Below are positions 1 to 64,000 of a stretch of 64,000 bases of DNA, piece by piece. Where the stretch lies: NCBI RefSeq assembly GCF_001281025.1, contig NZ_CP012646.1, positions 1,641,001-1,705,000 of the forward strand, in the 5' to 3' direction. Each line of letters begins with the position of its first letter. Position 1 is the first letter of the stretch. Position numbers and translations under genes: made by a program. The notes beneath the pieces were generated by a model. That model was not told the DNA's origin, ran no database searches, and was given only the letters and a program-made list of their open reading frames with translations. The stretch comes from Streptococcus mitis (GTDB lineage Bacteria; Bacillota; Bacilli; Lactobacillales; Streptococcaceae).

Positions 1-719
1 TAGGCAACCAGAACAAGTTCAAGTGCTAGGACAATTTCAACCAAGACTGGATTGGTCAACCAGCCAACTTGGGCAAGAGATGGTGTCAGGTCAAAGAAGG
101 CATGTAGTCCATAGGCCGCTAGGAGATAAATCCATTTTTTCTGGCGAACAGCTTGGTAAACCCAAACAGTCAAGAGTAATTGGAAACCTAGCGCCAAGAT
201 TCTCTCAAAACCAAGCAAATAAATCTGCCAGACTGATAGCGACTGAATAGTTTTCAACATATTTTCAGACAGCAATTGCATGACCTGTGGATTCTGAGTT
301 TGAACTGCTGAGAGAACGATGTAGAGATTAATCAAACTAGTAAGACCTAGGAAAATCAACTCCAAGCCACCATGCCCCAATCCATAAGCCAAGGCATCTG
401 CCTTTTCCAAACTTCTCTTTTTCTCCAACCATTTGAAGAAAATAAGACGAGCAGTTTCCTCAAAAAATGCTGCCATGGCTAAACCATAGATGATATAGAC
501 AAGCGGATGGTCTTGCAAGAGGGCAATACTACCGTCTTTTTGAGGATGTAAAACGAAGATATGCACCAGTTTTTCCAAAATCTGTGAAGAGACAAAGAAG
601 GCTACAGCCCCCAAGCCCAAAACAGCTAAATTAATCTGGTACTTCTTTTTGGCATACCAAATGCTCCCTATTAGAAAAGTCAGCAAAAACACAATGGTAA
701 TAATGATATGAATGTTCAT
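1..719 (-). CDS. YhfC-family intramembrane metalloprotease-like protein (3' end outside window)
   Basis: Open frame from an ATG at 719 to the window edge, about 239 codons, C-terminus missing. The translation is strongly hydrophobic with several predicted membrane segments. It carries the pattern of the YhfC/CPBP-like membrane protease group: an FFEETAR stretch around residues 83-89, a GLGHGG motif further on, and a late GLHAFFDL motif. Those Glu and His residues are the usual metal-binding candidates. It starts about 10 bp downstream of the budA stop on the same strand, so it may be co-transcribed with it. Substrate unknown; family assignment is by motif only. Confidence 0.7.
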   Translation of the reverse strand, partial: MNIHIIITIVFLLTFLIGSIWYAKKKYQINLAVLGLGAVAFFVSSQILEKLVHIFVLHPQKDGSIALLQDHPLVYIIYGLAMAAFFEETARLIFFKWLEKKRSLEKADALAYGLGHGGLELIFLGLTSLINLYIVLSAVQTQNPQVMQLLSENMLKTIQSLSVWQIYLLGFERILALGFQLLLTVWVYQAVRQKKWIYLLAAYGLHAFFDLTPSLAQVGWLTNPVLVEIVLALELVLVA

Positions 720-728
720 TTTCTTCTC

Positions 729-1460
729 CTATTCTGCCTTTTCAATATCTTTTTTCATCTCATCAACATTGAACTTGGCAAACAAGTATTGGCGGTCTTG
801 AACTGGGAAACGTTGGTCTAATTGGTCAACTGCCCCCACTTCGATGATTCCTTCTTTTATGACAAAATCCATGACATGCCCACCGAAGGTCAAGTCATCT
901 GAGATGAAGTGCAGATGGTAGCCTGCCACACTAACTCCATGAAAAATCTCTGGCGTCCAGAAACCAACGATGGTTCCTGCGACATTGTCACGACGATATT
1001 CAGGTTGATGGGTTGCAACATCAGCAAACTTGGTCTCTGGTGTTGACTTGGGAATCATGCGCACATGCATATGTGAAAATTCCCCACGAATCTTGATAGA
1101 GCGGAAAAGATTTTCCCCGTCATAATAAGACTCAATTCGCTCCTCCAATTCCTTGTCCGTCATCTCAAAGCGCTGTCGGAAAATAACCTCTGCCTGATGC
1201 GGTACTACTGCTGCATAAGGAATAAGGGCATCTGGTGACACCTCCACAATCTCTGGCTGGTCGCCTGATCCTTTGGCCTGATAAGCCTTGCCATCCAAGA
1301 CAATCAATTCTCCATCAATGGAATCCAAGGTTCCCAAACCAAGGTCACCATGCTCTAGCAATTCTCCTACTGTCATAGTCCCACCATAAAGGCCAGCCAT
1401 CAAGGCTCCAAGGGTATTGTATTGAAATAATTTCACTGGTTCCTGCACGTTCTTATCCAT
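729..1460 (-). CDS. budA: Alpha-acetolactate decarboxylase
   Basis: Converts alpha-acetolactate to acetoin, diverting pyruvate-derived carbon away from valine/leucine synthesis and limiting acidification. The 243-residue length fits the family. The zinc-site motif is visible as GYHLHF followed by DLTFGGHVMDF in the C-terminal third, giving the three conserved histidines. An acidic loop and the RGEFSHMHVRMIP stretch in the middle are also typical. Cytoplasmic. It is divergent from the MocR-type regulator at 1602 with a 141-bp intergenic region, so local regulation is possible but not shown. Known as aldB or alsD in other Gram-positives. Confidence 0.93.
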   Translation of the reverse strand: MDKNVQEPVKLFQYNTLGALMAGLYGGTMTVGELLEHGDLGLGTLDSIDGELIVLDGKAYQAKGSGDQPEIVEVSPDALIPYAAVVPHQAEVIFRQRFEMTDKELEERIESYYDGENLFRSIKIRGEFSHMHVRMIPKSTPETKFADVATHQPEYRRDNVAGTIVGFWTPEIFHGVSVAGYHLHFISDDLTFGGHVMDFVIKEGIIEVGAVDQLDQRFPVQDRQYLFAKFNVDEMKKDIEKAE

Positions 1461-1601
1461 TCACTTTCTTGTCTGTTATTCTATAAATGTTACTCCTAAG
1501 TATACCACATTTGCCCCTAGATGTGAACGAGAGAAACACCCTAGACATTGCCAAGAAGGAAAAAAAAGGGTACAATGTAACAAAATCAAGGGAGGTCTGG
1601 A

Positions 1602-2873
1602 ATGAAGAAACAAAGCAAGTACCAAGAGGTCGTATCTTATCTGAAAAACGGTATCGAGTCTGGACGCTTTCCAACGGGAAGTCGCCTGCCTTCTATTCGT
1701 CAACTGAGCCTTGACTTTCACTGTAGCAAGGACACTATTCAGAGAGCCCTACTGGAATTACGGCACGAACAATACCTCTATGCCAAGCCCCAGAGTGGCT
1801 ACTATGTCCTAGAACAAGGGCAACACCAGGACCTAGAAATTGAGGTTACCGACGAACATGCCAGTGCCTATGACGATTTCCGACTCTGTGTCAATGAAAC
1901 CCTGATTGGACGGGAAAACTACCTCTTCAACTACTATGACAACCAAGAAGGATTAGAAGACTTAAGGCAATCCATTCATAAACTCCTCTTTGACCAAGCT
2001 CTCTACTGCAAGGCTGATCAACTGGTACTGACTTCTGGAACTCAACAAGCCCTTTTTATCCTTTCTCAAATATCCTTTCCTAGCCAAGCCAAGGAAATCT
2101 TGGTGGAACAGCCGACCTACCATCGAATGAATCGCCTCTTGATTGCTCAGGGATTGGACTATCAAACGATTGAACGAGGCATTGATGGAATTGACTTGGA
2201 GGAACTGGAAAGCCATTTCAAGACAGGAAAGATCAAGTTTTTCTATACCATTCCTCGTTTTCACTATCCTCTGGGGCATTCCTATTCTGAGCAGGACAAA
2301 CGGGCTATTCTTGACTTAGCTGCCAAGTATGGGGTCTATATCGTAGAGGACGACTATCTGGGGGATTTGGACTCTAAAAAGGGCCAGACCTTCCACTATC
2401 TGGATACAGAGGAGCTGGTCATTTATATCAAGTCCTTCTCAACCAGCCTCTTTCCAGCCCTGCGGATAACGGCACTCATCCTTCCAAATGCTATCAAGGA
2501 AGCCTTTGTGGCCTACAAAAATATCCTAGATTACGATAGCAACCTCATCATGCAAAAGGCCCTGTCACTCTATATTGACAGTCAATTATTTGAGAAAAAT
2601 CGGCTAGCTCGCTTATCCAATCAGGAAGCTTACCAAAAACAAATCGAGGAAAAACTAGCTAAAACACCTTGTCCCCTTCCTCATTTTCCCCTACACGATG
2701 GTTTATTGCTAGACCTGAGACGGTATCCTAAAATCGCCAGCCTCAAACACAGTCAACTGAAATTGGACTTCTTTGAGAAAGCTTACTTGGATACCTGCCC
2801 TTATCAATTTGCCAAGGTGTCCTTAGAGAACCTAGAAAATGTTTTAAACTATTTAAAAGCAGAATTGGAATGA
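1602..2873 (+). CDS. MocR-type transcriptional regulator (GntR HTH + aminotransferase-like domain)
   Basis: A 423-residue two-domain protein. Residues about 5-70 form a GntR winged helix (YLKNGIESGRFPTGSRLPS, then SKDTIQRALLEL). The remainder resembles a fold-type I PLP aminotransferase, with the expected lysine in YIKSFSTSLFPALR. MocR proteins use PLP or an amino-metabolite as effector, not for catalysis. An SD (GGGAGG) precedes the ATG by 8-9 nt, and a TACAAT -10 lies at about 1571-1576. It lies divergent from budA and convergent with the amino-acid-binding lipoprotein gene. The actual targets cannot be read from sequence. Confidence 0.85.
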   Translation: MKKQSKYQEVVSYLKNGIESGRFPTGSRLPSIRQLSLDFHCSKDTIQRALLELRHEQYLYAKPQSGYYVLEQGQHQDLEIEVTDEHASAYDDFRLCVNETLIGRENYLFNYYDNQEGLEDLRQSIHKLLFDQALYCKADQLVLTSGTQQALFILSQISFPSQAKEILVEQPTYHRMNRLLIAQGLDYQTIERGIDGIDLEELESHFKTGKIKFFYTIPRFHYPLGHSYSEQDKRAILDLAAKYGVYIVEDDYLGDLDSKKGQTFHYLDTEELVIYIKSFSTSLFPALRITALILPNAIKEAFVAYKNILDYDSNLIMQKALSLYIDSQLFEKNRLARLSNQEAYQKQIEEKLAKTPCPLPHFPLHDGLLLDLRRYPKIASLKHSQLKLDFFEKAYLDTCPYQFAKVSLENLENVLNYLKAELE

Positions 2874-2890
2874 TCTCCAACTCTGCTTTT
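2859..2890. terminator. Terminator between MocR gene and solute-binding lipoprotein gene
   Basis: An inverted repeat GCAGAATTGGA ... TCCAACTCTGC followed by TTTT overlaps the stop codon of the MocR gene. The gene on the other strand ends at 2893, so the hairpin probably serves both convergent genes. Confidence 0.75.
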
Positions 2891-2892
2891 TC

Positions 2893-3708
2893 TTATTCTT
2901 CAACTTCTGTTAAGGTTGCCGCTTTTTCAAGATATTTTTGGTAGGTACCGTCATCCTTGAGTTTTTGGATGACCTTGTCCACCACTTCTTTCAAATCAGC
3001 ACTATTTTTTCTAAGGGCAACTGCATTAGCTTCGCCGTCCTTCATCTTCAAGCTGACAGTTGCGACAGCTAAGTCGGCGTTTTTAGCAGCATAGCTAAGG
3101 GCAACAGGCTCATCCATGTGAACAGCATCAACTTTTCCAGCCTGCAATTCATTAACTGCTTCACCCATATTAGTTAGGGAAGTCAGCTGAGCTTTTGGCA
3201 ATTGTTCCTTGACCATAGACTCTGGAACAGTCCCTTTTTGGGCTGCAATATTAGCACTTTCAAGGCTAGTTAAATCCTTGTATTTTTCTACATCAGCCTT
3301 ACGAACTAAGAAACTAATCTTGTTTTCATAGTAAGGGATTGAAAAATCAAAGACTTCTTTTCTCTCGTCAGTAGCGCTAATTCCCGCAACTGCTAGGTCA
3401 GCCTTACCAGTTTGAAGACTGGTCAAGACATTGTCAAAACTCATGCTTGAAATTTCCAACTTCACCCCAAGTTCATCAGCGATAGCTTGGGCCATATCAA
3501 TATCCGCACCGACTACCTGATTTTTTCCGTCAACTAAAGACTGAAATTCAAAAGGTGCATAGTCAGGACTGGTCGCCACAACTAATTTCCCCTTTTGCTT
3601 AATGGCCTCAACAGCTGACTGAGAACCATTAGAACCCGACTGGCAAGCTACTAAGAAGAAACTTGCAAGAAAACTACATAAAACAAATATCCATTTTTTT
3701 GATTTCAT
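2893..3708 (-). CDS. Amino-acid ABC transporter substrate-binding lipoprotein
   Basis: A 271-residue type 3 (SBP_bac_3) binding protein. The signal peptide ends in lipobox LVAC with Cys22 as lipidation site. The mature part has the family pattern KLVVATSPDYAPFEF, then GADIDMAQAIADELG, DLAVAGISATDERKE and VDAVHMDEPVA. These indicate binding of a polar amino acid at the outer face of the membrane. No permease or ATPase gene is adjacent, so it presumably works with a transporter encoded elsewhere. It has its own consensus promoter at 3740-3768. The substrate cannot be assigned. Confidence 0.88.
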   Translation of the reverse strand: MKSKKWIFVLCSFLASFFLVACQSGSNGSQSAVEAIKQKGKLVVATSPDYAPFEFQSLVDGKNQVVGADIDMAQAIADELGVKLEISSMSFDNVLTSLQTGKADLAVAGISATDERKEVFDFSIPYYENKISFLVRKADVEKYKDLTSLESANIAAQKGTVPESMVKEQLPKAQLTSLTNMGEAVNELQAGKVDAVHMDEPVALSYAAKNADLAVATVSLKMKDGEANAVALRKNSADLKEVVDKVIQKLKDDGTYQKYLEKAATLTEVEE

Positions 3709-3739
3709 AAATAAACAACCTCTCTGTTAATTTTGTATA

Positions 3740-3768
3740 ATTATAACGCTATCCAAGTTGCTTGTCAA
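3740..3768 (-). promoter_or_regulatory. Sigma-A promoter of the binding-lipoprotein gene
   Basis: On the minus strand TTGACA (3763-3768), a 17-bp spacer and TATAAT (3740-3745), about 31 bp before the ATG. Full match to consensus. Confidence 0.85.
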
Positions 3769-3828
3769 GTATTTTTCTTACATTTTCATAAAATATATTT
3801 ACTAAAAAATAGAAATACAGTGGTTAGT

Positions 3829-4296
3829 TTATCTATCTATTGGGAACTTATTTTCAAAAAAATCATTTATCATATCTTGATGCTGCTGGTTTACAATTGC
3901 AATATTTTGTATGTCACTATGATCAAAAAATCCTAATTCTAAAGTTTCATCACTTGTAAAAAAATTTGTAGAGATAGAAGTTTCAGATGAAACTAAATAC
4001 AAGATTGTAAGAACTTGAGCCTCATCACCATTCGGATAACTGTCTGAATATTTTGTATAAACATTTAAGAGTTTTTCCACCCTCACTTCGACTCCTGTTT
4101 CTTCATAAAACTCTCGCACTAAAGCTTCTAAAGCCGATTCTCCTAATTCAAGAGCACCACCTGGTAATCCCCACGTTCCTTTATCTGCTCGTTTTTGTAA
4201 TAAAATTTTTCCTGATTGACTTAATATTCCACAGGTAAAATTTAAAATAATTTTATCTTTTCCAACTTTTTTTCTGATATTCTGTATGTAGTTCAT
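3829..4296 (-). CDS. Nudix hydrolase
   Basis: A 155-residue protein with a complete Nudix box: GG at about residues 46-47, then ELGES and the catalytic core REFYEETGVEV. This is the signature of enzymes cleaving nucleoside diphosphates linked to another moiety; the particular substrate is unknown. SD GAGGTG precedes the ATG. The gene is visibly more AT-rich and richer in Asn/Lys/Ile codons than the pst genes beside it, which suggests acquisition by transfer. It stands alone between the lipoprotein gene and the phoU hairpin. Confidence 0.85.
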   Translation of the reverse strand: MNYIQNIRKKVGKDKIILNFTCGILSQSGKILLQKRADKGTWGLPGGALELGESALEALVREFYEETGVEVRVEKLLNVYTKYSDSYPNGDEAQVLTILYLVSSETSISTNFFTSDETLELGFFDHSDIQNIAIVNQQHQDMINDFFENKFPIDR

Positions 4297-4331
4297 TATT
4301 CACCTCTGACAAAGTAAACTATCTATACAAT

Positions 4332-4362
4332 GAAAGCTTACTGTATTAAAAAGTAAGCTTTC
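4332..4362. terminator. Hairpin downstream of phoU
   Basis: Perfect inverted repeat GAAAGCTTACT ... AGTAAGCTTTC between the end of phoU and the Nudix gene. There is no long T-run, so it may be a weak terminator or an mRNA 3'-end stabiliser for the pst operon. Confidence 0.55.
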
Positions 4363-4387
4363 ACAATAATTTTATCCTTTGAATACT

Positions 4388-5044
4388 TTATAGTTCGACA
4401 ATCTTACCTGTTTCAAAGTAAACAACCCATTCACAGATATTTTTGGCATAGTCTCCAATACGTTCCAAGAAGGCAATCACTTGGAAGTAATCACGACCTG
4501 TAACAATGGCATCAGGATTTTTTTTGATTTCTTCTGTAGCCAAGTCACGAATACTATCAAAGTAATGGTTGATTTTTTCATCCATTGCTGCTACTTCATA
4601 GGCCTGGCCTACTGAACCATTCAGATAGAGTTCTAGGGCTGCTTCAACGAAGTTCTTGACATCGCGACCCATTCTCTTGATTTCTTCTTCAACAGCTGGG
4701 ATACGTTGCTCCCCCTTCATACGAATGGCTGCTCTTGCAATGGAAACAGCATGGTCCCCCATACGTTCCAAGTCTGATACAGCCTTCAAGACTGTTAGAA
4801 CAGTACGCAAGTCCTGAGAAACCGGTTGTTGAAGGGCAATCATTTCAAATGATTTCTTCTCCAATTTCACTTCGTATTCGTTTACTTCTGCATCATCTTC
4901 GATAACTTCCTTGGCCAAATCACGGTCATGCGTAACAAAGGCACGCACTGTCCGATTGATTTGGGATAGCACTTCTTGTCCCATAGCATAGAACTGGTTG
5001 TGCAATTTCTCTAAATCTTCCTCAAATTGAGAACGTAACATCAT
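4388..5044 (-). CDS. phoU: Phosphate signalling/transport regulator PhoU
   Basis: A 218-residue all-helical protein with two tandem PhoU domains (about residues 15-105 and 115-210), each carrying the metal-binding E/DxxxD-type motif (DLERMGDHAVSIA; FLERIGDYAKNI). It links the Pst transporter to phosphate sensing in the cytoplasm. It is the last gene of the pstS-C-A-B-B-phoU operon and starts 8 bp after the second pstB. No phosphate two-component genes are adjacent. Confidence 0.95.
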   Translation of the reverse strand: MMLRSQFEEDLEKLHNQFYAMGQEVLSQINRTVRAFVTHDRDLAKEVIEDDAEVNEYEVKLEKKSFEMIALQQPVSQDLRTVLTVLKAVSDLERMGDHAVSIARAAIRMKGEQRIPAVEEEIKRMGRDVKNFVEAALELYLNGSVGQAYEVAAMDEKINHYFDSIRDLATEEIKKNPDAIVTGRDYFQVIAFLERIGDYAKNICEWVVYFETGKIVEL

Positions 5045-5052
5045 TTATCTCC

Positions 5053-5811
5053 TTATCCAAATTTTCCTGAAATATAATCTTCTGTTTCCTTGTGTTGTGG
5101 GTTGAGGAACATCTTCTTGGTATCGTTAAACTCGATCAGATCTCCATCTAGGAAAAATCCTGTCTTGTCAGAAATACGAGAGGCTTGTTGCATGGAACGC
5201 GTAACCAAGAGCATGGTGTATTTATCTTTTAAACCATACAAGGTTTCCTCAATCTTACCAGCCGAGATAGGGTCCAGAGCTGAAGTCGGTTCATCCAAGA
5301 GAATGATTTTAGGACTGGTTGCCAAGACACGAGCAACACAGACACGTTGTTGTTGTCCACCTGAAAGCCCGATAGCTGAATCATGCAGGCGATCCTTGAC
5401 CTCATCCCAGATAGAAGCTCGTTGCAAGGCTTTTTCTACTGCTTCATCCAGAACCTGCTTATCCTTAACTCCATTGATACGAAGCCCGTAAACAACATTT
5501 TCGTAGATAGACATAGGGAAAGGGTTCGGTTGTTGAAAGACCATACCGATTTCCTTCCGCAATTCAACTGTATCTGTACGTGGGCTGTAGATGTTGTGAC
5601 CATTATAAACTACTGAACCAGTTGTGGTTACCTCTGGATTGAGATCACCCATGCGGTTGATAGCCTTTAGGAGGGTTGATTTCCCTGATCCAGATGGACC
5701 GATCAAGGCTGTAATTTCCTTAGGTTGGAAAGATAGGGAAACACTATTCAAGGCCTTCTTTTGATTGTAGTAAACGGACAGGTCTGACACCTGTAAAATC
5801 GCTTCTTTCAT
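5053..5811 (-). CDS. pstB: Phosphate ABC transporter ATP-binding protein PstB (second copy)
   Basis: A 252-residue ABC ATPase: Walker A GPSGSGKS (residues 38-45), Q-loop [11 protein letters not shown], signature LSGGQQQR (149-156) and Walker [13 protein letters not shown]. The switch (H-loop) histidine expected after VT is Arg205 here ([11 protein letters not shown]), codon CGT at 5197-5199, while the neighbouring paralogue keeps His. This suggests the two PstB subunits form an asymmetric heterodimer with one degenerate site. It drives phosphate import with PstA/PstC. 13 bp separate it from the first pstB. Confidence 0.94.
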
Positions 5812-5823
5812 ACTGTTTCCTTT

Positions 5824-6627
5824 CTATCCAAAGTGTCCTGTTACGTAGTCATTGGTTGACTGTAGTTTGGCATTTTGGAAAATATTAGAGGTCTTATCAT
5901 ACTCTATCAAGTCACCCAAGTAGAAAAATCCTGTGTAGTCACTAGCACGCGCAGCCTGCTGCATACTGTGGGTCACGATGATGATGGTAAAGTCCTTCTT
6001 TAATTCCAGCATAGTTTCTTCCAGCTGGGCTGTCGCAATCGGATCCAAAGCTGACGCCGGCTCATCCATCAAGAGAATATCTGGTTTAACCGAGATAGCA
6101 CGAGCGATACAGAGACGTTGCTGCTGACCACCTGATAGGGTCAAGGCTGACTTGTGCAAATCGTCTTTGACCTGGTCCCAAAGGGCAGCCTGACGAAGAG
6201 AAGTTTCCACAATTTCATCCAAAACTTGCTTGTCCTTAACTCCTGCACGTTCATGGGCAAAAGTGATATTGCGGTAGATAGACTTGGCAAAGGGATTTGG
6301 GCGTTGGAAGACCATTCCAATGTGCTTACGCATCTCATAGACATTGATTTCTGGACGGTTGACGTCAATCCCTTGGTAGAGAATTTGACCTGTGACCTTG
6401 GCAATATCAATGGTATCATTCATCCGATTGAGACTGCGGAGGTAGGTTGATTTTCCTGAACCAGAAGGGCCAATTAAGGCAGTAATTTTATTTTTTTCAA
6501 ATTGCATATCGATGCCCTTGATGGATTCATTTTTACCGTAGTAAACATGTAAATCCTTAGTAGAGAGGGCCACTTTCTCTTCAGGAAAGGTGATGATATG
6601 CTTTTCATCCCAATTATATTTTGACAT
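5824..6627 (-). CDS. pstB: Phosphate ABC transporter ATP-binding protein PstB (first copy)
   Basis: A 267-residue ATPase with Walker [10 protein letters not shown]-loop [31 protein letters not shown] and an intact switch His in VTHSMQQAA. It differs from its neighbour by an N-terminal extension of about 15 residues (DEKHIITFPEEK). Two pstB genes in one operon is normal for streptococci and other Firmicutes. It lies 11 bp after pstA on the same transcript. Confidence 0.95.
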   Translation of the reverse strand: MSKYNWDEKHIITFPEEKVALSTKDLHVYYGKNESIKGIDMQFEKNKITALIGPSGSGKSTYLRSLNRMNDTIDIAKVTGQILYQGIDVNRPEINVYEMRKHIGMVFQRPNPFAKSIYRNITFAHERAGVKDKQVLDEIVETSLRQAALWDQVKDDLHKSALTLSGGQQQRLCIARAISVKPDILLMDEPASALDPIATAQLEETMLELKKDFTIIIVTHSMQQAARASDYTGFFYLGDLIEYDKTSNIFQNAKLQSTNDYVTGHFG

Positions 6628-6637
6628 GGCTTCTCCT

Positions 6638-7522
6638 TTAGGCAGCGGTTAATTTCTTATGTAGGTAACTTCCGAGTTTACGGGCTCCAAAGTTAAAGAT
6701 GAGGATAAAGATGAGGAGCACAGCTGCAGAACCTGCTGATACGATAGTTCCATCAGGAATGGTTCCTTCACTATTAACTTTCCAGATGTGGACAGCCAAG
6801 GTTTCTGCTTGACGGAAGATAGAGATTGGGCTGGTCACACTGAGAATATTCCAGTTAGACCAGTCTAGAGCTGGAGCGGATTGTCCTGCTGTATAGATAA
6901 GAGCCGCAGCCTCACCAAAGATACGACCAGAGGCCAAGACAACCCCCGTTACGATGCCTGGAAGGGCTTCTGGAATGACCACATGGACAACTGTCTCCCA
7001 ACGAGAAATCCCAAGAGCCAGACCAGCCTCACGTTGCGTATGGTGAACGTGTTTTAAGCTGTCCTCAACATTTCGAGTCATCTGAGGAAGGTTAAAGACC
7101 GTCAAGGCCAAGGCGCCTGAAATAATTGAAAATCCATACTCAAACTGAACTACAAAGATCAAGTAACCAAAGAGACCTACAACCACTGATGGCAGTGAAG
7201 ACAAGATTTCAATACAGGTTCTGACAAAATTGGTCACAGGACCTTTTTTGGCGTATTCAGCTAGGAAAATCCCAGCTCCCATAGACAAAGGCACAGAGAT
7301 AATCAAGGTAATAACCAGAAGGAAGAAGGAATTATAGAGCTGAATTCCAATCCCTCCGCCTGCTTGGTAAGAAGAGGATTTGCCAGTCAAGAAAGACCAA
7401 GAGATGTGGGGCAAACCACGAACCAAGATATAAAGAATCAAGGATGCCAGGATGGCAACGATAATTCCTGCAATCGAGTAGAGGACAGCTGTTGCAATTT
7501 TATCTAATTTCTTAGCGTGCAT
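6638..7522 (-). CDS. pstA: Phosphate ABC transporter permease PstA
   Basis: A 294-residue membrane permease with about six hydrophobic segments. The binding-protein-dependent transport EAA-type loop is visible as QREAGLALGISRWETVVHVVIPEALPG, split here as REAGLALG and IPEALPG. It forms the membrane channel with PstC. Its start overlaps the end of pstC by 11 bp, indicating translational coupling. Confidence 0.95.
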   Translation of the reverse strand: MHAKKLDKIATAVLYSIAGIIVAILASLILYILVRGLPHISWSFLTGKSSSYQAGGGIGIQLYNSFFLLVITLIISVPLSMGAGIFLAEYAKKGPVTNFVRTCIEILSSLPSVVVGLFGYLIFVVQFEYGFSIISGALALTVFNLPQMTRNVEDSLKHVHHTQREAGLALGISRWETVVHVVIPEALPGIVTGVVLASGRIFGEAAALIYTAGQSAPALDWSNWNILSVTSPISIFRQAETLAVHIWKVNSEGTIPDGTIVSAGSAAVLLIFILIFNFGARKLGSYLHKKLTAA

Positions 7523-8429
7523 AGTTTTTCTTTCCTCTTTCTTTCGTAATCAATTTAATCACACTGTTGAAGGCCAAACTCATCAAAAGCAAGACTAAGG
7601 CCAGTGACCAGAGAACATTATTATCAACTGTACCCATGACGGTATTTCCAATACCCATGGTCAACACAGAAGTCAAGGTCGCAGCAGGTGTTGTCAATGA
7701 AGTTGGGACAACGGCTGAGTTTCCGACGACCATCTGAATGGCCAAAGCCTCACCAAAGGCACGCGCCATCCCAAAGACCACTGCTGTGAAAATCCCTGAA
7801 CGCGCTGCCTTCAAGGTCACGCGCCAGATGGTTTGCCAGCGGGTGGCTCCCATAGCCAAACTTGCTTCGCGGTAGTGACGAGGCACCGCACGCAAGCTAT
7901 CTGTTGTCATAAAGGTTACCGTCGGTAAAATCATGACAAAGAGTACGAAAATCCCTGACAGAATCCCAAAACCAGTTCCACCAAAGATACTACGGACAAA
8001 AGGAACTACGACCTGCAAACCTATAAATCCATACACTACTGAAGGAATTCCGACTAGCAATTCAATGGCTGGTTGCAAGATTCTAGCACCTTTTGGTGAG
8101 ACCTCGGTCATAAAGACAGCTGCACCAATGGCAAAAGGAGTTGCGATAAGGGCTGATAGGATTGTGACAATAAAGGAACCCAAAATCATGGGAAGGGCAC
8201 CAAATTGTTTACCTGAAGGATTCCAAGTTTGTCCAAAGAGAAAATCAAAGATGTTGACCCCATTGACAAAGAAGGTCGACAAGCCTTTTTGGGCTACGAA
8301 AATCAAAATCATGGCCACAATGATGACAATCAAAGACAGGCAGGCAAAGGTCAAGCCTTTTCCTAATTTCTCTAGACGATAGTTCTTTGAGGGAGAAAGT
8401 AATTTTTTAGCTAATTCTTCTTGATTCAT
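7512..8429 (-). CDS. pstC: Phosphate ABC transporter permease PstC
   Basis: A 305-residue permease. It has the N-terminal cytoplasmic segment and long first hydrophobic helix typical of PstC, then five or more membrane segments and the EAA loop HYREASLAMGATRWQTI. It pairs with PstA. Its ATG shares one base with the pstS stop (TAATG arrangement at 8427-8431). Confidence 0.95.
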   Translation of the reverse strand: MNQEELAKKLLSPSKNYRLEKLGKGLTFACLSLIVIIVAMILIFVAQKGLSTFFVNGVNIFDFLFGQTWNPSGKQFGALPMILGSFIVTILSALIATPFAIGAAVFMTEVSPKGARILQPAIELLVGIPSVVYGFIGLQVVVPFVRSIFGGTGFGILSGIFVLFVMILPTVTFMTTDSLRAVPRHYREASLAMGATRWQTIWRVTLKAARSGIFTAVVFGMARAFGEALAIQMVVGNSAVVPTSLTTPAATLTSVLTMGIGNTVMGTVDNNVLWSLALVLLLMSLAFNSVIKLITKERGKKNYAR

Positions 8430-9307
8430 TATTGACTCCCTTCTAGTGCTGTCACCGTTCCTACAGCATCTTTTTCAACCTTCATTTCCTTAACAGAAAT
8501 ATAGCCCATTCCCTTAACAATTCCGCTTTGCGCTTCATCTGAGAGAACAAAGTTGAGGAATTCTGCCACCAATTCATTTGGTTGACCTAGGGTGTACATG
8601 TGTTCATAAGACCACAAAGGCCAGTTATTGCTTGTAACATTTTCTGCAATCGGCTCATAGCCATTCAACTTCATGCGTTTAACCGAGTCATCCACATAGG
8701 CAAAGGCTAGGTAAGAAATGGCTCCTGGTGTCTGGGAAACAATGTTTTTGACCATCCCATTTGAATCCTGTTCTTGACTCTGCACGGCAGATTGACCATC
8801 CATGACAACACTATCAAAGGTTGCACGCGAACCAGAACTTGCCGCGCGGTTGATAATGGAAATGGCTAGGTCTTTCCCACCGACTTCTTTCCAGTTGGTC
8901 ACTTGACCTGTGAAGATGCTACGGAGTTGTTCAGTTGTCAGATTTTCAACGTCAACTTCCTTATTTACAATGACTGCCAAGCCCGCTACGGCAACCTTGT
9001 GGTCCACTAGAGCGGAGGCGTTGATACCGTCTTTTTCCTCGGCAAATACGTCTGAATTTCCTACATCAACGGCTCCAGACTGAACCTGAGACAGACCTGT
9101 ACCAGATCCTCCACCTTGGATGTTGACTGTTTTTCCAACGTTCATAGAGCCAAATTCATCTGCTGCTGCTTCAACCAAGGGCTGAAGAGCCGTTGAGCCA
9201 ACAGCCGTCATGGATTCTCCACGATCAATCCAGCTAGCACATCCCGCCAAAGAACCTGCTAGCAAAAGAGCCGCAAGGGATAGAGCGAGTTTTTTCCTTT
9301 TTTTCAC
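8429..9307 (-). CDS. pstS: Phosphate-binding lipoprotein PstS
   Basis: A 292-residue lipoprotein. The signal peptide has a lipobox ending at Cys23 (SLAGC). The phosphate-binding pattern follows: [18 protein letters not shown], then [23 protein letters not shown] and [13 protein letters not shown]. It captures phosphate outside the membrane and delivers it to PstCA. It is the first gene of the operon, with a 220-bp upstream region. That region has a plausible TATAGT -10 near 9500 but no Pho-type direct repeat I could recognise. Confidence 0.95.
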
Positions 9308-9527
9308 TGTTTTTCTCCTTGAAAATAATGGTGAATGCTGTGAATTTTTTCAACTATTTATTTATGTTTTTCTTTTGAAAATTGGAAGCCAACTGAAGTT
9401 GATAGCTTAATTTTACTAGAAATTTGCTCAGTTACCTTGCCCACCAATTTTGACTTAAAATGAAAGACAATTTGAAAAAAATCCATACTTCCACTATAAC
9501 ATAGACAAGCTACTTTGACTAGCATTT

Positions 9528-10832
9528 TCACTTGAATCTGAGGCCTTTTGGAAAATAATTTTTCAAAACATTTCCAGTTACCTTTCCAAAACCCAACCCA
9601 TTTCCTTGAACTAAAACTTGGTACCAACCATTTGGCAGACTTTCTGCCAGCTGAACGGTTTCGCCAGCAACATACTTTACAAACCCTTCTTGGTCAAGTC
9701 CAACCGACTGCTTGACCTGACTCGGTTTCAAGGCTAGACCAAGAGCAAAACTAGGCTCAAAGCGTTTCTTCTTAAAAGTCCCTAGATGCAGTCCATTCCG
9801 AGCAATCTTGAGTTTTCCTAAATCTGGCAAGAGTTCTGGCAAGAGATAGAGTTGGTCCCCAAAAGTCTGCAAGATTCCCCTTAGATTGATTTTCAAGTGT
9901 TTTTGTGCAAATTCCTGCCACAAAGTAACTTGTTCTCGGCTGAGGTTGCTCTTGCTTACCTTAAATTTAGGGGCAGGATTTTCACCCTTAAACTGTAAAT
10001 GGGCTACAAATTGTCCCTCTCCCTTAAAATGATGAGGGTACATCCGAGCCACTTCTGGCAGGTCAATTCCAGCTACCATTCCATTGATATGTTCAACTGG
10101 CAACAAGTCAAAATCATACTCTTCCAGCAGCCAATTGACAATCTCTTCGTTTTCCTCAGGTGCCCAGGTACAAGTCGAATAAACCAGACGACCACCCTCA
10201 GCTAACATGGTCACTGCATCTGACAGAATTTCTCTTTGCAAACTAGCACATTGACTCGGATAAGCGAGGCTCCAATAGTCCATAGCATCTGGCTGCTTAC
10301 GGAACATTCCTTCCCCCGAGCAAGGGGCATCAAGAACGATTAAGTCAAAATAGCCTTTAAAGACCTTGACCAAGCGGTCAGCAGATTCATTGGTCACCAC
10401 GACATTTGTCGCTCCAAAGCGCTCCATGTTTTCTACTAAAATCTTAGCCCGTTTGCTTGAAATTTCATTGGAAACAAGGAGCCCTTCCCCTGCTAGATAG
10501 GCTGCAAGCTGAGTTGATTTACCACCTGGAGCAGCAGCCAGATCCAAGACCTTCATTCCAGGACTGGGTTGGGCTACCTGAGCAACCATCTGAGCAGCAG
10601 GTTCTTGCGAATAAACCAAACCAGTAGCATGCTCAGGCGATTTCCCTGAAACCTTCCCATAATGTCCCCAAGGGGTTTGAGGAATGGGATCAGAAAAGGA
10701 AACTGGCGCTTCTTTTAAAGGATTGACCCGAAAGGCCGAAACCGCTTCCTCCTCAAAAGAGGCAAGAAAATCTCTTGCCTCATCTCCTAGTATCTCTTCA
10801 TATTTTTCAACAAATCCTTCTGGAAATTGCAT
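9528..10832 (-). CDS. rsmF: RsmF-like rRNA (cytosine-C5) methyltransferase
   Basis: A 434-residue NOL1/NOP2/Sun-family SAM-dependent RNA methyltransferase. SAM-binding motif I is KVLDLAAAPGGKSTQLA. The two catalytic cysteines are seen in VLDAPCSGEGMFRK and STCTWAPEENEE. The C-terminal third is a PUA-like RNA-binding region. It modifies cytosine in 16S rRNA. It begins one base after the IMPase gene stop and is the last gene of the spx-UPF0223-IMPase operon. The exact rRNA position is inferred from family only. Confidence 0.88.
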   Translation of the reverse strand: MQFPEGFVEKYEEILGDEARDFLASFEEEAVSAFRVNPLKEAPVSFSDPIPQTPWGHYGKVSGKSPEHATGLVYSQEPAAQMVAQVAQPSPGMKVLDLAAAPGGKSTQLAAYLAGEGLLVSNEISSKRAKILVENMERFGATNVVVTNESADRLVKVFKGYFDLIVLDAPCSGEGMFRKQPDAMDYWSLAYPSQCASLQREILSDAVTMLAEGGRLVYSTCTWAPEENEEIVNWLLEEYDFDLLPVEHINGMVAGIDLPEVARMYPHHFKGEGQFVAHLQFKGENPAPKFKVSKSNLSREQVTLWQEFAQKHLKINLRGILQTFGDQLYLLPELLPDLGKLKIARNGLHLGTFKKKRFEPSFALGLALKPSQVKQSVGLDQEGFVKYVAGETVQLAESLPNGWYQVLVQGNGLGFGKVTGNVLKNYFPKGLRFK

Positions 10833-11606
10833 TTAAGTTCTTTTCCTTTCGTAAATATAGGACTGAATTTCCTCCTGCATCTCAAGAGGTAGCATCATGA
10901 CCGGCTGTCTGGTTTGAAAATTAGGAGTTTCACCAGAAAGAGTCACAATCCGATAGCCCAGACTTTCCCCTAAAATACTAGCAGCAGCATAATCCCATGG
11001 TTGCAGATAAGTAACATAGGTCAACAAACGTCCTGACAAAATCTTGGCAAAACTAATGGCCGCACTCCCATAGACACGAACACCGAGGACCGCTCGACCC
11101 AAATCAGCCAAGCCCCATTCATTGGTTTCCAGCATGCCACTATTCCCTGCAATAAGAAAATCTCCAAGTGGTTTAGTTTTAAAAGGAGCTAGGGGCTTAT
11201 CATTTAGACAAACTGGAAAGGCTCCGCCACCGTGATAACAATCCCCTTTGACCACATCATAAATCAGACCAAATTGCCCTTGACCATTCTCAAAATAAGC
11301 CATCATGACAGCAAAATCTTCCTGCTGGGCTACAAAGTTATTGGTACCATCAATGGGATCAATGACCCAAACCTTGCCCTCTTGAACCGAGGCTCGCAGA
11401 CAACCTTCTTCAGCACAAATCTTATCTTCAGGATAACGAGACAAAATCTCACCAACCAATAGCTCCTGAACTTCCTTGTCCAGTCTGGTCACCAAATCTG
11501 TTGGAGAGGACTTGGTTTCAACACACAAATCTTCCTGCATATGGTCAAGGATGTACTGGCCCGCCTTCTTAACAAGCTCTTTAGCAAATTCAAATTTACT
11601 TTCCAA
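10833..11606 (-). CDS. Inositol monophosphatase family protein
   Basis: Metal-dependent sugar-phosphate phosphatase of the IMPase/FBPase superfamily. The motifs are EEG (metal), DPIDGTNNF and the late WDYAAAS. I chose the TTG at 11604-11606 because AAGGAAAG lies 7-8 nt upstream and the first residues become (M)[11 protein letters not shown]. An ATG at 11669 would add 21 residues lying wholly inside the upstream gene. Length is 257 residues with the TTG start. It overlaps UPF0223 by 11 bp. The natural substrate is uncertain: inositol phosphate, NADP-type or other. Confidence 0.87.
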
Positions 11607-11874
11607 GAGAAATCTTTCCTTCCCCTTTTTCTTTGGCAGCCTGAACTGCTCGGTAAAGCGAATAGCCACTCACTGTTTCAAATTCTCGTCCCAAACGTTT
11701 CTCTTCACTCTTGCTTGGCACGACCGCTTTGAATCCCTTATAGGAGTCCAGTAACTTTTTAGCCTCTACCTTGCCCTCATAGGCAGCTTCAACATCATTA
11801 AAAAAAGAAAGCACTGAAGCAAGTTCTTCAGTGCTCCACGACAAATCTAGTGGGTAACTATACTGTTTGTTCAT
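11596..11874 (-). CDS. UPF0223 family protein
   Basis: A 92-residue cytoplasmic protein of the UPF0223 (YktA) family. Recognised by its N-terminal [22 protein letters not shown] stretch and central [12 protein letters not shown]. No catalytic motif, function unknown. It is conserved between spx and an IMPase gene in streptococci. It shares one base with the end of spx and 11 bp with the next gene, so it is translationally coupled on both sides. Confidence 0.85.
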
Positions 11875-12275
11875 TAACTAATACCAGCTCTCATTCTTGC
11901 TTCTTTTAGTTCTTGCTTACGGTAACTACGAGGGAGAAAAGCACGAATCTCATCTTCATTAAAACCGATTTGCATACGTTTGGCATCAATAATAATGGGA
12001 CGACGCAAAAGACTAGGATACTGCTCAATCAAATGAAGCAATTCCGATACCGAGATACTCTCTACATCAATATTCAATTTTTGAAAAATTTTTGAACGAG
12101 TTGAAATGATGTCATCAGTACCATTTTCGGTCAAGGAAAGGATGTGTTGTAATTCTTTTCTTGTTAAAGGACTGGTCATAATATTGTGTTCCTCAAAGGG
12201 CACCTTATGTTTTTCTAACCAGGCCTTAGCCTTACGACATGAAGTACAGCTCGGTGATAGAAATAGTGTAATCAT
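11874..12275 (-). CDS. spx: Spx-family transcriptional regulator (ArsC-like)
   Basis: A 133-residue thioredoxin-fold Spx protein. The redox CxxC switch is SCTSC at residues 9-13, and the RNA polymerase alpha-CTD contact region is RRPIIID with the neighbouring [17 protein letters not shown]. Spx proteins remodel transcription during thiol and oxidative stress by binding RNA polymerase. A TATAAT -10 preceded by TG lies upstream at about 12310. Streptococci usually carry two Spx paralogues, and I cannot say which this is. Confidence 0.88.
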
Positions 12276-12349
12276 GCTTTTCTCTTCTTATCTATACTTT
12301 GCTAATTCTATTATACAAAAAAATAAAGCGCTTGACTAGAGATTTTTAG

Positions 12350-12383
12350 AAAAAAAAGCCTATTTTTTTCAAGAAAAATAGAC
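12350..12383 (-). terminator. Terminator of the hemW operon
   Basis: On the minus strand GTCTATTTTT, a short loop and AAAAATAGGC followed by eight T residues. It lies between the TIGR01906 gene stop and the spx promoter. Confidence 0.75.
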
Positions 12384-12488
12384 TGTTTGCGAACGATTGA
12401 GGTAAGGTAGATTTAGTTAATTCACTCTTGACAATAGTTTCGAATCACATACCTAACTTATTTACTCAAAATAAGAACATCTTTAGTA

Positions 12489-13106
12489 TTATTTCCTAAG
12501 ACTTTTCAGGTACAAAAAGCCAAAGAAGCTTTCATAGAGGGCAAAAAAGAGGAGGAAGGCATGAAGAAAAAAGGTCTCTGGCAAAATCAGAATAACAGGA
12601 TCCTTGGCTGGATCAAAAAGCCAGGTATCATCTCCCACAAAGAGAATTTGATGGAAAAGAGTAAAGAATTGGTCAAAACCAATCAAAACTCCCCCAAGAC
12701 CAATCAGCACAGGCAAGACTACTAGAGTCAAAAGCCCTTTACTAAATAGAGACAAGAAGCCCTTTTTCACAATCCCTTTGACAAAGACGTAAAAACTTGG
12801 CAGTGTCACTAGAGCTACTAGCTGAACCAAATGAAAGAGATTCTTTACCACTGCGAAATGGTGCAGACCAGCTGCTGACGAACGAAAATCTGGCATCTCT
12901 AGGACCTGACTAAAAGGATTGGTCAGGTAATTCATCAAGATATGAAAATTGTATTGAATGGTTTCTGGTTTTAGATAGACTCGATCCGTTAAGTTCAGCC
13001 ACTGAATTTCCAGCGGATAGAAAATCCAAGCCAGATAGATGGTCAGAAGGATTGAGAGGGAGAGGAGAAAGAGCATAGAGCTCCAAAAGATCCGTTTAGT
13101 TTTCAT
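12489..13106 (-). CDS. TIGR01906 family integral membrane protein
   Basis: About 205 residues with five hydrophobic segments: an N-terminal helix, a long external-looking loop (about residues 30-85) and four further helices. It matches the TIGR01906 family seen in streptococci, function unknown. I prefer the ATG at 13106, which lies inside the last codons of the HAD gene (11-bp overlap), over an alternative six codons upstream, because it keeps a GGAGTGGG ribosome site. Last gene of the hemW operon. Confidence 0.75.
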
Positions 13107-13869
13107 CAAAATCCCACTCCGCAAGGCTAGAAACTACATGAGTCGGTGCGATTGGTAGGTCTGCTACTTCTTCTGCCTTGGTAAAACCTGTCGTCACCAA
13201 GAGCGTTGGAATACCATTGTCAATCCCAGCTCGGATATCAGTCAGGTAATTGTCCCCAACCATGATTAATTCTTCACGTTCCAAACCTAAGTGCTCAACC
13301 GCCTTGTCCATAATGATGGCATTTGGTTTCCCAATATAAACAGGCTTCACTCGTGTTGCTACTTCAAGCAGGGTAATCAGCGAACCAGCCCCCGGCAAAA
13401 GCCCTCGTTCTGTCGGGATGTTGAGGTCAGGATTGGTTCCGATAAAGTGAGCGCCTTTTTGAATAGCAAGAGTTGCTGTCGCAAATTTTTCATAGTCAAC
13501 TTGCCAGTCCAGACCTACTACCACATAGGCAGGATTTTCCTTGTCTTCCACATAACCAGCCGCCTTGATGGCTTCTTTGAGACCTGATTCTCCGATAACA
13601 TATACCGTCTTTTCAAGCCCCAAGTCGTTCATATAGTCGATAGTCGCCAAAGTCGCTGTGTAGACAGTCGATAGGGGCGTATCGATATTAAAATTCTGAG
13701 CCAACATCTCCTGAACACTCTCTGGAGTGCGGGTTGTATTGTTGGTCACAAAAAGATAGGGAATGTCCCGCTTTTGCAATTCATGGATAAAAGCCTCCCC
13801 TGCTGGAATTCGATCTTTCCCCTTATAAATGGTTCCGTCTAAATCAATTAAATAGCCTTTATATTTCAT
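13096..13869 (-). CDS. HAD-family hydrolase, NagD-like (TIGR01457)
   Basis: A 257-residue HAD phosphatase of the NagD/PNPPase type. Motif I is [11 protein letters not shown], motif [11 protein letters not shown], the cap domain is of C2 type, and motif IV is [14 protein letters not shown]. The start at 13869 ([12 protein letters not shown]) has an AGGA site upstream; a longer in-frame start at 13902 overlaps the thioesterase gene. Likely dephosphorylates small sugar or nucleotide phosphates in the cytoplasm. The substrate is not determinable. Confidence 0.88.
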
Positions 13870-13877
13870 ATTTTTCT

Positions 13878-14618
13878 CTAATCCTTCTTCATTTCTTGCC
13901 AAATGATGATGGCTTGGGCATTGGTAGCCCCGTCACTTGTAATCTCATGTTTACTTTCCAGTCCAGTCCGTTCAACAGCCGATGTAATCACCCCACCTGG
14001 TCGAACTTCCTTGACATACTTGAGATTGATTTTCTTAGGAATATATTGGGTCAAAAAATCCGCTCCCATAACCTCAAAAATCCAGTCCAAATACTTACTG
14101 TTATTAACATGACCATTCATATCCAAGTCGTAAAAACGAACATGGTAATCCTTGCTGATTGGCCCTTCCAAAGACTCATACTTTGGCCCGCGGATAAGCT
14201 TTTTATCAAAATCAGACTGGTAAGGAGCTACAATCTCAGGTTCGACAGCATGGACTTTTCGACTATCTCGGTCCATGAGAACAAAGGTCGCCATCATGTG
14301 GATAAGATCCTCTCCTGCTTCATCATAAATGGTAAAGCGACGGTAGCAAAAGAGTCGATTGTAACTCAGTGCTTCCGTTTCGATGGTGATTTCTTCCGCA
14401 AAACGAGGCAAACGAGCCACCTCAATATCATAATCTGTGATAATCCAGACCAGATTATAGTTTTCCAAAATGGCCTTATCACTAACTCCCAGTTCAATCG
14501 ACTGCATCCCTGAAACTTGCAGGGATAGTAAAATCACATCTGGAAGCTTGATATGACCGTTCATATCAGCCATATCAAAAGGAATTTTCATTTTCATTTG
14601 ATAAGTTAAGCCCATCAT
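13878..14618 (-). CDS. Acyl-[ACP] thioesterase
   Basis: A 246-residue double hot-dog protein of the FatA/FatB-type acyl-ACP thioesterase family. The first hot-dog holds [16 protein letters not shown] and the second [20 protein letters not shown], with the conserved Asn-His pair. It releases fatty acids from acyl carrier protein. It begins one base after the hemW stop (TAGGATG), inside the same operon. A second ATG follows immediately, so the start is uncertain by one codon. Confidence 0.87.
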
Positions 14619-14619
14619 C

Positions 14620-15750
14620 CTACTCCAAAATAAATCGTTCTGCTACGGTGTCTCCCAAAAAGAGACCTCTCTTTGTCATACGAACTCGGTCACCCTCTAT
14701 TTGCATGAGTCCCTGTTGAACCAAGTCTCTGACAATTTCTCCATAAAGTCCATCGAAAGACCGTCCAAATTTTTCTTCAAATCGCACCATGGAGACTCCT
14801 GATTTCTTGCGGAGACCTAGGAACATTTCTTCTTCCATTTGCTCCTTTTGACTCAGGTGTTCTTCTGTGATACGTGCATTGCCTTCCTCAACCGCACTGA
14901 GGTAATGACGAATGGGGCCATGATTTTTATAGCGCACTCCATTGACATAACCAGATGCTCCAGCACCGATGCCATAGTACTCAGCATTATCCCAGTACAT
15001 GAGATTGTGCCGACTTTCAAAACCGGGCTTTGAGAAATTGGAAATCTCATAATGCTCAAAACCAGCTCGCTCCAGCTCTGCGATGATATATTCAAACATC
15101 TCAGCTTCCAGTTCCTCCTTAGGCAGAGGCAATTTCCCTCGTCGCATGCGGTTCATAAAGACCGTATGATTTTCCAAAATCAAGCTATACAAACTCATAT
15201 GGGGAATATCAAGTCCAATGGCCTTAGCCACATTTTCTTTGACCTGCTCCATGGTCTGACCAGGCAGTGCATAAATCAAATCAATAGAGATATTGTCAAA
15301 AACAGCCAGTTTCAGACGGTCGATATTTTCATAAATATCCTTCTCCAAATGACTGCGCCCAATCTTTTTCAGCATCTTATCATCAAAGGTCTGCACGCCT
15401 AGCGAAACACGATTGACAGCCGAGTTTTTCAAAACAGCTATCTTATCTGCATCCAAATCGCCTGGATTAGCCTCAATAGTCAACTCTTCTAAGACAGACA
15501 GGTCCAAGTTTTTAGTCAAGCCCTTCAATAATACCTCCAGTTGCGAAGCTGACAAAGCTGTCGGTGTGCCACCACCGATATAGAGGGTTCGCAACTTTTG
15601 AATATCATAAGATTGAAACTCTTCTAACAGATGTTCCAAATAACTATCTACCGGCTGATTCTTGATAAAAACTTTCGAAAAATCACAATAATAACAAATC
15701 TGGGTACAAAATGGGATGTGCACATAGGCTGACGTTGGTTTTTTCTGCAT
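14620..15750 (-). CDS. hemW: HemW-like radical SAM protein (heme chaperone / former 'HemN')
   Basis: A 376-residue radical SAM protein. The cluster motif CTQICYYC (CxxxCxxC) is at residues 16-23, followed by YIGGGTPTAL and the HemW-type C-terminal domain with GLRKKSGVSMVRFEE. HemW proteins are related to coproporphyrinogen oxidase but act as heme chaperones. Streptococci lack heme synthesis, so a coproporphyrinogen oxidase role is unlikely. The ATG is 7 nt after an extended -10 (TGGTATAAT) with no SD, so the mRNA is probably leaderless. First gene of a four-gene operon. Confidence 0.9.
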   Translation of the reverse strand: MQKKPTSAYVHIPFCTQICYYCDFSKVFIKNQPVDSYLEHLLEEFQSYDIQKLRTLYIGGGTPTALSASQLEVLLKGLTKNLDLSVLEELTIEANPGDLDADKIAVLKNSAVNRVSLGVQTFDDKMLKKIGRSHLEKDIYENIDRLKLAVFDNISIDLIYALPGQTMEQVKENVAKAIGLDIPHMSLYSLILENHTVFMNRMRRGKLPLPKEELEAEMFEYIIAELERAGFEHYEISNFSKPGFESRHNLMYWDNAEYYGIGAGASGYVNGVRYKNHGPIRHYLSAVEEGNARITEEHLSQKEQMEEEMFLGLRKKSGVSMVRFEEKFGRSFDGLYGEIVRDLVQQGLMQIEGDRVRMTKRGLFLGDTVAERFILE

Positions 15751-15757
15751 AGTAATT

Positions 15758-15766
15758 ATTATACCA
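15758..15766 (-). promoter_or_regulatory. Extended -10 promoter of hemW, leaderless configuration
   Basis: Minus-strand TGGTATAAT with the -10 at 15758-15763. Only 7 nt (15751-15757) separate it from the hemW ATG, and no purine-rich ribosome site fits between them. No good -35 is seen. Confidence 0.7.
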
Positions 15767-15784
15767 CAAAGACAGGCTAGGAGA

Positions 15785-15830
15785 AAAAAATCACCATCCC
15801 CAGATACACAGTCCGTCCAGAGATGGTGAT
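15785..15830 (-). terminator. Terminator of the hprK-lgt-DUF948-YtxH operon
   Basis: Long inverted repeat ATCACCATC ... GATGGTGAT on the minus strand followed by seven T residues, immediately after the YtxH gene stop. Confidence 0.8.
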
Positions 15831-15833
15831 GGT

Positions 15834-16223
15834 TTATTCTTCTGTTATGTCAATAACAATCTCTTCTGATTCATCAAGAGTTTCGGCCTTTTCTTGCCAT
15901 TGCTCCTTGAGATTATTGAATCGAGCTTTTGATGCTTCTGTCGCTTGACGAGCACATGATTTGGCTTGAGCAAGTACACTGTCCACAGTAACTTCACCTG
16001 ACTCAACCTGTTCTTTGGTTTTAAGAACAAAATCTGTAGCCTGCTCCTTGACTTCTGTTAGTTTTTCACAGACCTGCTCCTTGGCATACTCAGGATCTTC
16101 TCTCAAATCATCTAGAAAATCTTGAGCCTGACTGCAAACTTGTTTGCCCTTATCGCTTGTTAAAAACAAGGCAAGAGCTGCACCTGAAACGGTTCCTAAA
16201 AGGATTGAGGATAGTTTACCCAT
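15834..16223 (-). CDS. YtxH domain protein
   Basis: A 129-residue protein with an N-terminal glycine/alanine-rich membrane segment (LLGTVSGAALALFLTSDKGK), the hallmark of YtxH proteins, then a charged helical region rich in Glu/Lys/Gln. Function unknown; members are associated with envelope stress in Gram-positives. It follows the DUF948 gene by 15 bp and ends the operon. Confidence 0.8.
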   Translation of the reverse strand: MGKLSSILLGTVSGAALALFLTSDKGKQVCSQAQDFLDDLREDPEYAKEQVCEKLTEVKEQATDFVLKTKEQVESGEVTVDSVLAQAKSCARQATEASKARFNNLKEQWQEKAETLDESEEIVIDITEE

Positions 16224-16238
16224 AAGAATTCTCCTTTT

Positions 16239-16622
16239 TTATTTTTTGAAAAATTTACTTGCGACACGTAGAGCTGACAGACTTGCACCAGTCTTGAGTG
16301 TTTTTGAACCAGCTGATGAAGCTTTCTTGCTCAAGACACGCGCATGGTCATTGAGGTCGGAAACAGATAGAGATAAATCTGCAACAGCACTAAAGAGTGG
16401 ATCAATCGTTGCTACTTTGACATTGATATCATCTGCCAAGACATTGACCTTAGACAGCAATTCATTGGTATGATGCAAGGTCACATCCACATCTGAAGTT
16501 AAGGTTTTAATCGTCTTCTCTGTTTCATCGATAACACGTCCAAGCTTTTGTACAGTAATGATTAGATAGACTAAAAAGACAATCAAAGCTAGGGCAACAA
16601 GAATATATGCAACTTCTAACAT
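16239..16622 (-). CDS. DUF948 domain protein
   Basis: A 127-residue protein with one N-terminal membrane helix (residues about 2-24) followed by an amphipathic coiled-coil segment with heptad spacing (ETEKTIKTLTSDVDVTL, LLSKVNVLADDINVK). This is the DUF948 pattern. The pairing DUF948-YtxH behind lgt is common in streptococci. The role is unknown. It abuts the lgt stop codon with no gap. Confidence 0.8.
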   Translation of the reverse strand: MLEVAYILVALALIVFLVYLIITVQKLGRVIDETEKTIKTLTSDVDVTLHHTNELLSKVNVLADDINVKVATIDPLFSAVADLSLSVSDLNDHARVLSKKASSAGSKTLKTGASLSALRVASKFFKK

Positions 16623-17411
16623 TTAGTTTTCCTCCTCTGAAATATAGTAAGGGGCCTTCTTTCGATTTTGATATAGAATGATAAAAATACCCAGTCCGAT
16701 AAGGACAACTGATAGCCATTGAGACACTCGAAGACCAAAGAACATGAGGCTATCTGTTCGCATGCCTTCAATAACCATACGACCGAAACCATACCAAATC
16801 AAGTAGAAAGCAGTGATATGACCTTGTCTAAGGCTCTTCCATTTTCGTCTGAATATCAAAATCAAAGCAAATCCAAGTAGATTCCATAGAGACTCATAAA
16901 GGAAGGTCGGTTGACGGTAACTTCCCTCAATATACATCTGGTCGCGGATAAAGCCAGGTAGATAATCCAAATTATCCACCGCTGCACCATAAGCTTCTTG
17001 GTTAAAGAAATTACCCCAGCGCCCCAAACTTTGGGCAATCATGACGCTAGGCGCAGCAATGTCTAGAAAATCCCAAGTATTGATGAGTTTACGATCAGCA
17101 AAGATGTAGAGCACAAGGGCACCAGTTATCAAACCACCATAAATGGCCAAACCACCATTCCAAATGGCAAAAATCTCTCCCAAGTTCTGACTATAGTAAT
17201 CAAAACGGAAAATAACATAGTAGAGACGAGCTCCTAAAATAGCCAAGGGAAAGGCTATCAAGATAAAATCTAAAATATCGTCTGGTATGATCTTCTTTCT
17301 AGGTGCTTCTTTCATGGTCAAATAAACCGCAAGAATCAAGCCTGTCACAATACACAATGCATACCAACGAATGGCTAGAGGGCCTAGATGAATAGCAATT
17401 GGATCAAGCAT
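16623..17411 (-). CDS. lgt: Prolipoprotein diacylglyceryl transferase
   Basis: Membrane enzyme that attaches diacylglycerol to the lipobox cysteine of prelipoproteins. 262 residues and about seven helices. The Lgt signature is visible as [13 protein letters not shown], and the catalytic histidine region of classical Lgt appears here as YALCIVTGL. The start [10 protein letters not shown] at 17411 overlaps the hprK stop by 8 bp (ATGCTTGA). An upstream start at 17432 would lie inside hprK and is less likely. It serves lipoproteins such as PstS in this window. Confidence 0.94.
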
Positions 17412-18339
17412 TAGGCACCTCGTTTTGAGCAATGAGATTGGTCAAGCGTTCTTCGAACAAACGCGTCGCATCAAAGCCCATTTCCTTGGCACGATAATTC
17501 ATGGCAGCAGCCTCAATCACGACAGAGATATTACGACCTGTTTTAACTGGAATACGAATACGAGGAATAGATACGCCAGAAATTTCAAGTTCCTCTGCAT
17601 TGTTTCCAAGACGATCAAAGGTCTTATGTGTATCATAGTTTTCCAAGTAAACAGCCAGCTGGACTTGTGAAGAATCCTTGACGGCACTCGCACCGTAGAG
17701 GCTCATAACATCGATAATCCCAACCCCACGAATTTCAATCAGATGTCTCAAAATTTCAGCCGGTTCACCCCAAAGAGTAATCTCGTCCTTGGCAAAGATA
17801 TCGACCCGGTCATCAGCTACCAAACGGTGACCACGTTTGACAAGCTCTAGACCTGTCTCACTCTTACCTATGCCACTATCGCCCTGAATCAAGACACCCA
17901 TACCATAGATATCCATCAAGACACCGTGCACACTGGTCCGTTCTGCTAAACGTGAATCCAGATAACTAGATAACTCCCCAGATAAACGACTGGTTGCCGT
18001 ACGGCTGGTTAAAATGGCAATCTTACATTCTCTGGCTGCCTTTAGCATCTCCTCTGGAACCACCAAACCACGAGCAACAATGACCGCAGGTGTCTCAGGT
18101 AGAAACATTTTTTTCAATACTTGGTAACGGTTGTGAGAGGACATCGAAACGAGATAGGACCACTCCTTCATTCCCAAGAGCTGGATTCGCTCAGGCGTAT
18201 AATAGTCAAAATAGCCCGTCATTTCAAGACCAGGTCGCGTAATATCCGCTGTATTGATTTCCTTTTCAAGCAATTCTGGTTCGCCATAGACAATGTCTAG
18301 TCTAAGCTTTTCAATCACTTCTTTTACTAAAACCGACAT
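17404..18339 (-). CDS. hprK: HPr kinase/phosphorylase
   Basis: Phosphorylates Ser46 of HPr in response to glycolytic intermediates and reverses the reaction, controlling CcpA-dependent carbon catabolite repression. 311 residues from the ATG at 18339 (SD GGAGGAA). The Walker [10 protein letters not shown] lies in the middle, followed by the HPrK signature region [19 protein letters not shown]. Cytoplasmic hexamer in characterised members. First gene of hprK-lgt-DUF948-YtxH. cre-like sites elsewhere in this window (nagB, ABC exporter) fall under the pathway it controls. Confidence 0.95.
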
Positions 18340-18432
18340 CATTTCCTCCTTCAAATAAGTTCTTCTCTCTATTATATCAAATTGTAGGAGGATATTTGAG
18401 ATTTTTGCAGGCTTTGGAGTATTTATTTAAAA

Positions 18433-18456
18433 GAAAAAGACTAGATTTCTCTAGCC
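18433..18456 (-). terminator. rpsU terminator
   Basis: Minus-strand GGCTAGA-GAA-TCTAGTC stem followed by TTTTTC, just after the rpsU stop. Confidence 0.8.
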
Positions 18457-18468
18457 TTTCATTTCTAA

Positions 18469-18645
18469 TTAGAATTTTTTACGTTTACGAGCTGCTTCTG
18501 ATTTACGTTTACGTTTTACAGAAGGTTTTTCATAGAATTCACGTTTGCGTGTTTCTTGAAGAGTACCAGCTTTAGTAACCGCACGTTTGAAACGACGAAG
18601 TGCGTCGTCAAGAGATTCATTCTTACGTACTACTGTTTTAGACAT
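18469..18645 (-). CDS. rpsU: 30S ribosomal protein S21
   Basis: A 58-residue basic ribosomal protein ([19 protein letters not shown]... ending in a Lys/Arg-rich tail). Small-subunit protein. The start at 18645 has GGGAGTG upstream; an ATG 24 bp further upstream in frame is not needed. Monocistronic between a perfect promoter (18680-18708) and a terminator. Confidence 0.97.
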
Positions 18646-18679
18646 TTTTTTCACTCCCTTCAAGTTCAAGATCTATTCT

Positions 18680-18708
18680 ATTCTACACGTAAAAGGAATA
18701 ATTGTCAA
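18680..18708 (-). promoter_or_regulatory. rpsU promoter
   Basis: Minus-strand TTGACA (18703-18708), 17-bp spacer, TAGAAT (18680-18685). Confidence 0.85.
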
Positions 18709-18772
18709 GAAAAAACTGCCATAAACTTATATTATCTTCAATTTTAATCTTGTTTAATCTTGTTAAAATTGA

Positions 18773-18801
18773 TTAACATTTATAGATGGAAATGATATAA
18801 T
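18773..18801 (+). promoter_or_regulatory. Promoter of the rhomboid-like gene
   Basis: TTAACA (18773-18778), 17-bp spacer, TATAAT (18796-18801) preceded by TGA (extended -10). Two adjacent copies of the 10-mer TTAATCTTGT lie upstream at about 18744-18763, spaced one helical turn. Confidence 0.75.
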
Positions 18802-18855
18802 AGTGGCACATATTGATTAGCAAAAATTAGTATTATTTAGAAGTGAGTCTATAAC

Positions 18856-19440
18856 ATGAAAAGAATCATAAAAATTTACCCTGTGGTCAGTATTTTAGTT
18901 GTAATTTGTTTATTGCTAGGAATTCTTACTACCTTTTGGGGAAGTGTAATGTATGACTTATTTGCATTTCATTCAAAGCCAATTTATTGTTGGCAATACT
19001 TTAGTGGTACATTTATACATGGAAGTAAAGAAGCACCAGTATGGTTTATATGGTTTCATTTAGTTTTAAATACTTTAATGTTACTTCCTTTTGGTGGGCT
19101 ATTGGAGTATAAAAGGGGATCAAAATATGTATTTTTCGTTTTTATTACTTCTATGGTAATATCTTCAATAGTATTCCATCTATTAACACAGAATCAAGAC
19201 ATTCAAGCATCGGGTATCTCTGCTATTGGCTATGCTTTTGTAACGGGTGGGGTGATGAGTATGTTTAGTATATGGAAAAATTTCAATTTAGGATTAAAAC
19301 TATTTTATATCCTTCTAATCGTTCTATCTCTCACCATGCTTCTACCAAGTATAACAGGCTGGATTTCAACCTTTCTTCACATGTCAGGAATTGCCAGTTA
19401 TATCATGGTTTCCAGCATCAACAACTATCGACTGTCTTAA
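18856..19440 (+). CDS. Rhomboid-family intramembrane serine protease-like protein
   Basis: A 194-residue protein with about six hydrophobic segments. It fits the rhomboid plan: WQYFSGTFIHGS and a WFHLVLNTLMLLPFG segment in the N-terminal half, a candidate nucleophile serine in ASGISAIGYAF, and a later HMSG that could supply the catalytic histidine. It is much more AT-rich than the ribosomal and nag genes around it, and it stands alone. The likely role is cleavage of single-pass membrane proteins; substrate unknown. The serine motif is GxSA where classical rhomboids have GxSG, so activity is not certain. Confidence 0.65.
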   Translation: MKRIIKIYPVVSILVVICLLLGILTTFWGSVMYDLFAFHSKPIYCWQYFSGTFIHGSKEAPVWFIWFHLVLNTLMLLPFGGLLEYKRGSKYVFFVFITSMVISSIVFHLLTQNQDIQASGISAIGYAFVTGGVMSMFSIWKNFNLGLKLFYILLIVLSLTMLLPSITGWISTFLHMSGIASYIMVSSINNYRLS

Positions 19441-19604
19441 TAAAAATCGTATAGTATCATAAAAAATAGTCAATACGATTATATCACAGTTTACAGACAT
19501 TTAATAATTTTCTATTGGATACCTTTTTATGAGAAATATCGACAACTGTTACGGGAATTTACAGAAAAATTTCTTTTAGCAGGATAGTGAACATTTGAAG
19601 TAAA

Positions 19605-19634
19605 AAACCACTCACTCCAAAGAGCAAGTGGTTG
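19605..19634 (-). terminator. nagB terminator
   Basis: Inverted repeat AACCACT (19606-19612) / AGTGGTT (19627-19633) followed on the minus strand by a T-run, directly after the nagB stop. Confidence 0.8.
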
Positions 19635-19639
19635 CTTTT

Positions 19640-20347
19640 TTATTTTTCAAGTAAGCTAAGCGCTTCAGCATCTGCGATAATAGTCACATCAGGGTGATTT
19701 TGGAGGCTACTTGCTGGTATACTCTCAGTCACTGGTCCAGACACTGTTCCGGCAATGGCTTCTGCTTTTGATTCACCATAAGCAAAGAGAAGGATTGACT
19801 TGGCATCCAAGATATTTTTAATCCCCATTGAAATGGCTTGGGTTGGAACATCCTCAATCTTGTCAAAGAAGCGAGCATTTGCTTCAATAGTAGACTTATC
19901 AAGCTCTACAAGGTGGGTTTGACTGTCAAATGGAGTACCAGGTTCATTAAATCCGATATGTCCATTGCGACCGATTCCCAAGATTTGCAGGTCAACTGGA
20001 TGGTCAGCTAAAATTTGGTTGTAGCGTTCAACTTCAGCTTCAGCATTGTCCTTAACCCCACGAGGCAAGAAACTTTCTTTAAATGGTTTTTGGTTGAACA
20101 AGTTTTCTTGCATGAAGTAACGGTAAGACTGTGGATTGTCTCCATCAAGCCCTACATACTCATCAAGGTTCACACTGGTTAGATTTGAAAAATCAAGGTC
20201 ACTCTCAACAATTTCCTTGTAAAATTCAAGTGGGCTACTTCCTGTCGCAAGTCCTAGGGTTTGAGCGCCGTTGGCCAATTTTTCCTTCAAAATCTCAAAA
20301 GCAACTTTTCCACCTTCGATTTGGTTTTCAACTTTAATAACTTTCAT
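19640..20347 (-). CDS. nagB: Glucosamine-6-phosphate deaminase
   Basis: Converts glucosamine-6-phosphate to fructose-6-phosphate plus ammonia, feeding amino sugars into glycolysis. 235 residues, the usual Gram-positive length. Motifs are [11 protein letters not shown] for phosphate binding, VNLDEYVGL, and [15 protein letters not shown] with the catalytic Asp/His region. Cytoplasmic. The promoter (20377-20405) contains a NagR-type palindrome within its spacer and a CcpA-type site just upstream, implying induction by amino sugars and catabolite repression. Confidence 0.96.
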
Positions 20348-20376
20348 CTTTTTATCCTCCGTTTCAATCTATATTT

Positions 20377-20405
20377 ATTATATGGTATAGACCAATTTTT
20401 GTCAA
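20377..20405 (-). promoter_or_regulatory. nagB promoter with NagR-type operator in the spacer
   Basis: Minus-strand TTGACA (20400-20405), 17-bp spacer, TATAAT (20377-20382). The spacer contains TGGTCTATACCA (20383-20394), a near-perfect palindrome of the GntR-family NagR/DasR operator type (core GGTCTAnACC). A repressor there would occlude polymerase. Confidence 0.75.
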
Positions 20406-20406
20406 G

Positions 20407-20420
20407 TGAAAACGATTTAA
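20407..20420. promoter_or_regulatory. cre-like (CcpA) site upstream of nagB -35
   Basis: TGAAAACGATTTAA fits the cre pattern TGnAAnCGnTnnCA with one mismatch. It lies directly upstream of the nagB -35. Confidence 0.55.
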
Positions 20421-20497
20421 TTTCTAAAAAAAGAGCGACTATACTTGAAACATGTTATAATGGATAAGATTAGAACTTAGAAAGAATGAACAGATAT

Positions 20498-21526
20498 ATG
20501 AATACAGCTGATTTTGATTTCCACTTACCCGAGGAATTGATTGCCCAAACGCCTCTCGAAAAACGGGATGCCTCTAAACTCCTCGTTGTCAACCGTGAGA
20601 CGGGAGAAATGCAGGATAAACACTTCCACTCTATTATTGATATGCTGGAACCTGGTGATGCCCTCGTTATGAACGATACCCGCGTTCTCCCTGCCCGTCT
20701 CTATGGTCAAAAGGAAGAAACTGGAGGTCATGTGGAACTGCTCCTACTCAAAAACATTAGTGGCGATGAGTGGGAGGTTCTGGCTAAACCTGCCAAACGC
20801 CTCAAGGTCGGGACTCGTGTTAGCTTTGGTGATGGCCGTCTCAGAGCTGTTGTTACGGAAGAATTGACTCACGGGGGCCGCATTGTCCGCTTTGAATACC
20901 AAGGAATTTTCCTAGAAGTTTTGGAAAGTCTGGGTGAAATGCCACTGCCACCTTATATCCATGAAAAACTGGATGACCGTGAACGTTATCAAACTGTTTA
21001 TGCCAAGGAAAGTGGCTCTGCTGCTGCACCAACTGCTGGATTGCACTTCACCAAAGAATTGCTGGCAGAAATCCAAGCTAAGGGTGTTCATCTAGTCTAT
21101 CTGACTCTTCATGTCGGACTCGGAACCTTTAGACCCGTTTCAGTTGACAATCTGGACGAACACGAAATGCACTCAGAATTCTACCAACTTTCTGAGGAAG
21201 CGGCTGCCACTCTTCGATCTGTCAAGGAAAATGGAAGCCGTGTCATCGCTGTCGGAACCACTTCTATCCGCACCTTGGAGACTATTGGTTCCAAGTTTGA
21301 TGGGCAAATCCAAGCAGATTCTGGCTGGACCAATATCTTTATCAAACCTGGCTATGAATGGAAGGTTGTGGATGCCTTCTCAACCAACTTCCACCTGCCA
21401 AAATCAACTCTGGTTATGTTGGTTTCTGCATTTGCAGGCCGTGAATTAGTCTTAGACGCTTATCACCATGCCATTCAAGAACACTACCGCTTCTTTAGTT
21501 TCGGTGATGCCATGTTTATCTATTAA
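20498..21526 (+). CDS. queA: tRNA preQ1 ribosyltransferase-isomerase QueA
   Basis: Transfers the ribosyl moiety of SAM to 7-aminomethyl-7-deazaguanine in tRNA, making epoxyqueuosine. 342 residues from the ATG at 20498. Another in-frame ATG at 20486 would add four residues; neither has a strong SD. Typical QueA stretches are [37 protein letters not shown] and [19 protein letters not shown] extended -10 lies at 20453-20461. Monocistronic, ending at a strong hairpin. Confidence 0.96.
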
Positions 21527-21544
21527 TTTTCACAATCAAAAAAA

Positions 21545-21586
21545 GCGCATATTATCAAGGTTTTATAAAGCCTGATAATATGCGTT
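21545..21586. terminator. Bidirectional terminator between queA and the YihY gene
   Basis: Long stem CGCATATTATCA-AGG ... CCT-GATAATATGCG followed by TTTT. Convergent genes use both sides. It closely resembles the hairpin after pepQ (50483-50529). Confidence 0.85.
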
Positions 21587-21603
21587 TTGTAATAGATAAA
21601 GAG

Positions 21604-22464
21604 TTAATTTATTCTAAAGCTCGGATCTTTCAAACTCTGAACACTGGCATTGATCACCGCGCCGACAATTAAAATCTTAGCGATAAGAATAAACCAGAAC
21701 ATCATGACCACCACGACGACGGAACTGAAAAAACGGACGTCCACTAGGTGATTGACATAATTGTTAACATAGACTGAAAAGATATTGAGCAGTAAGACCA
21801 GGGTCAACAAGACAAAGACACTACCTGGCAATACAGAGCGAATCCTTCGCACCTTAACATTGGGTAGAAAATAGTAGAGCATGACTAGGATGGCAAAAAT
21901 CAAGGCATAGACCAAAGGGCCTGTTAGGTCTTGCAGATAATCAAAGAGAGGACTATCCGATTTCCAATAGCTTTTGACAAGGTTGAGGAGCATACGGCCA
22001 AAGACACTCAAAAACAGAGCTAAAGCAAAGAGAATCTGCAAACCAAAACTGACAAACAAACTCATAAGCTGATGGTAAATCATTCCACGATTTTTTGCTA
22101 CTCCGTAAGCTTTATTAAAGGCTTTCTGTAGAAAATTCATAGATTTTGAAAAGGTCCAGAGGGCTGATAAAACCGCAAAACTCAATAAGCCTGTTGACGG
22201 TTGGGTCAGCACTTCTGTAATAATCTTTGCCACCACATCATACATGCTTTCCGGCAAGAATTCATTGACAACCTTTAAAAAATTAGAAACTGGAATCTGA
22301 AAATAAGGGAGGATATTGACCACCACCAAAAGCAGGGGGAAAATCGAAATCAACCAATAGTAGGCTACTGCGACACTGGTCAACTCACTATCTGATGCTT
22401 GATAATAATGTAAAAAAGCTTTTACTAAAGGCTTGTCTATCAGCTCTTTCCACCACTTCTTCAT
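21604..22464 (-). CDS. YihY/BrkB family membrane protein
   Basis: A 286-residue inner-membrane protein with about six long hydrophobic helices, of the YihY/BrkB family once labelled 'ribonuclease BN'. Recognised by ASDSELTSVAVAYYWLISIFP-like first-helix sequence and NKAYGVAKNRG. The start at 22464 (MKKWWKEL) is preceded by AAGGAG; an upstream GTG at 22479 covers that site and is rejected. It follows the antiporter gene by 27 bp. Function unknown. Confidence 0.85.
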   Translation of the reverse strand: MKKWWKELIDKPLVKAFLHYYQASDSELTSVAVAYYWLISIFPLLLVVVNILPYFQIPVSNFLKVVNEFLPESMYDVVAKIITEVLTQPSTGLLSFAVLSALWTFSKSMNFLQKAFNKAYGVAKNRGMIYHQLMSLFVSFGLQILFALALFLSVFGRMLLNLVKSYWKSDSPLFDYLQDLTGPLVYALIFAILVMLYYFLPNVKVRRIRSVLPGSVFVLLTLVLLLNIFSVYVNNYVNHLVDVRFFSSVVVVVMMFWFILIAKILIVGAVINASVQSLKDPSFRIN

Positions 22465-22491
22465 GTCACACTCCTTCACTTACAATCTTGA

Positions 22492-24546
22492 TTAATTTCT
22501 TCTTACCAATTCCATCATATCATAAGGCAGGGTATTGGCAGCTTCCTTCAGAGAATAGTTCTCTAAGTTATTCACATTTTGTCGTAATTTCTTGGCATAC
22601 TTGGTCGTAATCAATCGTTTTTCTTCGTATTCGAAAATCAATTTACGCTCCAGATAATAGCCTCTCAGCATTTCATCGATATTGTTGGGTTTGACACGAT
22701 TGATAACCCGTTCGACAAAGGCACCACTGGTGATGATAGCTGTTTCACGGAGACGAGAATCCTGCATGAAGCTGATTAAAGAACTCTTATAAACCCCTTT
22801 AAGATTCTCCAGACTTTCGATAATCATCTCTGTATTTTCTAGATAGAGCTCTGCAATTTGATCATAGTCAAGGGCTCTGAGTTTCTGTGATTCTTCATTT
22901 TTCCAACTGCGGAAGGTCTTGCCAAGAGTAAAGACTTCGTGAAGGAGAAAACGTAAAATCCGCAAGGAAACAAGGAAATAATAGGTCAATCGTGACGCAA
23001 ACTTGCGATTGATACCTTGTTCCATGTTTTTCAAATAACGTTGGTAGACTCGATAGGCACGCTCACTCATCTTGTCCTCTTCATAAGCCTGTTCTAAACC
23101 ATCACTTTCAATACTGAGGATGAGAAGTTTTAAGGCCTCCCAGTCTTCTTGAGCCCCCTTATTTTCTTGACTCAGGATGAGATTTTCAATACGTCCATGA
23201 TAATTGTCAATAGCCGCATAGAGGGGAAGTTTATTTTTTGTGTCTTCCAACTCTTTTTCCAACTCTAGCGTCACTTCATTTAAAATGGCGATATGCATGA
23301 GATAATCCTTGCTTTCTTCCTGTTCATCAGAAAGATGAGGCAAGACCAAGAGACCTGTTAAAAAACTTACAAGCGTCACACCTGCGACGAGGAAAAGCAA
23401 GAGAGGATACTCCTGCTCTAGATTACTTGGTATCAGAAGAATCGTAGCAATCGACACCGTTCCCTTGACACCTGAGAAGGTCAAAAGAAGCATGTCCTTC
23501 ATATACTTATTTAGCTTCTTCTTGAGACGTCTAGTCCTATAGGCATAATAGCCATAAATCATGACAAAACGAATAGCAAAGAGGACAAAGGTGAGGGCGA
23601 CAAGAGATAGCAATAAAAGTAAGGGATTATAGATTGGATTGGCCAAGATAGGTTCTGCTATCATTTCCAGCTCCATCCCTAAAATCACAAAGACAGAACC
23701 GTTCAGCATAAAGTTTACTGTATGCCAGACCGTCTCAGTCACCGTATCCACTTGGGCTTCGAGGAGCGTAATTTTCTTAAATCGGCTTGCCTTTAAAATG
23801 CCAGCAACCACAACAGCAATAATTCCTGAAACATGGACTTCTTCTGCTAGGAAGAAAGTCACCAGAGGCAAACTCAATTCTAATAAAAGCTCGCTAGCAA
23901 TATCTGTTGCTCTCACACTTAGCAAGAAGGTGTGGAGGAAACGGTTGGTCATGGCTGTTAAAAAGCCAATTAAAAAACCGCCTAGAATTGAAAAGATGAG
24001 CGAACTACTAGCTTGCCCAAGGGAAAAGGCTCCAGTTTTCCAGGCTGTCAAGGCCACCTGAAAGGCAACCAAACCAGATGCATCATTCAAGAGTCCTTCA
24101 CCCTTAAGGATATTGGACACGCGCTTAGGAAAACTAAAGCGCTCCGAAAGAGAGGCAAAAGCTACCAAATCCGTAGGCCCAAGGGCTGCCCCAACAGACA
24201 AGCAAGCTGCCAAGGGAAGGCTGAACCAAAGAAGATGGGCCAAGCCACCCAAACTCAGAGTCGAGATGAAAATCACTGGAAATATGAGATAAACAATGAT
24301 TCGCCAGTGTTTTAAAATAGCTGTAATGTCCGCTTCTTCCGACTCTCTGAAAAGTAAGGGCCCGATAACCAGGGCCAAAAACAACTCCGTATTGAGGTGA
24401 AAGTCGGTATTGGGTAAAAAGAGACCAATCACAATTCCCAGAAGAATTTGCACCAAAGGAAGCGGCAAAAAGGGCAGGAGCTTATTGGTTGTACTTGAGA
24501 CAATCAAAACCAGTAAAAATAGGATGAGGTAAATCAATAATTCCAC
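22492..24546 (-). CDS. Na+/H+ antiporter, CPA1 family (NhaP/YjcE type)
   Basis: A 684-residue transporter. The N-terminal half has about 12 helices with CPA1 motifs: ALGPTDLVAF in the first discontinuous helix and GEGLLNDASGLVAF for cation binding. The C-terminal ~270 residues are a charged cytoplasmic regulatory region. It exchanges monovalent cations for protons, important for pH and salt tolerance. 12 bp from the preceding small gene, in the ytqA-mnmM operon. Cation specificity is not determinable. Confidence 0.9.
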   Translation of the reverse strand: MELLIYLILFLLVLIVSSTTNKLLPFLPLPLVQILLGIVIGLFLPNTDFHLNTELFLALVIGPLLFRESEEADITAILKHWRIIVYLIFPVIFISTLSLGGLAHLLWFSLPLAACLSVGAALGPTDLVAFASLSERFSFPKRVSNILKGEGLLNDASGLVAFQVALTAWKTGAFSLGQASSSLIFSILGGFLIGFLTAMTNRFLHTFLLSVRATDIASELLLELSLPLVTFFLAEEVHVSGIIAVVVAGILKASRFKKITLLEAQVDTVTETVWHTVNFMLNGSVFVILGMELEMIAEPILANPIYNPLLLLLSLVALTFVLFAIRFVMIYGYYAYRTRRLKKKLNKYMKDMLLLTFSGVKGTVSIATILLIPSNLEQEYPLLLFLVAGVTLVSFLTGLLVLPHLSDEQEESKDYLMHIAILNEVTLELEKELEDTKNKLPLYAAIDNYHGRIENLILSQENKGAQEDWEALKLLILSIESDGLEQAYEEDKMSERAYRVYQRYLKNMEQGINRKFASRLTYYFLVSLRILRFLLHEVFTLGKTFRSWKNEESQKLRALDYDQIAELYLENTEMIIESLENLKGVYKSSLISFMQDSRLRETAIITSGAFVERVINRVKPNNIDEMLRGYYLERKLIFEYEEKRLITTKYAKKLRQNVNNLENYSLKEAANTLPYDMMELVRRN

Positions 24547-24557
24547 GCACGTCCTCC

Positions 24558-24812
24558 TTAATCTTTTTTACAACAAGATTCAAAAATCTCCTTCTGCTCT
24601 TTGATTTTTTGGTCAATCTTGGAACAATCCTTGTGCTCAATTTTTTTCTGGCACCGTTCCATCTCAAGAGCAACTAATTTTTTCTTGATTTTAAGCATTT
24701 TTTTGCTCATATGCGCTTGGTCTAACACACCCACTGCTCGTTCGTGGTGGGTTGATTCAACAAAATTCTGGCGCATGGCATCCAGCTTTTCACGTAAGTA
24801 TTGTTTATCCAT
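24558..24812 (-). CDS. Small uncharacterised coiled-coil protein with C-terminal cysteines
   Basis: An 84-residue, highly charged, probably helical protein. The second half is Lys/Glu rich with heptad-like spacing and four cysteines (ERCQKK, KDCSK, and a CC pair three residues from the end). I do not recognise a family. It overlaps the mnmM stop by 8 bp (ATGGATAA) and is 11 bp from the antiporter gene, so it is translated as part of this operon and is likely real. The cysteines could bind metal or form disulfides. Confidence 0.65.
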   Translation of the reverse strand: MDKQYLREKLDAMRQNFVESTHHERAVGVLDQAHMSKKMLKIKKKLVALEMERCQKKIEHKDCSKIDQKIKEQKEIFESCCKKD

Positions 24813-25362
24813 GTCTATATCTTTCTAATTTTTCAATCATCACTAAAAATGGTGGGTTGTTAACTTGATTCAGGGTTCGGTAAATGACAGCTGTGTAATC
24901 TTGTTGGCTCAACTGGCTAACAAACTCCAAGACAGCATCCCTCTCAATATCTCCTCCATCATGACCATAGTAGATCATGATAGCAATCCGTCCACCTTTG
25001 ACAAGTAAGCCACACAGCTTTTCTAAGGCTTCAATCGTTGTCTGAGGTCGGGTAATGACAGACTTATCAGCTGACGGCAGATATCCCAGATTAAAAATCC
25101 CTGCCTTGGCTTCTGTCACAAACTGGTCCAGTGTCTCATGGCCTTGCAAGATTAACTGGGCATTTGTCATTCCAGCCTGGCCCAAACGCTCCTTGGTCTT
25201 TTCCAAGGCTTGCTCCTGAATATCAAAGGCATAGACTTGCTTAGCTAGCTTGGCTAAAAAAAGGGTGTCATGACCATTTCCCATAGTCGCATCCACTACG
25301 ATATCCTCTTTTGTCACTACCTCAGCCAAAAAATCATGTGCCATCTCAAGTGGTCTTTTCAT
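24805..25362 (-). CDS. mnmM: Class I SAM methyltransferase, MnmM (YtqB) type
   Basis: A 185-residue methyltransferase of the YtqB/MnmM family, which in other Firmicutes methylates the aminomethyl group at tRNA wobble uridine 34. SAM motif I is VDATMGNGHDTLFLA, then FNLGYLPSADKSV and an IMIYYGHDGG motif. The start at 25362 (MKRPLEMAHDFL) overlaps the radical SAM gene by 17 bp; a longer frame from 25473 lies inside that gene and is rejected. Downstream of ytqA as in Bacillus. Confidence 0.87.
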   Translation of the reverse strand: MKRPLEMAHDFLAEVVTKEDIVVDATMGNGHDTLFLAKLAKQVYAFDIQEQALEKTKERLGQAGMTNAQLILQGHETLDQFVTEAKAGIFNLGYLPSADKSVITRPQTTIEALEKLCGLLVKGGRIAIMIYYGHDGGDIERDAVLEFVSQLSQQDYTAVIYRTLNQVNNPPFLVMIEKLERYRHG

Positions 25363-26293
25363 TTTCAAACTCCTGTTTTGCAGCCTTGCATCCTTGAACG
25401 CTTCCACGACGTCGCATCTCCATCTCAATACTGTTGAGGACTTCCCATTTATTGAGGCTCCACATAGGACCAATCAGCATATCCCTAGGTGCATCTCCTG
25501 TGATTCGATGGATGACGATATGCTTGGGAATGATTTCCAGTTGGTCACAGATGACCTTAACATATTCGTCCTGGCTCATCAACTGCAAACGTCCTTCGTG
25601 ATAATCTCGTTGCATACGTGTATTGGTCATAAGATGGAGCAAATGCAGTTTAATCCCTTGAATATCATTATCGGTGACACAGCGGCGGACATTTTCAATC
25701 ATCATCTCATGGGTTTCACCAGGAAGTCCATTGATCAAATGAGAAACAATCTCAATTTTTGGATACTTTCTCAAGCGCTTGACCGTTTCTACATATAATT
25801 CATAGGAGTGGGCGCGGTTAATCAGGTCAGAGGTTGTTTCATAAGTGGTCTGCAAGCCCAATTCAACCGTCACATGCATGCGCTCCGATAACTCAGCCAA
25901 ATATTCAATGGTTTCGTCTGGTAGACAGTCTGGGCGCGTTCCGATATTGATTCCTACTACACCTGGCTCATTGATAGCCTGCTCATAGCGCTCCCGAATC
26001 ACTTCCACCTTTTCATGGGTGTTGGTAAAATTTTGAAAATAAACCAGATACTTCTGGACCTCTGGCCACTTACGGTGCATAAAGTCAATTTCCTTATAAA
26101 ATTGCTCACGGATAGGCGCGTCCGGTGCTACGATAGCATCTCCAGAACCTGAAACCGTACAAAAAGTACAGCCTCCATGAGCCACAGTCCCATCACGATT
26201 GGGACAGTCAAACCCCGCATCAATAGGGACTTTAAAGGTCTTTTCTCCAAATAGTTTTCGATAATAATCATTCAAGGTATTATAAGATTTCAT
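25346..26293 (-). CDS. ytqA: TIGR01212 family radical SAM protein (YtqA-like)
   Basis: A 315-residue radical SAM protein with three cysteines in FDCPNRDGTVAHGGCTFC, an Elp3-like spacing. It also has GTRPDCLPDE and VELGLQTTYE. Family TIGR01212; catalytic role unknown, but linkage to mnmM suggests tRNA modification. The chosen ATG (26291-26293) lies 7 nt after an extended -10 TGTTATAAT with a TTGAGA -35 and no SD, so it is probably leaderless; a start further upstream at 26302 or 26317 would precede the transcript. First gene of a five-gene operon. Confidence 0.87.
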   Translation of the reverse strand: MKSYNTLNDYYRKLFGEKTFKVPIDAGFDCPNRDGTVAHGGCTFCTVSGSGDAIVAPDAPIREQFYKEIDFMHRKWPEVQKYLVYFQNFTNTHEKVEVIRERYEQAINEPGVVGINIGTRPDCLPDETIEYLAELSERMHVTVELGLQTTYETTSDLINRAHSYELYVETVKRLRKYPKIEIVSHLINGLPGETHEMMIENVRRCVTDNDIQGIKLHLLHLMTNTRMQRDYHEGRLQLMSQDEYVKVICDQLEIIPKHIVIHRITGDAPRDMLIGPMWSLNKWEVLNSIEMEMRRRGSVQGCKAAKQEFENEKTT

Positions 26294-26300
26294 AACTTTC

Positions 26301-26329
26301 ATTATAACAAAAAACATCTACAATCTCAA
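26301..26329 (-). promoter_or_regulatory. ytqA promoter (leaderless configuration)
   Basis: Minus-strand TTGAGA, 17-bp spacer ending TGT, TATAAT at 26301-26306; the ytqA ATG follows after 7 nt. Confidence 0.75.
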
Positions 26330-26385
26330 AAGCCTGACTTTCCTATAAATTCCTCTGTTTCTCGTTTCCATTAGCGATTTTTTAT

Positions 26386-26402
26386 GATACAATATGGGTA
26401 TG
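26386..26402 (+). promoter_or_regulatory. -10 box of the DUF3397 gene (leaderless configuration)
   Basis: TGATACAAT with the -10 at 26388-26393. Six nt later is the ATG at 26400. No ribosome site. Back-to-back with the leaderless ytqA promoter. Confidence 0.65.
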
Positions 26403-26753
26403 ATTTTAATGAAATTAGCATCTATTTTATTATTGATACTGACCTTAGTCGTCTGCATTATCATAACCAAACTTTTTAGATTAAAAAAACTAGGACGAAA
26501 CTTTGCAGATTTGGCTTTTCCAGTCTTGGTATTTGAATATTACCTTATTACAGCTAAAACCTTTACCCATAATTTCCTCCCTAGACTGGGCCTATCCCTC
26601 TCACTCCTAGCCATTATTCTCGTTTTTTTCTTCCTTTTGAAAAAACGTAGCTTTTACTATCCTAAATTCATCAAATTTTTCTGGCGTGCAGGATTTTTAG
26701 TAACCCTTGTCATGTATATCGAGATGATTGTTGAATTGATGGCTCAGAAATAA
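26400..26753 (+). CDS. DUF3397 family membrane protein
   Basis: About 117 residues, four hydrophobic helices with short basic loops (RLKKLGRN, LLKKRSFYYP). This is the pattern of DUF3397 membrane proteins of lactobacilli and streptococci. Function unknown. The first in-frame ATG at 26394 touches the -10 box, so the ATG at 26400 (MILMKLAS) is the likelier start and would coincide with the transcription start. Divergent from ytqA. Confidence 0.75.
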   Translation: MILMKLASILLLILTLVVCIIITKLFRLKKLGRNFADLAFPVLVFEYYLITAKTFTHNFLPRLGLSLSLLAIILVFFFLLKKRSFYYPKFIKFFWRAGFLVTLVMYIEMIVELMAQK

Positions 26754-26764
26754 AAAACTAAATC

Positions 26765-26810
26765 AAAAACACCTCAATCAAACGGAAATACAGTGATTGA
26801 AGTGTTTTTT
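26765..26810 (+). terminator. Terminator after the DUF3397 gene
   Basis: Inverted repeat AAACACCTCAATCA ... TGATTGAAGTGTTT followed by a T-run. Confidence 0.8.
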
Positions 26811-26835
26811 TCTTTACCTATTTTTTCATCAATTC

Positions 26836-27144
26836 CTATTTTCCTTCTTTATCAGGAAAGAGGTAACCAATGCCTACACAAGCCAGCACACCTGCTCCAA
26901 TTACCAAACCACTTGAAATTGGCAACAAATCCAAAATTGCATTTGCGATGATAAAGGCAATAATCAAACACATCAGACTAGCCTTGTAGTCTTTTTTCAA
27001 AAGATTCTCTAGAGTGAAAAATAGGAACAGCCCTACCGGAATCAATGACCAGAGGTTTACATTTAAACTTGGCCATCCAACAGAACCAAAATACACTACT
27101 GTCGCTGCTGCTACTAAAAATATAATCCCTAATAATTTTTTCAT
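26836..27144 (-). CDS. Small LiaI/LiaF-type membrane protein
   Basis: A 102-residue protein made almost entirely of four hydrophobic helices arranged as in the N-terminal LiaF/DUF5668 membrane module (LWSLIPVGLFLFF, KASLMCLIIAFI, GAGVLACVGIGYLFP). No soluble domain. Ribosome site GGAGAT upstream of the ATG. Possibly envelope-stress related by family resemblance, but I would not assign a function. Confidence 0.65.
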   Translation of the reverse strand: MKKLLGIIFLVAAATVVYFGSVGWPSLNVNLWSLIPVGLFLFFTLENLLKKDYKASLMCLIIAFIIANAILDLLPISSGLVIGAGVLACVGIGYLFPDKEGK

Positions 27145-27304
27145 TTTTTTATCTCCAATTTCTTTTTTAGAACTTGAGTTATTTGATGTTGTATCCTCAC
27201 GTCCCTTACAAAAATCATTATAGCAGAGCTCAATTTCAAGAACAAATTCTTTTGCCTATCTGGTCTTAATCTCGGTCTAAGTGGTTGAAGCGTTAAGATA
27301 AAAG

Positions 27305-27328
27305 AAAAGAAGCCCTAATGAGCTTCTT
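27305..27328 (-). terminator. Terminator downstream of the DUF6287 gene
   Basis: Minus-strand GAAGAAGC-TCATTAGG-GCTTCTT followed by TTC/TTTT. Confidence 0.65.
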
Positions 27329-27396
27329 CATTCTAGCAATTGCAACAGTATTTCTGAACTAAAACAATCGAAAGTTAGATTCTAAACTAGTTTTTT

Positions 27397-28307
27397 CTAG
27401 TTAGTATTTCTCTTTTCCTTAGATTCTAGAGAAGTTTTTATTGCTTCGCGTTCAGCCTGTAGTTGAGCTAAATTCTTCTCCTCTCCCTCAAGTTTACTAG
27501 TATCTGGTTTTACACGATAGTAAACATCTTCTGGTCTCGACAACATCGCTTCATACTGCTGTCCTGCAAACAGTCTATCCTCGTCATGATTGCTTTTATC
27601 TGTCAATTTTCCACCATCACCAGCTTGCATTACAACTCCACTAGGTACAGCAACTACGATAAAGCCTCCAACAATTTCATTTTTAACATGTGCACTTACT
27701 GTTTCTACATCTCGAAATCTAGAATCTGAAGTTCGATTTTTCAAATGAGAATGACTATTATCTAGTTCAATAATCGCTTCAGATTTTTGACCATTTGATA
27801 GCCAAGAGGAACGTACTTCCCCAGACTCATTAATGACATATTCATTACCCGAAGCTGTACGCCAAGTACCTTTCAAACTAGATAAATCGTTATTTCTTAA
27901 TGACTCGATATCCAATCTTGGCACAGCAGTTTCTTCTTTTAGCTTGCAACTAACTTCTCTGACTCAGCGACTTTGCTATCTAAACTAGCTAGCTGTTCCT
28001 TGAGTTTTTGAATTTCCTCCTCTTTCTTCTTCCTGATTTCAGATGATGTAGAATTATCTGTCGTTTCTTGACTTTTGTTCTCTTTTTTTACAACCGAAGG
28101 GATGGCTTCGGTTGATTCTTTCTTTTCATTAGGTGATAAGAAAAGGATGCTTGCTACTATTGCAACAACCAAAAGACTAAGAGCGATACCAATATAGACT
28201 TTTATTTTGAGAGCCGTTCCAACAATTGTCGATGGAGAGGATCCCTTCGCTACATTTGAAACAGTTTGTTTAGGACCATTTTTCTCTTTAAAATCTTTCT
28301 TAGTCAT
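27397..28307 (-). pseudogene. DUF6287-type secreted/membrane protein, split by a frameshift
   Basis: Two adjacent reading frames form one protein. Part 1 (ATG at 28307, SD AGGAG) has a cytoplasmic Lys-rich head, one membrane helix (GIALSLLVVAIVASILFLS), then a Ser/Lys/Glu linker with coiled-coil character. It stops at 27939. Part 2, in another frame, reads KLKEETAVPRLDIESLRNND, then SSLKGTWRTASGNEY, the start of a DUF6287 domain, to 27397. Restoring one A in the GCAAGC near 27945 would join them. Either a real pseudogene, a phase-variable tract or a sequencing error. Function of DUF6287 unknown. Confidence 0.65.
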
Positions 28308-28564
28308 GTTATTACTCCTATTTTCACTATATTTTACATTTACCTTAGATAAATTTACAAGATTTTTTCTAGTATATGTGAATGTCTTAAAGTTCAAAAA
28401 ATAATCTAAAAAGTTATCCTGATGAAACCCTACTATTAAATTCTTTTGTAAACTTATTAGGATAAATTATATCATAATTTTTCAAAATTTTATATATATT
28501 TTGGTGCAACAAGTGAAATTATAGGCACTAATAGTCTAATACTATCTATTCATCTTATATTTAT

Positions 28565-28592
28565 AAAAAAGAAACCCAGTAGAATGAGTTTC
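28565..28592 (-). terminator. tRNA-Thr terminator
   Basis: Minus-strand AGAAACTCA-TTCTAC-TGGGTTTCT followed by TTTTT, just 3' of the tRNA. Confidence 0.8.
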
Positions 28593-28599
28593 TTCTCTT

Positions 28600-28672
28600 T
28601 GCCGATTGCAGGGTTTAAACCTGTGACCTAGGCTTTACGAGTGCCTTGCTCTACCAACTGAGCTAAATCGGC
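28600..28672 (-). tRNA. tRNA-Thr (anticodon CGT), with weakened stems
   Basis: A 73-nt cloverleaf with perfect acceptor stem GCCGATT/AATCGGC, D arm GCTCAGTTGGTAGAGC, anticodon loop CTCGTAA and discriminator A. Odd points: anticodon-stem pair 31-39 is A-A, T-stem pair 49-65 is A-C, and the T-loop reads TTTAA instead of TTCRA (C56 lost). It has a near-perfect promoter and terminator. It reads ACG, which a TGT tRNA could also read. Confidence 0.85.
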
Positions 28673-28684
28673 GATTACACTTAC

Positions 28685-28712
28685 AGTATAGCACTCTAAG
28701 AATAGGTGTCAA
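28685..28712 (-). promoter_or_regulatory. tRNA-Thr promoter
   Basis: Minus-strand TTGACA (28707-28712), 16-bp spacer, TATACT (28685-28690), 12 bp before the tRNA. Confidence 0.85.
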
Positions 28713-28772
28713 GAATTTTTCATCTCTATTAGAAAAAGCCTGTCCTGAGACAAGGCTTTGGTATTCTATTAT

Positions 28773-29558
28773 TTACGAACCTGCACTTTCGTAGGCATCC
28801 AAGCCCCTATCCCAAAGTTTAAGGGAAATGACAAAGAAAACCAGAGAAATCAACATCAAACCTCCGATGTTAAAGATTACATCCTTGTCCTGCAAGAAAT
28901 AGCTGGCAGGATAGTAGGCCGTAAAGGCAAATGGCACGATAAAGCTAATCAACCATCGAAGGACTGAATTGTAAATGGAAATGGGATACTTGGCAAAATC
29001 ATTAAACATATAAAAAATGTAAATCATTGCTCCTGACTGCTTGGTCCAAAAAGCGATGCTGGCTGTCGCTATCTTCAAGGAAGTATAAATCAAGGTCGCA
29101 AAAGGAATGCAGACTAGGAAAAGTAGGAATTTTGGAAGAGTCCAAGCAATGCTAGATACCGTTGTCGCTAGTAGGATCCCACCAACCAAGAGTTCTCCCA
29201 AGGCATCAATCTGAAAAGTCTCAACTAGAATATGAAAGAGAGGATTGATAGGACGTGTCAAATACTTGTCAAACTCCCCTTTTCGCACCAAGCGTTGTCC
29301 CAGTGCCCAGAGATTGTCAAAAAAGAGATGGTCCAGTCCCTTGGGAACCAAGGAAAATCCATAGATAAAAGCAATTTCTTGAAAAGTCCAACCTTCTAGG
29401 GATGGGATGTGTTGAAAGATGACATTGAGAAACAAGAGGTTCAAGCCTTGGGTCAGAAAAACTCCCAGAACACCAACTACAAAATCCACCTTGTATTCCA
29501 TGATTTGCTTGATGTATTGTCTGATAAAAATCAGATGCATGCGTTGATATTTTTTCAT
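28773..29558 (-). CDS. ABC-2 type exporter permease (second)
   Basis: A 261-residue membrane protein with about six helices, of the DUF990/ABC-2 family (PF06182-like): RQYIKQIMEYKVDFVVG at the N-terminus and RLVRKGEFDKYLTRPINPLFH in the cytoplasmic loop. It pairs with the preceding permease and the ATPase. The transported compound is unknown; related systems export antimicrobial compounds or lipids. It follows the first permease by one base. Confidence 0.82.
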   Translation of the reverse strand: MKKYQRMHLIFIRQYIKQIMEYKVDFVVGVLGVFLTQGLNLLFLNVIFQHIPSLEGWTFQEIAFIYGFSLVPKGLDHLFFDNLWALGQRLVRKGEFDKYLTRPINPLFHILVETFQIDALGELLVGGILLATTVSSIAWTLPKFLLFLVCIPFATLIYTSLKIATASIAFWTKQSGAMIYIFYMFNDFAKYPISIYNSVLRWLISFIVPFAFTAYYPASYFLQDKDVIFNIGGLMLISLVFFVISLKLWDRGLDAYESAGS

Positions 29559-29559
29559 A

Positions 29560-30378
29560 CTAACCTCCTTGAATGGTAATAAAGGACTGGACTCGTTTCC
29601 AAATCAACTGAGACAAGCCCACCATCACTAAGAGCCAGAAAAACTGCAAAGCGAGCGCCTGAAGAATCTGATTGGCATCGTATTTCCCAACGATAATCAT
29701 GACCGGAGTGTAAATCAAGGATGAAAAAGGCAGGAAGGACAGAATATCTGAAACAACCTTGGGAAAGAAAGCCAAGGGAATCAAACTTCCAGACATAAAA
29801 GCCACTATGGAAGTCTTGAGTAGATTGGAACCCCAAAGATTTTTAAACACGAAGGCAGAAAATCCAAAGCAGATATTAAAGAAAAAGTTAATCAGATAGG
29901 CCAGCGTTAAACTAAAAAGATAAAGGACAGTTAATCCCAGCACTTCTACAATCCCTTGCCCAGATAAGATTTTCATCAAAACAATGACACTTAAAAATGG
30001 TAGTCCAACGCTGATAAAAATCAACCACTTGGAACCAAGCTCAGTGAAAAGATAGGAGGCTGCAAAATGCACTGGTCTCAACAAGCGCATGATAATAGAG
30101 CCATCCTTGACCTCCTCCCCAATCATAAAGGACGAATCGGATCTAGTCAGAAGATTGGTCACAAAACTCATAATGATGTAGAGGGTGATATCTGCCATAC
30201 TAAAACCCTGAATCAAGGACTCTTGCGAAGAATCAAAGACAGCCTTCCAGAGATAAAAAGCCACAAAAGCACCCATGACATCGCCGATCCGATAGAGAAT
30301 AAAGTTGACTCGATAGGTAATCAATTCCTGAACACCTGCATTGATAAAGGGTTTATAACGTCTCCACAATTTGACCAT
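29560..30378 (-). CDS. ABC-2 type exporter permease (first)
   Basis: A 272-residue permease with about six helices and the matching loop EEVKDGSIIMRLLRPVHFAAS. The start is the ATG at 30378, one base after the ATPase stop; a longer frame upstream lies inside the ATPase gene. It is paralogous in layout to the next permease, forming a heterodimeric membrane part. Confidence 0.82.
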   Translation of the reverse strand: MVKLWRRYKPFINAGVQELITYRVNFILYRIGDVMGAFVAFYLWKAVFDSSQESLIQGFSMADITLYIIMSFVTNLLTRSDSSFMIGEEVKDGSIIMRLLRPVHFAASYLFTELGSKWLIFISVGLPFLSVIVLMKILSGQGIVEVLGLTVLYLFSLTLAYLINFFFNICFGFSAFVFKNLWGSNLLKTSIVAFMSGSLIPLAFFPKVVSDILSFLPFSSLIYTPVMIIVGKYDANQILQALALQFFWLLVMVGLSQLIWKRVQSFITIQGG

Positions 30379-30379
30379 C

Positions 30380-31372
30380 TTAGAGCTCCTTTCGGTAGAA
30401 GCGGCGGATAATATCTTCAATATCCGTATCCATCATCTTCAAGTCGCGGATTTCAAAATCAGACAGGGTTTGCTTGATAATATCAGCTGACTGGTAGCGA
30501 GAACTATCGAATTCAATGTTGAGACTATTCCCTTGTCTATCAATGGCCATATCCGAAAAGCCTTCATAGTGAGAAACTAGATGACTTTGACCTGGTAGCA
30601 GTTCAAAGGAGAGAGTCTTCATCTTGCCAAATGTATCCTTAAGCTGGCTAACCGTTCCATCAAAAATCTCTTGCCCCTTGTCAATCATAAAAATCCGATC
30701 ACAGAGCTGCTCAATGTCGCTCAGGTCGTGAGTGGTCAAGAGAATGGTTGTCTCTTCCTCTTGATTGATTTGGGTAATAGCCCGACGAATGTTATCCTTG
30801 ACCGAAACGTCCAAACCAATGGTCGGCTCATCTAAAAAGAGAACCTTGGGATTGTGAAGCAAGGAAGCCGCAATATCCGCCCGCATCCTTTGACCCAGTG
30901 AAAGAGTCCGCACGGGATCCTTGATAAAGTCCTTCAAATCCAAGACTTCATTCAAAAAGTCCATACGCTTATGGAAGAGCGAGTCTGGTACATCATAAAT
31001 CTCCTTTAAAACCGTGTAGGTCTCTTGCAGTGCCAAATCCCACCATAGCTGGGTTCGTTGTCCAAAAACTACGCCAATATCTTTGACATAATCTTGACGA
31101 TTGTCCTGGGGAATCTTGCCATTAATCCGACAAAAACCAGATGTCGGTTTCAAAATTCCTGTCAGCATTTTAATGGTTGTCGACTTCCCTGCACCATTGG
31201 CCCCGATAAATCCTAAAATTTGCCCCTTGGGAACCTCAAAGGTCAAATCTTTGACCGCTTCAAAGGTCTGTTTTTCAGGATGAATAAAGGAGCGTAATGC
31301 CCCCTTCAACCCCGGTTCCTTAACAGTCTTCACAAAATTTTTCTGAAGATGTTCCACTTCTATCATTGCCAT
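30380..31372 (-). CDS. ABC transporter ATP-binding protein (NatA/CcmA type)
   Basis: A 330-residue ATPase: Walker A GANGAGKST, signature LSLGQRMRADIAASLLH, Walker B VLFLDEPTIGLD and switch His in TTHDLSDIE. A C-terminal ~80-residue accessory domain follows. It powers the two ABC-2 permeases encoded immediately downstream. The promoter (31487-31515) carries a strong cre-like site across its -35, suggesting repression by CcpA on good carbon sources. Export substrate unknown. Confidence 0.88.
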   Translation of the reverse strand: MAMIEVEHLQKNFVKTVKEPGLKGALRSFIHPEKQTFEAVKDLTFEVPKGQILGFIGANGAGKSTTIKMLTGILKPTSGFCRINGKIPQDNRQDYVKDIGVVFGQRTQLWWDLALQETYTVLKEIYDVPDSLFHKRMDFLNEVLDLKDFIKDPVRTLSLGQRMRADIAASLLHNPKVLFLDEPTIGLDVSVKDNIRRAITQINQEEETTILLTTHDLSDIEQLCDRIFMIDKGQEIFDGTVSQLKDTFGKMKTLSFELLPGQSHLVSHYEGFSDMAIDRQGNSLNIEFDSSRYQSADIIKQTLSDFEIRDLKMMDTDIEDIIRRFYRKEL

Positions 31373-31486
31373 ATCTATCTCCCTATGTAAGGAATAGCAA
31401 CATTGTGTTTTTGACTACAAGTATTCTAAATCCTTACTTTCTATACCTTCTACATTTTATTACTACAAAAGGCTTTATACCAACCT

Positions 31487-31515
31487 ATTATAATCCAATA
31501 AAAACTAGAATGCAA
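31487..31515 (-). promoter_or_regulatory. Promoter of the ABC exporter operon
   Basis: Minus-strand TTGCAT (31510-31515), 17-bp spacer, TATAAT (31487-31492), leaving a leader of about 108 nt. Confidence 0.6.
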
Positions 31516-31524
31516 GCGTTTGCC
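31511..31524. promoter_or_regulatory. cre-like (CcpA) site overlapping the exporter -35
   Basis: TGCAAGCGTTTGCC matches TGnAAnCGnTnnCA at every fixed position but the last. Read on the other strand it also has only one mismatch. Confidence 0.65.
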
Positions 31525-31570
31525 TAAAATTTATGAAATTGAAAATTTTTCTCTTAAAGTGCTATTTTTA

Positions 31571-31681
31571 TACTCAATGAAAATCAAAGAGCAAACTAGG
31601 AAGCTAGATGCAGGTAGCTCAAAGCACAGCTTTGAGGTTGCAGATAAATCTGACGTGGTTTGAAGAGATTTTCGAAGAGTA
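31571..31681 (-). repeat. Truncated BOX element
   Basis: About 111 bp beginning TACTCAATGAAAATCAAAGA and ending GATTTTCGAAGAGTA, the known ends of pneumococcal BOX (boxC and boxA). A short boxB-like hairpin AGCACAGCTTTGAGG lies between. Most of boxA, including the region used for BOX-PCR priming, is missing. The rest of the 31373-31770 interval holds the exporter promoter and the fba terminator. Confidence 0.75.
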
Positions 31682-31721
31682 TTAGTCCAAAATTCTGGCT
31701 TAATAGTCTCCTTAAAACACC

Positions 31722-31747
31722 AAAAAACCCACCCAATGGGCAGGTTT
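31722..31747 (-). terminator. fba terminator
   Basis: Minus-strand AACCTGCCC-ATT-GGGTGGGTT followed by TTTT, directly after the fba stop. Confidence 0.85.
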
Positions 31748-31770
31748 CTATTCTATATTATTCAGCTAGA

Positions 31771-32652
31771 TTAAGCTTTACCTTCTGAACCGAATACGTC
31801 GATACGTTCTTCAACTGATGCTTGGATAGCTTTTACACCGTCAGCCAAGAATTTACGTGGGTCGAAGAGTTTTTTCTTGTCGTATTCTGCTTCGTTTGCT
31901 TCGTAATCACGAGCGAATTTACGAGTTGCGTTAGCGAATGCGATTTGGCATTCAGTGTTAACGTTAACTTTGGCAACACCAAGTTTGATAGCTGCTTGGA
32001 TTTGCTCATCAGGAATACCTGATCCACCGTGCAATACGATTGGGAATCCAGGAAGAGCTTCTGTCAATTTTTGCAAGTGGTCAAGGTCAAGACCTTCCCA
32101 GTTTGCTGGGTAAGGACCGTGGATGTTACCGATACCAGCTGCCAAGAAGTCGATACCAGTTTCAACCATTGCTTTAGCGTCTTCGATTGGAGCCAATTCA
32201 CCTTTACCGATGATTCCGTCTTCTTCACCACCGATAGTACCAACTTCAGCTTCTACTGAGATACCTTTAGCGTGTGCTTTTTCAACAACTTCTTTAGCCA
32301 ATTTAAGGTTTTCTTCAACTGGAAGGTGTGAACCGTCAAACATGATTGAAGTGTAACCAACTTCGATACACTCAAGTGCATCTTCGTAGTGACCGTGGTC
32401 AAGGTGGATAGCTACTGGTACAGTGATACCCATTGATTCAACAAGGTTAGCGATCAAGTTGCGAGCAACTTTGTAACCACCCATGTATTTAGCAGCACCC
32501 ATTGAAGTTTGGATCAAAACTGGAGCTTTTTTAGCTTCTGCTGCGCGCAAGATAGCTTGAGTCCACTCAAGGTTGTTTGTGTTAAATCCACCAACTGCAT
32601 AACCGTTGTCACGAGCTGCTTGGACAAATTTTTCTGCTGAAACGATTGCCAT
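31771..32652 (-). CDS. fba: Class II fructose-1,6-bisphosphate aldolase
   Basis: Glycolytic zinc enzyme splitting fructose-1,6-bisphosphate. 293 residues. Zinc and active-site motifs: IHLDHGHYEDALE, EAEVGTIGGEEDG, GIGNIHGPYP and VLHGGSGIPDEQI. Codon use is strongly optimised (many ACT, GTT, GAA), as expected for a highly expressed gene. Located behind vncRS, as in pneumococcus. Confidence 0.97.
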   Translation of the reverse strand: MAIVSAEKFVQAARDNGYAVGGFNTNNLEWTQAILRAAEAKKAPVLIQTSMGAAKYMGGYKVARNLIANLVESMGITVPVAIHLDHGHYEDALECIEVGYTSIMFDGSHLPVEENLKLAKEVVEKAHAKGISVEAEVGTIGGEEDGIIGKGELAPIEDAKAMVETGIDFLAAGIGNIHGPYPANWEGLDLDHLQKLTEALPGFPIVLHGGSGIPDEQIQAAIKLGVAKVNVNTECQIAFANATRKFARDYEANEAEYDKKKLFDPRKFLADGVKAIQASVEERIDVFGSEGKA

Positions 32653-32798
32653 TTTATCAGGCCTCCTGTATATTTTTATGGGTCATCCCATTTACATTGT
32701 TCATTTTATCACTTTTTGACAAAAAAATCTAGTTTTTCCCGCAGTTTCGATTGAATTTCTTCTAGCTTCATCTATGTAAACCCTTTCTCTCCCTAGTC

Positions 32799-34121
32799 TT
32801 AGGCGATTCTTGGAAAAGCTATGAAGAAGGTCAAACGATTCTCCTTCATCTCAAAACGATAAGGTAATTTTTCATGTTCCAATAGACTCTTGACCACAAA
32901 GAGCCCCATCCCAGAACCCTTGGCCTTGCGACTAGCATTATCAGAAAAAGACTGAGCCAGTTTTTCTTGTTCTTCAGGACTACAGCTATTCTCGATAAAA
33001 AGTTCCCCTTCTCTCTCTCCGATGCGGACCAAGCCGCCTGGAATGGAGTGCTTGATAGCATTGCTGATGAGATTAGACAGGATTAATTTCATCACAGATG
33101 GATTTAGATAAGCCTGCTGGTGGTTCAAACTATTGTCAATCTGAAGTTCTCTCTCCTTTGCTAGCAAAGAATAATCTTGAACTAGACTTTGCGTCATCTG
33201 GAGGAGATCTATTATTTCCCTATCATCTCGCAATTCCTGCACAGAAGAGAGAGAAAGTATCTGGAGAACGTGGTGATTGAGCTCATCCACAATTCCTAAG
33301 GCTACTCCCAGATAGCGGTCTCTATCCTTATAACGACCGATATTTTCTTTCATGTTTTCAATCAGGATTTTCAAACTAGCTAAGGGTGTTTTCAGTTCAT
33401 GGGAAGCCCCTCGTAGGAATTCGACCTTCATCTTTTCCAGCTGGAGAATAGCTTCATTCTTGTCATGCAAGTCCGCAATGACAGTCAAAAGATGCTGGTA
33501 GAGGCTATTGATTTGTTCCTTGAGATCACCAATCTCATCCCTAGAATCCACGTGCAATCGCACTTGGGCATCCAGTTCCATCATTCTACGAGTTACTCGC
33601 TTGATTTCCAAAATCGGGGCAACAATGGTCCGAGCATAGATATAGGCTACCAAAAGGGAAATCAGAAAGGATGCCAGCAAGGTATAGGGAAGAAACTGGA
33701 GACTGATTTGCTCTGCTTCCTTTTGCAAATCCATGGACGCTAAAAACTGGAGAGTCATGGTACCACCGTCCTGCGTTTTCACCTCGCGCTCCTCGATAAA
33801 AAGAGAGGTTGTCTGGCGATCTGTATCCAGAGGAAGGCTGTCCTTTACTTCTAACTTGTCCTCGGTCATCTCGCCCTTGACGGTCCCCTTGATATCACTA
33901 GTCTGAGAATACAAGTCTAAGACTTGCTCGATATTCTGCCTATCCTTACCTTCTAGGGACTGGGCAATGGCTGTCGCTTTCTGACCAATGGTTTCCTGAC
34001 GATGACTCAGATAAGTCGAAGGAAAAAGAAAATAAATAGCCAAATGAAGGCAGATAACCAGAACACTAAATATCGAGAAGGTATAGATAAATATCTTTGT
34101 AAATAAACCTGTTCGTTTCAT
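32799..34121 (-). CDS. vncS: Sensor histidine kinase VncS
   Basis: A 440-residue membrane kinase: N-terminal helix, an extracellular domain of about 130 residues, a second helix around 140-165, HAMP, and the H-box GASHELKTPLASLK. ATP-binding N and G boxes follow (NLISNAIKHS; GSGMGLFVVKSLL). In pneumococcus VncS was proposed to sense the secreted peptide Pep27. It overlaps vncR by 4 bp. In this genome the pep27 gene is split (see findings), so its ligand is in question. Confidence 0.92.
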   Translation of the reverse strand: MKRTGLFTKIFIYTFSIFSVLVICLHLAIYFLFPSTYLSHRQETIGQKATAIAQSLEGKDRQNIEQVLDLYSQTSDIKGTVKGEMTEDKLEVKDSLPLDTDRQTTSLFIEEREVKTQDGGTMTLQFLASMDLQKEAEQISLQFLPYTLLASFLISLLVAYIYARTIVAPILEIKRVTRRMMELDAQVRLHVDSRDEIGDLKEQINSLYQHLLTVIADLHDKNEAILQLEKMKVEFLRGASHELKTPLASLKILIENMKENIGRYKDRDRYLGVALGIVDELNHHVLQILSLSSVQELRDDREIIDLLQMTQSLVQDYSLLAKERELQIDNSLNHQQAYLNPSVMKLILSNLISNAIKHSIPGGLVRIGEREGELFIENSCSPEEQEKLAQSFSDNASRKAKGSGMGLFVVKSLLEHEKLPYRFEMKENRLTFFIAFPRIA

Positions 34122-34774
34122 TTTCGCTCCAATTTATAACCAACATTGCGCACAGTGAGGATGCAATCCAAGTCTAGCTTTTTCCGCAGTTCCTTGATAT
34201 AAACATCAATGACACGGTCAAAGGGAACCTCATCTGTCGCTTTCCATACGGCATCGATTATCTGAGATCGAGTCAATGCCCTTCCTTCATTTTTCACCAG
34301 ATAGTTCAAAATTTCCAACTCTTTAGCATTAACAGCCACTTCTTGACCTGCTAGGCTGGCACTGTAGCTCTCAAAGTCCACCTTGGTATCCTTATAGGAG
34401 AAGATTCGTCCCGTATCATAATAGCGCTTGAAAATCGCGTCTACCCTCACTTTTAAGAGGGACAGAGAAAAAGGTTTTTCCAGATAGCCATCTGCCAGAG
34501 AGGCAAAGGCACTCATCTTGTATTCCTCATCTTGAAAGGCGGTCAGCATCAAGACAGGGGCCTGACTAGTCTTACGAATCTCCGCTATGACTTCTAAGCC
34601 ATTGAGCTTGGGCATCTGGATGTCCAGTAAAACCAAGGCTACTTCATAGCTGGAAAATTTTTCTAAGGCTTCTTGCCCATCTGCAGCCTCAATGGTTTCA
34701 TAACCACAATCCGTCAAATAGTCACTGATCCCTTCACGGATCATCTCTTCATCTTCTACAATTAAAATTTTCAT
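34118..34774 (-). CDS. vncR: Response regulator VncR (OmpR family)
   Basis: A 218-residue OmpR-type regulator. The receiver domain has the phospho-acceptor Asp in LVLLDIQMPKLNG, then LTAFQDEEYK and YLEKPFS. The C-terminal winged helix ends VRNVGYKLE. Its own -10 TATAAT lies at 34830-34835, inside the degenerate pep27 tail. Candidate target: the TTTCATA direct repeat before vex1 (41918-41935), though this is inference. Confidence 0.92.
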   Translation of the reverse strand: MKILIVEDEEMIREGISDYLTDCGYETIEAADGQEALEKFSSYEVALVLLDIQMPKLNGLEVIAEIRKTSQAPVLMLTAFQDEEYKMSAFASLADGYLEKPFSLSLLKVRVDAIFKRYYDTGRIFSYKDTKVDFESYSASLAGQEVAVNAKELEILNYLVKNEGRALTRSQIIDAVWKATDEVPFDRVIDVYIKELRKKLDLDCILTVRNVGYKLERK

Positions 34775-34817
34775 ACTTTAACTGCTCTCTATTTTTTATT
34801 TTTCTTAGAATAAATAC

Positions 34818-34892
34818 CTACTCTATTTTATTATATCCTCTTACTGGCCTTTTGTCTTTAAGAAACTGACCACTAGATAAAACAAAGAGAGC
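34818..34892 (-). pseudogene. pep27: 3' part of a pep27-like gene
   Basis: Minus-strand frame of 24 codons between two stops, with no start codon: ALFVLSSGQFLKDKRPVRGY then NKIE. From Val onwards it matches residues 8-27 of the pneumococcal Pep27 peptide at about 14 of 20 positions (VLSSGQ, L, DKRP, R, YN). The missing first seven residues of Pep27 appear instead 3.4 kb away in the leader of the LysM gene. The fragment begins within the T-tract side of the LysM terminator. The Pep27 sequence is quoted from memory. Confidence 0.75.
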
Positions 34893-34906
34893 CTACCGCT
34901 CTCTCT
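34879..34906 (-). terminator. Terminator of the LysM surface-protein gene
   Basis: Minus-strand AGAGAGC-GGTAG-GCTCTCT followed by TTGTTTT. Its 3' arm and T-tail overlap the start of the pep27-like fragment. Confidence 0.8.
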
Positions 34907-34936
34907 GCTCACATTTGGCTCTCTATGGACTGAAAA

Positions 34937-37900
34937 TTATTTAGCTGCTTTTGAAAATGTTACAACGTAATTATAATCTTTCCCATTAGCTTGATATACA
35001 TAGTCCTCTTTGAAAGTATAGCCACGTTTGCTCAACTCTTCTTTCTTAGCATCAACTTGGTTCTTGACAGCTGCTTTAACCTGTTCATTTGTTGAACCTT
35101 CCGCGACTTCAAGAGGAGTTCCATTGATATCTCCTAGGAAACCTGCAATATCTTTCATTTGATCAAAGTTATAAAAAACATTGACTTTGACCTTTTGAGG
35201 AGCTGGCTGTTCTAGACTTCTACGATTTCTGCTAGCGCGTGGTTGAACTGCTGGAGCCATTCTGAAACCTGAAGTTCCTGTAGTCTCCTTAGTGAATGTA
35301 ACGACGTAGTTATAATTTTTCACAGTAGTATCTTGTTCAAAAATAATGTCATTTTTCACATGATACCCTCTAGCAGCTAAGTCTTTTATCTTGGCTTGAA
35401 TTTTTTCTTTTACTAGCTCTTTTGCCTGTGCTTCACTCGTTCCAGCAGGAATTTTGACAGTGTTATCTTCTCCCGGGTCAGATAGAAAACCATGAATATC
35501 TGGCATTCCAGCGAAGTTATAGCTAATATTTACAGTTCCATCTGGTTCTGATGTTGAACGTGCCACTCTTCTTGCTCTTGCTTGAACTGATGGGGCATTT
35601 CTAAAACTTGAAGTCCCTTCTGAAGTTGAAGAAGGTTGTGCTGGAGTTGTTGCTGTATCTTCACCAGACCCATGACCTATTGCTGTACTTCCATCATTAA
35701 TAGTAGTACCCTCATTACGACCATTTGTTAAATTATCTTTATTATAATTTGGTGCAGGTAATTCTTCACCTGGAACATTAATCTCATCAATCTTAGTTTG
35801 ATATTCATCCGTAGCATCTACTGCTGCATCGTGATCTTTAGCATTATTTATCGCTTCTAATCCTGCTTCTTTTAATTCTTTTAATTGAGCTTCTAACTTA
35901 GCTTTTTCTGCTTCATCTTTAACTTTTTCAATTTCACTAAGTTTTGAAGCCGCAATTTTTTCAATAACATCTTTTCCATCTTTTTTTGCTTCCTCAAGTT
36001 TTTCACCTTTAGGTGCTACTTCTTCAGACGGAGTATCTTCTTTGGGTGCCGGAGCCGGATTTGATGTATCTCCATTTTGATTAGTTGGTAGTTTATCCTC
36101 TTTGGGTGTTGTTACTTCTGGTTTTGAAGCTGGAGTTTCAGGTTGTTCTGTAGTCCCTGTGTTTGAAGTAGTACCATATGTTAGCGGACTTGATGTTGCT
36201 GTATTCCCTGAATCATTTGTAGCTTCCGCAGATGGAGTATTAGAAGGTTCTGACGTTGTTTCAGATTTACCTGATTCTCCAGCTGGCTGTTCAGTGAAAT
36301 TGGGCTCGCCTGAAGCGTCCAGTGACGAAGTTGAGTCACCTGTAGGAGTTTCAGATGGTGTTCCTGACTCGTCTGAATGATTGCCTGTTGATGGAGATTC
36401 AACTGAAGAACCTGATTCATCGTCTTTCGGTGCTGATGACGCTGGTGTTGCTGGTTCTTCCACTTTCGGCGCTGGTGTCGTTGGTTCCTCTGCTTTCGGT
36501 GCTGGTGTCGCTGGTTCTTCCACTTTCGGTGCTGGTGTTGCTGGTTCCTCTACTTTTGGTGATGGAGTCGATGGTTCTTCCACTTTTGGTGCTGGAGTCG
36601 ATGGCTCCTCTACTTTTGGTGATGGAGTCGATGGTTCTTCCACTTTTGGCGCTGGAGTCGATGGCTCCTCTACTTTTGGTGATGGAGTCGATGGTTCTTC
36701 CACTTTTGGCGCTGGAGTCGATGGCTCCTCCACTTTTGGTGATGGAGTCGATGGTTCTTCTGCTTTTGGCGCTGGAGTCGATGGCTCCTCTACTTTTGGC
36801 GCTGGAGTCGATGGTTCTTCTGCTTTTGGCGCTGGAGTCGATGGTTCTTCCACTTTTGGCGTTGTTGCCACTGGCTCTTTTGTTTTTGGCTCAGTTGCTG
36901 CTGGTTCTTCTGCTTTTGGTGCTGAAGACGCTGGCTCCTCTACTTTTGGCGCTGGAGTCGATGGTTCTTCTGCTTTTGGCATTGAAGTCGATGGCGCTTC
37001 TACTTTCGGTGCCGGAGTCACTGGTACCTCTGCTTTTGGTGCTGGAGTCAATGGCGCTTCTGCTTTCGGTGCTGGAGTCGATGGTGCCTCTGCTTTCGGT
37101 GCTGGAGTTGCTGGTGCCTCTGCTTTTGGTGCTGGAGTTGCTGGCTCTTCTGTTTTCGGTGCTGGAGTCGATGGTAACTCTGCTTTTGGTGCTGAAGTCG
37201 ATGGTCCTTCTGCTTTTGGCATTGGAGACGCTGGTGCCTCTGCTTTCGGTGCTGGAGTCGATGGTTCTTCTGCTTTTGGCATTGGAGTCGATGGCGCTTC
37301 TACTTTCGGTGCCGGAGTCACTGGTACCTCTGCTTTTGGCGCTGGCGCTTCAGAACTTGGATTTGAAGCTACAGGTTGATTTGTAGTTCCTATATTTGAA
37401 GGGGCCTTGTCTGCTGCTGGACTTGATTCAGTTGAGTTTCCTGACCCATTTGTAGTATATGCAGATGGAGCATTTAAAGTTTCTGACCTTGTTTCTGCTT
37501 TTGACGCTACTGGAGCTTCTGTTTCTTCCTTAACTTCTGGGCTTGTCTCTGCTGGTGCTTCTGAGGCAAGTTCTTCACCCGATTCTTCCGCTCTTTCCAC
37601 TACTGGAGCTGATACAGGCTGATAGACTGGGCTATAGTTCACAGCCATTTTTTCAACTTTCTCAGTGACATCTGTTAATTCAAAAGTAACAGCTTTTGTC
37701 TCTTGATCTTTCTTGAGCAAGACTTCGTAAGTGCGAACTTCGCCACTTGCACCACTTTCCTTGATGACAATCTTGTGTTTTGTGACTGTATCTGAAATCG
37801 TTTCAGCTTCAGTAAAGTACAATTCATTGTGCGGTAAGAATAAATTCTTGCCTGAAGTTTGATTCATTTCTTGGAGTACATCTACAGGGATATTACTTGC

Positions 37901-38149
37901 TTCGCTGATAACACTTAATGTGTCCCCCCACTTAATAACATACTTAAATAAATCACCTTCTTTTTGAATATCAGCTTTTACTTCTGCAACTGTTCTGGCT
38001 ACCCAGATACCATCTTGTTCACTGGCTGACACAGTTGGAGCTAAAAAGCCCAGCCCCAATAAAATCACACCTGTCGCAACAATTGCACCAGTTCTTAATT
38101 TTCTAAAGCCACGGAGGGATAATGTTCCTCTAACATTTGTTTGTCTCAT
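34937..38149 (-). CDS. Large secreted LysM protein with proline-rich repeats and duplicated C-terminal domain
   Basis: A 1070-residue protein. Signal peptide 1-42 (cleavage after VSA); LysM about 69-112 for cell-wall binding. About 30 degenerate 10-residue repeats of type PSTPAPKVEE lie at about 267-570, a wall-spanning stalk. A DUF1542-like helical segment follows at about 710-790. Two copies of an unrecognised ~80-residue domain (about 870-950 and 986-1070) both end NYNYVV/DYNYVVTF and share a basic linker. No LPXTG. The gene sits between vex3 and vncR, where pneumococcus has pep27. Likely surface-exposed adhesin or wall protein; function unknown. Confidence 0.85.
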   Translation of the reverse strand: MRQTNVRGTLSLRGFRKLRTGAIVATGVILLGLGFLAPTVSASEQDGIWVARTVAEVKADIQKEGDLFKYVIKWGDTLSVISEASNIPVDVLQEMNQTSGKNLFLPHNELYFTEAETISDTVTKHKIVIKESGASGEVRTYEVLLKKDQETKAVTFELTDVTEKVEKMAVNYSPVYQPVSAPVVERAEESGEELASEAPAETSPEVKEETEAPVASKAETRSETLNAPSAYTTNGSGNSTESSPAADKAPSNIGTTNQPVASNPSSEAPAPKAEVPVTPAPKVEAPSTPMPKAEEPSTPAPKAEAPASPMPKAEGPSTSAPKAELPSTPAPKTEEPATPAPKAEAPATPAPKAEAPSTPAPKAEAPLTPAPKAEVPVTPAPKVEAPSTSMPKAEEPSTPAPKVEEPASSAPKAEEPAATEPKTKEPVATTPKVEEPSTPAPKAEEPSTPAPKVEEPSTPAPKAEEPSTPSPKVEEPSTPAPKVEEPSTPSPKVEEPSTPAPKVEEPSTPSPKVEEPSTPAPKVEEPSTPSPKVEEPATPAPKVEEPATPAPKAEEPTTPAPKVEEPATPASSAPKDDESGSSVESPSTGNHSDESGTPSETPTGDSTSSLDASGEPNFTEQPAGESGKSETTSEPSNTPSAEATNDSGNTATSSPLTYGTTSNTGTTEQPETPASKPEVTTPKEDKLPTNQNGDTSNPAPAPKEDTPSEEVAPKGEKLEEAKKDGKDVIEKIAASKLSEIEKVKDEAEKAKLEAQLKELKEAGLEAINNAKDHDAAVDATDEYQTKIDEINVPGEELPAPNYNKDNLTNGRNEGTTINDGSTAIGHGSGEDTATTPAQPSSTSEGTSSFRNAPSVQARARRVARSTSEPDGTVNISYNFAGMPDIHGFLSDPGEDNTVKIPAGTSEAQAKELVKEKIQAKIKDLAARGYHVKNDIIFEQDTTVKNYNYVVTFTKETTGTSGFRMAPAVQPRASRNRRSLEQPAPQKVKVNVFYNFDQMKDIAGFLGDINGTPLEVAEGSTNEQVKAAVKNQVDAKKEELSKRGYTFKEDYVYQANGKDYNYVVTFSKAAK
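36440..37350 (-). repeat. 30-bp tandem repeats coding the PSTPAPKVEE stalk
   Basis: About 30 in-frame copies of a 30-bp unit. Between about 36540 and 36740 it takes a higher-order 60-bp form alternating PSTPAPKVEE and PSTPSPKVEE. Copy number is expected to vary by slippage without changing frame. Confidence 0.9.
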
Positions 38150-38244
38150 AATGTTTATTTTTCCTCACTAATCTATATTTTCCAAAGTAGACTCTTCCTA
38201 GGCCTACTAGCCTATGTTTGCGATATGCACAGGCTTCTACAGAT

Positions 38245-38334
38245 TTATCTATCTATTTTCAAAATAAAGTTTCTATAGATTCTTATGCACAATTCCATAT
38301 ATAAGTTGTGAAATTCCTTTCTAATAGATTCCAT
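38245..38334 (-). CDS. Short leader ORF containing the 5' codons of pep27
   Basis: A 29-codon frame, MESIRKEFHNLYMELC then IRIYRNFILKIDR, in the leader of the LysM gene. Residues 5-10 (RKEFHN) equal residues 2-7 of pneumococcal Pep27. The codon at the Pep27 Met1 position is ATT here, and an in-frame ATG lies three codons upstream. That ATG is 6 nt after the -10 TATACT, a leaderless arrangement. Sequence diverges from Pep27 exactly after Asn, where the other fragment (34818-34892) picks up. Translation is unproven. Confidence 0.6.
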   Translation of the reverse strand: MESIRKEFHNLYMELCIRIYRNFILKIDR

Positions 38335-38340
38335 ATCTTT

Positions 38341-38370
38341 AGTATATCATGTTTAAGTACCAAAGTACAA
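38341..38370 (-). promoter_or_regulatory. Promoter of the LysM gene / pep27-like leader
   Basis: Minus-strand TTGTAC (38365-38370), 18-bp spacer, TGA-TATACT (-10 at 38341-38346). The interrupted palindrome GTACCAAAGTAC (38357-38368) overlaps the -35 and could be an operator. The 38150-38504 interval otherwise holds the leader ORF and a hairpin at 38474-38492. Confidence 0.65.
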
Positions 38371-38473
38371 AGAAAGCAACTGAAAGCAATGATTTTCACC
38401 ACTGCTTTCGGCTCTATTTTGAATTGTTAAATAGCCATTCTCTATCCACCATTCTTGAATAAAAAATAAGATG

Positions 38474-38492
38474 TAGTCTCTATTTTAGACTA
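38474..38492 (-). terminator. Weak hairpin downstream of vex3
   Basis: TAGTCT-n7-AGACTA inverted repeat 13 bp past the vex3 stop, with a T-rich tail several bases later. Confidence 0.4.
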
Positions 38493-38504
38493 ATTTTTTC
38501 AAAT

Positions 38505-39884
38505 TTATTCACTATCCAGCAAGAGCTCTTTTGGTTGTTTTCTTAGGAGATTGCTTGAAGCAAGCGCCATAACGAGAACCACTAGAACCAAGGCAAGGAC
38601 AAAGACGATGATAAAGTCTGATGTCTGAATGGAAATATCTAGGCTCGACAAGGTCTTACTAAAGCTATCTACTTCTGCACCACCACCAAGGTTAGAGGCT
38701 TGAGCAGCCTTGCTAGCTTGCTTGGCAACACCTGAAGTGACATTGGTAAGAACAGTATTTCCGATTGCACGCGCTGTGTAAGTAGCTAAGAAGTAAGCAG
38801 AAACAAGAGCAGGGATGGCAATCAAGATGGATTCAGTGATGAATTGACCCAAGATACTTGCCTGCTTGAGACCAATAGAGAGGAGAATACCCACTTCCTT
38901 GCGACGGGCATTGATCCAAAGGCTGAGCAAGAGGGCAAGGAGAAGAACTGAGAAACTCAAGCTACCCCAGAAGAGGAGATTGGCCATCTTGTACATACCA
39001 GAGATGGATTGCTCAAGAGCTGGGTAGTTAGAGGAGCTCTTAACGAGTGTATAGCTCTTCCAGTTGATACCACTGATGCCATTCAACTCTTTCATGACGT
39101 CATCCAAGTTCTTGTCCGCTGTCACAAAGAAGGTTGCGTCCCCATAAATAGCTGTGTCTTCTGTGTATCCATAAAGTTTTGCAGCAGTGTGAATGTCTGT
39201 GATAGCTGTATTTTCATAGAGTTCTTGTGAGTAGGTTACTGCTGACTTATTATGACCATCAAAGAGTCCCTTGATTGTCACTTCGACTGTTTCCTTGGCA
39301 CCTTTTTCATTGTCTGCATCGTAGATATTAGAGTCTAGTTTGACCTTGTCCCCTACTTTCCAGCCGTGTTTGGCTGCCAAGTCCTTGTGCAGGAGGATCT
39401 TGTCCTTGTCGTCGTTGGTTAAGTGCTCACCTTCGACCAACTTATAAGAACCAGAGACAAACTTGTCTTCTTTAGAAGAGTCATTGACTCCTGTAATCAT
39501 CAAGCTACTTCCAAAATGTTTAGCACGGTCAGGTGTCAGATTTTTCTTGGTATCTGGCGTTTCGATGAGTTCATAGCCAGTCAAATCTCCAATGGCATTG
39601 ATGCGTTTAACATAATACTCAATGGCCTTGTTTTCGGTGATTTTTTTGATGTCTTCACCCTTAATATTCCCAGCACCACGAGGCGTTCCTTGATTGACGC
39701 GACGATTGATTTGCATGGAGAAGCTGTTGGTGATATTTTTAAAGGTCTCCTGAGAAGCCTTGGCAGTAGCTCCCTTGATCGACAAGCCGACCAAACTCAA
39801 GCTCGCCATGAGGAGAATAATCAGGAAGATGACAATCGATTTGAAAAACTTCCTTGTAACGTAGGCAAATGCGTTGTGTAACAT
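38505..39884 (-). CDS. vex3: ABC transporter permease Vex3 (MacB/FtsX type)
   Basis: A 459-residue FtsX-type permease. N-terminal helix (IVIFLIILLMASLSLVGLS), a large extracellular domain of about 260 residues, and three C-terminal helices with the FtsX motif LWINARRKEVGILLSIG. It is the third gene of vex1-vex2-vex3, which in pneumococcus was proposed to export Pep27. Paralogous to Vex1. Here the pep27 gene is split, so another cargo is possible. Confidence 0.9.
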   Translation of the reverse strand: MLHNAFAYVTRKFFKSIVIFLIILLMASLSLVGLSIKGATAKASQETFKNITNSFSMQINRRVNQGTPRGAGNIKGEDIKKITENKAIEYYVKRINAIGDLTGYELIETPDTKKNLTPDRAKHFGSSLMITGVNDSSKEDKFVSGSYKLVEGEHLTNDDKDKILLHKDLAAKHGWKVGDKVKLDSNIYDADNEKGAKETVEVTIKGLFDGHNKSAVTYSQELYENTAITDIHTAAKLYGYTEDTAIYGDATFFVTADKNLDDVMKELNGISGINWKSYTLVKSSSNYPALEQSISGMYKMANLLFWGSLSFSVLLLALLLSLWINARRKEVGILLSIGLKQASILGQFITESILIAIPALVSAYFLATYTARAIGNTVLTNVTSGVAKQASKAAQASNLGGGAEVDSFSKTLSSLDISIQTSDFIIVFVLALVLVVLVMALASSNLLRKQPKELLLDSE

Positions 39885-39939
39885 AGGTTCCCTTTCTAGA
39901 TTTTATTCTATTTTATAGTTCGAACAGAAAAAGCTCGTA

Positions 39940-40587
39940 TTATTTCGTAGTATCGCGAGTTTCAGTCAGTTTCTTGTCCTTCAACTCAAGTGTAATATCT
40001 GACGCTTGTGCCACTTCTTTACTGTGGGTGACGACAATCACACATTTACCTGTTTTCTGGGCAAGTGATTTGAGCAGTTCGACAATATCTCCAGCAGTTT
40101 TAGGGTCCAGATTTCCCGTTGGCTCATCCGCTAGAATAACTGGAGCTTCTGAGACCAAACTACGAGCAATGGCAACACGTTGCTGTTGACCACCTGATAA
40201 CTGGAGAACATTCCGCTTGATCTGACTTTCATCCAAACCAAGCTCAAGCAGTGTATCCTTGCTTGCCTTTTTGTTGACCAAGCGGATATTTTCCAGTGGA
40301 GAAAGATAATCTATCAAGTTATAATTTTGAAAGACCAGGGAAATATGGTGCATGCGATGGTAAGAATAGCCCTTCTTACGAATATCCTCTCCTTGAAAAA
40401 GGATAGAACCTTCAACAGGACTATCTAAACCAGCAAGGAGGGACAAGAGAGTGGATTTCCCCGCTCCTGACTCCCCAATAATACTGTAAAATTTCCCGGG
40501 TTCAAAATTATAATTGATCTGATATAGGACTGCTTCAGCAGTGTTCTTATAACGGTAGGTAACATCTTGTAATTGTAATAAAGTCAT
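39940..40587 (-). CDS. vex2: ABC transporter ATP-binding protein Vex2
   Basis: A 215-residue LolD/MacB-type ATPase: Walker A GESGAGKST, Q-loop LVFQNYNLI, signature [15 protein letters not shown], Walker B VILADEPTGNLD and switch His VTHSKEVA. It drives the Vex1/Vex3 permease pair. It lies 12 bp after vex1 and 55 bp before vex3. Confidence 0.93.
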   Translation of the reverse strand: MTLLQLQDVTYRYKNTAEAVLYQINYNFEPGKFYSIIGESGAGKSTLLSLLAGLDSPVEGSILFQGEDIRKKGYSYHRMHHISLVFQNYNLIDYLSPLENIRLVNKKASKDTLLELGLDESQIKRNVLQLSGGQQQRVAIARSLVSEAPVILADEPTGNLDPKTAGDIVELLKSLAQKTGKCVIVVTHSKEVAQASDITLELKDKKLTETRDTTK

Positions 40588-40599
40588 GATTTCTCCTTC

Positions 40600-41877
40600 T
40601 TAACTAATAGATGATAAAATTTCTTTCGGCGATTTTCTAAATAAGAATAGGAAACAAAGTGCTACAGATAAGCAACTGAGCAGAACTAGAAAAACATAGG
40701 ATTCTGCAAAAGATAAGATACTGGTTGATAAACTGCTTGCTTTGGCTAGCGTGTCTTGTAAGACTGCCTGATCTCCACTGGCTAGGACAGTTTGGAGCAG
40801 ATAGGATGTAATGGCATTTCCAGCGATAAAGGATGGAAGCAAAGCTCCGAGAGATACCAAAACTACCTCTAAACAGAACTGTAGGAAAATCGAGCTCTTG
40901 CCTTTTCCAAGCGCCAGTAAAATTCCCACTTCGTAGACCCTTTCTCTCAACCAGAGAGACAAAACAAGAATTAAGGCTCCTGCTCCTGCTATCAACATCC
41001 CATAAAGGAAAATGGTCAGAAAGGTTTGGAAGGTTGCAACTGAGTCTTTGATTTGTTCAAAAGCCTTGTTCTCCTTCTCAACTTGGTAACCTTGACTAAC
41101 CAAGGACAAGTTTTCTACCTGCTTCATGAGTCCGTCCATTTCCTTAGGATTTTCTACATAGAAGCGCGCTGCACTAACTTGAGGTTCGCTATTGCCCAAA
41201 AGAGTTTGGCTACTTTCATAGTCTGTAAAGACTTGGTTTTCACTGAAGTCAGAAGACAAGCCTGTGAATTTCTCTTGTTTTTTACCAGAAAAGATGCCGA
41301 CAATCTCAAACTCGACAGTTTGTCCTTTACCAGCTTCTGACTGTCCAGCATCCAAGCGAAGCTTGTCATGAAGCGAAAGACCGTTCTTCTTGGCCAACTC
41401 TTCGTGAATAAGGATTTTCTTTGAATCCCCTTTTTGAAGATGTCGCCCTTCTTTTAGATTGAAAGCTGAACTGGTAAAGGTGACATCCTTGGATGAATCC
41501 TCAAGTGCCGTTAAGCTAACCAAGTTCTTGTCCGCAGCTGACAAATCATCACGCTCCACGCTCTGCTCGCCACTCACTACTTCCTTGTCTTTCAGTTTTG
41601 CGACCGTCTCGAGTTCAGGAGAGACATTTTCCAGTCCCTTAATCTTGCTCACGGACGCTATCTCTGACAACTTGAAGGTCTGCCCATTTTCTATCTTCTT
41701 AATAGAAAAAGATGTGTTGAGTGATTTGTAAAGATTGGTTTCAACTGTTTTGTTGGACTTCATCAGAGTCAAACAGGCTGAAATTCCAGCCAATAGGACC
41801 AATAAAATCAGAAATAAAATAAAACTTCTCAGTCGTTTTCTGCTGACATAAGCCCAAGCTATTTGGATTGGATTCAT
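40600..41877 (-). CDS. vex1: ABC transporter permease Vex1 (MacB/FtsX type)
   Basis: A 425-residue permease with the same plan as Vex3: N-terminal helix, ~230-residue extracellular domain, and three C-terminal helices with LWLRERVYEVGILLALG. First gene of the operon, SD GGAGGTG. Upstream is a -10 TATAAT at 41903-41908 with a TTTCATA direct repeat where the -35 should be, suggesting activator dependence. Confidence 0.9.
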   Translation of the reverse strand: MNPIQIAWAYVSRKRLRSFILFLILLVLLAGISACLTLMKSNKTVETNLYKSLNTSFSIKKIENGQTFKLSEIASVSKIKGLENVSPELETVAKLKDKEVVSGEQSVERDDLSAADKNLVSLTALEDSSKDVTFTSSAFNLKEGRHLQKGDSKKILIHEELAKKNGLSLHDKLRLDAGQSEAGKGQTVEFEIVGIFSGKKQEKFTGLSSDFSENQVFTDYESSQTLLGNSEPQVSAARFYVENPKEMDGLMKQVENLSLVSQGYQVEKENKAFEQIKDSVATFQTFLTIFLYGMLIAGAGALILVLSLWLRERVYEVGILLALGKGKSSIFLQFCLEVVLVSLGALLPSFIAGNAITSYLLQTVLASGDQAVLQDTLAKASSLSTSILSFAESYVFLVLLSCLSVALCFLFLFRKSPKEILSSIS

Positions 41878-41902
41878 TCGTCACCTCCATATTTGTAATA
41901 CT

Positions 41903-41935
41903 ATTATAAAATCCAAATATGAAATGTTTATGAAA
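41903..41935 (-). promoter_or_regulatory. vex operon promoter with 11-bp-spaced direct repeat
   Basis: Minus-strand TTTCATA-AACA-TTTCATA (41918-41924 and 41929-41935), 9 bp upstream of TATAAT (41903-41908). The 7+4 bp direct repeat replacing the -35 is the layout bound by OmpR/PhoB-type activators such as VncR. Confidence 0.5.
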
Positions 41936-41939
41936 TACA

Positions 41940-42010
41940 AAAAAAGAGCAAAAATTTTTTGCTCTACTTGAATTAGATGAAAACAAAAGAGCTAGCCTAA
42001 GCTAACTCTT
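41940..42010 (-). terminator. Two consecutive terminators after tRNA-Leu
   Basis: Minus-strand AGAGTTAGC-TTAG-GCTAGCTCTTTT (about 41988-42010), then AGAGCAAAAA-TTTTTGCTCT followed by a T-run (about 41940-41966). Together they insulate vex1 from the tRNA. Confidence 0.8.
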
Positions 42011-42016
42011 ATCCTA

Positions 42017-42102
42017 TGCGGAGAGAGGGACTTGAACCCTCACGACCTAAAGCGGTCACAGGATCCTTAGTCCTGCGCGTCTGCCAATTCCGCCATCCCC
42101 GC
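42017..42102 (-). tRNA. tRNA-Leu (anticodon AAG)
   Basis: An 86-nt class II tRNA with a long variable arm. Acceptor GCGGGGA/TCTCCGC, anticodon stem CAGGA/TCCTG with loop CTAAGGA, T loop TTCAAGT, discriminator A. CCA is not encoded. Confidence 0.95.
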
Positions 42103-42117
42103 GTCGATTACTTTACT

Positions 42118-42146
42118 AGTATATCAACTTTTAGGATGCTTGTCAA
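42118..42146 (-). promoter_or_regulatory. tRNA-Leu promoter
   Basis: Minus-strand TTGACA (42141-42146), 17-bp spacer, TATACT (42118-42123), 15 bp before the tRNA. Confidence 0.88.
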
Positions 42147-42181
42147 CACTTTTTTCAATTTTTTTCATTTCATCAAATAAA

Positions 42182-42757
42182 TTACTCTGAAATTTCATTT
42201 AGCTTTTCATCTACTAACTTAGCTCCGAGTGTATTTTTGAAATGACCTAGGGCAAATTGATGGTTTTCAGGCCAGATGGAAGCAACAGCTGGTTTAACAA
42301 TCTCGATATCATATCCTAGATTATAGGCATCTATAGCTGTATGCAGGACACAGATATCCGTCAAAACTCCTGTTAAAATAACGGTAGAAATTCGACGCTC
42401 TCTCAAACGGATATCCAGGTCAGTCCCTGAAAAAGCTGAGTAATGGCGTTTATCCATCCAAAAGACACGACTGTCTGAACCATGCTCTTGATAAAAGGTC
42501 CCCAAATCTCCGTATAAATTCCGTCCACTAGTCCCAATCAAATTGTGAGGAGGAAACAACTTGCTTTCTGGATGGAAACAATCGTTTTCTTCGTGAGCAT
42601 CGATTGTAAAGAAGATGTAATCTCCTCGTTCAAAAGCTAATCGAGTTACCTTGCTGATGGCATCCGAAATCGCCTGAGCTGGAGCACCTGCTGTCAGCTT
42701 CCCACTATCAGCAACAAAATCTTCTGTATAGTCAATCGAAATTAAAGCCTTAGTCAT
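42182..42757 (-). CDS. pncA: Nicotinamidase / cysteine hydrolase
   Basis: Hydrolyses nicotinamide to nicotinate for NAD salvage. A 191-residue isochorismatase-fold protein: catalytic Asp in ISIDYTEDF, a metal-binding DAHEENDCFHPES stretch, and the nucleophile Cys in TGVLTDICVLHTA. It shares one base with the codY stop (translational coupling), an arrangement conserved in pneumococci. Confidence 0.9.
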   Translation of the reverse strand: MTKALISIDYTEDFVADSGKLTAGAPAQAISDAISKVTRLAFERGDYIFFTIDAHEENDCFHPESKLFPPHNLIGTSGRNLYGDLGTFYQEHGSDSRVFWMDKRHYSAFSGTDLDIRLRERRISTVILTGVLTDICVLHTAIDAYNLGYDIEIVKPAVASIWPENHQFALGHFKNTLGAKLVDEKLNEISE

Positions 42758-43545
42758 TAGTAATCTCTTTTCTTCACTTCTTCAAAAATATCTGAAATCA
42801 AGACCTTAAGATAGGTTCCCTTCATTCCAAGTGAGCGACTTTCAATAATTCCCGCAGACTCAAGTTTACGAAGGGCATTGACAATCACCGAACGGGTTAT
42901 TCCGATACGATCTGCAATCACTGACGCAGTCAACTGTCCTTCATTTCCGTTTAACTCCCCTAAAATAGCTGAAACAGCACGAAGTTCGGAGTAAGAAAGG
43001 GTATTAACCGCCATGGTAACAGCAGTACGGCGACGGATATTTTTCTCATCTTCCTCACGCTGGAAGTTGAGAAGTTGAATTCCAACAACGGTACTCGCAA
43101 TTTCAACAAGAATCAAGTCCTCGTCTTCGAATTTTTTATCATTGCGCCAAATAATCAAAGAACCAAGTCGAATCCCTGATACATGAATCGGTGCAATAGT
43201 CGTCAAACCATCTGGAAAGTCGGCACGACTTTCCACAGGAAAAATGCTTAAATCATGATCAACTGTCAGATTGGCTTCTGTATCGTAAATCATGTTCGCG
43301 CCCTGTACATAGTCGTCCGGGAAAATCTTAGTTTGGAAGAATTGCTCGACACGATCTGTATTGGTTTTGTAACGCATGAAATAACCAAGGAGACGTCCCT
43401 TGCTATTAACGATACAGGCGTTACAGTCGATAATATCTGCCAATTGACGGGTAATCGCATTGTAGGGAAGCTCTTCCTGCAACTGCTCCTCTGAGCGCTT
43501 CAGGATAGAAGTAATTTTTCTAGTTTTTTCTAATAAATGTGCCAT
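42757..43545 (-). CDS. codY: Global nutritional repressor CodY
   Basis: A 262-residue regulator: N-terminal GAF-like branched-chain amino acid sensor and C-terminal winged helix ([24 protein letters not shown]). Represses amino-acid and virulence genes when nutrients are abundant. Ribosome site GAGGTG. The promoter carries a near-consensus CodY box just upstream of the -35, implying autoregulation. First gene of codY-pncA. Confidence 0.96.
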
Positions 43546-43571
43546 TTTTCACCTCGAATTTAATCGCTATC

Positions 43572-43600
43572 ATTATAACATAAACAGCTTGAATTTTCAA
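43572..43600 (-). promoter_or_regulatory. codY promoter
   Basis: Minus-strand TTGAAA (43595-43600), 17-bp spacer ending TGT, TATAAT (43572-43577). Confidence 0.8.
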
Positions 43601-43601
43601 T

Positions 43602-43616
43602 TATTATCTGAAAATT
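43602..43616. promoter_or_regulatory. CodY box upstream of codY
   Basis: TATTATCTGAAAATT matches the AATTTTCWGAAAATT box at 13 of 15 positions and abuts the codY -35. Confidence 0.65.
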
Positions 43617-43772
43617 GCTTATTTAATTGCAATTTGAAAAAACAAGAATATTTTTAATTAAATTGCTTCTTTTCTATTGACAAGCTCCCTGTTTTTGTGT
43701 ATTATAACATTACAAGAAGATAATATAACTATTTTATTTATCTTTCTTTTTCCATTCGGTCTCCTTATATAA

Positions 43773-43800
43773 AAAAGCGATTCATTTTGAACCGCTTTTT
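43773..43800 (-). terminator. cshA terminator
   Basis: Minus-strand AAGCGGTTCA-AAA-TGAATCGCTT followed by TTTT, at the cshA stop. Confidence 0.85.
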
Positions 43801-43801
43801 C

Positions 43802-45376
43802 TTATTTATCGCCCTTGTTACGAATAACAAAGCCTGTTTTCTTTTCGCTTGAAGTATTGCGTGGTTTTTTATTATCCTTACGGTAACGTTTTTCCTTATC
43901 AAAACGATCGTTGCCACGACTTCCTTTTTTGAAATCATCACGGCGACCACCACGACGGTTGTCTCCTCGGCGATTATCACGACGGTCATCTCCACGACGA
44001 CCTCCCTTAGCGTTACCACCGAAGCCATTACCTGATGGTTTAAATGGCAGTGGTTTTTCACGTGCAATCTCCACTTCAGGAAGACTATCTGGGTCTTGAA
44101 CAGTCAGACTCAAGATATACATTGCCAATTCTTCTAGAGTAAATTCGGCAGCTAGCTTACGAGCATCCTTACCAAATTTCTCAAAGTTGGCACGGATAGT
44201 CTCATCTGCAAAATCACGTTCGATTTTCTTGAGAGCTACGTGTTTTTTTACTTGGAAGGCTTCTTCTGCGCTTGCAGGTTTAAGGCCTTTCATGCGTTTC
44301 TTAGTCAAGTTTTCAATGATTTGGAGGTAGCCCATTTCATTTGGTGATACGAAAGTAATAGACTGACCTGACTTACCGGCACGACCTGTACGACCGATAC
44401 GGTGAACATAACTTTCAGGATCTTGTGGAATATCGTAGTTATAGACATGGGTCACACCTGAAATATCCAACCCACGTGCTGCAACGTCTGTCGCAACCAA
44501 AACATCAAGATTGCCATTTTTAAAGTCACGAAGGACACGAAGACGTTTGTTTTGGTCTAGGTCTCCATGAATTCCTTCTGCACGGAAGCCACGGATTTTC
44601 AAACCACGAGTCAATTCATCCACACGACGTTTGGTACGACCAAATACGATAGCAAGCTCAGGCTGTTCCACATCCATGAGACGAGTCATGGTATCAAATT
44701 TTTCTTGCTCTTTAACTCGGATATAGTATTGGTCAACCAATTCTGTTGTTAATTCCTTAGCAGCAATCTTCACATGCTCAGGTTCTTTCATAAACTGAAC
44801 ACCGATACGTTTGATGGCATCTGGCATAGTTGCTGAGAAAAGTAAGGTTTGACGGCTTTCAGGAACACGGGAGATGATAGCTTCAATGTCTTCAAGGAAG
44901 CCCATGTTGAGCATTTCATCCGCTTCGTCAAGGATAAGAGTTTCAATATCTTGTAATTTCAAGGCCTTGCGTTTAATCAAGTCCAAGAGGCGACCAGGTG
45001 TTCCCACCACGATATGGGCACCAGATTTAAGAGCCTTAATTTGCTTTTCAATGCTTGATCCGCCATATACTGAACGGACTTTGACTCCCTTACTACGACC
45101 AAAGCGGAAGAGTTCTTCTTGACTTTGGACAGCTAGTTCACGAGTTGGAGCGATGACCAAGGCTTGGATAGTTGCTTCTTCTGTACGAATTTTTTCAAGA
45201 GTTGGCAAACCAAAAGCCGCAGTTTTTCCCGTACCAGTCTGAGCTTGACCGATAACGTCCTTGCCTTCAAGGGCCAAGGGAATGGTTTGTTCTTGGATCG
45301 GACTGGCTTCTACAAAACCAGCTTTTTCAATCTCTGCTAGCAAATCAGCAGACAAGTTTAATTCATTAAATTTCAC
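43802..45376 (-). CDS. cshA: DEAD-box RNA helicase CshA
   Basis: A 524-residue helicase with Q motif [10 protein letters not shown], motif [16 protein letters not shown], then the RecA2 domain with ATDVAARGLD and HRIGRTGRAG, and a Gly/Arg/Asp-rich RNA-binding tail (DDRRDNRRGDNRRGGRR). Acts in mRNA turnover, ribosome assembly and cold adaptation. The 5' 551 bp lie inside the duplicated unit, but this copy is complete. A leader of about 145 nt with hairpins precedes it. Confidence 0.96.
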   Translation of the reverse strand: MKFNELNLSADLLAEIEKAGFVEASPIQEQTIPLALEGKDVIGQAQTGTGKTAAFGLPTLEKIRTEEATIQALVIAPTRELAVQSQEELFRFGRSKGVKVRSVYGGSSIEKQIKALKSGAHIVVGTPGRLLDLIKRKALKLQDIETLILDEADEMLNMGFLEDIEAIISRVPESRQTLLFSATMPDAIKRIGVQFMKEPEHVKIAAKELTTELVDQYYIRVKEQEKFDTMTRLMDVEQPELAIVFGRTKRRVDELTRGLKIRGFRAEGIHGDLDQNKRLRVLRDFKNGNLDVLVATDVAARGLDISGVTHVYNYDIPQDPESYVHRIGRTGRAGKSGQSITFVSPNEMGYLQIIENLTKKRMKGLKPASAEEAFQVKKHVALKKIERDFADETIRANFEKFGKDARKLAAEFTLEELAMYILSLTVQDPDSLPEVEIAREKPLPFKPSGNGFGGNAKGGRRGDDRRDNRRGDNRRGGRRDDFKKGSRGNDRFDKEKRYRKDNKKPRNTSSEKKTGFVIRNKGDK

Positions 45377-45705
45377 GATATTCTTCTTTCTAAAGGTGGT
45401 GCGAAGCCACCCTATAGGGCTTAGTTTATACTTTTCTTTTTATGACGTATTTTCATATACTGGATATAAAATCGTGTTGCTTCTTTTCCACAAAAGAAAA
45501 GTACTGTTTTCTTTGCAACCTATCTAGTATAACACAAGAGAGAAGCAAAAGATAGCCCAATCCATCGATAATATCATGTAAACGATTTTTCTGAGAAAGT
45601 AAGGCTATAATTTCCACTATTTCATAAACTTTTTTAAAGCGTAGCAGAATTGTGCAAAAGTTTTTTTCTTGTGCTAGAATGAAAATCGAATAGGAGGAAC
45701 TCTAA
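45377..45705. other. cshA/har divergent intergenic region
   Basis: Holds the cshA promoter (TGT-TATACT near 45523-45528 on the minus strand), a ~145-nt cshA leader with a GGTGGCTTCGCACCACC hairpin close to the start codon, and the har promoter (TGC-TAGAAT, -10 at 45675-45680). Repeated at 51182-51510. Confidence 0.65.
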
Positions 45706-47022
45706 ATGTTAACTTATGATTTAATCGTTATCGGATTTGGTAAAGCTGGTAAAACACTAGCTGGTAAATTGGCTTCAGCTGGCAAAAAAGTTGCTCTCGT
45801 TGAACGTAGCAAAGCTATGTACGGTGGAACTTGTATCAACATCGGATGTATCCCAACTAAGACTTTGCTAGTTGCTGCTGAGAAAGACTTGTCTTTTGAA
45901 GAAGTGATTGCTACCAAAAACACTATCACTGGTCGCCTCAACGGTAAAAACTATGCTACTGTTGCTGGTACAGGCGTAGATATCTTTGATGCGGAAGCTC
46001 ACTTCCTTTCAAATAAAGTCATCGAAATCCAAGCTGGTGATGAAAAGAAAGAACTGACTGCTGAAACAATCGTCATCAACACTGGTGCTGTTTCAAACGT
46101 CTTGCCAATCCCTGGACTTGCTACAAGCAAAAACGTCTTTGACTCAACAGGTATCCAAAACTTGGACAAATTACCTGAAAACCTTGGAGTCCTTGGTGGT
46201 GGAAATATCGGTCTTGAATTTGCCGGCCTTTACAACAAACTTGGAAGCAAGGTCACAGTCCTAGATGCCTTGGATACTTTCCTTCCTCGTGCAGAACCTT
46301 CCATCGCAGCTCTTGCTAAACAATACATGGAAGAAGACGGTATTGAATTGCTTCAAAATATCCGTACTACTGAAATTAAAAATGACGGTGACCAAGTGCT
46401 TGTCGTAACTGAAAATGAAACTTACCGTTTCGATGCCCTTCTTTACGCAACTGGACGCAAACCAAATGTAGAACCACTTCAACTTGAAAATACAGATATT
46501 GAACTAACTGAACGTGGTGCTATTAAAGTGGACAAACATTGTCAAACAAACGTTCCTGGTGTCTTTGCAGTTGGAGATGTCAACGGTGGCCTTCAATTTA
46601 CTTACATTTCACTTGATGACTTCCGTGTTGTTTACAGCTACCTTGCTGGAGATGGTAGCTACACGCTTGAAGACCGTCTCAATGTACCAAACACCATGTT
46701 TATCACACCTGCCCTTTCACAAGTCGGTTTGACTGAAAGCCAAGCAGCTGATTTGAAACTTCCATACGCCGTTAAGGAAATCCCTGTTGCTGCGATGCCT
46801 CGTGGTCATGTAAATGGCGACCTTCGCGGAGCTTTCAAAGCTGTTGTGAATACTGAAACAAAAGAAATTCTCGGTGCAAGCATCTTCTCAGAAGGTTCTC
46901 AAGAAATCATCAATATCATCACTGTTGCTATGGACAACAAGATTCCTTACACTTACTTCACAAAACAAATCTTCACTCACCCAACCTTGGCTGAGAACTT
47001 GAATGACTTGTTTGCGATTTAA
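45706..47022 (+). CDS. har: Flavin-dependent hypothiocyanous acid reductase-type oxidoreductase (copy 1)
   Basis: A 438-residue class I pyridine nucleotide-disulfide oxidoreductase (RclA-like). FAD-binding GFGKAGKTLAG at the N-terminus, redox disulfide Cys43-Cys48 in GGTCINIGCIP, NAD(P)-binding GGGNIGLEFAG, and a late FTHPTLAEN with the catalytic His. Pneumococcal members reduce hypothiocyanous acid, protecting against peroxidase-derived oxidants. SD AGGAGG. Ends at a clear terminator. Confidence 0.9.
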   Translation: MLTYDLIVIGFGKAGKTLAGKLASAGKKVALVERSKAMYGGTCINIGCIPTKTLLVAAEKDLSFEEVIATKNTITGRLNGKNYATVAGTGVDIFDAEAHFLSNKVIEIQAGDEKKELTAETIVINTGAVSNVLPIPGLATSKNVFDSTGIQNLDKLPENLGVLGGGNIGLEFAGLYNKLGSKVTVLDALDTFLPRAEPSIAALAKQYMEEDGIELLQNIRTTEIKNDGDQVLVVTENETYRFDALLYATGRKPNVEPLQLENTDIELTERGAIKVDKHCQTNVPGVFAVGDVNGGLQFTYISLDDFRVVYSYLAGDGSYTLEDRLNVPNTMFITPALSQVGLTESQAADLKLPYAVKEIPVAAMPRGHVNGDLRGAFKAVVNTETKEILGASIFSEGSQEIINIITVAMDNKIPYTYFTKQIFTHPTLAENLNDLFAI

Positions 47023-47042
47023 GTTGAGATTTAATCGTATCG

Positions 47043-47066
47043 AACAGCCCTCTTTGGGCTGTTTTT
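47043..47066 (+). terminator. har terminator (copy 1)
   Basis: AACAGCCC-TCTTT-GGGCTGTT followed by TTT; repeated at 52848-52871. Confidence 0.88.
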
Positions 47067-47105
47067 ACTTCTGCGAAATCTCAAATCTGTCTTTTCCCTC
47101 TTTTA

Positions 47106-47123
47106 TGATATAATAGAAACATG
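47106..47123 (+). promoter_or_regulatory. murT-gatD promoter, leaderless configuration (copy 1)
   Basis: TGATATAAT with the -10 at 47109-47114; 6 nt later is the murT ATG at 47121. No SD. Repeated at 52911-52928. Confidence 0.75.
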
Positions 47124-48464
47124 AAATTAAAAACTACTTTGGGCCTCCTAGCTGGGCGCTCTTCCCACTTCATTTTAAGCCGTCTTGGCCGTGGAAGTAC
47201 GCTTCCAGGAAAACTTGCCCTTCAATTTGATAAAGATATTTTACAAAACCTAGCTAAGAACTACGAGATTGTCGTGGTCACTGGAACCAACGGAAAAACC
47301 CTGACAACTGCCCTCACTGTCGGCATTTTAAAAGAGGTTTATGGTCAAGTTTTGACCAACCCAAGCGGTGCCAACATGATTACAGGAATTGCGACGACCT
47401 TCTTGACTGCCAAATCTTCTAAAACCGGAAAAAACATTGCCGTCCTAGAAATTGACGAAGCCAGTCTATCTCGTATCTGTGACTATATCCAGCCAAGCCT
47501 TTTTGTCATCACGAATATCTTCCGTGACCAGATGGACCGCTATGGTGAGATTTACACAACTTACAAGATGATTTTGGACGCTATTCGTAAGGTGCCTACT
47601 GCCACTGTTCTCCTTAATGGAGACAGTCCACTTTTTTACAAGCCAGCTATTCCAAATCCTGTAGAGTATTTTGGTTTTGACTTGGAGAAAGGCCCAGCCC
47701 AGCTGGCTCACTATAATACAGAAGGAATTCTCTGTCCTGACTGCCAAGGCATCCTCAAATATGAGCACAATACCTATGCAAACTTGGGTGCCTATATCTG
47801 TGAAGGTTGTGGATGTAAACGTCCTGATCTCGACTATCGCTTGACAGAATTGGTTGAGTTGACCAACAATCGCTCTCGCTTTGTCATTGACGGACAAGAA
47901 TACGGTATTCAAATCGGTGGTCTCTACAATATCTACAACGCCCTAGCAGCGGTTGCTATCGCCCGTTTCCTTGGTGCAGATTCACAACTCATCAAGCAGG
48001 GATTTGATAAGAGCCGTGCTGTCTTTGGACGCCAAGAATCCTTCCATATCGGTGACAAGGAATGTACCCTCGTCTTGATTAAAAATCCAGTCGGTGCGAC
48101 CCAAGCTATCGAAATGATTAAACTAGCACCTTATCCATTTAGTCTATCTGTTCTCCTAAATGCCAACTATGCAGATGGAATTGATACCAGCTGGATCTGG
48201 GATGCTGATTTTGAACAAATCACTGACATGGACATTCCCGAAATCAACGCTGGCGGTGTTCGTCATTCTGAAATCGCTCGTCGTCTACGAGTAACAGGCT
48301 ATCCAGCTGAGAAAATCACTGAAACAAGTAGTCTGGAGCAAGTTCTCAAGACCATTGAGAACCAAGACTGCAAGCATGCTTATATTCTGGCTACCTATAC
48401 TGCTATGCTTGAATTCCGCGAACTGCTGGCTAGTCGTCAGATTGTTAGAAAGGAGATGAACTAA
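47121..48464 (+). CDS. murT: Lipid II isoglutaminyl synthase subunit MurT (copy 1)
   Basis: A 447-residue Mur-ligase-like subunit that, with GatD, amidates the alpha-carboxyl of D-glutamate in lipid II, needed for cross-linking and essential in pneumococcus. ATP site VTGTNGKT. A four-cysteine zinc ribbon (CPDC ... CEGCGC) is inserted in the central domain, and a DUF1727 C-terminal domain carries the [11 protein letters not shown] region. It overlaps gatD by one base (TAATG). No ribosome site. Confidence 0.95.
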
Positions 48465-49246
48465 TGGTTTATACTTCACTTTCCTCAAAAGCTGGCAATT
48501 ACCCCTATCAGCTCAACATTGCCCACCTCTACGGAAATCTCATGAATACCTACGGGGACAATGGAAACATCCTCATGCTCAAGTATGTGGCTGAAAAACT
48601 GGGAGCCCATGTGACGGTTGACATCGTTTCTCTCCATGATAGCTTTGATGAAAATCACTACGACATTGCCTTTTTCGGTGGTGGTCAAGACTTTGAACAG
48701 AGTATCATTGCAGACGACCTACCTGCTAAAAAAGAGAGCATTGACAACTACATCCAAAACGACGGTGTGGTTCTGGCTATCTGCGGTGGTTTCCAACTAT
48801 TGGGCCAATATTATGTTGAAGCTTCAGGGAGACGCATCGAAGGACTAGGGGTCATGGGCCACTACACCCTCAATCAGACCAATAACCGTTTTATCGGGGA
48901 CATCAAGATTCACAATGAAGATTTCGATGAAACCTACTATGGTTTTGAAAATCATCAGGGCCGTACCTTCCTCTCAGATGATCAAAAACCGCTGGGACAG
49001 GTTGTCTATGGAAATGGAAATAACGAAGAAAAAGTCGGCGAAGGTGTTCATTATAAGAATGTCTTTGGTTCCTACTTCCACGGGCCTATCCTCTCTCGTA
49101 ATGCCAATCTAGCTTATCGCCTAGTCACTACTGCCCTCAAGAAGAAATATGGTCAGGACATTCAACTCCCTGCTTATGAGGACATTCTCAGCCAAGAAAT
49201 CGCTGAAGAATACAGTGATGTCAAAAGCAAGGCTGACTTTTCTTAA
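48464..49246 (+). CDS. gatD: Lipid II isoglutaminyl synthase glutaminase subunit GatD (copy 1)
   Basis: A 260-residue class I glutamine amidotransferase-like subunit, CobB/CobQ type. Nucleophile Cys in [11 protein letters not shown], catalytic His in [13 protein letters not shown]. Supplies ammonia from glutamine to MurT. SD GGAG overlapping the murT end. Followed by a perfect terminator. Confidence 0.95.
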
Positions 49247-49265
49247 ACAAAGGAAAATGATATCA

Positions 49266-49297
49266 AAGAACTCCGTTATCTTGTCGGAGTTCTTTTT
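49266..49297 (+). terminator. murT-gatD terminator (copy 1)
   Basis: AAGAACTCCG ... CGGAGTTCTT followed by TTT; repeated at 55071-55102. Confidence 0.88.
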
Positions 49298-49373
49298 GTC
49301 TGTTCTTTTACCCTTCTCCCTTGCATTTTCTCTCATTTTTTGCCAAAATAGAGGGGTAGAAAGAAGGTAGCAT

Positions 49374-50456
49374 ATGTCTAAATTACAACAAATCGTAACA
49401 TATCTTGAATCAGAAAAACTAGACGTCGCTGTCGTATCTGACCCCGTCACAATCAATTACCTCACTGGCTTTTACAGTGATCCCCATGAACGCCAAATGT
49501 TCCTTTTTGTCCTAGCAGATCAGGAACCTCTCCTCTTTGTCCCAGCCCTTGAGGTTGAGCGTGCAAGCAGCACTGTTTCCTTCCCAGTTGTGGGCTATGT
49601 GGATTCTGAAAATCCATGGCAAAAAATGAAACATGCTCTTCCACAACTTGACTTCAAACGTGTCGCTGTTGAGTTTGACAATCTCATCTTGACCAAATAT
49701 CATGGCTTGAAAATAGTCTTTGAAACTGCTGAGTTTGAAAACCTCACTCCTCGTATCCAACGTATGCGCCTTATCAAATCAGCTGACGAAGTGCAAAAAA
49801 TGATGGTGGCCGGTCTCTATGCGGACAAGGCTGTTAAGGTTGGTTTTGACAATATTTCTCTTGATAAGACTGAGACAGATATTATTGCCCAAATCGACTT
49901 TGCTATGAAGCGTGAAGGTTATGAAATGAGTTTTGATACCATGGTCTTGACTGGTGATAATGCTGCAAATCCACACGGTATTCCAGCAGCAAACAAAGTT
50001 GAAAATAACGCCCTTCTCCTCTTTGACCTTGGTGTTCTAGTCAACGGCTATGCGTCAGATATGACTCGTACGGTCGCTGTCGGCAAACCAGACCAATTCA
50101 AGAAAGATATTTACAACTTAACTCTTGAAGCCCAACAAGCTGCTCTTGACTTTATCAAGCCAGGTGTGACTGCTCATGAAGTGGACCGCGCGGCCCGTGA
50201 GGTCATTGAAAAAGCTGGTTACGGCGAGTACTTCAACCACCGTCTTGGTCACGGTATCGGTATGGATGTCCACGAATTCCCATCTATCATGGAAGGAAAC
50301 GACATGGTCATCGAAGAAGGCATGTGCTTCTCTGTTGAACCAGGTATCTATATCCCTGGTAAAGTCGGTGTCCGTATCGAAGACTGTGGTGTTGTTACCA
50401 AAGATGGCTTTGACCTCTTTACAAACACCAGCAAAGACTTGCTTTATTTTGATTAA
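49374..50456 (+). CDS. pepQ: Xaa-Pro dipeptidase (copy 1)
   Basis: A 360-residue M24 metallopeptidase cleaving X-Pro dipeptides. Creatinase-like N-domain, then metal ligands in FDLGVLVNGYASDMTRT, RLGHGIGMDVHE, FSVEPGIY and RIEDCGV. SD AGAAGG before the ATG. Cytoplasmic, used in peptide nutrition. Monocistronic. Confidence 0.95.
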   Translation: MSKLQQIVTYLESEKLDVAVVSDPVTINYLTGFYSDPHERQMFLFVLADQEPLLFVPALEVERASSTVSFPVVGYVDSENPWQKMKHALPQLDFKRVAVEFDNLILTKYHGLKIVFETAEFENLTPRIQRMRLIKSADEVQKMMVAGLYADKAVKVGFDNISLDKTETDIIAQIDFAMKREGYEMSFDTMVLTGDNAANPHGIPAANKVENNALLLFDLGVLVNGYASDMTRTVAVGKPDQFKKDIYNLTLEAQQAALDFIKPGVTAHEVDRAAREVIEKAGYGEYFNHRLGHGIGMDVHEFPSIMEGNDMVIEEGMCFSVEPGIYIPGKVGVRIEDCGVVTKDGFDLFTNTSKDLLYFD

Positions 50457-50482
50457 AATTCTTCGAAAATCTTCCCACAATA

Positions 50483-50529
50483 AAACGCATAGTATCAAGG
50501 TTTTTCAACACCTGATACTATGCGTTTTT
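50483..50529. terminator. pepQ terminator (copy 1)
   Basis: ACGCATAGTATCA-AGG ... CCTGATACTATGCGT followed by TTTT; same family as the hairpin after queA. Repeated at 56288-56334. Confidence 0.85.
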
Positions 50530-50559
50530 CTTATTTGAAAGACTTTTGACTCAGCCTCA

Positions 50560-50630
50560 TTACTTAATCTTCTTGATACTTTGACTAAGGATAAATCCTA
50601 CAATCATCCCTACCATATTTTGCATGAAAT
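50560..50630 (-). pseudogene. 3' remnant of the ECF transporter gene
   Basis: The final 71 bp of the ECF S-component gene ([20 protein letters not shown]) left at the right end of unit 1. The gene is complete at 56365-56826. Confidence 0.9.
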
Positions 50631-51181
50631 ATAGTTGCTGAGAAAAGTAAGGTTTGACGGCTTTCAGGAACACGGGAGATGATAGCTTCAATGTCTTCAA
50701 GGAAGCCCATGTTGAGCATTTCATCCGCTTCGTCAAGGATAAGAGTTTCAATATCTTGTAATTTCAAGGCCTTGCGTTTAATCAAGTCCAAGAGGCGACC
50801 AGGTGTTCCCACCACGATATGGGCACCAGATTTAAGAGCCTTAATTTGCTTTTCAATGCTTGATCCGCCATATACTGAACGGACTTTGACTCCCTTACTA
50901 CGACCAAAGCGGAAGAGTTCTTCTTGACTTTGGACAGCTAGTTCACGAGTTGGAGCGATGACCAAGGCTTGGATAGTTGCTTCTTCTGTACGAATTTTTT
51001 CAAGAGTTGGCAAACCAAAAGCCGCAGTTTTTCCCGTACCAGTCTGAGCTTGACCGATAACGTCCTTGCCTTCAAGGGCCAAGGGAATGGTTTGTTCTTG
51101 GATCGGACTGGCTTCTACAAAACCAGCTTTTTCAATCTCTGCTAGCAAATCAGCAGACAAGTTTAATTCATTAAATTTCAC
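50585..51181 (-). pseudogene. cshA: Truncated cshA, fused at the duplication junction
   Basis: The first 183 codons of cshA with its own promoter and leader, joined at 50630/50631 to antisense ECF sequence that adds 15 residues ([15 protein letters not shown]). The predicted 198-residue product keeps Q motif, ATP site, DEAD and SAT (RecA1 domain) but has no RecA2 domain. It cannot unwind RNA, but if stable it could bind ATP or compete with CshA. Probably expressed, since all upstream signals are intact. Confidence 0.88.
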
Positions 51182-51510
51182 GATATTCTTCTTTCTAAAG
51201 GTGGTGCGAAGCCACCCTATAGGGCTTAGTTTATACTTTTCTTTTTATGACGTATTTTCATATACTGGATATAAAATCGTGTTGCTTCTTTTCCACAAAA
51301 GAAAAGTACTGTTTTCTTTGCAACCTATCTAGTATAACACAAGAGAGAAGCAAAAGATAGCCCAATCCATCGATAATATCATGTAAACGATTTTTCTGAG
51401 AAAGTAAGGCTATAATTTCCACTATTTCATAAACTTTTTTAAAGCGTAGCAGAATTGTGCAAAAGTTTTTTTCTTGTGCTAGAATGAAAATCGAATAGGA
51501 GGAACTCTAA
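51182..51510. other. Truncated-cshA/har intergenic region (copy 2)
   Basis: Copy of 45377-45705, with the same two divergent promoters and the structured helicase leader. Confidence 0.65.
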
Positions 51511-52827
51511 ATGTTAACTTATGATTTAATCGTTATCGGATTTGGTAAAGCTGGTAAAACACTAGCTGGTAAATTGGCTTCAGCTGGCAAAAAAGTTGCT
51601 CTCGTTGAACGTAGCAAAGCTATGTACGGTGGAACTTGTATCAACATCGGATGTATCCCAACTAAGACTTTGCTAGTTGCTGCTGAGAAAGACTTGTCTT
51701 TTGAAGAAGTGATTGCTACCAAAAACACTATCACTGGTCGCCTCAACGGTAAAAACTATGCTACTGTTGCTGGTACAGGCGTAGATATCTTTGATGCGGA
51801 AGCTCACTTCCTTTCAAATAAAGTCATCGAAATCCAAGCTGGTGATGAAAAGAAAGAACTGACTGCTGAAACAATCGTCATCAACACTGGTGCTGTTTCA
51901 AACGTCTTGCCAATCCCTGGACTTGCTACAAGCAAAAACGTCTTTGACTCAACAGGTATCCAAAACTTGGACAAATTACCTGAAAACCTTGGAGTCCTTG
52001 GTGGTGGAAATATCGGTCTTGAATTTGCCGGCCTTTACAACAAACTTGGAAGCAAGGTCACAGTCCTAGATGCCTTGGATACTTTCCTTCCTCGTGCAGA
52101 ACCTTCCATCGCAGCTCTTGCTAAACAATACATGGAAGAAGACGGTATTGAATTGCTTCAAAATATCCGTACTACTGAAATTAAAAATGACGGTGACCAA
52201 GTGCTTGTCGTAACTGAAAATGAAACTTACCGTTTCGATGCCCTTCTTTACGCAACTGGACGCAAACCAAATGTAGAACCACTTCAACTTGAAAATACAG
52301 ATATTGAACTAACTGAACGTGGTGCTATTAAAGTGGACAAACATTGTCAAACAAACGTTCCTGGTGTCTTTGCAGTTGGAGATGTCAACGGTGGCCTTCA
52401 ATTTACTTACATTTCACTTGATGACTTCCGTGTTGTTTACAGCTACCTTGCTGGAGATGGTAGCTACACGCTTGAAGACCGTCTCAATGTACCAAACACC
52501 ATGTTTATCACACCTGCCCTTTCACAAGTCGGTTTGACTGAAAGCCAAGCAGCTGATTTGAAACTTCCATACGCCGTTAAGGAAATCCCTGTTGCTGCGA
52601 TGCCTCGTGGTCATGTAAATGGCGACCTTCGCGGAGCTTTCAAAGCTGTTGTGAATACTGAAACAAAAGAAATTCTCGGTGCAAGCATCTTCTCAGAAGG
52701 TTCTCAAGAAATCATCAATATCATCACTGTTGCTATGGACAACAAGATTCCTTACACTTACTTCACAAAACAAATCTTCACTCACCCAACCTTGGCTGAG
52801 AACTTGAATGACTTGTTTGCGATTTAA
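51511..52827 (+). CDS. har: Hypothiocyanous acid reductase-type oxidoreductase (copy 2)
   Basis: Identical in translation to the copy at 45706-47022, including Cys43/Cys48 and its promoter (TAGAAT at 51480-51485) and SD. Both copies should be expressed, doubling dosage. Confidence 0.9.
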   Translation: MLTYDLIVIGFGKAGKTLAGKLASAGKKVALVERSKAMYGGTCINIGCIPTKTLLVAAEKDLSFEEVIATKNTITGRLNGKNYATVAGTGVDIFDAEAHFLSNKVIEIQAGDEKKELTAETIVINTGAVSNVLPIPGLATSKNVFDSTGIQNLDKLPENLGVLGGGNIGLEFAGLYNKLGSKVTVLDALDTFLPRAEPSIAALAKQYMEEDGIELLQNIRTTEIKNDGDQVLVVTENETYRFDALLYATGRKPNVEPLQLENTDIELTERGAIKVDKHCQTNVPGVFAVGDVNGGLQFTYISLDDFRVVYSYLAGDGSYTLEDRLNVPNTMFITPALSQVGLTESQAADLKLPYAVKEIPVAAMPRGHVNGDLRGAFKAVVNTETKEILGASIFSEGSQEIINIITVAMDNKIPYTYFTKQIFTHPTLAENLNDLFAI

Positions 52828-52847
52828 GTTGAGATTTAATCGTATCG

Positions 52848-52871
52848 AACAGCCCTCTTTGGGCTGTTTTT
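52848..52871 (+). terminator. har terminator (copy 2)
   Basis: Copy of 47043-47066. Confidence 0.88.
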
Positions 52872-52925
52872 ACTTCTGCGAAATCTCAAATCTGTCTTTT
52901 CCCTCTTTTATGATATAATAGAAAC

Positions 52926-54269
52926 ATGAAATTAAAAACTACTTTGGGCCTCCTAGCTGGGCGCTCTTCCCACTTCATTTTAAGCCGTCTTGGCCGTGGA
53001 AGTACGCTTCCAGGAAAACTTGCCCTTCAATTTGATAAAGATATTTTACAAAACCTAGCTAAGAACTACGAGATTGTCGTGGTCACTGGAACCAACGGAA
53101 AAACCCTGACAACTGCCCTCACTGTCGGCATTTTAAAAGAGGTTTATGGTCAAGTTTTGACCAACCCAAGCGGTGCCAACATGATTACAGGAATTGCGAC
53201 GACCTTCTTGACTGCCAAATCTTCTAAAACCGGAAAAAACATTGCCGTCCTAGAAATTGACGAAGCCAGTCTATCTCGTATCTGTGACTATATCCAGCCA
53301 AGCCTTTTTGTCATCACGAATATCTTCCGTGACCAGATGGACCGCTATGGTGAGATTTACACAACTTACAAGATGATTTTGGACGCTATTCGTAAGGTGC
53401 CTACTGCCACTGTTCTCCTTAATGGAGACAGTCCACTTTTTTACAAGCCAGCTATTCCAAATCCTGTAGAGTATTTTGGTTTTGACTTGGAGAAAGGCCC
53501 AGCCCAGCTGGCTCACTATAATACAGAAGGAATTCTCTGTCCTGACTGCCAAGGCATCCTCAAATATGAGCACAATACCTATGCAAACTTGGGTGCCTAT
53601 ATCTGTGAAGGTTGTGGATGTAAACGTCCTGATCTCGACTATCGCTTGACAGAATTGGTTGAGTTGACCAACAATCGCTCTCGCTTTGTCATTGACGGAC
53701 AAGAATACGGTATTCAAATCGGTGGTCTCTACAATATCTACAACGCCCTAGCAGCGGTTGCTATCGCCCGTTTCCTTGGTGCAGATTCACAACTCATCAA
53801 GCAGGGATTTGATAAGAGCCGTGCTGTCTTTGGACGCCAAGAATCCTTCCATATCGGTGACAAGGAATGTACCCTCGTCTTGATTAAAAATCCAGTCGGT
53901 GCGACCCAAGCTATCGAAATGATTAAACTAGCACCTTATCCATTTAGTCTATCTGTTCTCCTAAATGCCAACTATGCAGATGGAATTGATACCAGCTGGA
54001 TCTGGGATGCTGATTTTGAACAAATCACTGACATGGACATTCCCGAAATCAACGCTGGCGGTGTTCGTCATTCTGAAATCGCTCGTCGTCTACGAGTAAC
54101 AGGCTATCCAGCTGAGAAAATCACTGAAACAAGTAGTCTGGAGCAAGTTCTCAAGACCATTGAGAACCAAGACTGCAAGCATGCTTATATTCTGGCTACC
54201 TATACTGCTATGCTTGAATTCCGCGAACTGCTGGCTAGTCGTCAGATTGTTAGAAAGGAGATGAACTAA
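52926..54269 (+). CDS. murT: Lipid II isoglutaminyl synthase subunit MurT (copy 2)
   Basis: Identical in translation to copy 1, with the same leaderless-type promoter (TATAAT at 52914-52919, ATG 6 nt later). With gatD copy 2 it forms a second full transcription unit for lipid II amidation. Confidence 0.95.
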
Positions 54270-55051
54270 TGGTTTATACTTCACTTTCCTCAAAAGCTGG
54301 CAATTACCCCTATCAGCTCAACATTGCCCACCTCTACGGAAATCTCATGAATACCTACGGGGACAATGGAAACATCCTCATGCTCAAGTATGTGGCTGAA
54401 AAACTGGGAGCCCATGTGACGGTTGACATCGTTTCTCTCCATGATAGCTTTGATGAAAATCACTACGACATTGCCTTTTTCGGTGGTGGTCAAGACTTTG
54501 AACAGAGTATCATTGCAGACGACCTACCTGCTAAAAAAGAGAGCATTGACAACTACATCCAAAACGACGGTGTGGTTCTGGCTATCTGCGGTGGTTTCCA
54601 ACTATTGGGCCAATATTATGTTGAAGCTTCAGGGAGACGCATCGAAGGACTAGGGGTCATGGGCCACTACACCCTCAATCAGACCAATAACCGTTTTATC
54701 GGGGACATCAAGATTCACAATGAAGATTTCGATGAAACCTACTATGGTTTTGAAAATCATCAGGGCCGTACCTTCCTCTCAGATGATCAAAAACCGCTGG
54801 GACAGGTTGTCTATGGAAATGGAAATAACGAAGAAAAAGTCGGCGAAGGTGTTCATTATAAGAATGTCTTTGGTTCCTACTTCCACGGGCCTATCCTCTC
54901 TCGTAATGCCAATCTAGCTTATCGCCTAGTCACTACTGCCCTCAAGAAGAAATATGGTCAGGACATTCAACTCCCTGCTTATGAGGACATTCTCAGCCAA
55001 GAAATCGCTGAAGAATACAGTGATGTCAAAAGCAAGGCTGACTTTTCTTAA
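54269..55051 (+). CDS. gatD: Lipid II isoglutaminyl synthase subunit GatD (copy 2)
   Basis: Identical in translation to copy 1, with the active-site Cys and His intact and the one-base overlap with murT preserved. Confidence 0.95.
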
Positions 55052-55070
55052 ACAAAGGAAAATGATATCA

Positions 55071-55102
55071 AAGAACTCCGTTATCTTGTCGGAGTTCTTT
55101 TT
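55071..55102 (+). terminator. murT-gatD terminator (copy 2)
   Basis: Copy of 49266-49297. Confidence 0.88.
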
Positions 55103-55178
55103 GTCTGTTCTTTTACCCTTCTCCCTTGCATTTTCTCTCATTTTTTGCCAAAATAGAGGGGTAGAAAGAAGGTAGCAT

Positions 55179-56261
55179 ATGTCTAAATTACAACAAATCG
55201 TAACATATCTTGAATCAGAAAAACTAGACGTCGCTGTCGTATCTGACCCCGTCACAATCAATTACCTCACTGGCTTTTACAGTGATCCCCATGAACGCCA
55301 AATGTTCCTTTTTGTCCTAGCAGATCAGGAACCTCTCCTCTTTGTCCCAGCCCTTGAGGTTGAGCGTGCAAGCAGCACTGTTTCCTTCCCAGTTGTGGGC
55401 TATGTGGATTCTGAAAATCCATGGCAAAAAATGAAACATGCTCTTCCACAACTTGACTTCAAACGTGTCGCTGTTGAGTTTGACAATCTCATCTTGACCA
55501 AATATCATGGCTTGAAAATAGTCTTTGAAACTGCTGAGTTTGAAAACCTCACTCCTCGTATCCAACGTATGCGCCTTATCAAATCAGCTGACGAAGTGCA
55601 AAAAATGATGGTGGCCGGTCTCTATGCGGACAAGGCTGTTAAGGTTGGTTTTGACAATATTTCTCTTGATAAGACTGAGACAGATATTATTGCCCAAATC
55701 GACTTTGCTATGAAGCGTGAAGGTTATGAAATGAGTTTTGATACCATGGTCTTGACTGGTGATAATGCTGCAAATCCACACGGTATTCCAGCAGCAAACA
55801 AAGTTGAAAATAACGCCCTTCTCCTCTTTGACCTTGGTGTTCTAGTCAACGGCTATGCGTCAGATATGACTCGTACGGTCGCTGTCGGCAAACCAGACCA
55901 ATTCAAGAAAGATATTTACAACTTAACTCTTGAAGCCCAACAAGCTGCTCTTGACTTTATCAAGCCAGGTGTGACTGCTCATGAAGTGGACCGCGCGGCC
56001 CGTGAGGTCATTGAAAAAGCTGGTTACGGCGAGTACTTCAACCACCGTCTTGGTCACGGTATCGGTATGGATGTCCACGAATTCCCATCTATCATGGAAG
56101 GAAACGACATGGTCATCGAAGAAGGCATGTGCTTCTCTGTTGAACCAGGTATCTATATCCCTGGTAAAGTCGGTGTCCGTATCGAAGACTGTGGTGTTGT
56201 TACCAAAGATGGCTTTGACCTCTTTACAAACACCAGCAAAGACTTGCTTTATTTTGATTAA
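55179..56261 (+). CDS. pepQ: Xaa-Pro dipeptidase (copy 2)
   Basis: Identical in translation to copy 1 with all metal ligands. Upstream sequence is also the same. Confidence 0.95.
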   Translation: MSKLQQIVTYLESEKLDVAVVSDPVTINYLTGFYSDPHERQMFLFVLADQEPLLFVPALEVERASSTVSFPVVGYVDSENPWQKMKHALPQLDFKRVAVEFDNLILTKYHGLKIVFETAEFENLTPRIQRMRLIKSADEVQKMMVAGLYADKAVKVGFDNISLDKTETDIIAQIDFAMKREGYEMSFDTMVLTGDNAANPHGIPAANKVENNALLLFDLGVLVNGYASDMTRTVAVGKPDQFKKDIYNLTLEAQQAALDFIKPGVTAHEVDRAAREVIEKAGYGEYFNHRLGHGIGMDVHEFPSIMEGNDMVIEEGMCFSVEPGIYIPGKVGVRIEDCGVVTKDGFDLFTNTSKDLLYFD

Positions 56262-56287
56262 AATTCTTCGAAAATCTTCCCACAATA

Positions 56288-56334
56288 AAACGCATAGTAT
56301 CAAGGTTTTTCAACACCTGATACTATGCGTTTTT
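56288..56334. terminator. pepQ / ECF bidirectional terminator (copy 2)
   Basis: Copy of 50483-50529; here it also ends the converging truA-kinase-ECF operon. Confidence 0.85.
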
Positions 56335-56364
56335 CTTATTTGAAAGACTTTTGACTCAGCCTCA

Positions 56365-56826
56365 TTACTTAATCTTCTTGATACTTTGACTAAGGATAAA
56401 TCCTACAATCATCCCTACCATATTTTGCATGAAATTTGGTAAAATTTCTGGTAGAGCTGCAGCCCAGCCATTCATCAATGTAGAGCCCAAGGCGTAACCC
56501 CCTACCATGGCAATCGTTGCTAAGATAAGGCCTAACCACTGAGTTTTTCCTTTAAATCCTGCGAAAAATCCCTGCAAGCCATGGTTGACCAAGCTAAAGA
56601 ACATCCACTGAGGATAGCCTGATAAGAGGTCAATCAAGAAACCTGCTAGTCCTCCTACTACAGCCCCTTCACGACTACCAAAGTAGAAGGCCGTAAAGAA
56701 GACACCCGCATCTAAAAGAGTTAAAATGCCTGTCGGTGTTGGAATTTTTAAGAAATAACCTAGAACCACAGAGAGGGCGGTTAAGAGGGATACAAGGGCG
56801 ATTTTAGTTGTTTTGGTTTGCTTCAT
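56365..56826 (-). CDS. ECF transporter S component (vitamin uptake)
   Basis: A 153-residue membrane protein with about six short helices of the ECF substrate-binding type ([47 protein letters not shown]). It would bind a vitamin and dock to the shared energising module encoded elsewhere. It overlaps the upstream kinase gene by 23 bp. A kinase partner for pyridoxine/HMP suggests a B6 or thiamine precursor as cargo, which is inference. This is the complete copy; a 71-bp tail also remains at 50560-50630. Confidence 0.85.
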   Translation of the reverse strand: MKQTKTTKIALVSLLTALSVVLGYFLKIPTPTGILTLLDAGVFFTAFYFGSREGAVVGGLAGFLIDLLSGYPQWMFFSLVNHGLQGFFAGFKGKTQWLGLILATIAMVGGYALGSTLMNGWAAALPEILPNFMQNMVGMIVGFILSQSIKKIK

Positions 56827-57577
56827 ATTGTCTTACTCCATACTGATCTGCTTGTGCAATAGAACGATAAACGAAATCCTTAGAGCTTTCTACTGCTGGT
56901 AAAAGTTCATCACCTTTAACCAAGTGACTGGCAATGCTAGAGGCAAAGGTACAACCTGCACCAGCATTTTGCCCTTGAATGACAGGATTTTCTAGGACTG
57001 TAAAGTTTTGTCCATCATAAAAGACATCTACAGCCTTGTCCTGACTAAGGCGATTGCCTCCCTTGATAATGACTGCTGGCGCTCCTAATTCATGCAATTT
57101 CTGCGCTGCAGCTTTCATGTCTTCCAAGGTTTTGATTTCCTGACCAGTCAATAATTCTGCTTCAGGAAGATTAGGCGTAATCACACTGACATAAGGGAAA
57201 AAGCGAATCAACTCTTGACAGAGTTCACTTACAGCTACGTCGTGTGTTTCCTTGCAGACCAAGACAGGGTCCAGAACCACAGGCACTCCTGGGCATTGCT
57301 TGATAAAGTCCAAGGCCTTCTCAGCCACACTGACAGTTGGTAGAAGACCAATCTTAATCCCCCCAAACTCCACATCACGCAAGCTATCTAATTCATGTTG
57401 AAAAATGGTATCGTCAGTTGGAAAGACTTCAAAGCCCTTTTCCGTCAAGGCTGTCAAACAAGTCACTGCTACAAAGCCATGCAAGCCGTTCAAGGTATAA
57501 GTAGCCAAATCAGCTGACAAACCACCACCACTAAAAATATCATTTCCAGAAAGTGCTAAAATACGATTATTCTTCAT
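56804..57577 (-). CDS. ThiD-like pyridoxine / hydroxymethylpyrimidine kinase
   Basis: A 257-residue ribokinase-fold kinase: [17 protein letters not shown] at the N-terminus, [26 protein letters not shown], and the catalytic loop [19 protein letters not shown]. Phosphorylates pyridoxine or HMP; Firmicutes often use ThiD-like proteins as pyridoxal kinase (PdxK). Overlaps truA by 11 bp and the ECF gene by 23 bp. Confidence 0.85.
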
Positions 57578-58316
57578 AACGAATCTCCTTTAAATATAAA
57601 CCATTTGGTGCTGCAGTGGGACCTGCAAGCTGCCTGTCCTTTTTCTCCAAGATGAGGTCAATCTGCTCTACTGGCATGCGGTTATTGCCGATTTTAAGCA
57701 GTGTCCCCACCATATTACGAATCTGCTTATACAAGAAACCATTTCCTGAAAAGGTAAAGGTCAAAAACTGGCCTGTCTCATCAACCCTAAGACTAGCTTC
57801 TGTGATGGTGCGAACCTTATCCTCTACACTAGTCCCAGAGGCTGTAAAGCCGGTGAAATCATGAGTGCCTTCTAATTTTTTGATAGCCTCCCGCATCCGT
57901 TCCACATCAAGCGGATAAGGAAAGTGGGTGGCATAGTGACGGCGCATCGGATTTTTGGGACGGCCCCTATCCACGATAAACTCATAGGTCTTACTGTGCT
58001 TAGCATAACGGCAATGAAAATCATCCGCCACAAGCTCAATCGAAATCACATCAATATCTTCAGGGGACTGAGTGTCTAGAGCAAAACGGAGCTTCTCCTC
58101 ATCCATTTGATAAGGCAGGTTAAAATGAATAACCTGTCCCAGGGCATGAACCCCACTATCTGTCCTACCAGCACCGTGAACAGTAATGGCTTGCCCTTTA
58201 TTTAACTTGGTCAAGGTTTTTTCAATTTCTTCCTGAACACTACGCGCATGAGGCTGGCGCTGAAAACCAGCAAAGGCGTAACCATCATAGGAAATAGTTG
58301 CTTTATATCTTGTCAT
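57567..58316 (-). CDS. truA: tRNA pseudouridine(38-40) synthase
   Basis: A 249-residue TruA. Catalytic Asp in [14 protein letters not shown], preceded by [12 protein letters not shown], and a late [16 protein letters not shown]. Isomerises uridines in the anticodon stem-loop. First gene of the truA-kinase-ECF operon. Confidence 0.95.
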
Positions 58317-58394
58317 AACTTCTATTTTATCAAGAAATTAGTCTGTAAACAAGGCCCTAAATCAAATAGTGTCTGGGTACAAAAATCCAAAAAA

Positions 58395-58420
58395 GAAAAA
58401 CTTAGGAAACCAATCCTAAG
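58395..58420 (-). terminator. MFS gene terminator
   Basis: Minus-strand CTTAGGA-TTGGTT-TCCTAAG followed by TTTTTC, overlapping the end of the gene. Confidence 0.8.
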
Positions 58421-59567
58421 CTCTCTTTTGAAGTAGGTACATGACAAAGATAGAGGTTACAATTAACCAAGATCCTAAGATAGCAAAGACCAACATCCCA
58501 TTGTGAGTTAATAAGCCAATTGCACCTAGAACGAATGGAGTCGTAAAGGCTCCGAAACTACAGCCTAAAACTGCAAATGAGGTTGCTTGATTGAGGAGTT
58601 TAGCTGGAATTCTTTCAGAGACAAGTTGAAAGACTGTCGTCAAGGCTACACTGTAGGCAAAGCCAGCCAGAATACTTCCTGCCACTACCACCCACAAGGA
58701 TGGAGACAAGGCAATCACAATTTGCCCCAAGCCGAAGGTAATACCAGACCAGAGGAGCAGTTTCTCTTTAAATATTGAAATCAGGAAAGAAAAACTCACA
58801 CCAGCCACAATCCCGATTAACTGCATGACACTAAGAACAAAACTAGATAACTGGGCATCTCCCAGTCCTCTTTCCACCATCAGACTTGGAATACGGATGG
58901 TAATAGCTGTATTGGTACAAACTACAACCGCCGCTTCAATAGCTAAGATAAAAATCAAGCCCTTCATTTCCCGAGTTAAGCGACTTGCTTCCTTCGTTTT
59001 TTTCTTGACTTCTTTCTTTTCTTTTCCATAAGGTACAAAGAGCAGATAAAGGATCAGAACTAAAAATCCAGCACTATAAGCTAAGAAAGTAGCTGTCCAA
59101 CCAAAGGCCAACAATTGGCCGACTGCCAAGGTAATGAGAGAAGCCCCAACGACCTCTGCAGAACCGCGTAGCCCTAACATCTGAATTCTCGTTTTTCCTT
59201 GATAGCGTTCACTGATAATAGAAATGGCCTTGGCATTGATCATCCCAACACCTAAACCAAAAAGAATCCGTGTTCCAAAGACAAAAGGATAAGCTTGGTA
59301 CCAAAAGGGAGCAGTTCCACTTAGTGATAAAATCAGCAATCCCAAACTGATCTGTAAGCGCTCAGGAAATATTTTTTCTAAGAAACCATTTAGTAATAAC
59401 ATAATCATGATTCCAAAGGAAGGCAAGCTCGCCAAGAGCTCAATTTGTTCCTTAGGATAACCTTGATAATAGTCAAACATGGCTGGCAGGGCACTCGAGA
59501 TGGAAAAGGACGTAATCAAAACGAGGGAGAGAGCCAAAATACTGGCCCGTTCTAAAAATTGTTTCAT
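58416..59567 (-). CDS. MFS transporter
   Basis: A 383-residue major facilitator with about 12 helices and a basic central loop (KEKKEVKKKTKEASRLTREMK). The motif after helix 2 is LEKIFPERLQ-like. Such streptococcal 12-TM carriers are usually labelled cyanate/drug exporters, but the substrate cannot be read from the sequence. Monocistronic, between truA and the Pr6Pr gene. Confidence 0.82.
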   Translation of the reverse strand: MKQFLERASILALSLVLITSFSISSALPAMFDYYQGYPKEQIELLASLPSFGIMIMLLLNGFLEKIFPERLQISLGLLILSLSGTAPFWYQAYPFVFGTRILFGLGVGMINAKAISIISERYQGKTRIQMLGLRGSAEVVGASLITLAVGQLLAFGWTATFLAYSAGFLVLILYLLFVPYGKEKKEVKKKTKEASRLTREMKGLIFILAIEAAVVVCTNTAITIRIPSLMVERGLGDAQLSSFVLSVMQLIGIVAGVSFSFLISIFKEKLLLWSGITFGLGQIVIALSPSLWVVVAGSILAGFAYSVALTTVFQLVSERIPAKLLNQATSFAVLGCSFGAFTTPFVLGAIGLLTHNGMLVFAILGSWLIVTSIFVMYLLQKRA

Positions 59568-59633
59568 GAAATCTCTTTCTATATTTCTCTTAATCTTCTA
59601 CTTTTTTGATAGTCATCAAACAAGCAAGAAAAG

Positions 59634-59665
59634 AAGAAGCCTCTTTAGTGTACAGACTCCTTCTT
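59634..59665 (-). terminator. Probable terminator of the PhnA-Pr6Pr operon
   Basis: AAGAAGgAGtCT ... AGaGGCTTCTT imperfect stem on the minus strand with a T-rich tail. Confidence 0.5.
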
Positions 59666-59691
59666 AAACTCGAAAATGAATCCCTTGTGTC

Positions 59692-60321
59692 TTAGGATGA
59701 TTTTCTCTTGATTTGCTTAATAAAGTAGAAGATAAATCCTGCCACCATATAGGCAACAAAGATAATCAGACACCACTTGAACACGACATCCCAACCCTTG
59801 TTCACATTCAAAAAGAAGTAAGGGAAGGGACTGACCTTAGAATTAGGAATGTCTAGTTTCAGTACCAAGCCATTAAAAAGAGCAAAAATCATATAAAGCA
59901 AGGGTAAAATCGTCCACACAACTGGATCCCAGATTTTGTATTGACCCTGTTTGTCAAAAAAGAGGGTATCCGCTAAAAACCAAAGCGGAACGATATAGTG
60001 GCAAAGGAAATTTTCTAGAGTATAGAAATTAGTCGCAATAGGCGCTAAGAGGAAATGGTAAATCACACAGGTAATCATGATACTCATGGTGACCCCACCT
60101 TTTAAACGCAAGAGGCTTGGCCTTTGCCAGTTTTCACCTAAACGGCTCATAACCTTTAGGAGATAGAGCGTAAAAATCGCTACTAAAAGGTTGGACAGAA
60201 CCGTATAATAGAGCAGCATCCCAAATCCACCATGCTTGGTGATTTCAAGATAAACTCCCGTAAAAGCCGCTAGAAACAAGAAGATACGGCTATAAAATAC
60301 AAGTTTATAGTGTTTTGACAT
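59692..60321 (-). CDS. Pr6Pr family membrane protein
   Basis: A 209-residue six-helix membrane protein: N-terminal YSRIFLFLAAFTGVYLEIT, YYTVLSNLLVAIFTLYLL, a VIYHFLLAP motif and NFLCHYIVPLWF. This matches the Pr6Pr (conserved Firmicute/FAR-17a-like) family. Function unknown. It lies 2 bp after the PhnA-like gene. Confidence 0.75.
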   Translation of the reverse strand: MSKHYKLVFYSRIFLFLAAFTGVYLEITKHGGFGMLLYYTVLSNLLVAIFTLYLLKVMSRLGENWQRPSLLRLKGGVTMSIMITCVIYHFLLAPIATNFYTLENFLCHYIVPLWFLADTLFFDKQGQYKIWDPVVWTILPLLYMIFALFNGLVLKLDIPNSKVSPFPYFFLNVNKGWDVVFKWCLIIFVAYMVAGFIFYFIKQIKRKSS

Positions 60322-60323
60322 AC

Positions 60324-60662
60324 TTAAATTTTCTTCACAAACTCTGATTTGAGTTTCATGGCACCGAAGCCATCAATTTTACAGTCGATATTGTGATCGC
60401 CTTCTACGATGCGGATATTTTTCACGCGCGTCCCTTGTTTCAAATCTTTTGGCGCACCTTTTACTTTCAAGTCCTTGATTAGAGTGACTGTATCACCGTC
60501 AGCCAATTTATTTCCGTTGGCATCGACAGCAACAAGACCCTCTTCTACATCTGCAACTTCAGCAGGATTCCACTCATGAGCACACTCTGGGCAAACCAGT
60601 AGGGCACCGTCTTCGTAGACATACTCTGAGTTACATTTTGGGCAATTTGGTAGGTTGTTCAT
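60324..60662 (-). CDS. PhnA/YjdM-type zinc-ribbon protein
   Basis: A 112-residue protein: N-terminal zinc ribbon with two CxxC pairs (CPKC, CPEC) followed by the PhnA C-terminal domain ([28 protein letters not shown]). The old name 'alkylphosphonate utilisation' reflects linkage in E. coli, not a known activity. Promoter TTGTCA-17-TATAAT at 60722-60750. Confidence 0.87.
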
Positions 60663-60721
60663 GGTTTCTCCTTATAATCATTCACTATTCTTTGAAAATC
60701 AAAATTTCTCGAACAGCAACT

Positions 60722-60750
60722 ATTATACCTTAAAATCACCATTTTGACAA
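60722..60750 (-). promoter_or_regulatory. Promoter of the PhnA-Pr6Pr operon
   Basis: Minus-strand TTGTCA (60745-60750), 17-bp spacer, TATAAT (60722-60727). Confidence 0.8.
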
Positions 60751-60756
60751 ATTTAG

Positions 60757-60785
60757 AAAAAACCGATATCAATCTATCGGCTTTT
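60757..60785 (-). terminator. cmk terminator
   Basis: Minus-strand GCCGATA-GATTGA-TATCGGT followed by TTTTT. Confidence 0.82.
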
Positions 60786-60791
60786 CTAAAT

Positions 60792-61463
60792 TTACATTCT
60801 TTTTTCAGCTTCTGCTTTGATTTTTTCAACTACTTCTTGAATGCTCAAACCAGTTGTATCAAGGTAGACAGCATCCTCTGCTTGTTTGAGAGGCGAAGTC
60901 TCACGATGGCTATCCTTGTAGTCACGCGCAGCAATTTCCTCTTTTAGGGTTTCAAGGTCTGTTTCAATTCCCTTAGCAATATTTTCCTTGTAACGACGCT
61001 CTGCTCTTTCATCTACCGAAGCTACTAGGAAAATTTTCAATTCTGCTTGTGGCAATACAACCGTTCCAATATCGCGACCGTCCATGACAATCCCACCTTG
61101 CTGGGCAATCTCTTGTTGGAGAGAAACTAGTTTCTCACGTACTTCAGGAATTGCTGCAATAGCCGAAACATGATTGGTCACTTCATTTTCACGAATAGGA
61201 TGAGTAATGTCCACATCTCCTACAAAGACAAGTTGTTCTCCAGTTTCTGAGCGCCCAAAGCTGATTGGATGCTGGTCCAATAAGGCTAAAAGTTCCTCAA
61301 TCTCTTCCACTCCTAACTGGTGTTTCAGAGCCATATAGGTCGCCGCACGATACATGGCACCTGTATCTAGATAGGTGTAACCAAAATCCTTAGCAATAAT
61401 CTTTGCGACCGTACTCTTACCACTTGAAGCTGGACCGTCAATAGCAATTTGAATCGTCTTCAT
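60792..61463 (-). CDS. cmk: Cytidylate kinase
   Basis: A 223-residue CMP/dCMP kinase: P-loop [38 protein letters not shown], and the lid [14 protein letters not shown]. Essential in nucleotide metabolism. It follows the small LysM gene by 9 bp on one transcript. Confidence 0.96.
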
Positions 61464-61472
61464 TTATGACTC

Positions 61473-61964
61473 CTATCTAGTCTTAATCACATCTCCAGGA
61501 TTAGCAAACCAAGATCCTGTAGCCATATGGCCAGGATTCAAAGCCTCTAACTGAGCAATCGAGATTCCTGCACGAGCGGCAATAGCTGCTTCTCCTTCTC
61601 CAGCCATAACTTTTGTAGTTCCTTCTGGATCAGTTGGATGTTCTGAGCTACTAGATGACTCTTCTACCTTCTCCTCTGAACTAGAAGATGCCTGCTCTGA
61701 ACTACTACTAGAAGTAGAAGAAACTTGCTCTACTTTTGTATCTGAATCGTGAAAATCTTTCAAGGCTGCTGTGCGATTACTCCCACCCGATGAAAGATAG
61801 ATAAGAACAATAATCATCACGACTACAATCACAAAGAAAATACTTGCTAAAATAGTCAAGATACGATTAGCCAGCACTCCTCCACCTTGTTCTCTCTTAC
61901 GACGTTCTGATCTTGTTTCTTCTTGATTCTCATAAATATCTTCTTGCCACGGTTCTTTTGCCAT
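61473..61964 (-). CDS. SAG1386/EF1546-type LysM surface-associated protein
   Basis: A 163-residue bitopic protein: cytoplasmic basic head (RSERRKREQGGG), one helix (about residues 32-53), a serine-rich extracellular linker (SSTSSSSSEQASSSSEE), and a C-terminal LysM (GEGEAAIAARAGISIAQLEALNPG). It should bind peptidoglycan and may link the envelope to the cytoplasm. Upstream of cmk. Confidence 0.85.
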   Translation of the reverse strand: MAKEPWQEDIYENQEETRSERRKREQGGGVLANRILTILASIFFVIVVVMIIVLIYLSSGGSNRTAALKDFHDSDTKVEQVSSTSSSSSEQASSSSEEKVEESSSSSEHPTDPEGTTKVMAGEGEAAIAARAGISIAQLEALNPGHMATGSWFANPGDVIKTR

Positions 61965-61997
61965 ACCTTACTCCTTGTTTTTTTTTACTTTTCTTAT

Positions 61998-62012
61998 TAC
62001 AATATAAATATG
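61998..62012 (+). promoter_or_regulatory. -10 box of the ferredoxin gene (leaderless configuration)
   Basis: TACAAT (61998-62003) with TTGTTT (61975-61980) 17 bp upstream. The ATG at 62010 is 6 nt after the -10 and has no SD. Confidence 0.6.
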
Positions 62013-62207
62013 AAAATCACACTTATACCTGAACGTTGCATTGCCTGTGGGCTTTGCCAAACTTATTCTGAATTATTTGATTACCACGATAATGGAATCG
62101 TGCGTTTTTACGATGATCCTGATCAACTAGAAAAAGAAATTTCTCCTAGTCAGGACGTCGTAGAAGCTGTTAGAAACTGTCCGACACGTGCCTTGATTAA
62201 AGATTAA
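62010..62207 (+). CDS. fer: Ferredoxin (single [4Fe-4S])
   Basis: A 65-residue ferredoxin: CIACGLC plus the distal Cys in RNCPTRALI, consistent with one 4Fe-4S cluster and a monocluster fold. Acidic overall (DDPDQLEKE). An electron carrier; the partner enzyme is unknown. Divergent from the LysM-cmk operon. A longer frame back to 61923 would precede the promoter and is rejected. Confidence 0.9.
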   Translation: MKITLIPERCIACGLCQTYSELFDYHDNGIVRFYDDPDQLEKEISPSQDVVEAVRNCPTRALIKD

Positions 62208-62264
62208 CTATAATATAGACAAGAACGTTCTACTCCTTCTAGTTTAGCATATTTCCATGCAAAA

Positions 62265-63230
62265 TTATAGTCTTTTCTCTTTATTTTTTTCTGTAAAATC
62301 AGGAAGGTCACTTTTTTCTTTGACGAGATAAAGTGGTCTTTTTTTAGTCTCTAGATAAATCTTACTGATATACTTGCCGAGAATCCCAATGGTCAAGAGT
62401 TGAATCCCACCAAGGAAGAGAATAACAGCCATCAGAGAGGTCCAACCTGATGTCGGATTGCCCAAAATGAGGGTCCGAACCACAACAAAAAAGGTCATAA
62501 GTAGAGAAATAAAACAAGATAGGAGACCTGCCACAAAGGCTATAATCAAGGGAAAATCTGAAAAATTAACAATCCCTTCAATGGAGTAGAAAAAGAGTTG
62601 CCTAAAACTCCAACTGGTCTTTCCTGCCTGCCTTTCGACATTGGGATAGTCCAGATAGTGGGTTTTAAAGCCGACCCAGGCAAAGAGTCCCTTCGAAAAG
62701 CGATTGGACTCAGTCAAGCTTAAAATGGCATCCACTACAGATCTTCTCATCATGCGAAAATCACGGACACCTGACGGCAAGGCTACTGGACTAATTTTTT
62801 GCATAAGACGATAAAAGAGATTAGCACAGAAACTGCGAAAGAAGGGTTCTCCCCCTCGACTGGTTCTGCGTGTTCCAACACAGTCCAAGTCTGCATTCTG
62901 GTCTAGTAAGGCTTTCATCTCTAGCAACATACTAGGAGGATCTTGGAGGTCTGCATCCATCACCACCACTAGATCTCCTGTCGCATATTGCAAGCCTGCA
63001 TAAAGGGCTGCTTCTTTGCCGAAATTTCGCGAGAAAGAAATATAATGAACTGCCGGATTTTGCTCCCGATAGGTCTTTAAGAGTTCCAAGGTCCCATCAC
63101 TTGATCCATCGTCGACAAAGACATACTCGATTTCTGTTTCCAAATCTGGAAGTAAAGCTTCCAAAGCCTGATAAAAAAGAGGAAGTACTTCCTCTTCGTT
63201 TAAACAGGGGACAATGATTGATATCACCAT
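62265..63230 (-). CDS. Polyprenyl-phosphate glycosyltransferase (GtrB-like, GT2)
   Basis: A 321-residue GT2 enzyme: ISIIVPCLNEEEVLPLFY, VDDGSSDGT, MDADLQDPP (catalytic Asp-x-Asp) and RQAGKTSW. Two C-terminal helices follow (FSDFPLIIAFVAGLLSC; SLMAVILFLGGIQLLTIG). It should transfer a sugar from UDP-sugar to undecaprenyl phosphate for cell-wall or glycan decoration. The start at 63230 is 1 bp after the galE stop; a longer frame upstream lies in galE. Confidence 0.88.
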   Translation of the reverse strand: MVISIIVPCLNEEEVLPLFYQALEALLPDLETEIEYVFVDDGSSDGTLELLKTYREQNPAVHYISFSRNFGKEAALYAGLQYATGDLVVVMDADLQDPPSMLLEMKALLDQNADLDCVGTRRTSRGGEPFFRSFCANLFYRLMQKISPVALPSGVRDFRMMRRSVVDAILSLTESNRFSKGLFAWVGFKTHYLDYPNVERQAGKTSWSFRQLFFYSIEGIVNFSDFPLIIAFVAGLLSCFISLLMTFFVVVRTLILGNPTSGWTSLMAVILFLGGIQLLTIGILGKYISKIYLETKKRPLYLVKEKSDLPDFTEKNKEKRL

Positions 63231-63231
63231 C

Positions 63232-64000
63232 TTAGTCTTCAAATCCATTTGGATGCTTGCTTTGCCAACGCCATGCGTCTTCACACATTTGGGTGATGCC
63301 GAGTTCTGCTTCCCAGCCCAGTTCTGCTTTGGCTTTTGCAGGATCTGAATAGCAGGCTGCGATATCCCCTGGGCGACGGTCGACAATGCGGTAAGGAATT
63401 GGTCGTCCCACTGCTTTTTCCATATTTTGGATAATTTCAAGAACTGAGTAGCCTTTACCTGTTCCAAGGTTATAAACGTTTAGACCTGAACCTTTTTGGA
63501 TTTTTTTCAGAGCTGCAACGTGACCTTTGGCCAAATCGACAACGTGGATATAGTCACGAACACCAGTTCCATCTTCTGTATCGTAATCGTCTCCAAACAC
63601 TTGCACTTGCTCTAATTTTCCAACGGCTACTTGCGTCACATATGGCAAGAGGTTGTTTGGAATACCGTTTGGATTTTCTCCCAAATCACCACTCTCATGG
63701 GCTCCGATTGGGTTGAAGTAACGAAGTAAGACCACATTCCATTCTGAGTCTGCCTTGTAGATATCCGTTAAAATTTCCTCTAGCATAAGCTTGGTGCGGC
63801 CATATGGATTGGTCACTGAAAGTGGGAAATCTTCCAAGATTGGCACTGTATGAGGATCTCCGTAAACTGTCGCAGAAGAACTGAAGATGATGTTCTTACA
63901 GTTGTTTTCTTCCATAGCTTTCAAAAGGCTAATAGTCCCAGCTATATTGTTGTCATAGTAGGCAAGAGGGATACGTGTTGATTCGCCAACAGCCTTCAAG
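63232..64000 (-). CDS. galE: UDP-glucose 4-epimerase (5' end outside window)
   Basis: About 256 C-terminal codons of an extended SDR epimerase, open at the window edge. Seen: SSATVYGDP with the catalytic Ser, NPYGRTK (YxxxK pair), [32 protein letters not shown] and [14 protein letters not shown]. Interconverts UDP-glucose and UDP-galactose (or the GlcNAc/GalNAc pair). Coupled to the downstream glycosyltransferase, it may supply its UDP-galactose. Confidence 0.94.

What the first reader, a model, noticed from the sequence alone, without database searches (positions are those of the whole stretch)
34818..38334. The pep27 gene is split into two pieces flanking a 1070-codon LysM gene between vex and vncRS
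Seen: residues 2-7 of pneumococcal Pep27 (RKEFHN) are encoded at about 38305-38322 in a short frame in the leader of the LysM gene. The rest (VLSSGQ, L, DKRP, R, YN; about 14 of 20 identities) is encoded at 34818-34883, just past that gene's stop and overlapping its terminator. The break falls exactly between Asn7 and Val8. Known: in pneumococcus the order is vex1-2-3, pep27, vncR, vncS, and Pep27 was proposed as the Vex-exported signal sensed by VncS. Inference: either the LysM gene was inserted into pep27, or pneumococcal pep27 is the scar of a ~3.4-kb deletion that fused the LysM leader to the vncR promoter region. The second view would make Pep27 a recent accidental ORF. In both cases this strain lacks an intact Pep27 while keeping Vex and VncRS.
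Basis: partly seen in the sequence, partly recalled or inferred. Interest (0 to 1): 0.93.

Follow-up and report, generated by a model that had tools for sequence, protein, structure and literature searches.

The report
Pep27 born from a gene deletion
The small pneumococcal peptide gene pep27, long proposed as a death signal, looks like the scar left when pneumococcus lost a surface-protein gene that commensal relatives still carry, so its proposed role needs retesting.

Summary
The window's vex3-vncR interval holds a 1070-codon LysM gene. DNA matching pneumococcal pep27 lies on its two sides and breaks exactly between codons 7 and 8 (window 38305 | 34883).

Of 284 Streptococcus genomes, 24 carry both flanking pieces (2 of them only the vncR end of the right piece). 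In 20 these lie about 2.2-5.4 kb apart, in 3 on different contigs, and in one (G157) they abut. G157 is pneumococcus by 17 of 18 printed D39 primers.

It arose in the pneumococcal lineage when about 3.4 kb was lost, joining the LysM leader to the tail of its terminator and the predicted vncR promoter. Codons 8-27 are identical to intergenic DNA in 2 of 21 relatives; Pep27's ATG is absent in 23 of 23 LysM genomes. Pneumococcus nests among those genomes (AU 1.8e-10 on 12.2 kb; 0.06 on a 7.0-kb subset).

vex3-vncR pairs thus exist without Pep27, and the predicted vncR promoter lies inside pep27. That the ORF is functionless, or that pep27 deletions act through vncR, is inferred, not shown.

The parts
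40600..41877 (-). vex1, ABC transporter permease
   Evidence: ORF; weak LolCE/MacB-type matches below cut-off; name by synteny with the pneumococcal locus
39940..40587 (-). vex2, ABC transporter ATPase
   Evidence: ORF; ABC ATPase family matches, best TIGR03608 171.2 bits, below its cut-off
38505..39884 (-). vex3, FtsX-like permease
   Evidence: Pfam PF02687 71.1 bits, cut-off 25.5
38382..38409 (-). terminator-like hairpin after vex3, upstream of the LysM promoter; also present in pneumococcus
   Evidence: counterpart at L142 6612-6581
38341..38349 (-). predicted LysM promoter: TG-n-TATACT (extended -10), shortly before the first ATG
   Evidence: TG-n-TATACT in 23 of 23 LysM genomes (22 by script, L062 read by eye); TAA-TATACT in G157
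38305..38334 (-). left piece: start of the LysM leader, equals codons -3 to 7 of the pneumococcal frame, but ATT where Pep27 has its ATG
34884..38304 (-). 3421-bp stretch absent from pneumococcus (rest of leader, LysM gene, most of its terminator)
   Evidence: adjacency of the two pieces in G157
34937..38149 (-). LysM surface-protein gene (1070 aa; export signal by eye; LysM-like domain; 30-nt tandem repeats)
   Evidence: PF01476 20.3 bits against cut-off 20.9; tandem repeats 36441-37345
34880..34910 (-). LysM terminator hairpin (13 pairs); its last 4 bases are the first bases of pep27 codons 8-9
   Evidence: -19.6 kcal/mol, z -5.45; not listed by the simple terminator scan; rest of the hairpin lost in G157
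34818..34883 (-). right piece: counterpart of pep27 codons 8-27, intergenic here
34830..34858 (-). predicted vncR promoter (AAGACA-17-TATAAT), inside the pep27-like frame
   Evidence: TATAAT in 20 of 21 LysM-type loci aligned (CATAAT in L025); CAGACA-17-TATAAT in G157
34118..34774 (-). vncR, response regulator
   Evidence: response-regulator families below equivalog cut-offs
32799..34121 (-). vncS, sensor histidine kinase
   Evidence: HAMP, HisKA, HATPase_c over cut-offs

Best explanation
This strain shows the pre-deletion form of the locus from which pneumococcal pep27 was made. In many genomes of the S. mitis/pneumoniae clade the vex3-vncR interval carries a LysM surface-protein gene with its own promoter, leader and terminator, followed by a promoter for vncR. 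In the lineage to pneumococcus a net ~3.4-kb loss removed everything from 30 nt into the leader to the T-rich end of the terminator. Shown: the exact junction, its noncoding ancestry on both sides, its presence in one of 284 genomes, and the nesting of that genome among LysM carriers. Inferred: (a) the fusion happened to leave an open frame of 27-30 codons, now called pep27; (b) with the LysM terminator gone, the old LysM promoter reads through pep27 into vncRS, while vncR's own promoter lies inside the pep27 frame; (c) Pep27 is not the ancestral cargo of Vex123 or the ancestral ligand of VncS, because vex3-vncR pairs exist without it in many species; (d) mutations that remove pep27 also remove the vncR promoter, so some phenotypes ascribed to the peptide may be regulatory.
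For: Adjacent pieces in 1 of 24 genomes that have both. Junction at window 38305|34883 with no base between and no microhomology (by eye). Full Pep27 only in G157; 21 other genomes match from residue 8 or 11 only. The 63 nt for codons 8-27 plus stop are identical to intergenic DNA in 2 of 21 relatives (L003, L032), with the terminator hairpin before it there, and indels not divisible by three occur among relatives. The Pep27 ATG is ATT in 19 and AGT in 4 of 23 LysM genomes (L062 by eye). The LysM hairpin folds at -19.6 kcal/mol, z -5.45. Of the 80 vncR loci kept from genome contigs (best 80 of 453 found), 19 are LysM-type, 61 have a short interval with vex3 next to vncR, and none of the 77 whose interval is readable has the junction; 3 are cut by contig ends. 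Tree nesting: the constraint that 22 LysM genomes exclude G157 is rejected, AU 1.8e-10 on 12,236 columns. G157 is pneumococcus: 17 of 18 D39 primers exact, next best of 29 other loci 6 of 18. D39 shares the junction as far as its printed pep27 primer reaches, one base past it (PMC6177237 passages). VncRS is autoregulated and regulates vex123 in D39V (PMC11034029 passages).
Against: With the 7.0-kb core of the two markers the same constraint was not rejected (AU 0.06), and the nearest neighbour of G157 differs between the two trees. The unrooted locus trees mix short-interval and LysM genomes, so recombination has moved this interval and 'deletion' could be a replacement by transformation; support for G157's place there is 96 in the vex block but only 42 in the vnc block. 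Only one pneumococcal genome was read directly. The vncR promoter is a prediction; promoter-like matches in the region are no commoner than in shuffles (6 found, 5.4 expected). For (d): PMC6177237 (passages) reports that deletion of pep27 attenuates more than deletion of vncR or vncS, that a revertant regains the phenotype, and that Pep27 is seen by Western blot, including secreted; a real peptide function is not excluded.
Confidence: 0.88

Rival explanations
1. pep27 is ancestral and the LysM gene was inserted into it between codons 7 and 8 in the commensal relatives.
For: The same two pieces and the same break would be seen. The 7.0-kb tree test does not exclude it.
Against: The insert would have to bring the rest of a leader and a terminator hairpin whose 3' arm is completed by pep27 codons. 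Pneumococcus nests among LysM carriers. No other genome holds intact pep27 (1 of 284), nor any of the 77 readable intervals of 80 loci. The Pep27 ATG is absent in 23 of 23 LysM genomes.
Confidence: 0.04
2. pep27 arose by deletion but has since been selected as a functional signal or lysis peptide (a de novo gene).
For: The ATG at the Pep27 start is seen only in G157 and is in D39's primer. The peptide is reported by Western blot and its deletion attenuates D39 (PMC6177237 passages).
Against: Codons 8-27 of G157 are identical to noncoding DNA of 2 relatives, so no coding adaptation is visible there. A review table records that later studies did not confirm a role in tolerance (PMC12029793 passages). 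An in-frame upstream ATG makes the ATG change unnecessary for an ORF.
Confidence: 0.3
3. The resemblance is chance or an assembly artefact.
For: The pieces are short at the protein level (6 and 20 codons).
Against: DNA alignments at E 3e-97 and 2e-63; the same order on one contig in 20 genomes.
Confidence: 0.01

Closest known systems
vex123-pep27-vncRS locus of S. pneumoniae (Novak et al. model, seen only through papers that cite it)
   Same: Vex123 and VncRS genes in the same order; both halves of pep27 DNA present
   Different: A LysM gene lies between the halves; no Pep27 start codon, no intact Pep27; the halves are a leader and a terminator/promoter
pep27-less vex/vnc loci of S. pasteurianus (PMC3102119) and E. 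rhusiopathiae (PMC9637936); passages seen
   Same: Vex and Vnc genes without pep27
   Different: Those papers describe pep27 as lacking; here its noncoding precursor is present and the direction of change is inferred from it
De novo ORFs born by deletion that fuses noncoding segments (general concept, recalled)
   Same: Open frame assembled from two noncoding parts and absent from outgroups
   Different: The product already has a literature as a signal peptide and vaccine-attenuation target

Membership tests
pneumococcal vex-pep27-vncRS locus | Vex123 and VncRS genes in order | tested here: met
pneumococcal vex-pep27-vncRS locus | intact pep27 ORF between vex3 and vncR | tested here: not met
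   pieces 3.4 kb apart, no ATG at the Pep27 start; match only from residue 8
pneumococcal vex-pep27-vncRS locus | peptide exported by Vex and sensed by VncS | not testable with these tools
   needs experiments
de novo ORF born by deletion (applies to pneumococcal pep27) | both parts homologous to noncoding DNA in relatives | tested here: met
de novo ORF born by deletion (applies to pneumococcal pep27) | intact ORF absent outside the derived lineage | tested here: met
   1 of 284 genomes; 0 of 77 readable intervals of 80 loci
de novo ORF born by deletion (applies to pneumococcal pep27) | derived lineage nested among pre-deletion genomes | tested here: met
   AU 1.8e-10 on 12.2 kb; but 0.06 on 7.0 kb
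de novo ORF born by deletion (applies to pneumococcal pep27) | translated product with a function | not tested
   only published Western blots and mutants (PMC6177237 passages)
LysM cell-wall protein (LysM gene) | LysM domain | tested here: inconclusive
   PF01476 E 5.6e-4, 20.3 bits, cut-off 20.9; no NCBIfam match at E 0.001; no PDB match at E 0.001

The most novel reading that the evidence does not exclude
Pep27 is not a signal peptide gene in origin or function: it is an open frame left by the deletion, in the pneumococcal lineage, of a LysM surface-protein gene. That deletion fused vncRS to the surface-protein promoter, and the phenotypes of pep27 mutants come from loss of the vncR promoter embedded in the frame.
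Probability: 0.4. Interest if true: 0.92.

Novelty: new variant of a known kind. Interest (0 to 1): 0.83.

Why it matters
Pep27 is presented in the literature as a Vex-exported death signal sensed by VncS, as a virulence factor, and as the basis of live attenuated vaccine strains, while other studies are reported not to have confirmed its role in tolerance (passages). If it is a deletion scar overlapping the vncR promoter, the Vex-VncRS system must have another natural substrate or signal, mutants that delete pep27 need re-reading as possible promoter mutants, and the controversy becomes testable with a start-codon change. It would also give a base-level example of how one deletion can remove a surface protein, rewire a two-component system and create an ORF in the lineage to a pathogen.

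Tried and rejected
Chance match or a second intact copy in this genome: rejected. Insertion into an ancestral pep27: rejected, see rivals. A conserved leader peptide in the LysM leader as an ancestor of Pep27: not supported; the first start codon reads ATG in 17 of 23 LysM genomes and GTG in 3, and is lost in 3 (GTT in L012 and L150, AAG in L062) (L062 by eye). Known RNA element in the leader: no Rfam match at gathering score in 30000-45000 except a tRNA at 42017-42102. LysM remnant in pneumococcus: only a distant LysM-type paralogue elsewhere (32% over residues 28-270, G157 690955-691683). Junction in IMG/VR contigs: 0 exact matches. The small two-marker tree test was inconclusive and is reported with the larger one.

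Rows dropped: L030 from the leader counts (its upstream DNA is from another place; the same genome, G158, is represented by L149); L007, L019 and L035 from the right-piece counts and from the junction count (contig ends); L062 was mis-parsed by the script and read from the alignment. G043, G180 and G261 were dropped from the tree as distant, and G245 (LysM type, but grouping with G230) was left out of the constraint. Of 86 sequences (80 loci, 5 fetched regions, the window) the locus trees used 52 and 45. In G101 and G102 only the last 41 nt of the right piece, next to vncR, was matched.

Novelty searches, all in the held PMC library: 25 of 118 hits listed; 6 of 7 listed; none of the titles and abstracts listed concerns the origin of pep27. 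Robertson 2002 and Haas 2004 are not held and are known here only through citations. Of all papers cited I saw listings and passages, none whole; supplements were not read.
Full report
What is there. The vex-vnc locus lies on the - strand: vex1, vex2, vex3, a 1070-codon LysM ORF (34937-38149), vncR, vncS, then fba (names by synteny). The LysM ORF has an export signal by eye, a LysM match just under the Pfam cut-off (20.3 against 20.9 bits) and about 30 copies of a 30-nt repeat. It has no NCBIfam and no PDB match at E 0.001.

The two pieces. DNA homologous to pneumococcal pep27 flanks the LysM gene. The left piece (38334-38305) is the start of the LysM leader, just after a TG-n-TATACT promoter element. 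The right piece (34883-34818) begins in the 3' arm of the LysM terminator hairpin (-19.6 kcal/mol, z -5.45; the simple terminator scan does not list it) and contains the predicted vncR promoter (AAGACA-17-TATAAT, 34858-34830). Promoter-like matches in this region are not commoner than in shuffles (6 found, 5.4 expected), so that prediction rests on position and on conservation: TATAAT in 20 of 21 aligned LysM-type loci.

The junction. Searches of 284 Streptococcus genomes (one per species) gave clear hits for each piece in the same 24 genomes; for each query 6 further genomes had only short hits at E 1.5e-4 or weaker. In 2 of the 24 (G101, G102) the right-piece hit is only the 41 nt next to vncR. 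In 20 genomes the pieces are on one contig about 2.2-5.4 kb apart, in 3 on different contigs. In G157 they abut: the left piece ends at the counterpart of window 38305 and the right piece starts at 34883, so 3421 bp of this window are absent there. No bases are shared at the break (by eye). G157 is pneumococcus by 17 of 18 exact primers of strain D39 printed in PMC6177237, against at most 6 of 18 in 29 other loci tested. One of these primers crosses the junction by one base, so D39 agrees as far as it reaches. The G157 frame reads MEFMRKEFHNVLSSGQLLTDKRPARDYNRK; the published Pep27 starts at the second Met and has Ala for Thr (PMC1199608 Table 1, passage).

Direction of change. (i) The two pieces make sense as parts of the LysM and vncR transcription units; an insertion would have to bring a hairpin whose arm the target completes. 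(ii) In none of 23 LysM genomes is the Pep27 start codon present (19 ATT, 4 AGT), whereas the 63 nt of codons 8-27 plus stop are identical to G157 in 2 of 21 relatives and show indels not divisible by three in others. (iii) A protein search finds residues 1-27 only in G157; 20 genomes match from residue 8 and one from residue 11; 12 more have chance-level matches, E 0.13-0.94. (iv) A scan of genome contigs with VncR kept the best 80 of 453 relatives. By my classification 19 are LysM-type, 22 have an interval of 131-146 nt (3 of them longer through a repeat), and 39 one of 73-79 nt. Of the 77 whose interval can be read none has the junction; 3 are cut by contig ends. The S. oralis- and S. infantis-type short intervals carry a hairpin containing a TATAAT and no pep27. 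(v) On 12.2 kb from two regions far from this locus (rpoB and a gyrB-family gene), 27 genomes, pneumococcus nests among LysM carriers, and the constraint that 22 LysM genomes exclude it is rejected (AU 1.8e-10). On the 7.0-kb core of the same regions, 30 genomes, it was not rejected (AU 0.06). The nearest neighbour of pneumococcus differs between the two trees; only the nesting is claimed. Unrooted trees of the vex and vnc blocks place G157 beside LysM genomes (support 96 and 42) but mix LysM and short-interval genomes, so recombination has acted here.

How it most likely works. In the window's species LysM and vncR should be separate units: promoter-leader-LysM-terminator, then vncR from its own promoter. 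In pneumococcus the vex3 hairpin is kept and the LysM terminator is gone, so the old LysM promoter should read through into vncRS. In G157 that promoter has TAA instead of TG-n before TATACT, so its strength is open. The first ATG lies at the expected transcript start, so any peptide would come from a nearly leaderless message. An open frame is unsurprising: downstream of the break frame 0 is open for 19-31 codons in all 21 LysM-type relatives examined, and only the third frame closes at once, in 20 of 21. The transcription and translation statements are inference.

What it says about Pep27. vex3 lies next to vncR without pep27 in 61 of 61 short-interval loci, from S. mitis/oralis, S. infantis and S. 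parasanguinis-type records, so Pep27 is unlikely to be the ancestral cargo or signal. pep27-less loci were noted before in S. pasteurianus and E. rhusiopathiae (PMC3102119, PMC9637936; passages). A review table records that later studies did not confirm its role in tolerance (PMC12029793, passage). VncRS is autoregulated and regulates vex123 (PMC11034029, passages). Against a pure promoter explanation: PMC6177237 reports that loss of pep27 attenuates more than loss of vncR or vncS, that a revertant regains the phenotype, and that Pep27 is seen on Western blots (passages). In that paper target genes were replaced with an ermB cassette in the opposite direction (figure legend), and the pep27 RT-PCR product runs into vncR (primer positions), so as far as I saw it does not separate peptide from promoter. 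I found no paper on the origin of pep27 in the listings.

Limits. One genome per species: whether all pneumococci and no S. pseudopneumoniae have the junction was not tested. Species labels of public records are unreliable: two records titled S. pneumoniae (L030 = G158, L031 = G159) are LysM-type; they differ from G157 by about 4% or more on the rpoB and gyrB-family regions (G159 3.97%; G158 not among the 8 nearest, which end at 4.03%), though they lie near it in the larger tree.

Noticed in passing
window 44826-56435: A perfect 5805-bp tandem duplication (44826-50630 repeated at offset 5805) carrying an FAD-dependent oxidoreductase, a MurT-like gene and a PepQ-like gene; either a very recent duplication or an assembly artefact (gene names by eye).
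   Followed up: partly
upstream of vncR in L010, L012, L013, L014, L021, L028, L029, L034, L062, L145 (LysM type) and L002, L015, L056 (short type): A repeat with ends like ATACTCTTCGAAAATC...GATTTTCATTGAGTAT, about 100 nt or longer and in L145 inverted, sits in the vncR upstream region of both interval types, like a small mobile element.
   Followed up: no
L030 (G158:C2) upstream of its LysM gene: The LysM gene next to vncR in this contig has different upstream DNA, while the same genome's contig C20 (L149) has vex3 and a LysM start with the usual leader; a second LysM copy elsewhere or a chimeric contig.
   Followed up: no
LysM N-termini, e.g. L012, L013, L021, L029, L034, L144-L148 against the window: Two or more LysM gene types (N-terminal identity to the window 55-63% or 94-97%) share the locus, suggesting allele replacement by recombination.
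   Followed up: no
G157 690955-691683 (L184): Pneumococcus has another, distant LysM-type protein (open frame 385 aa, 32% to the window protein) elsewhere in its genome.
   Followed up: no
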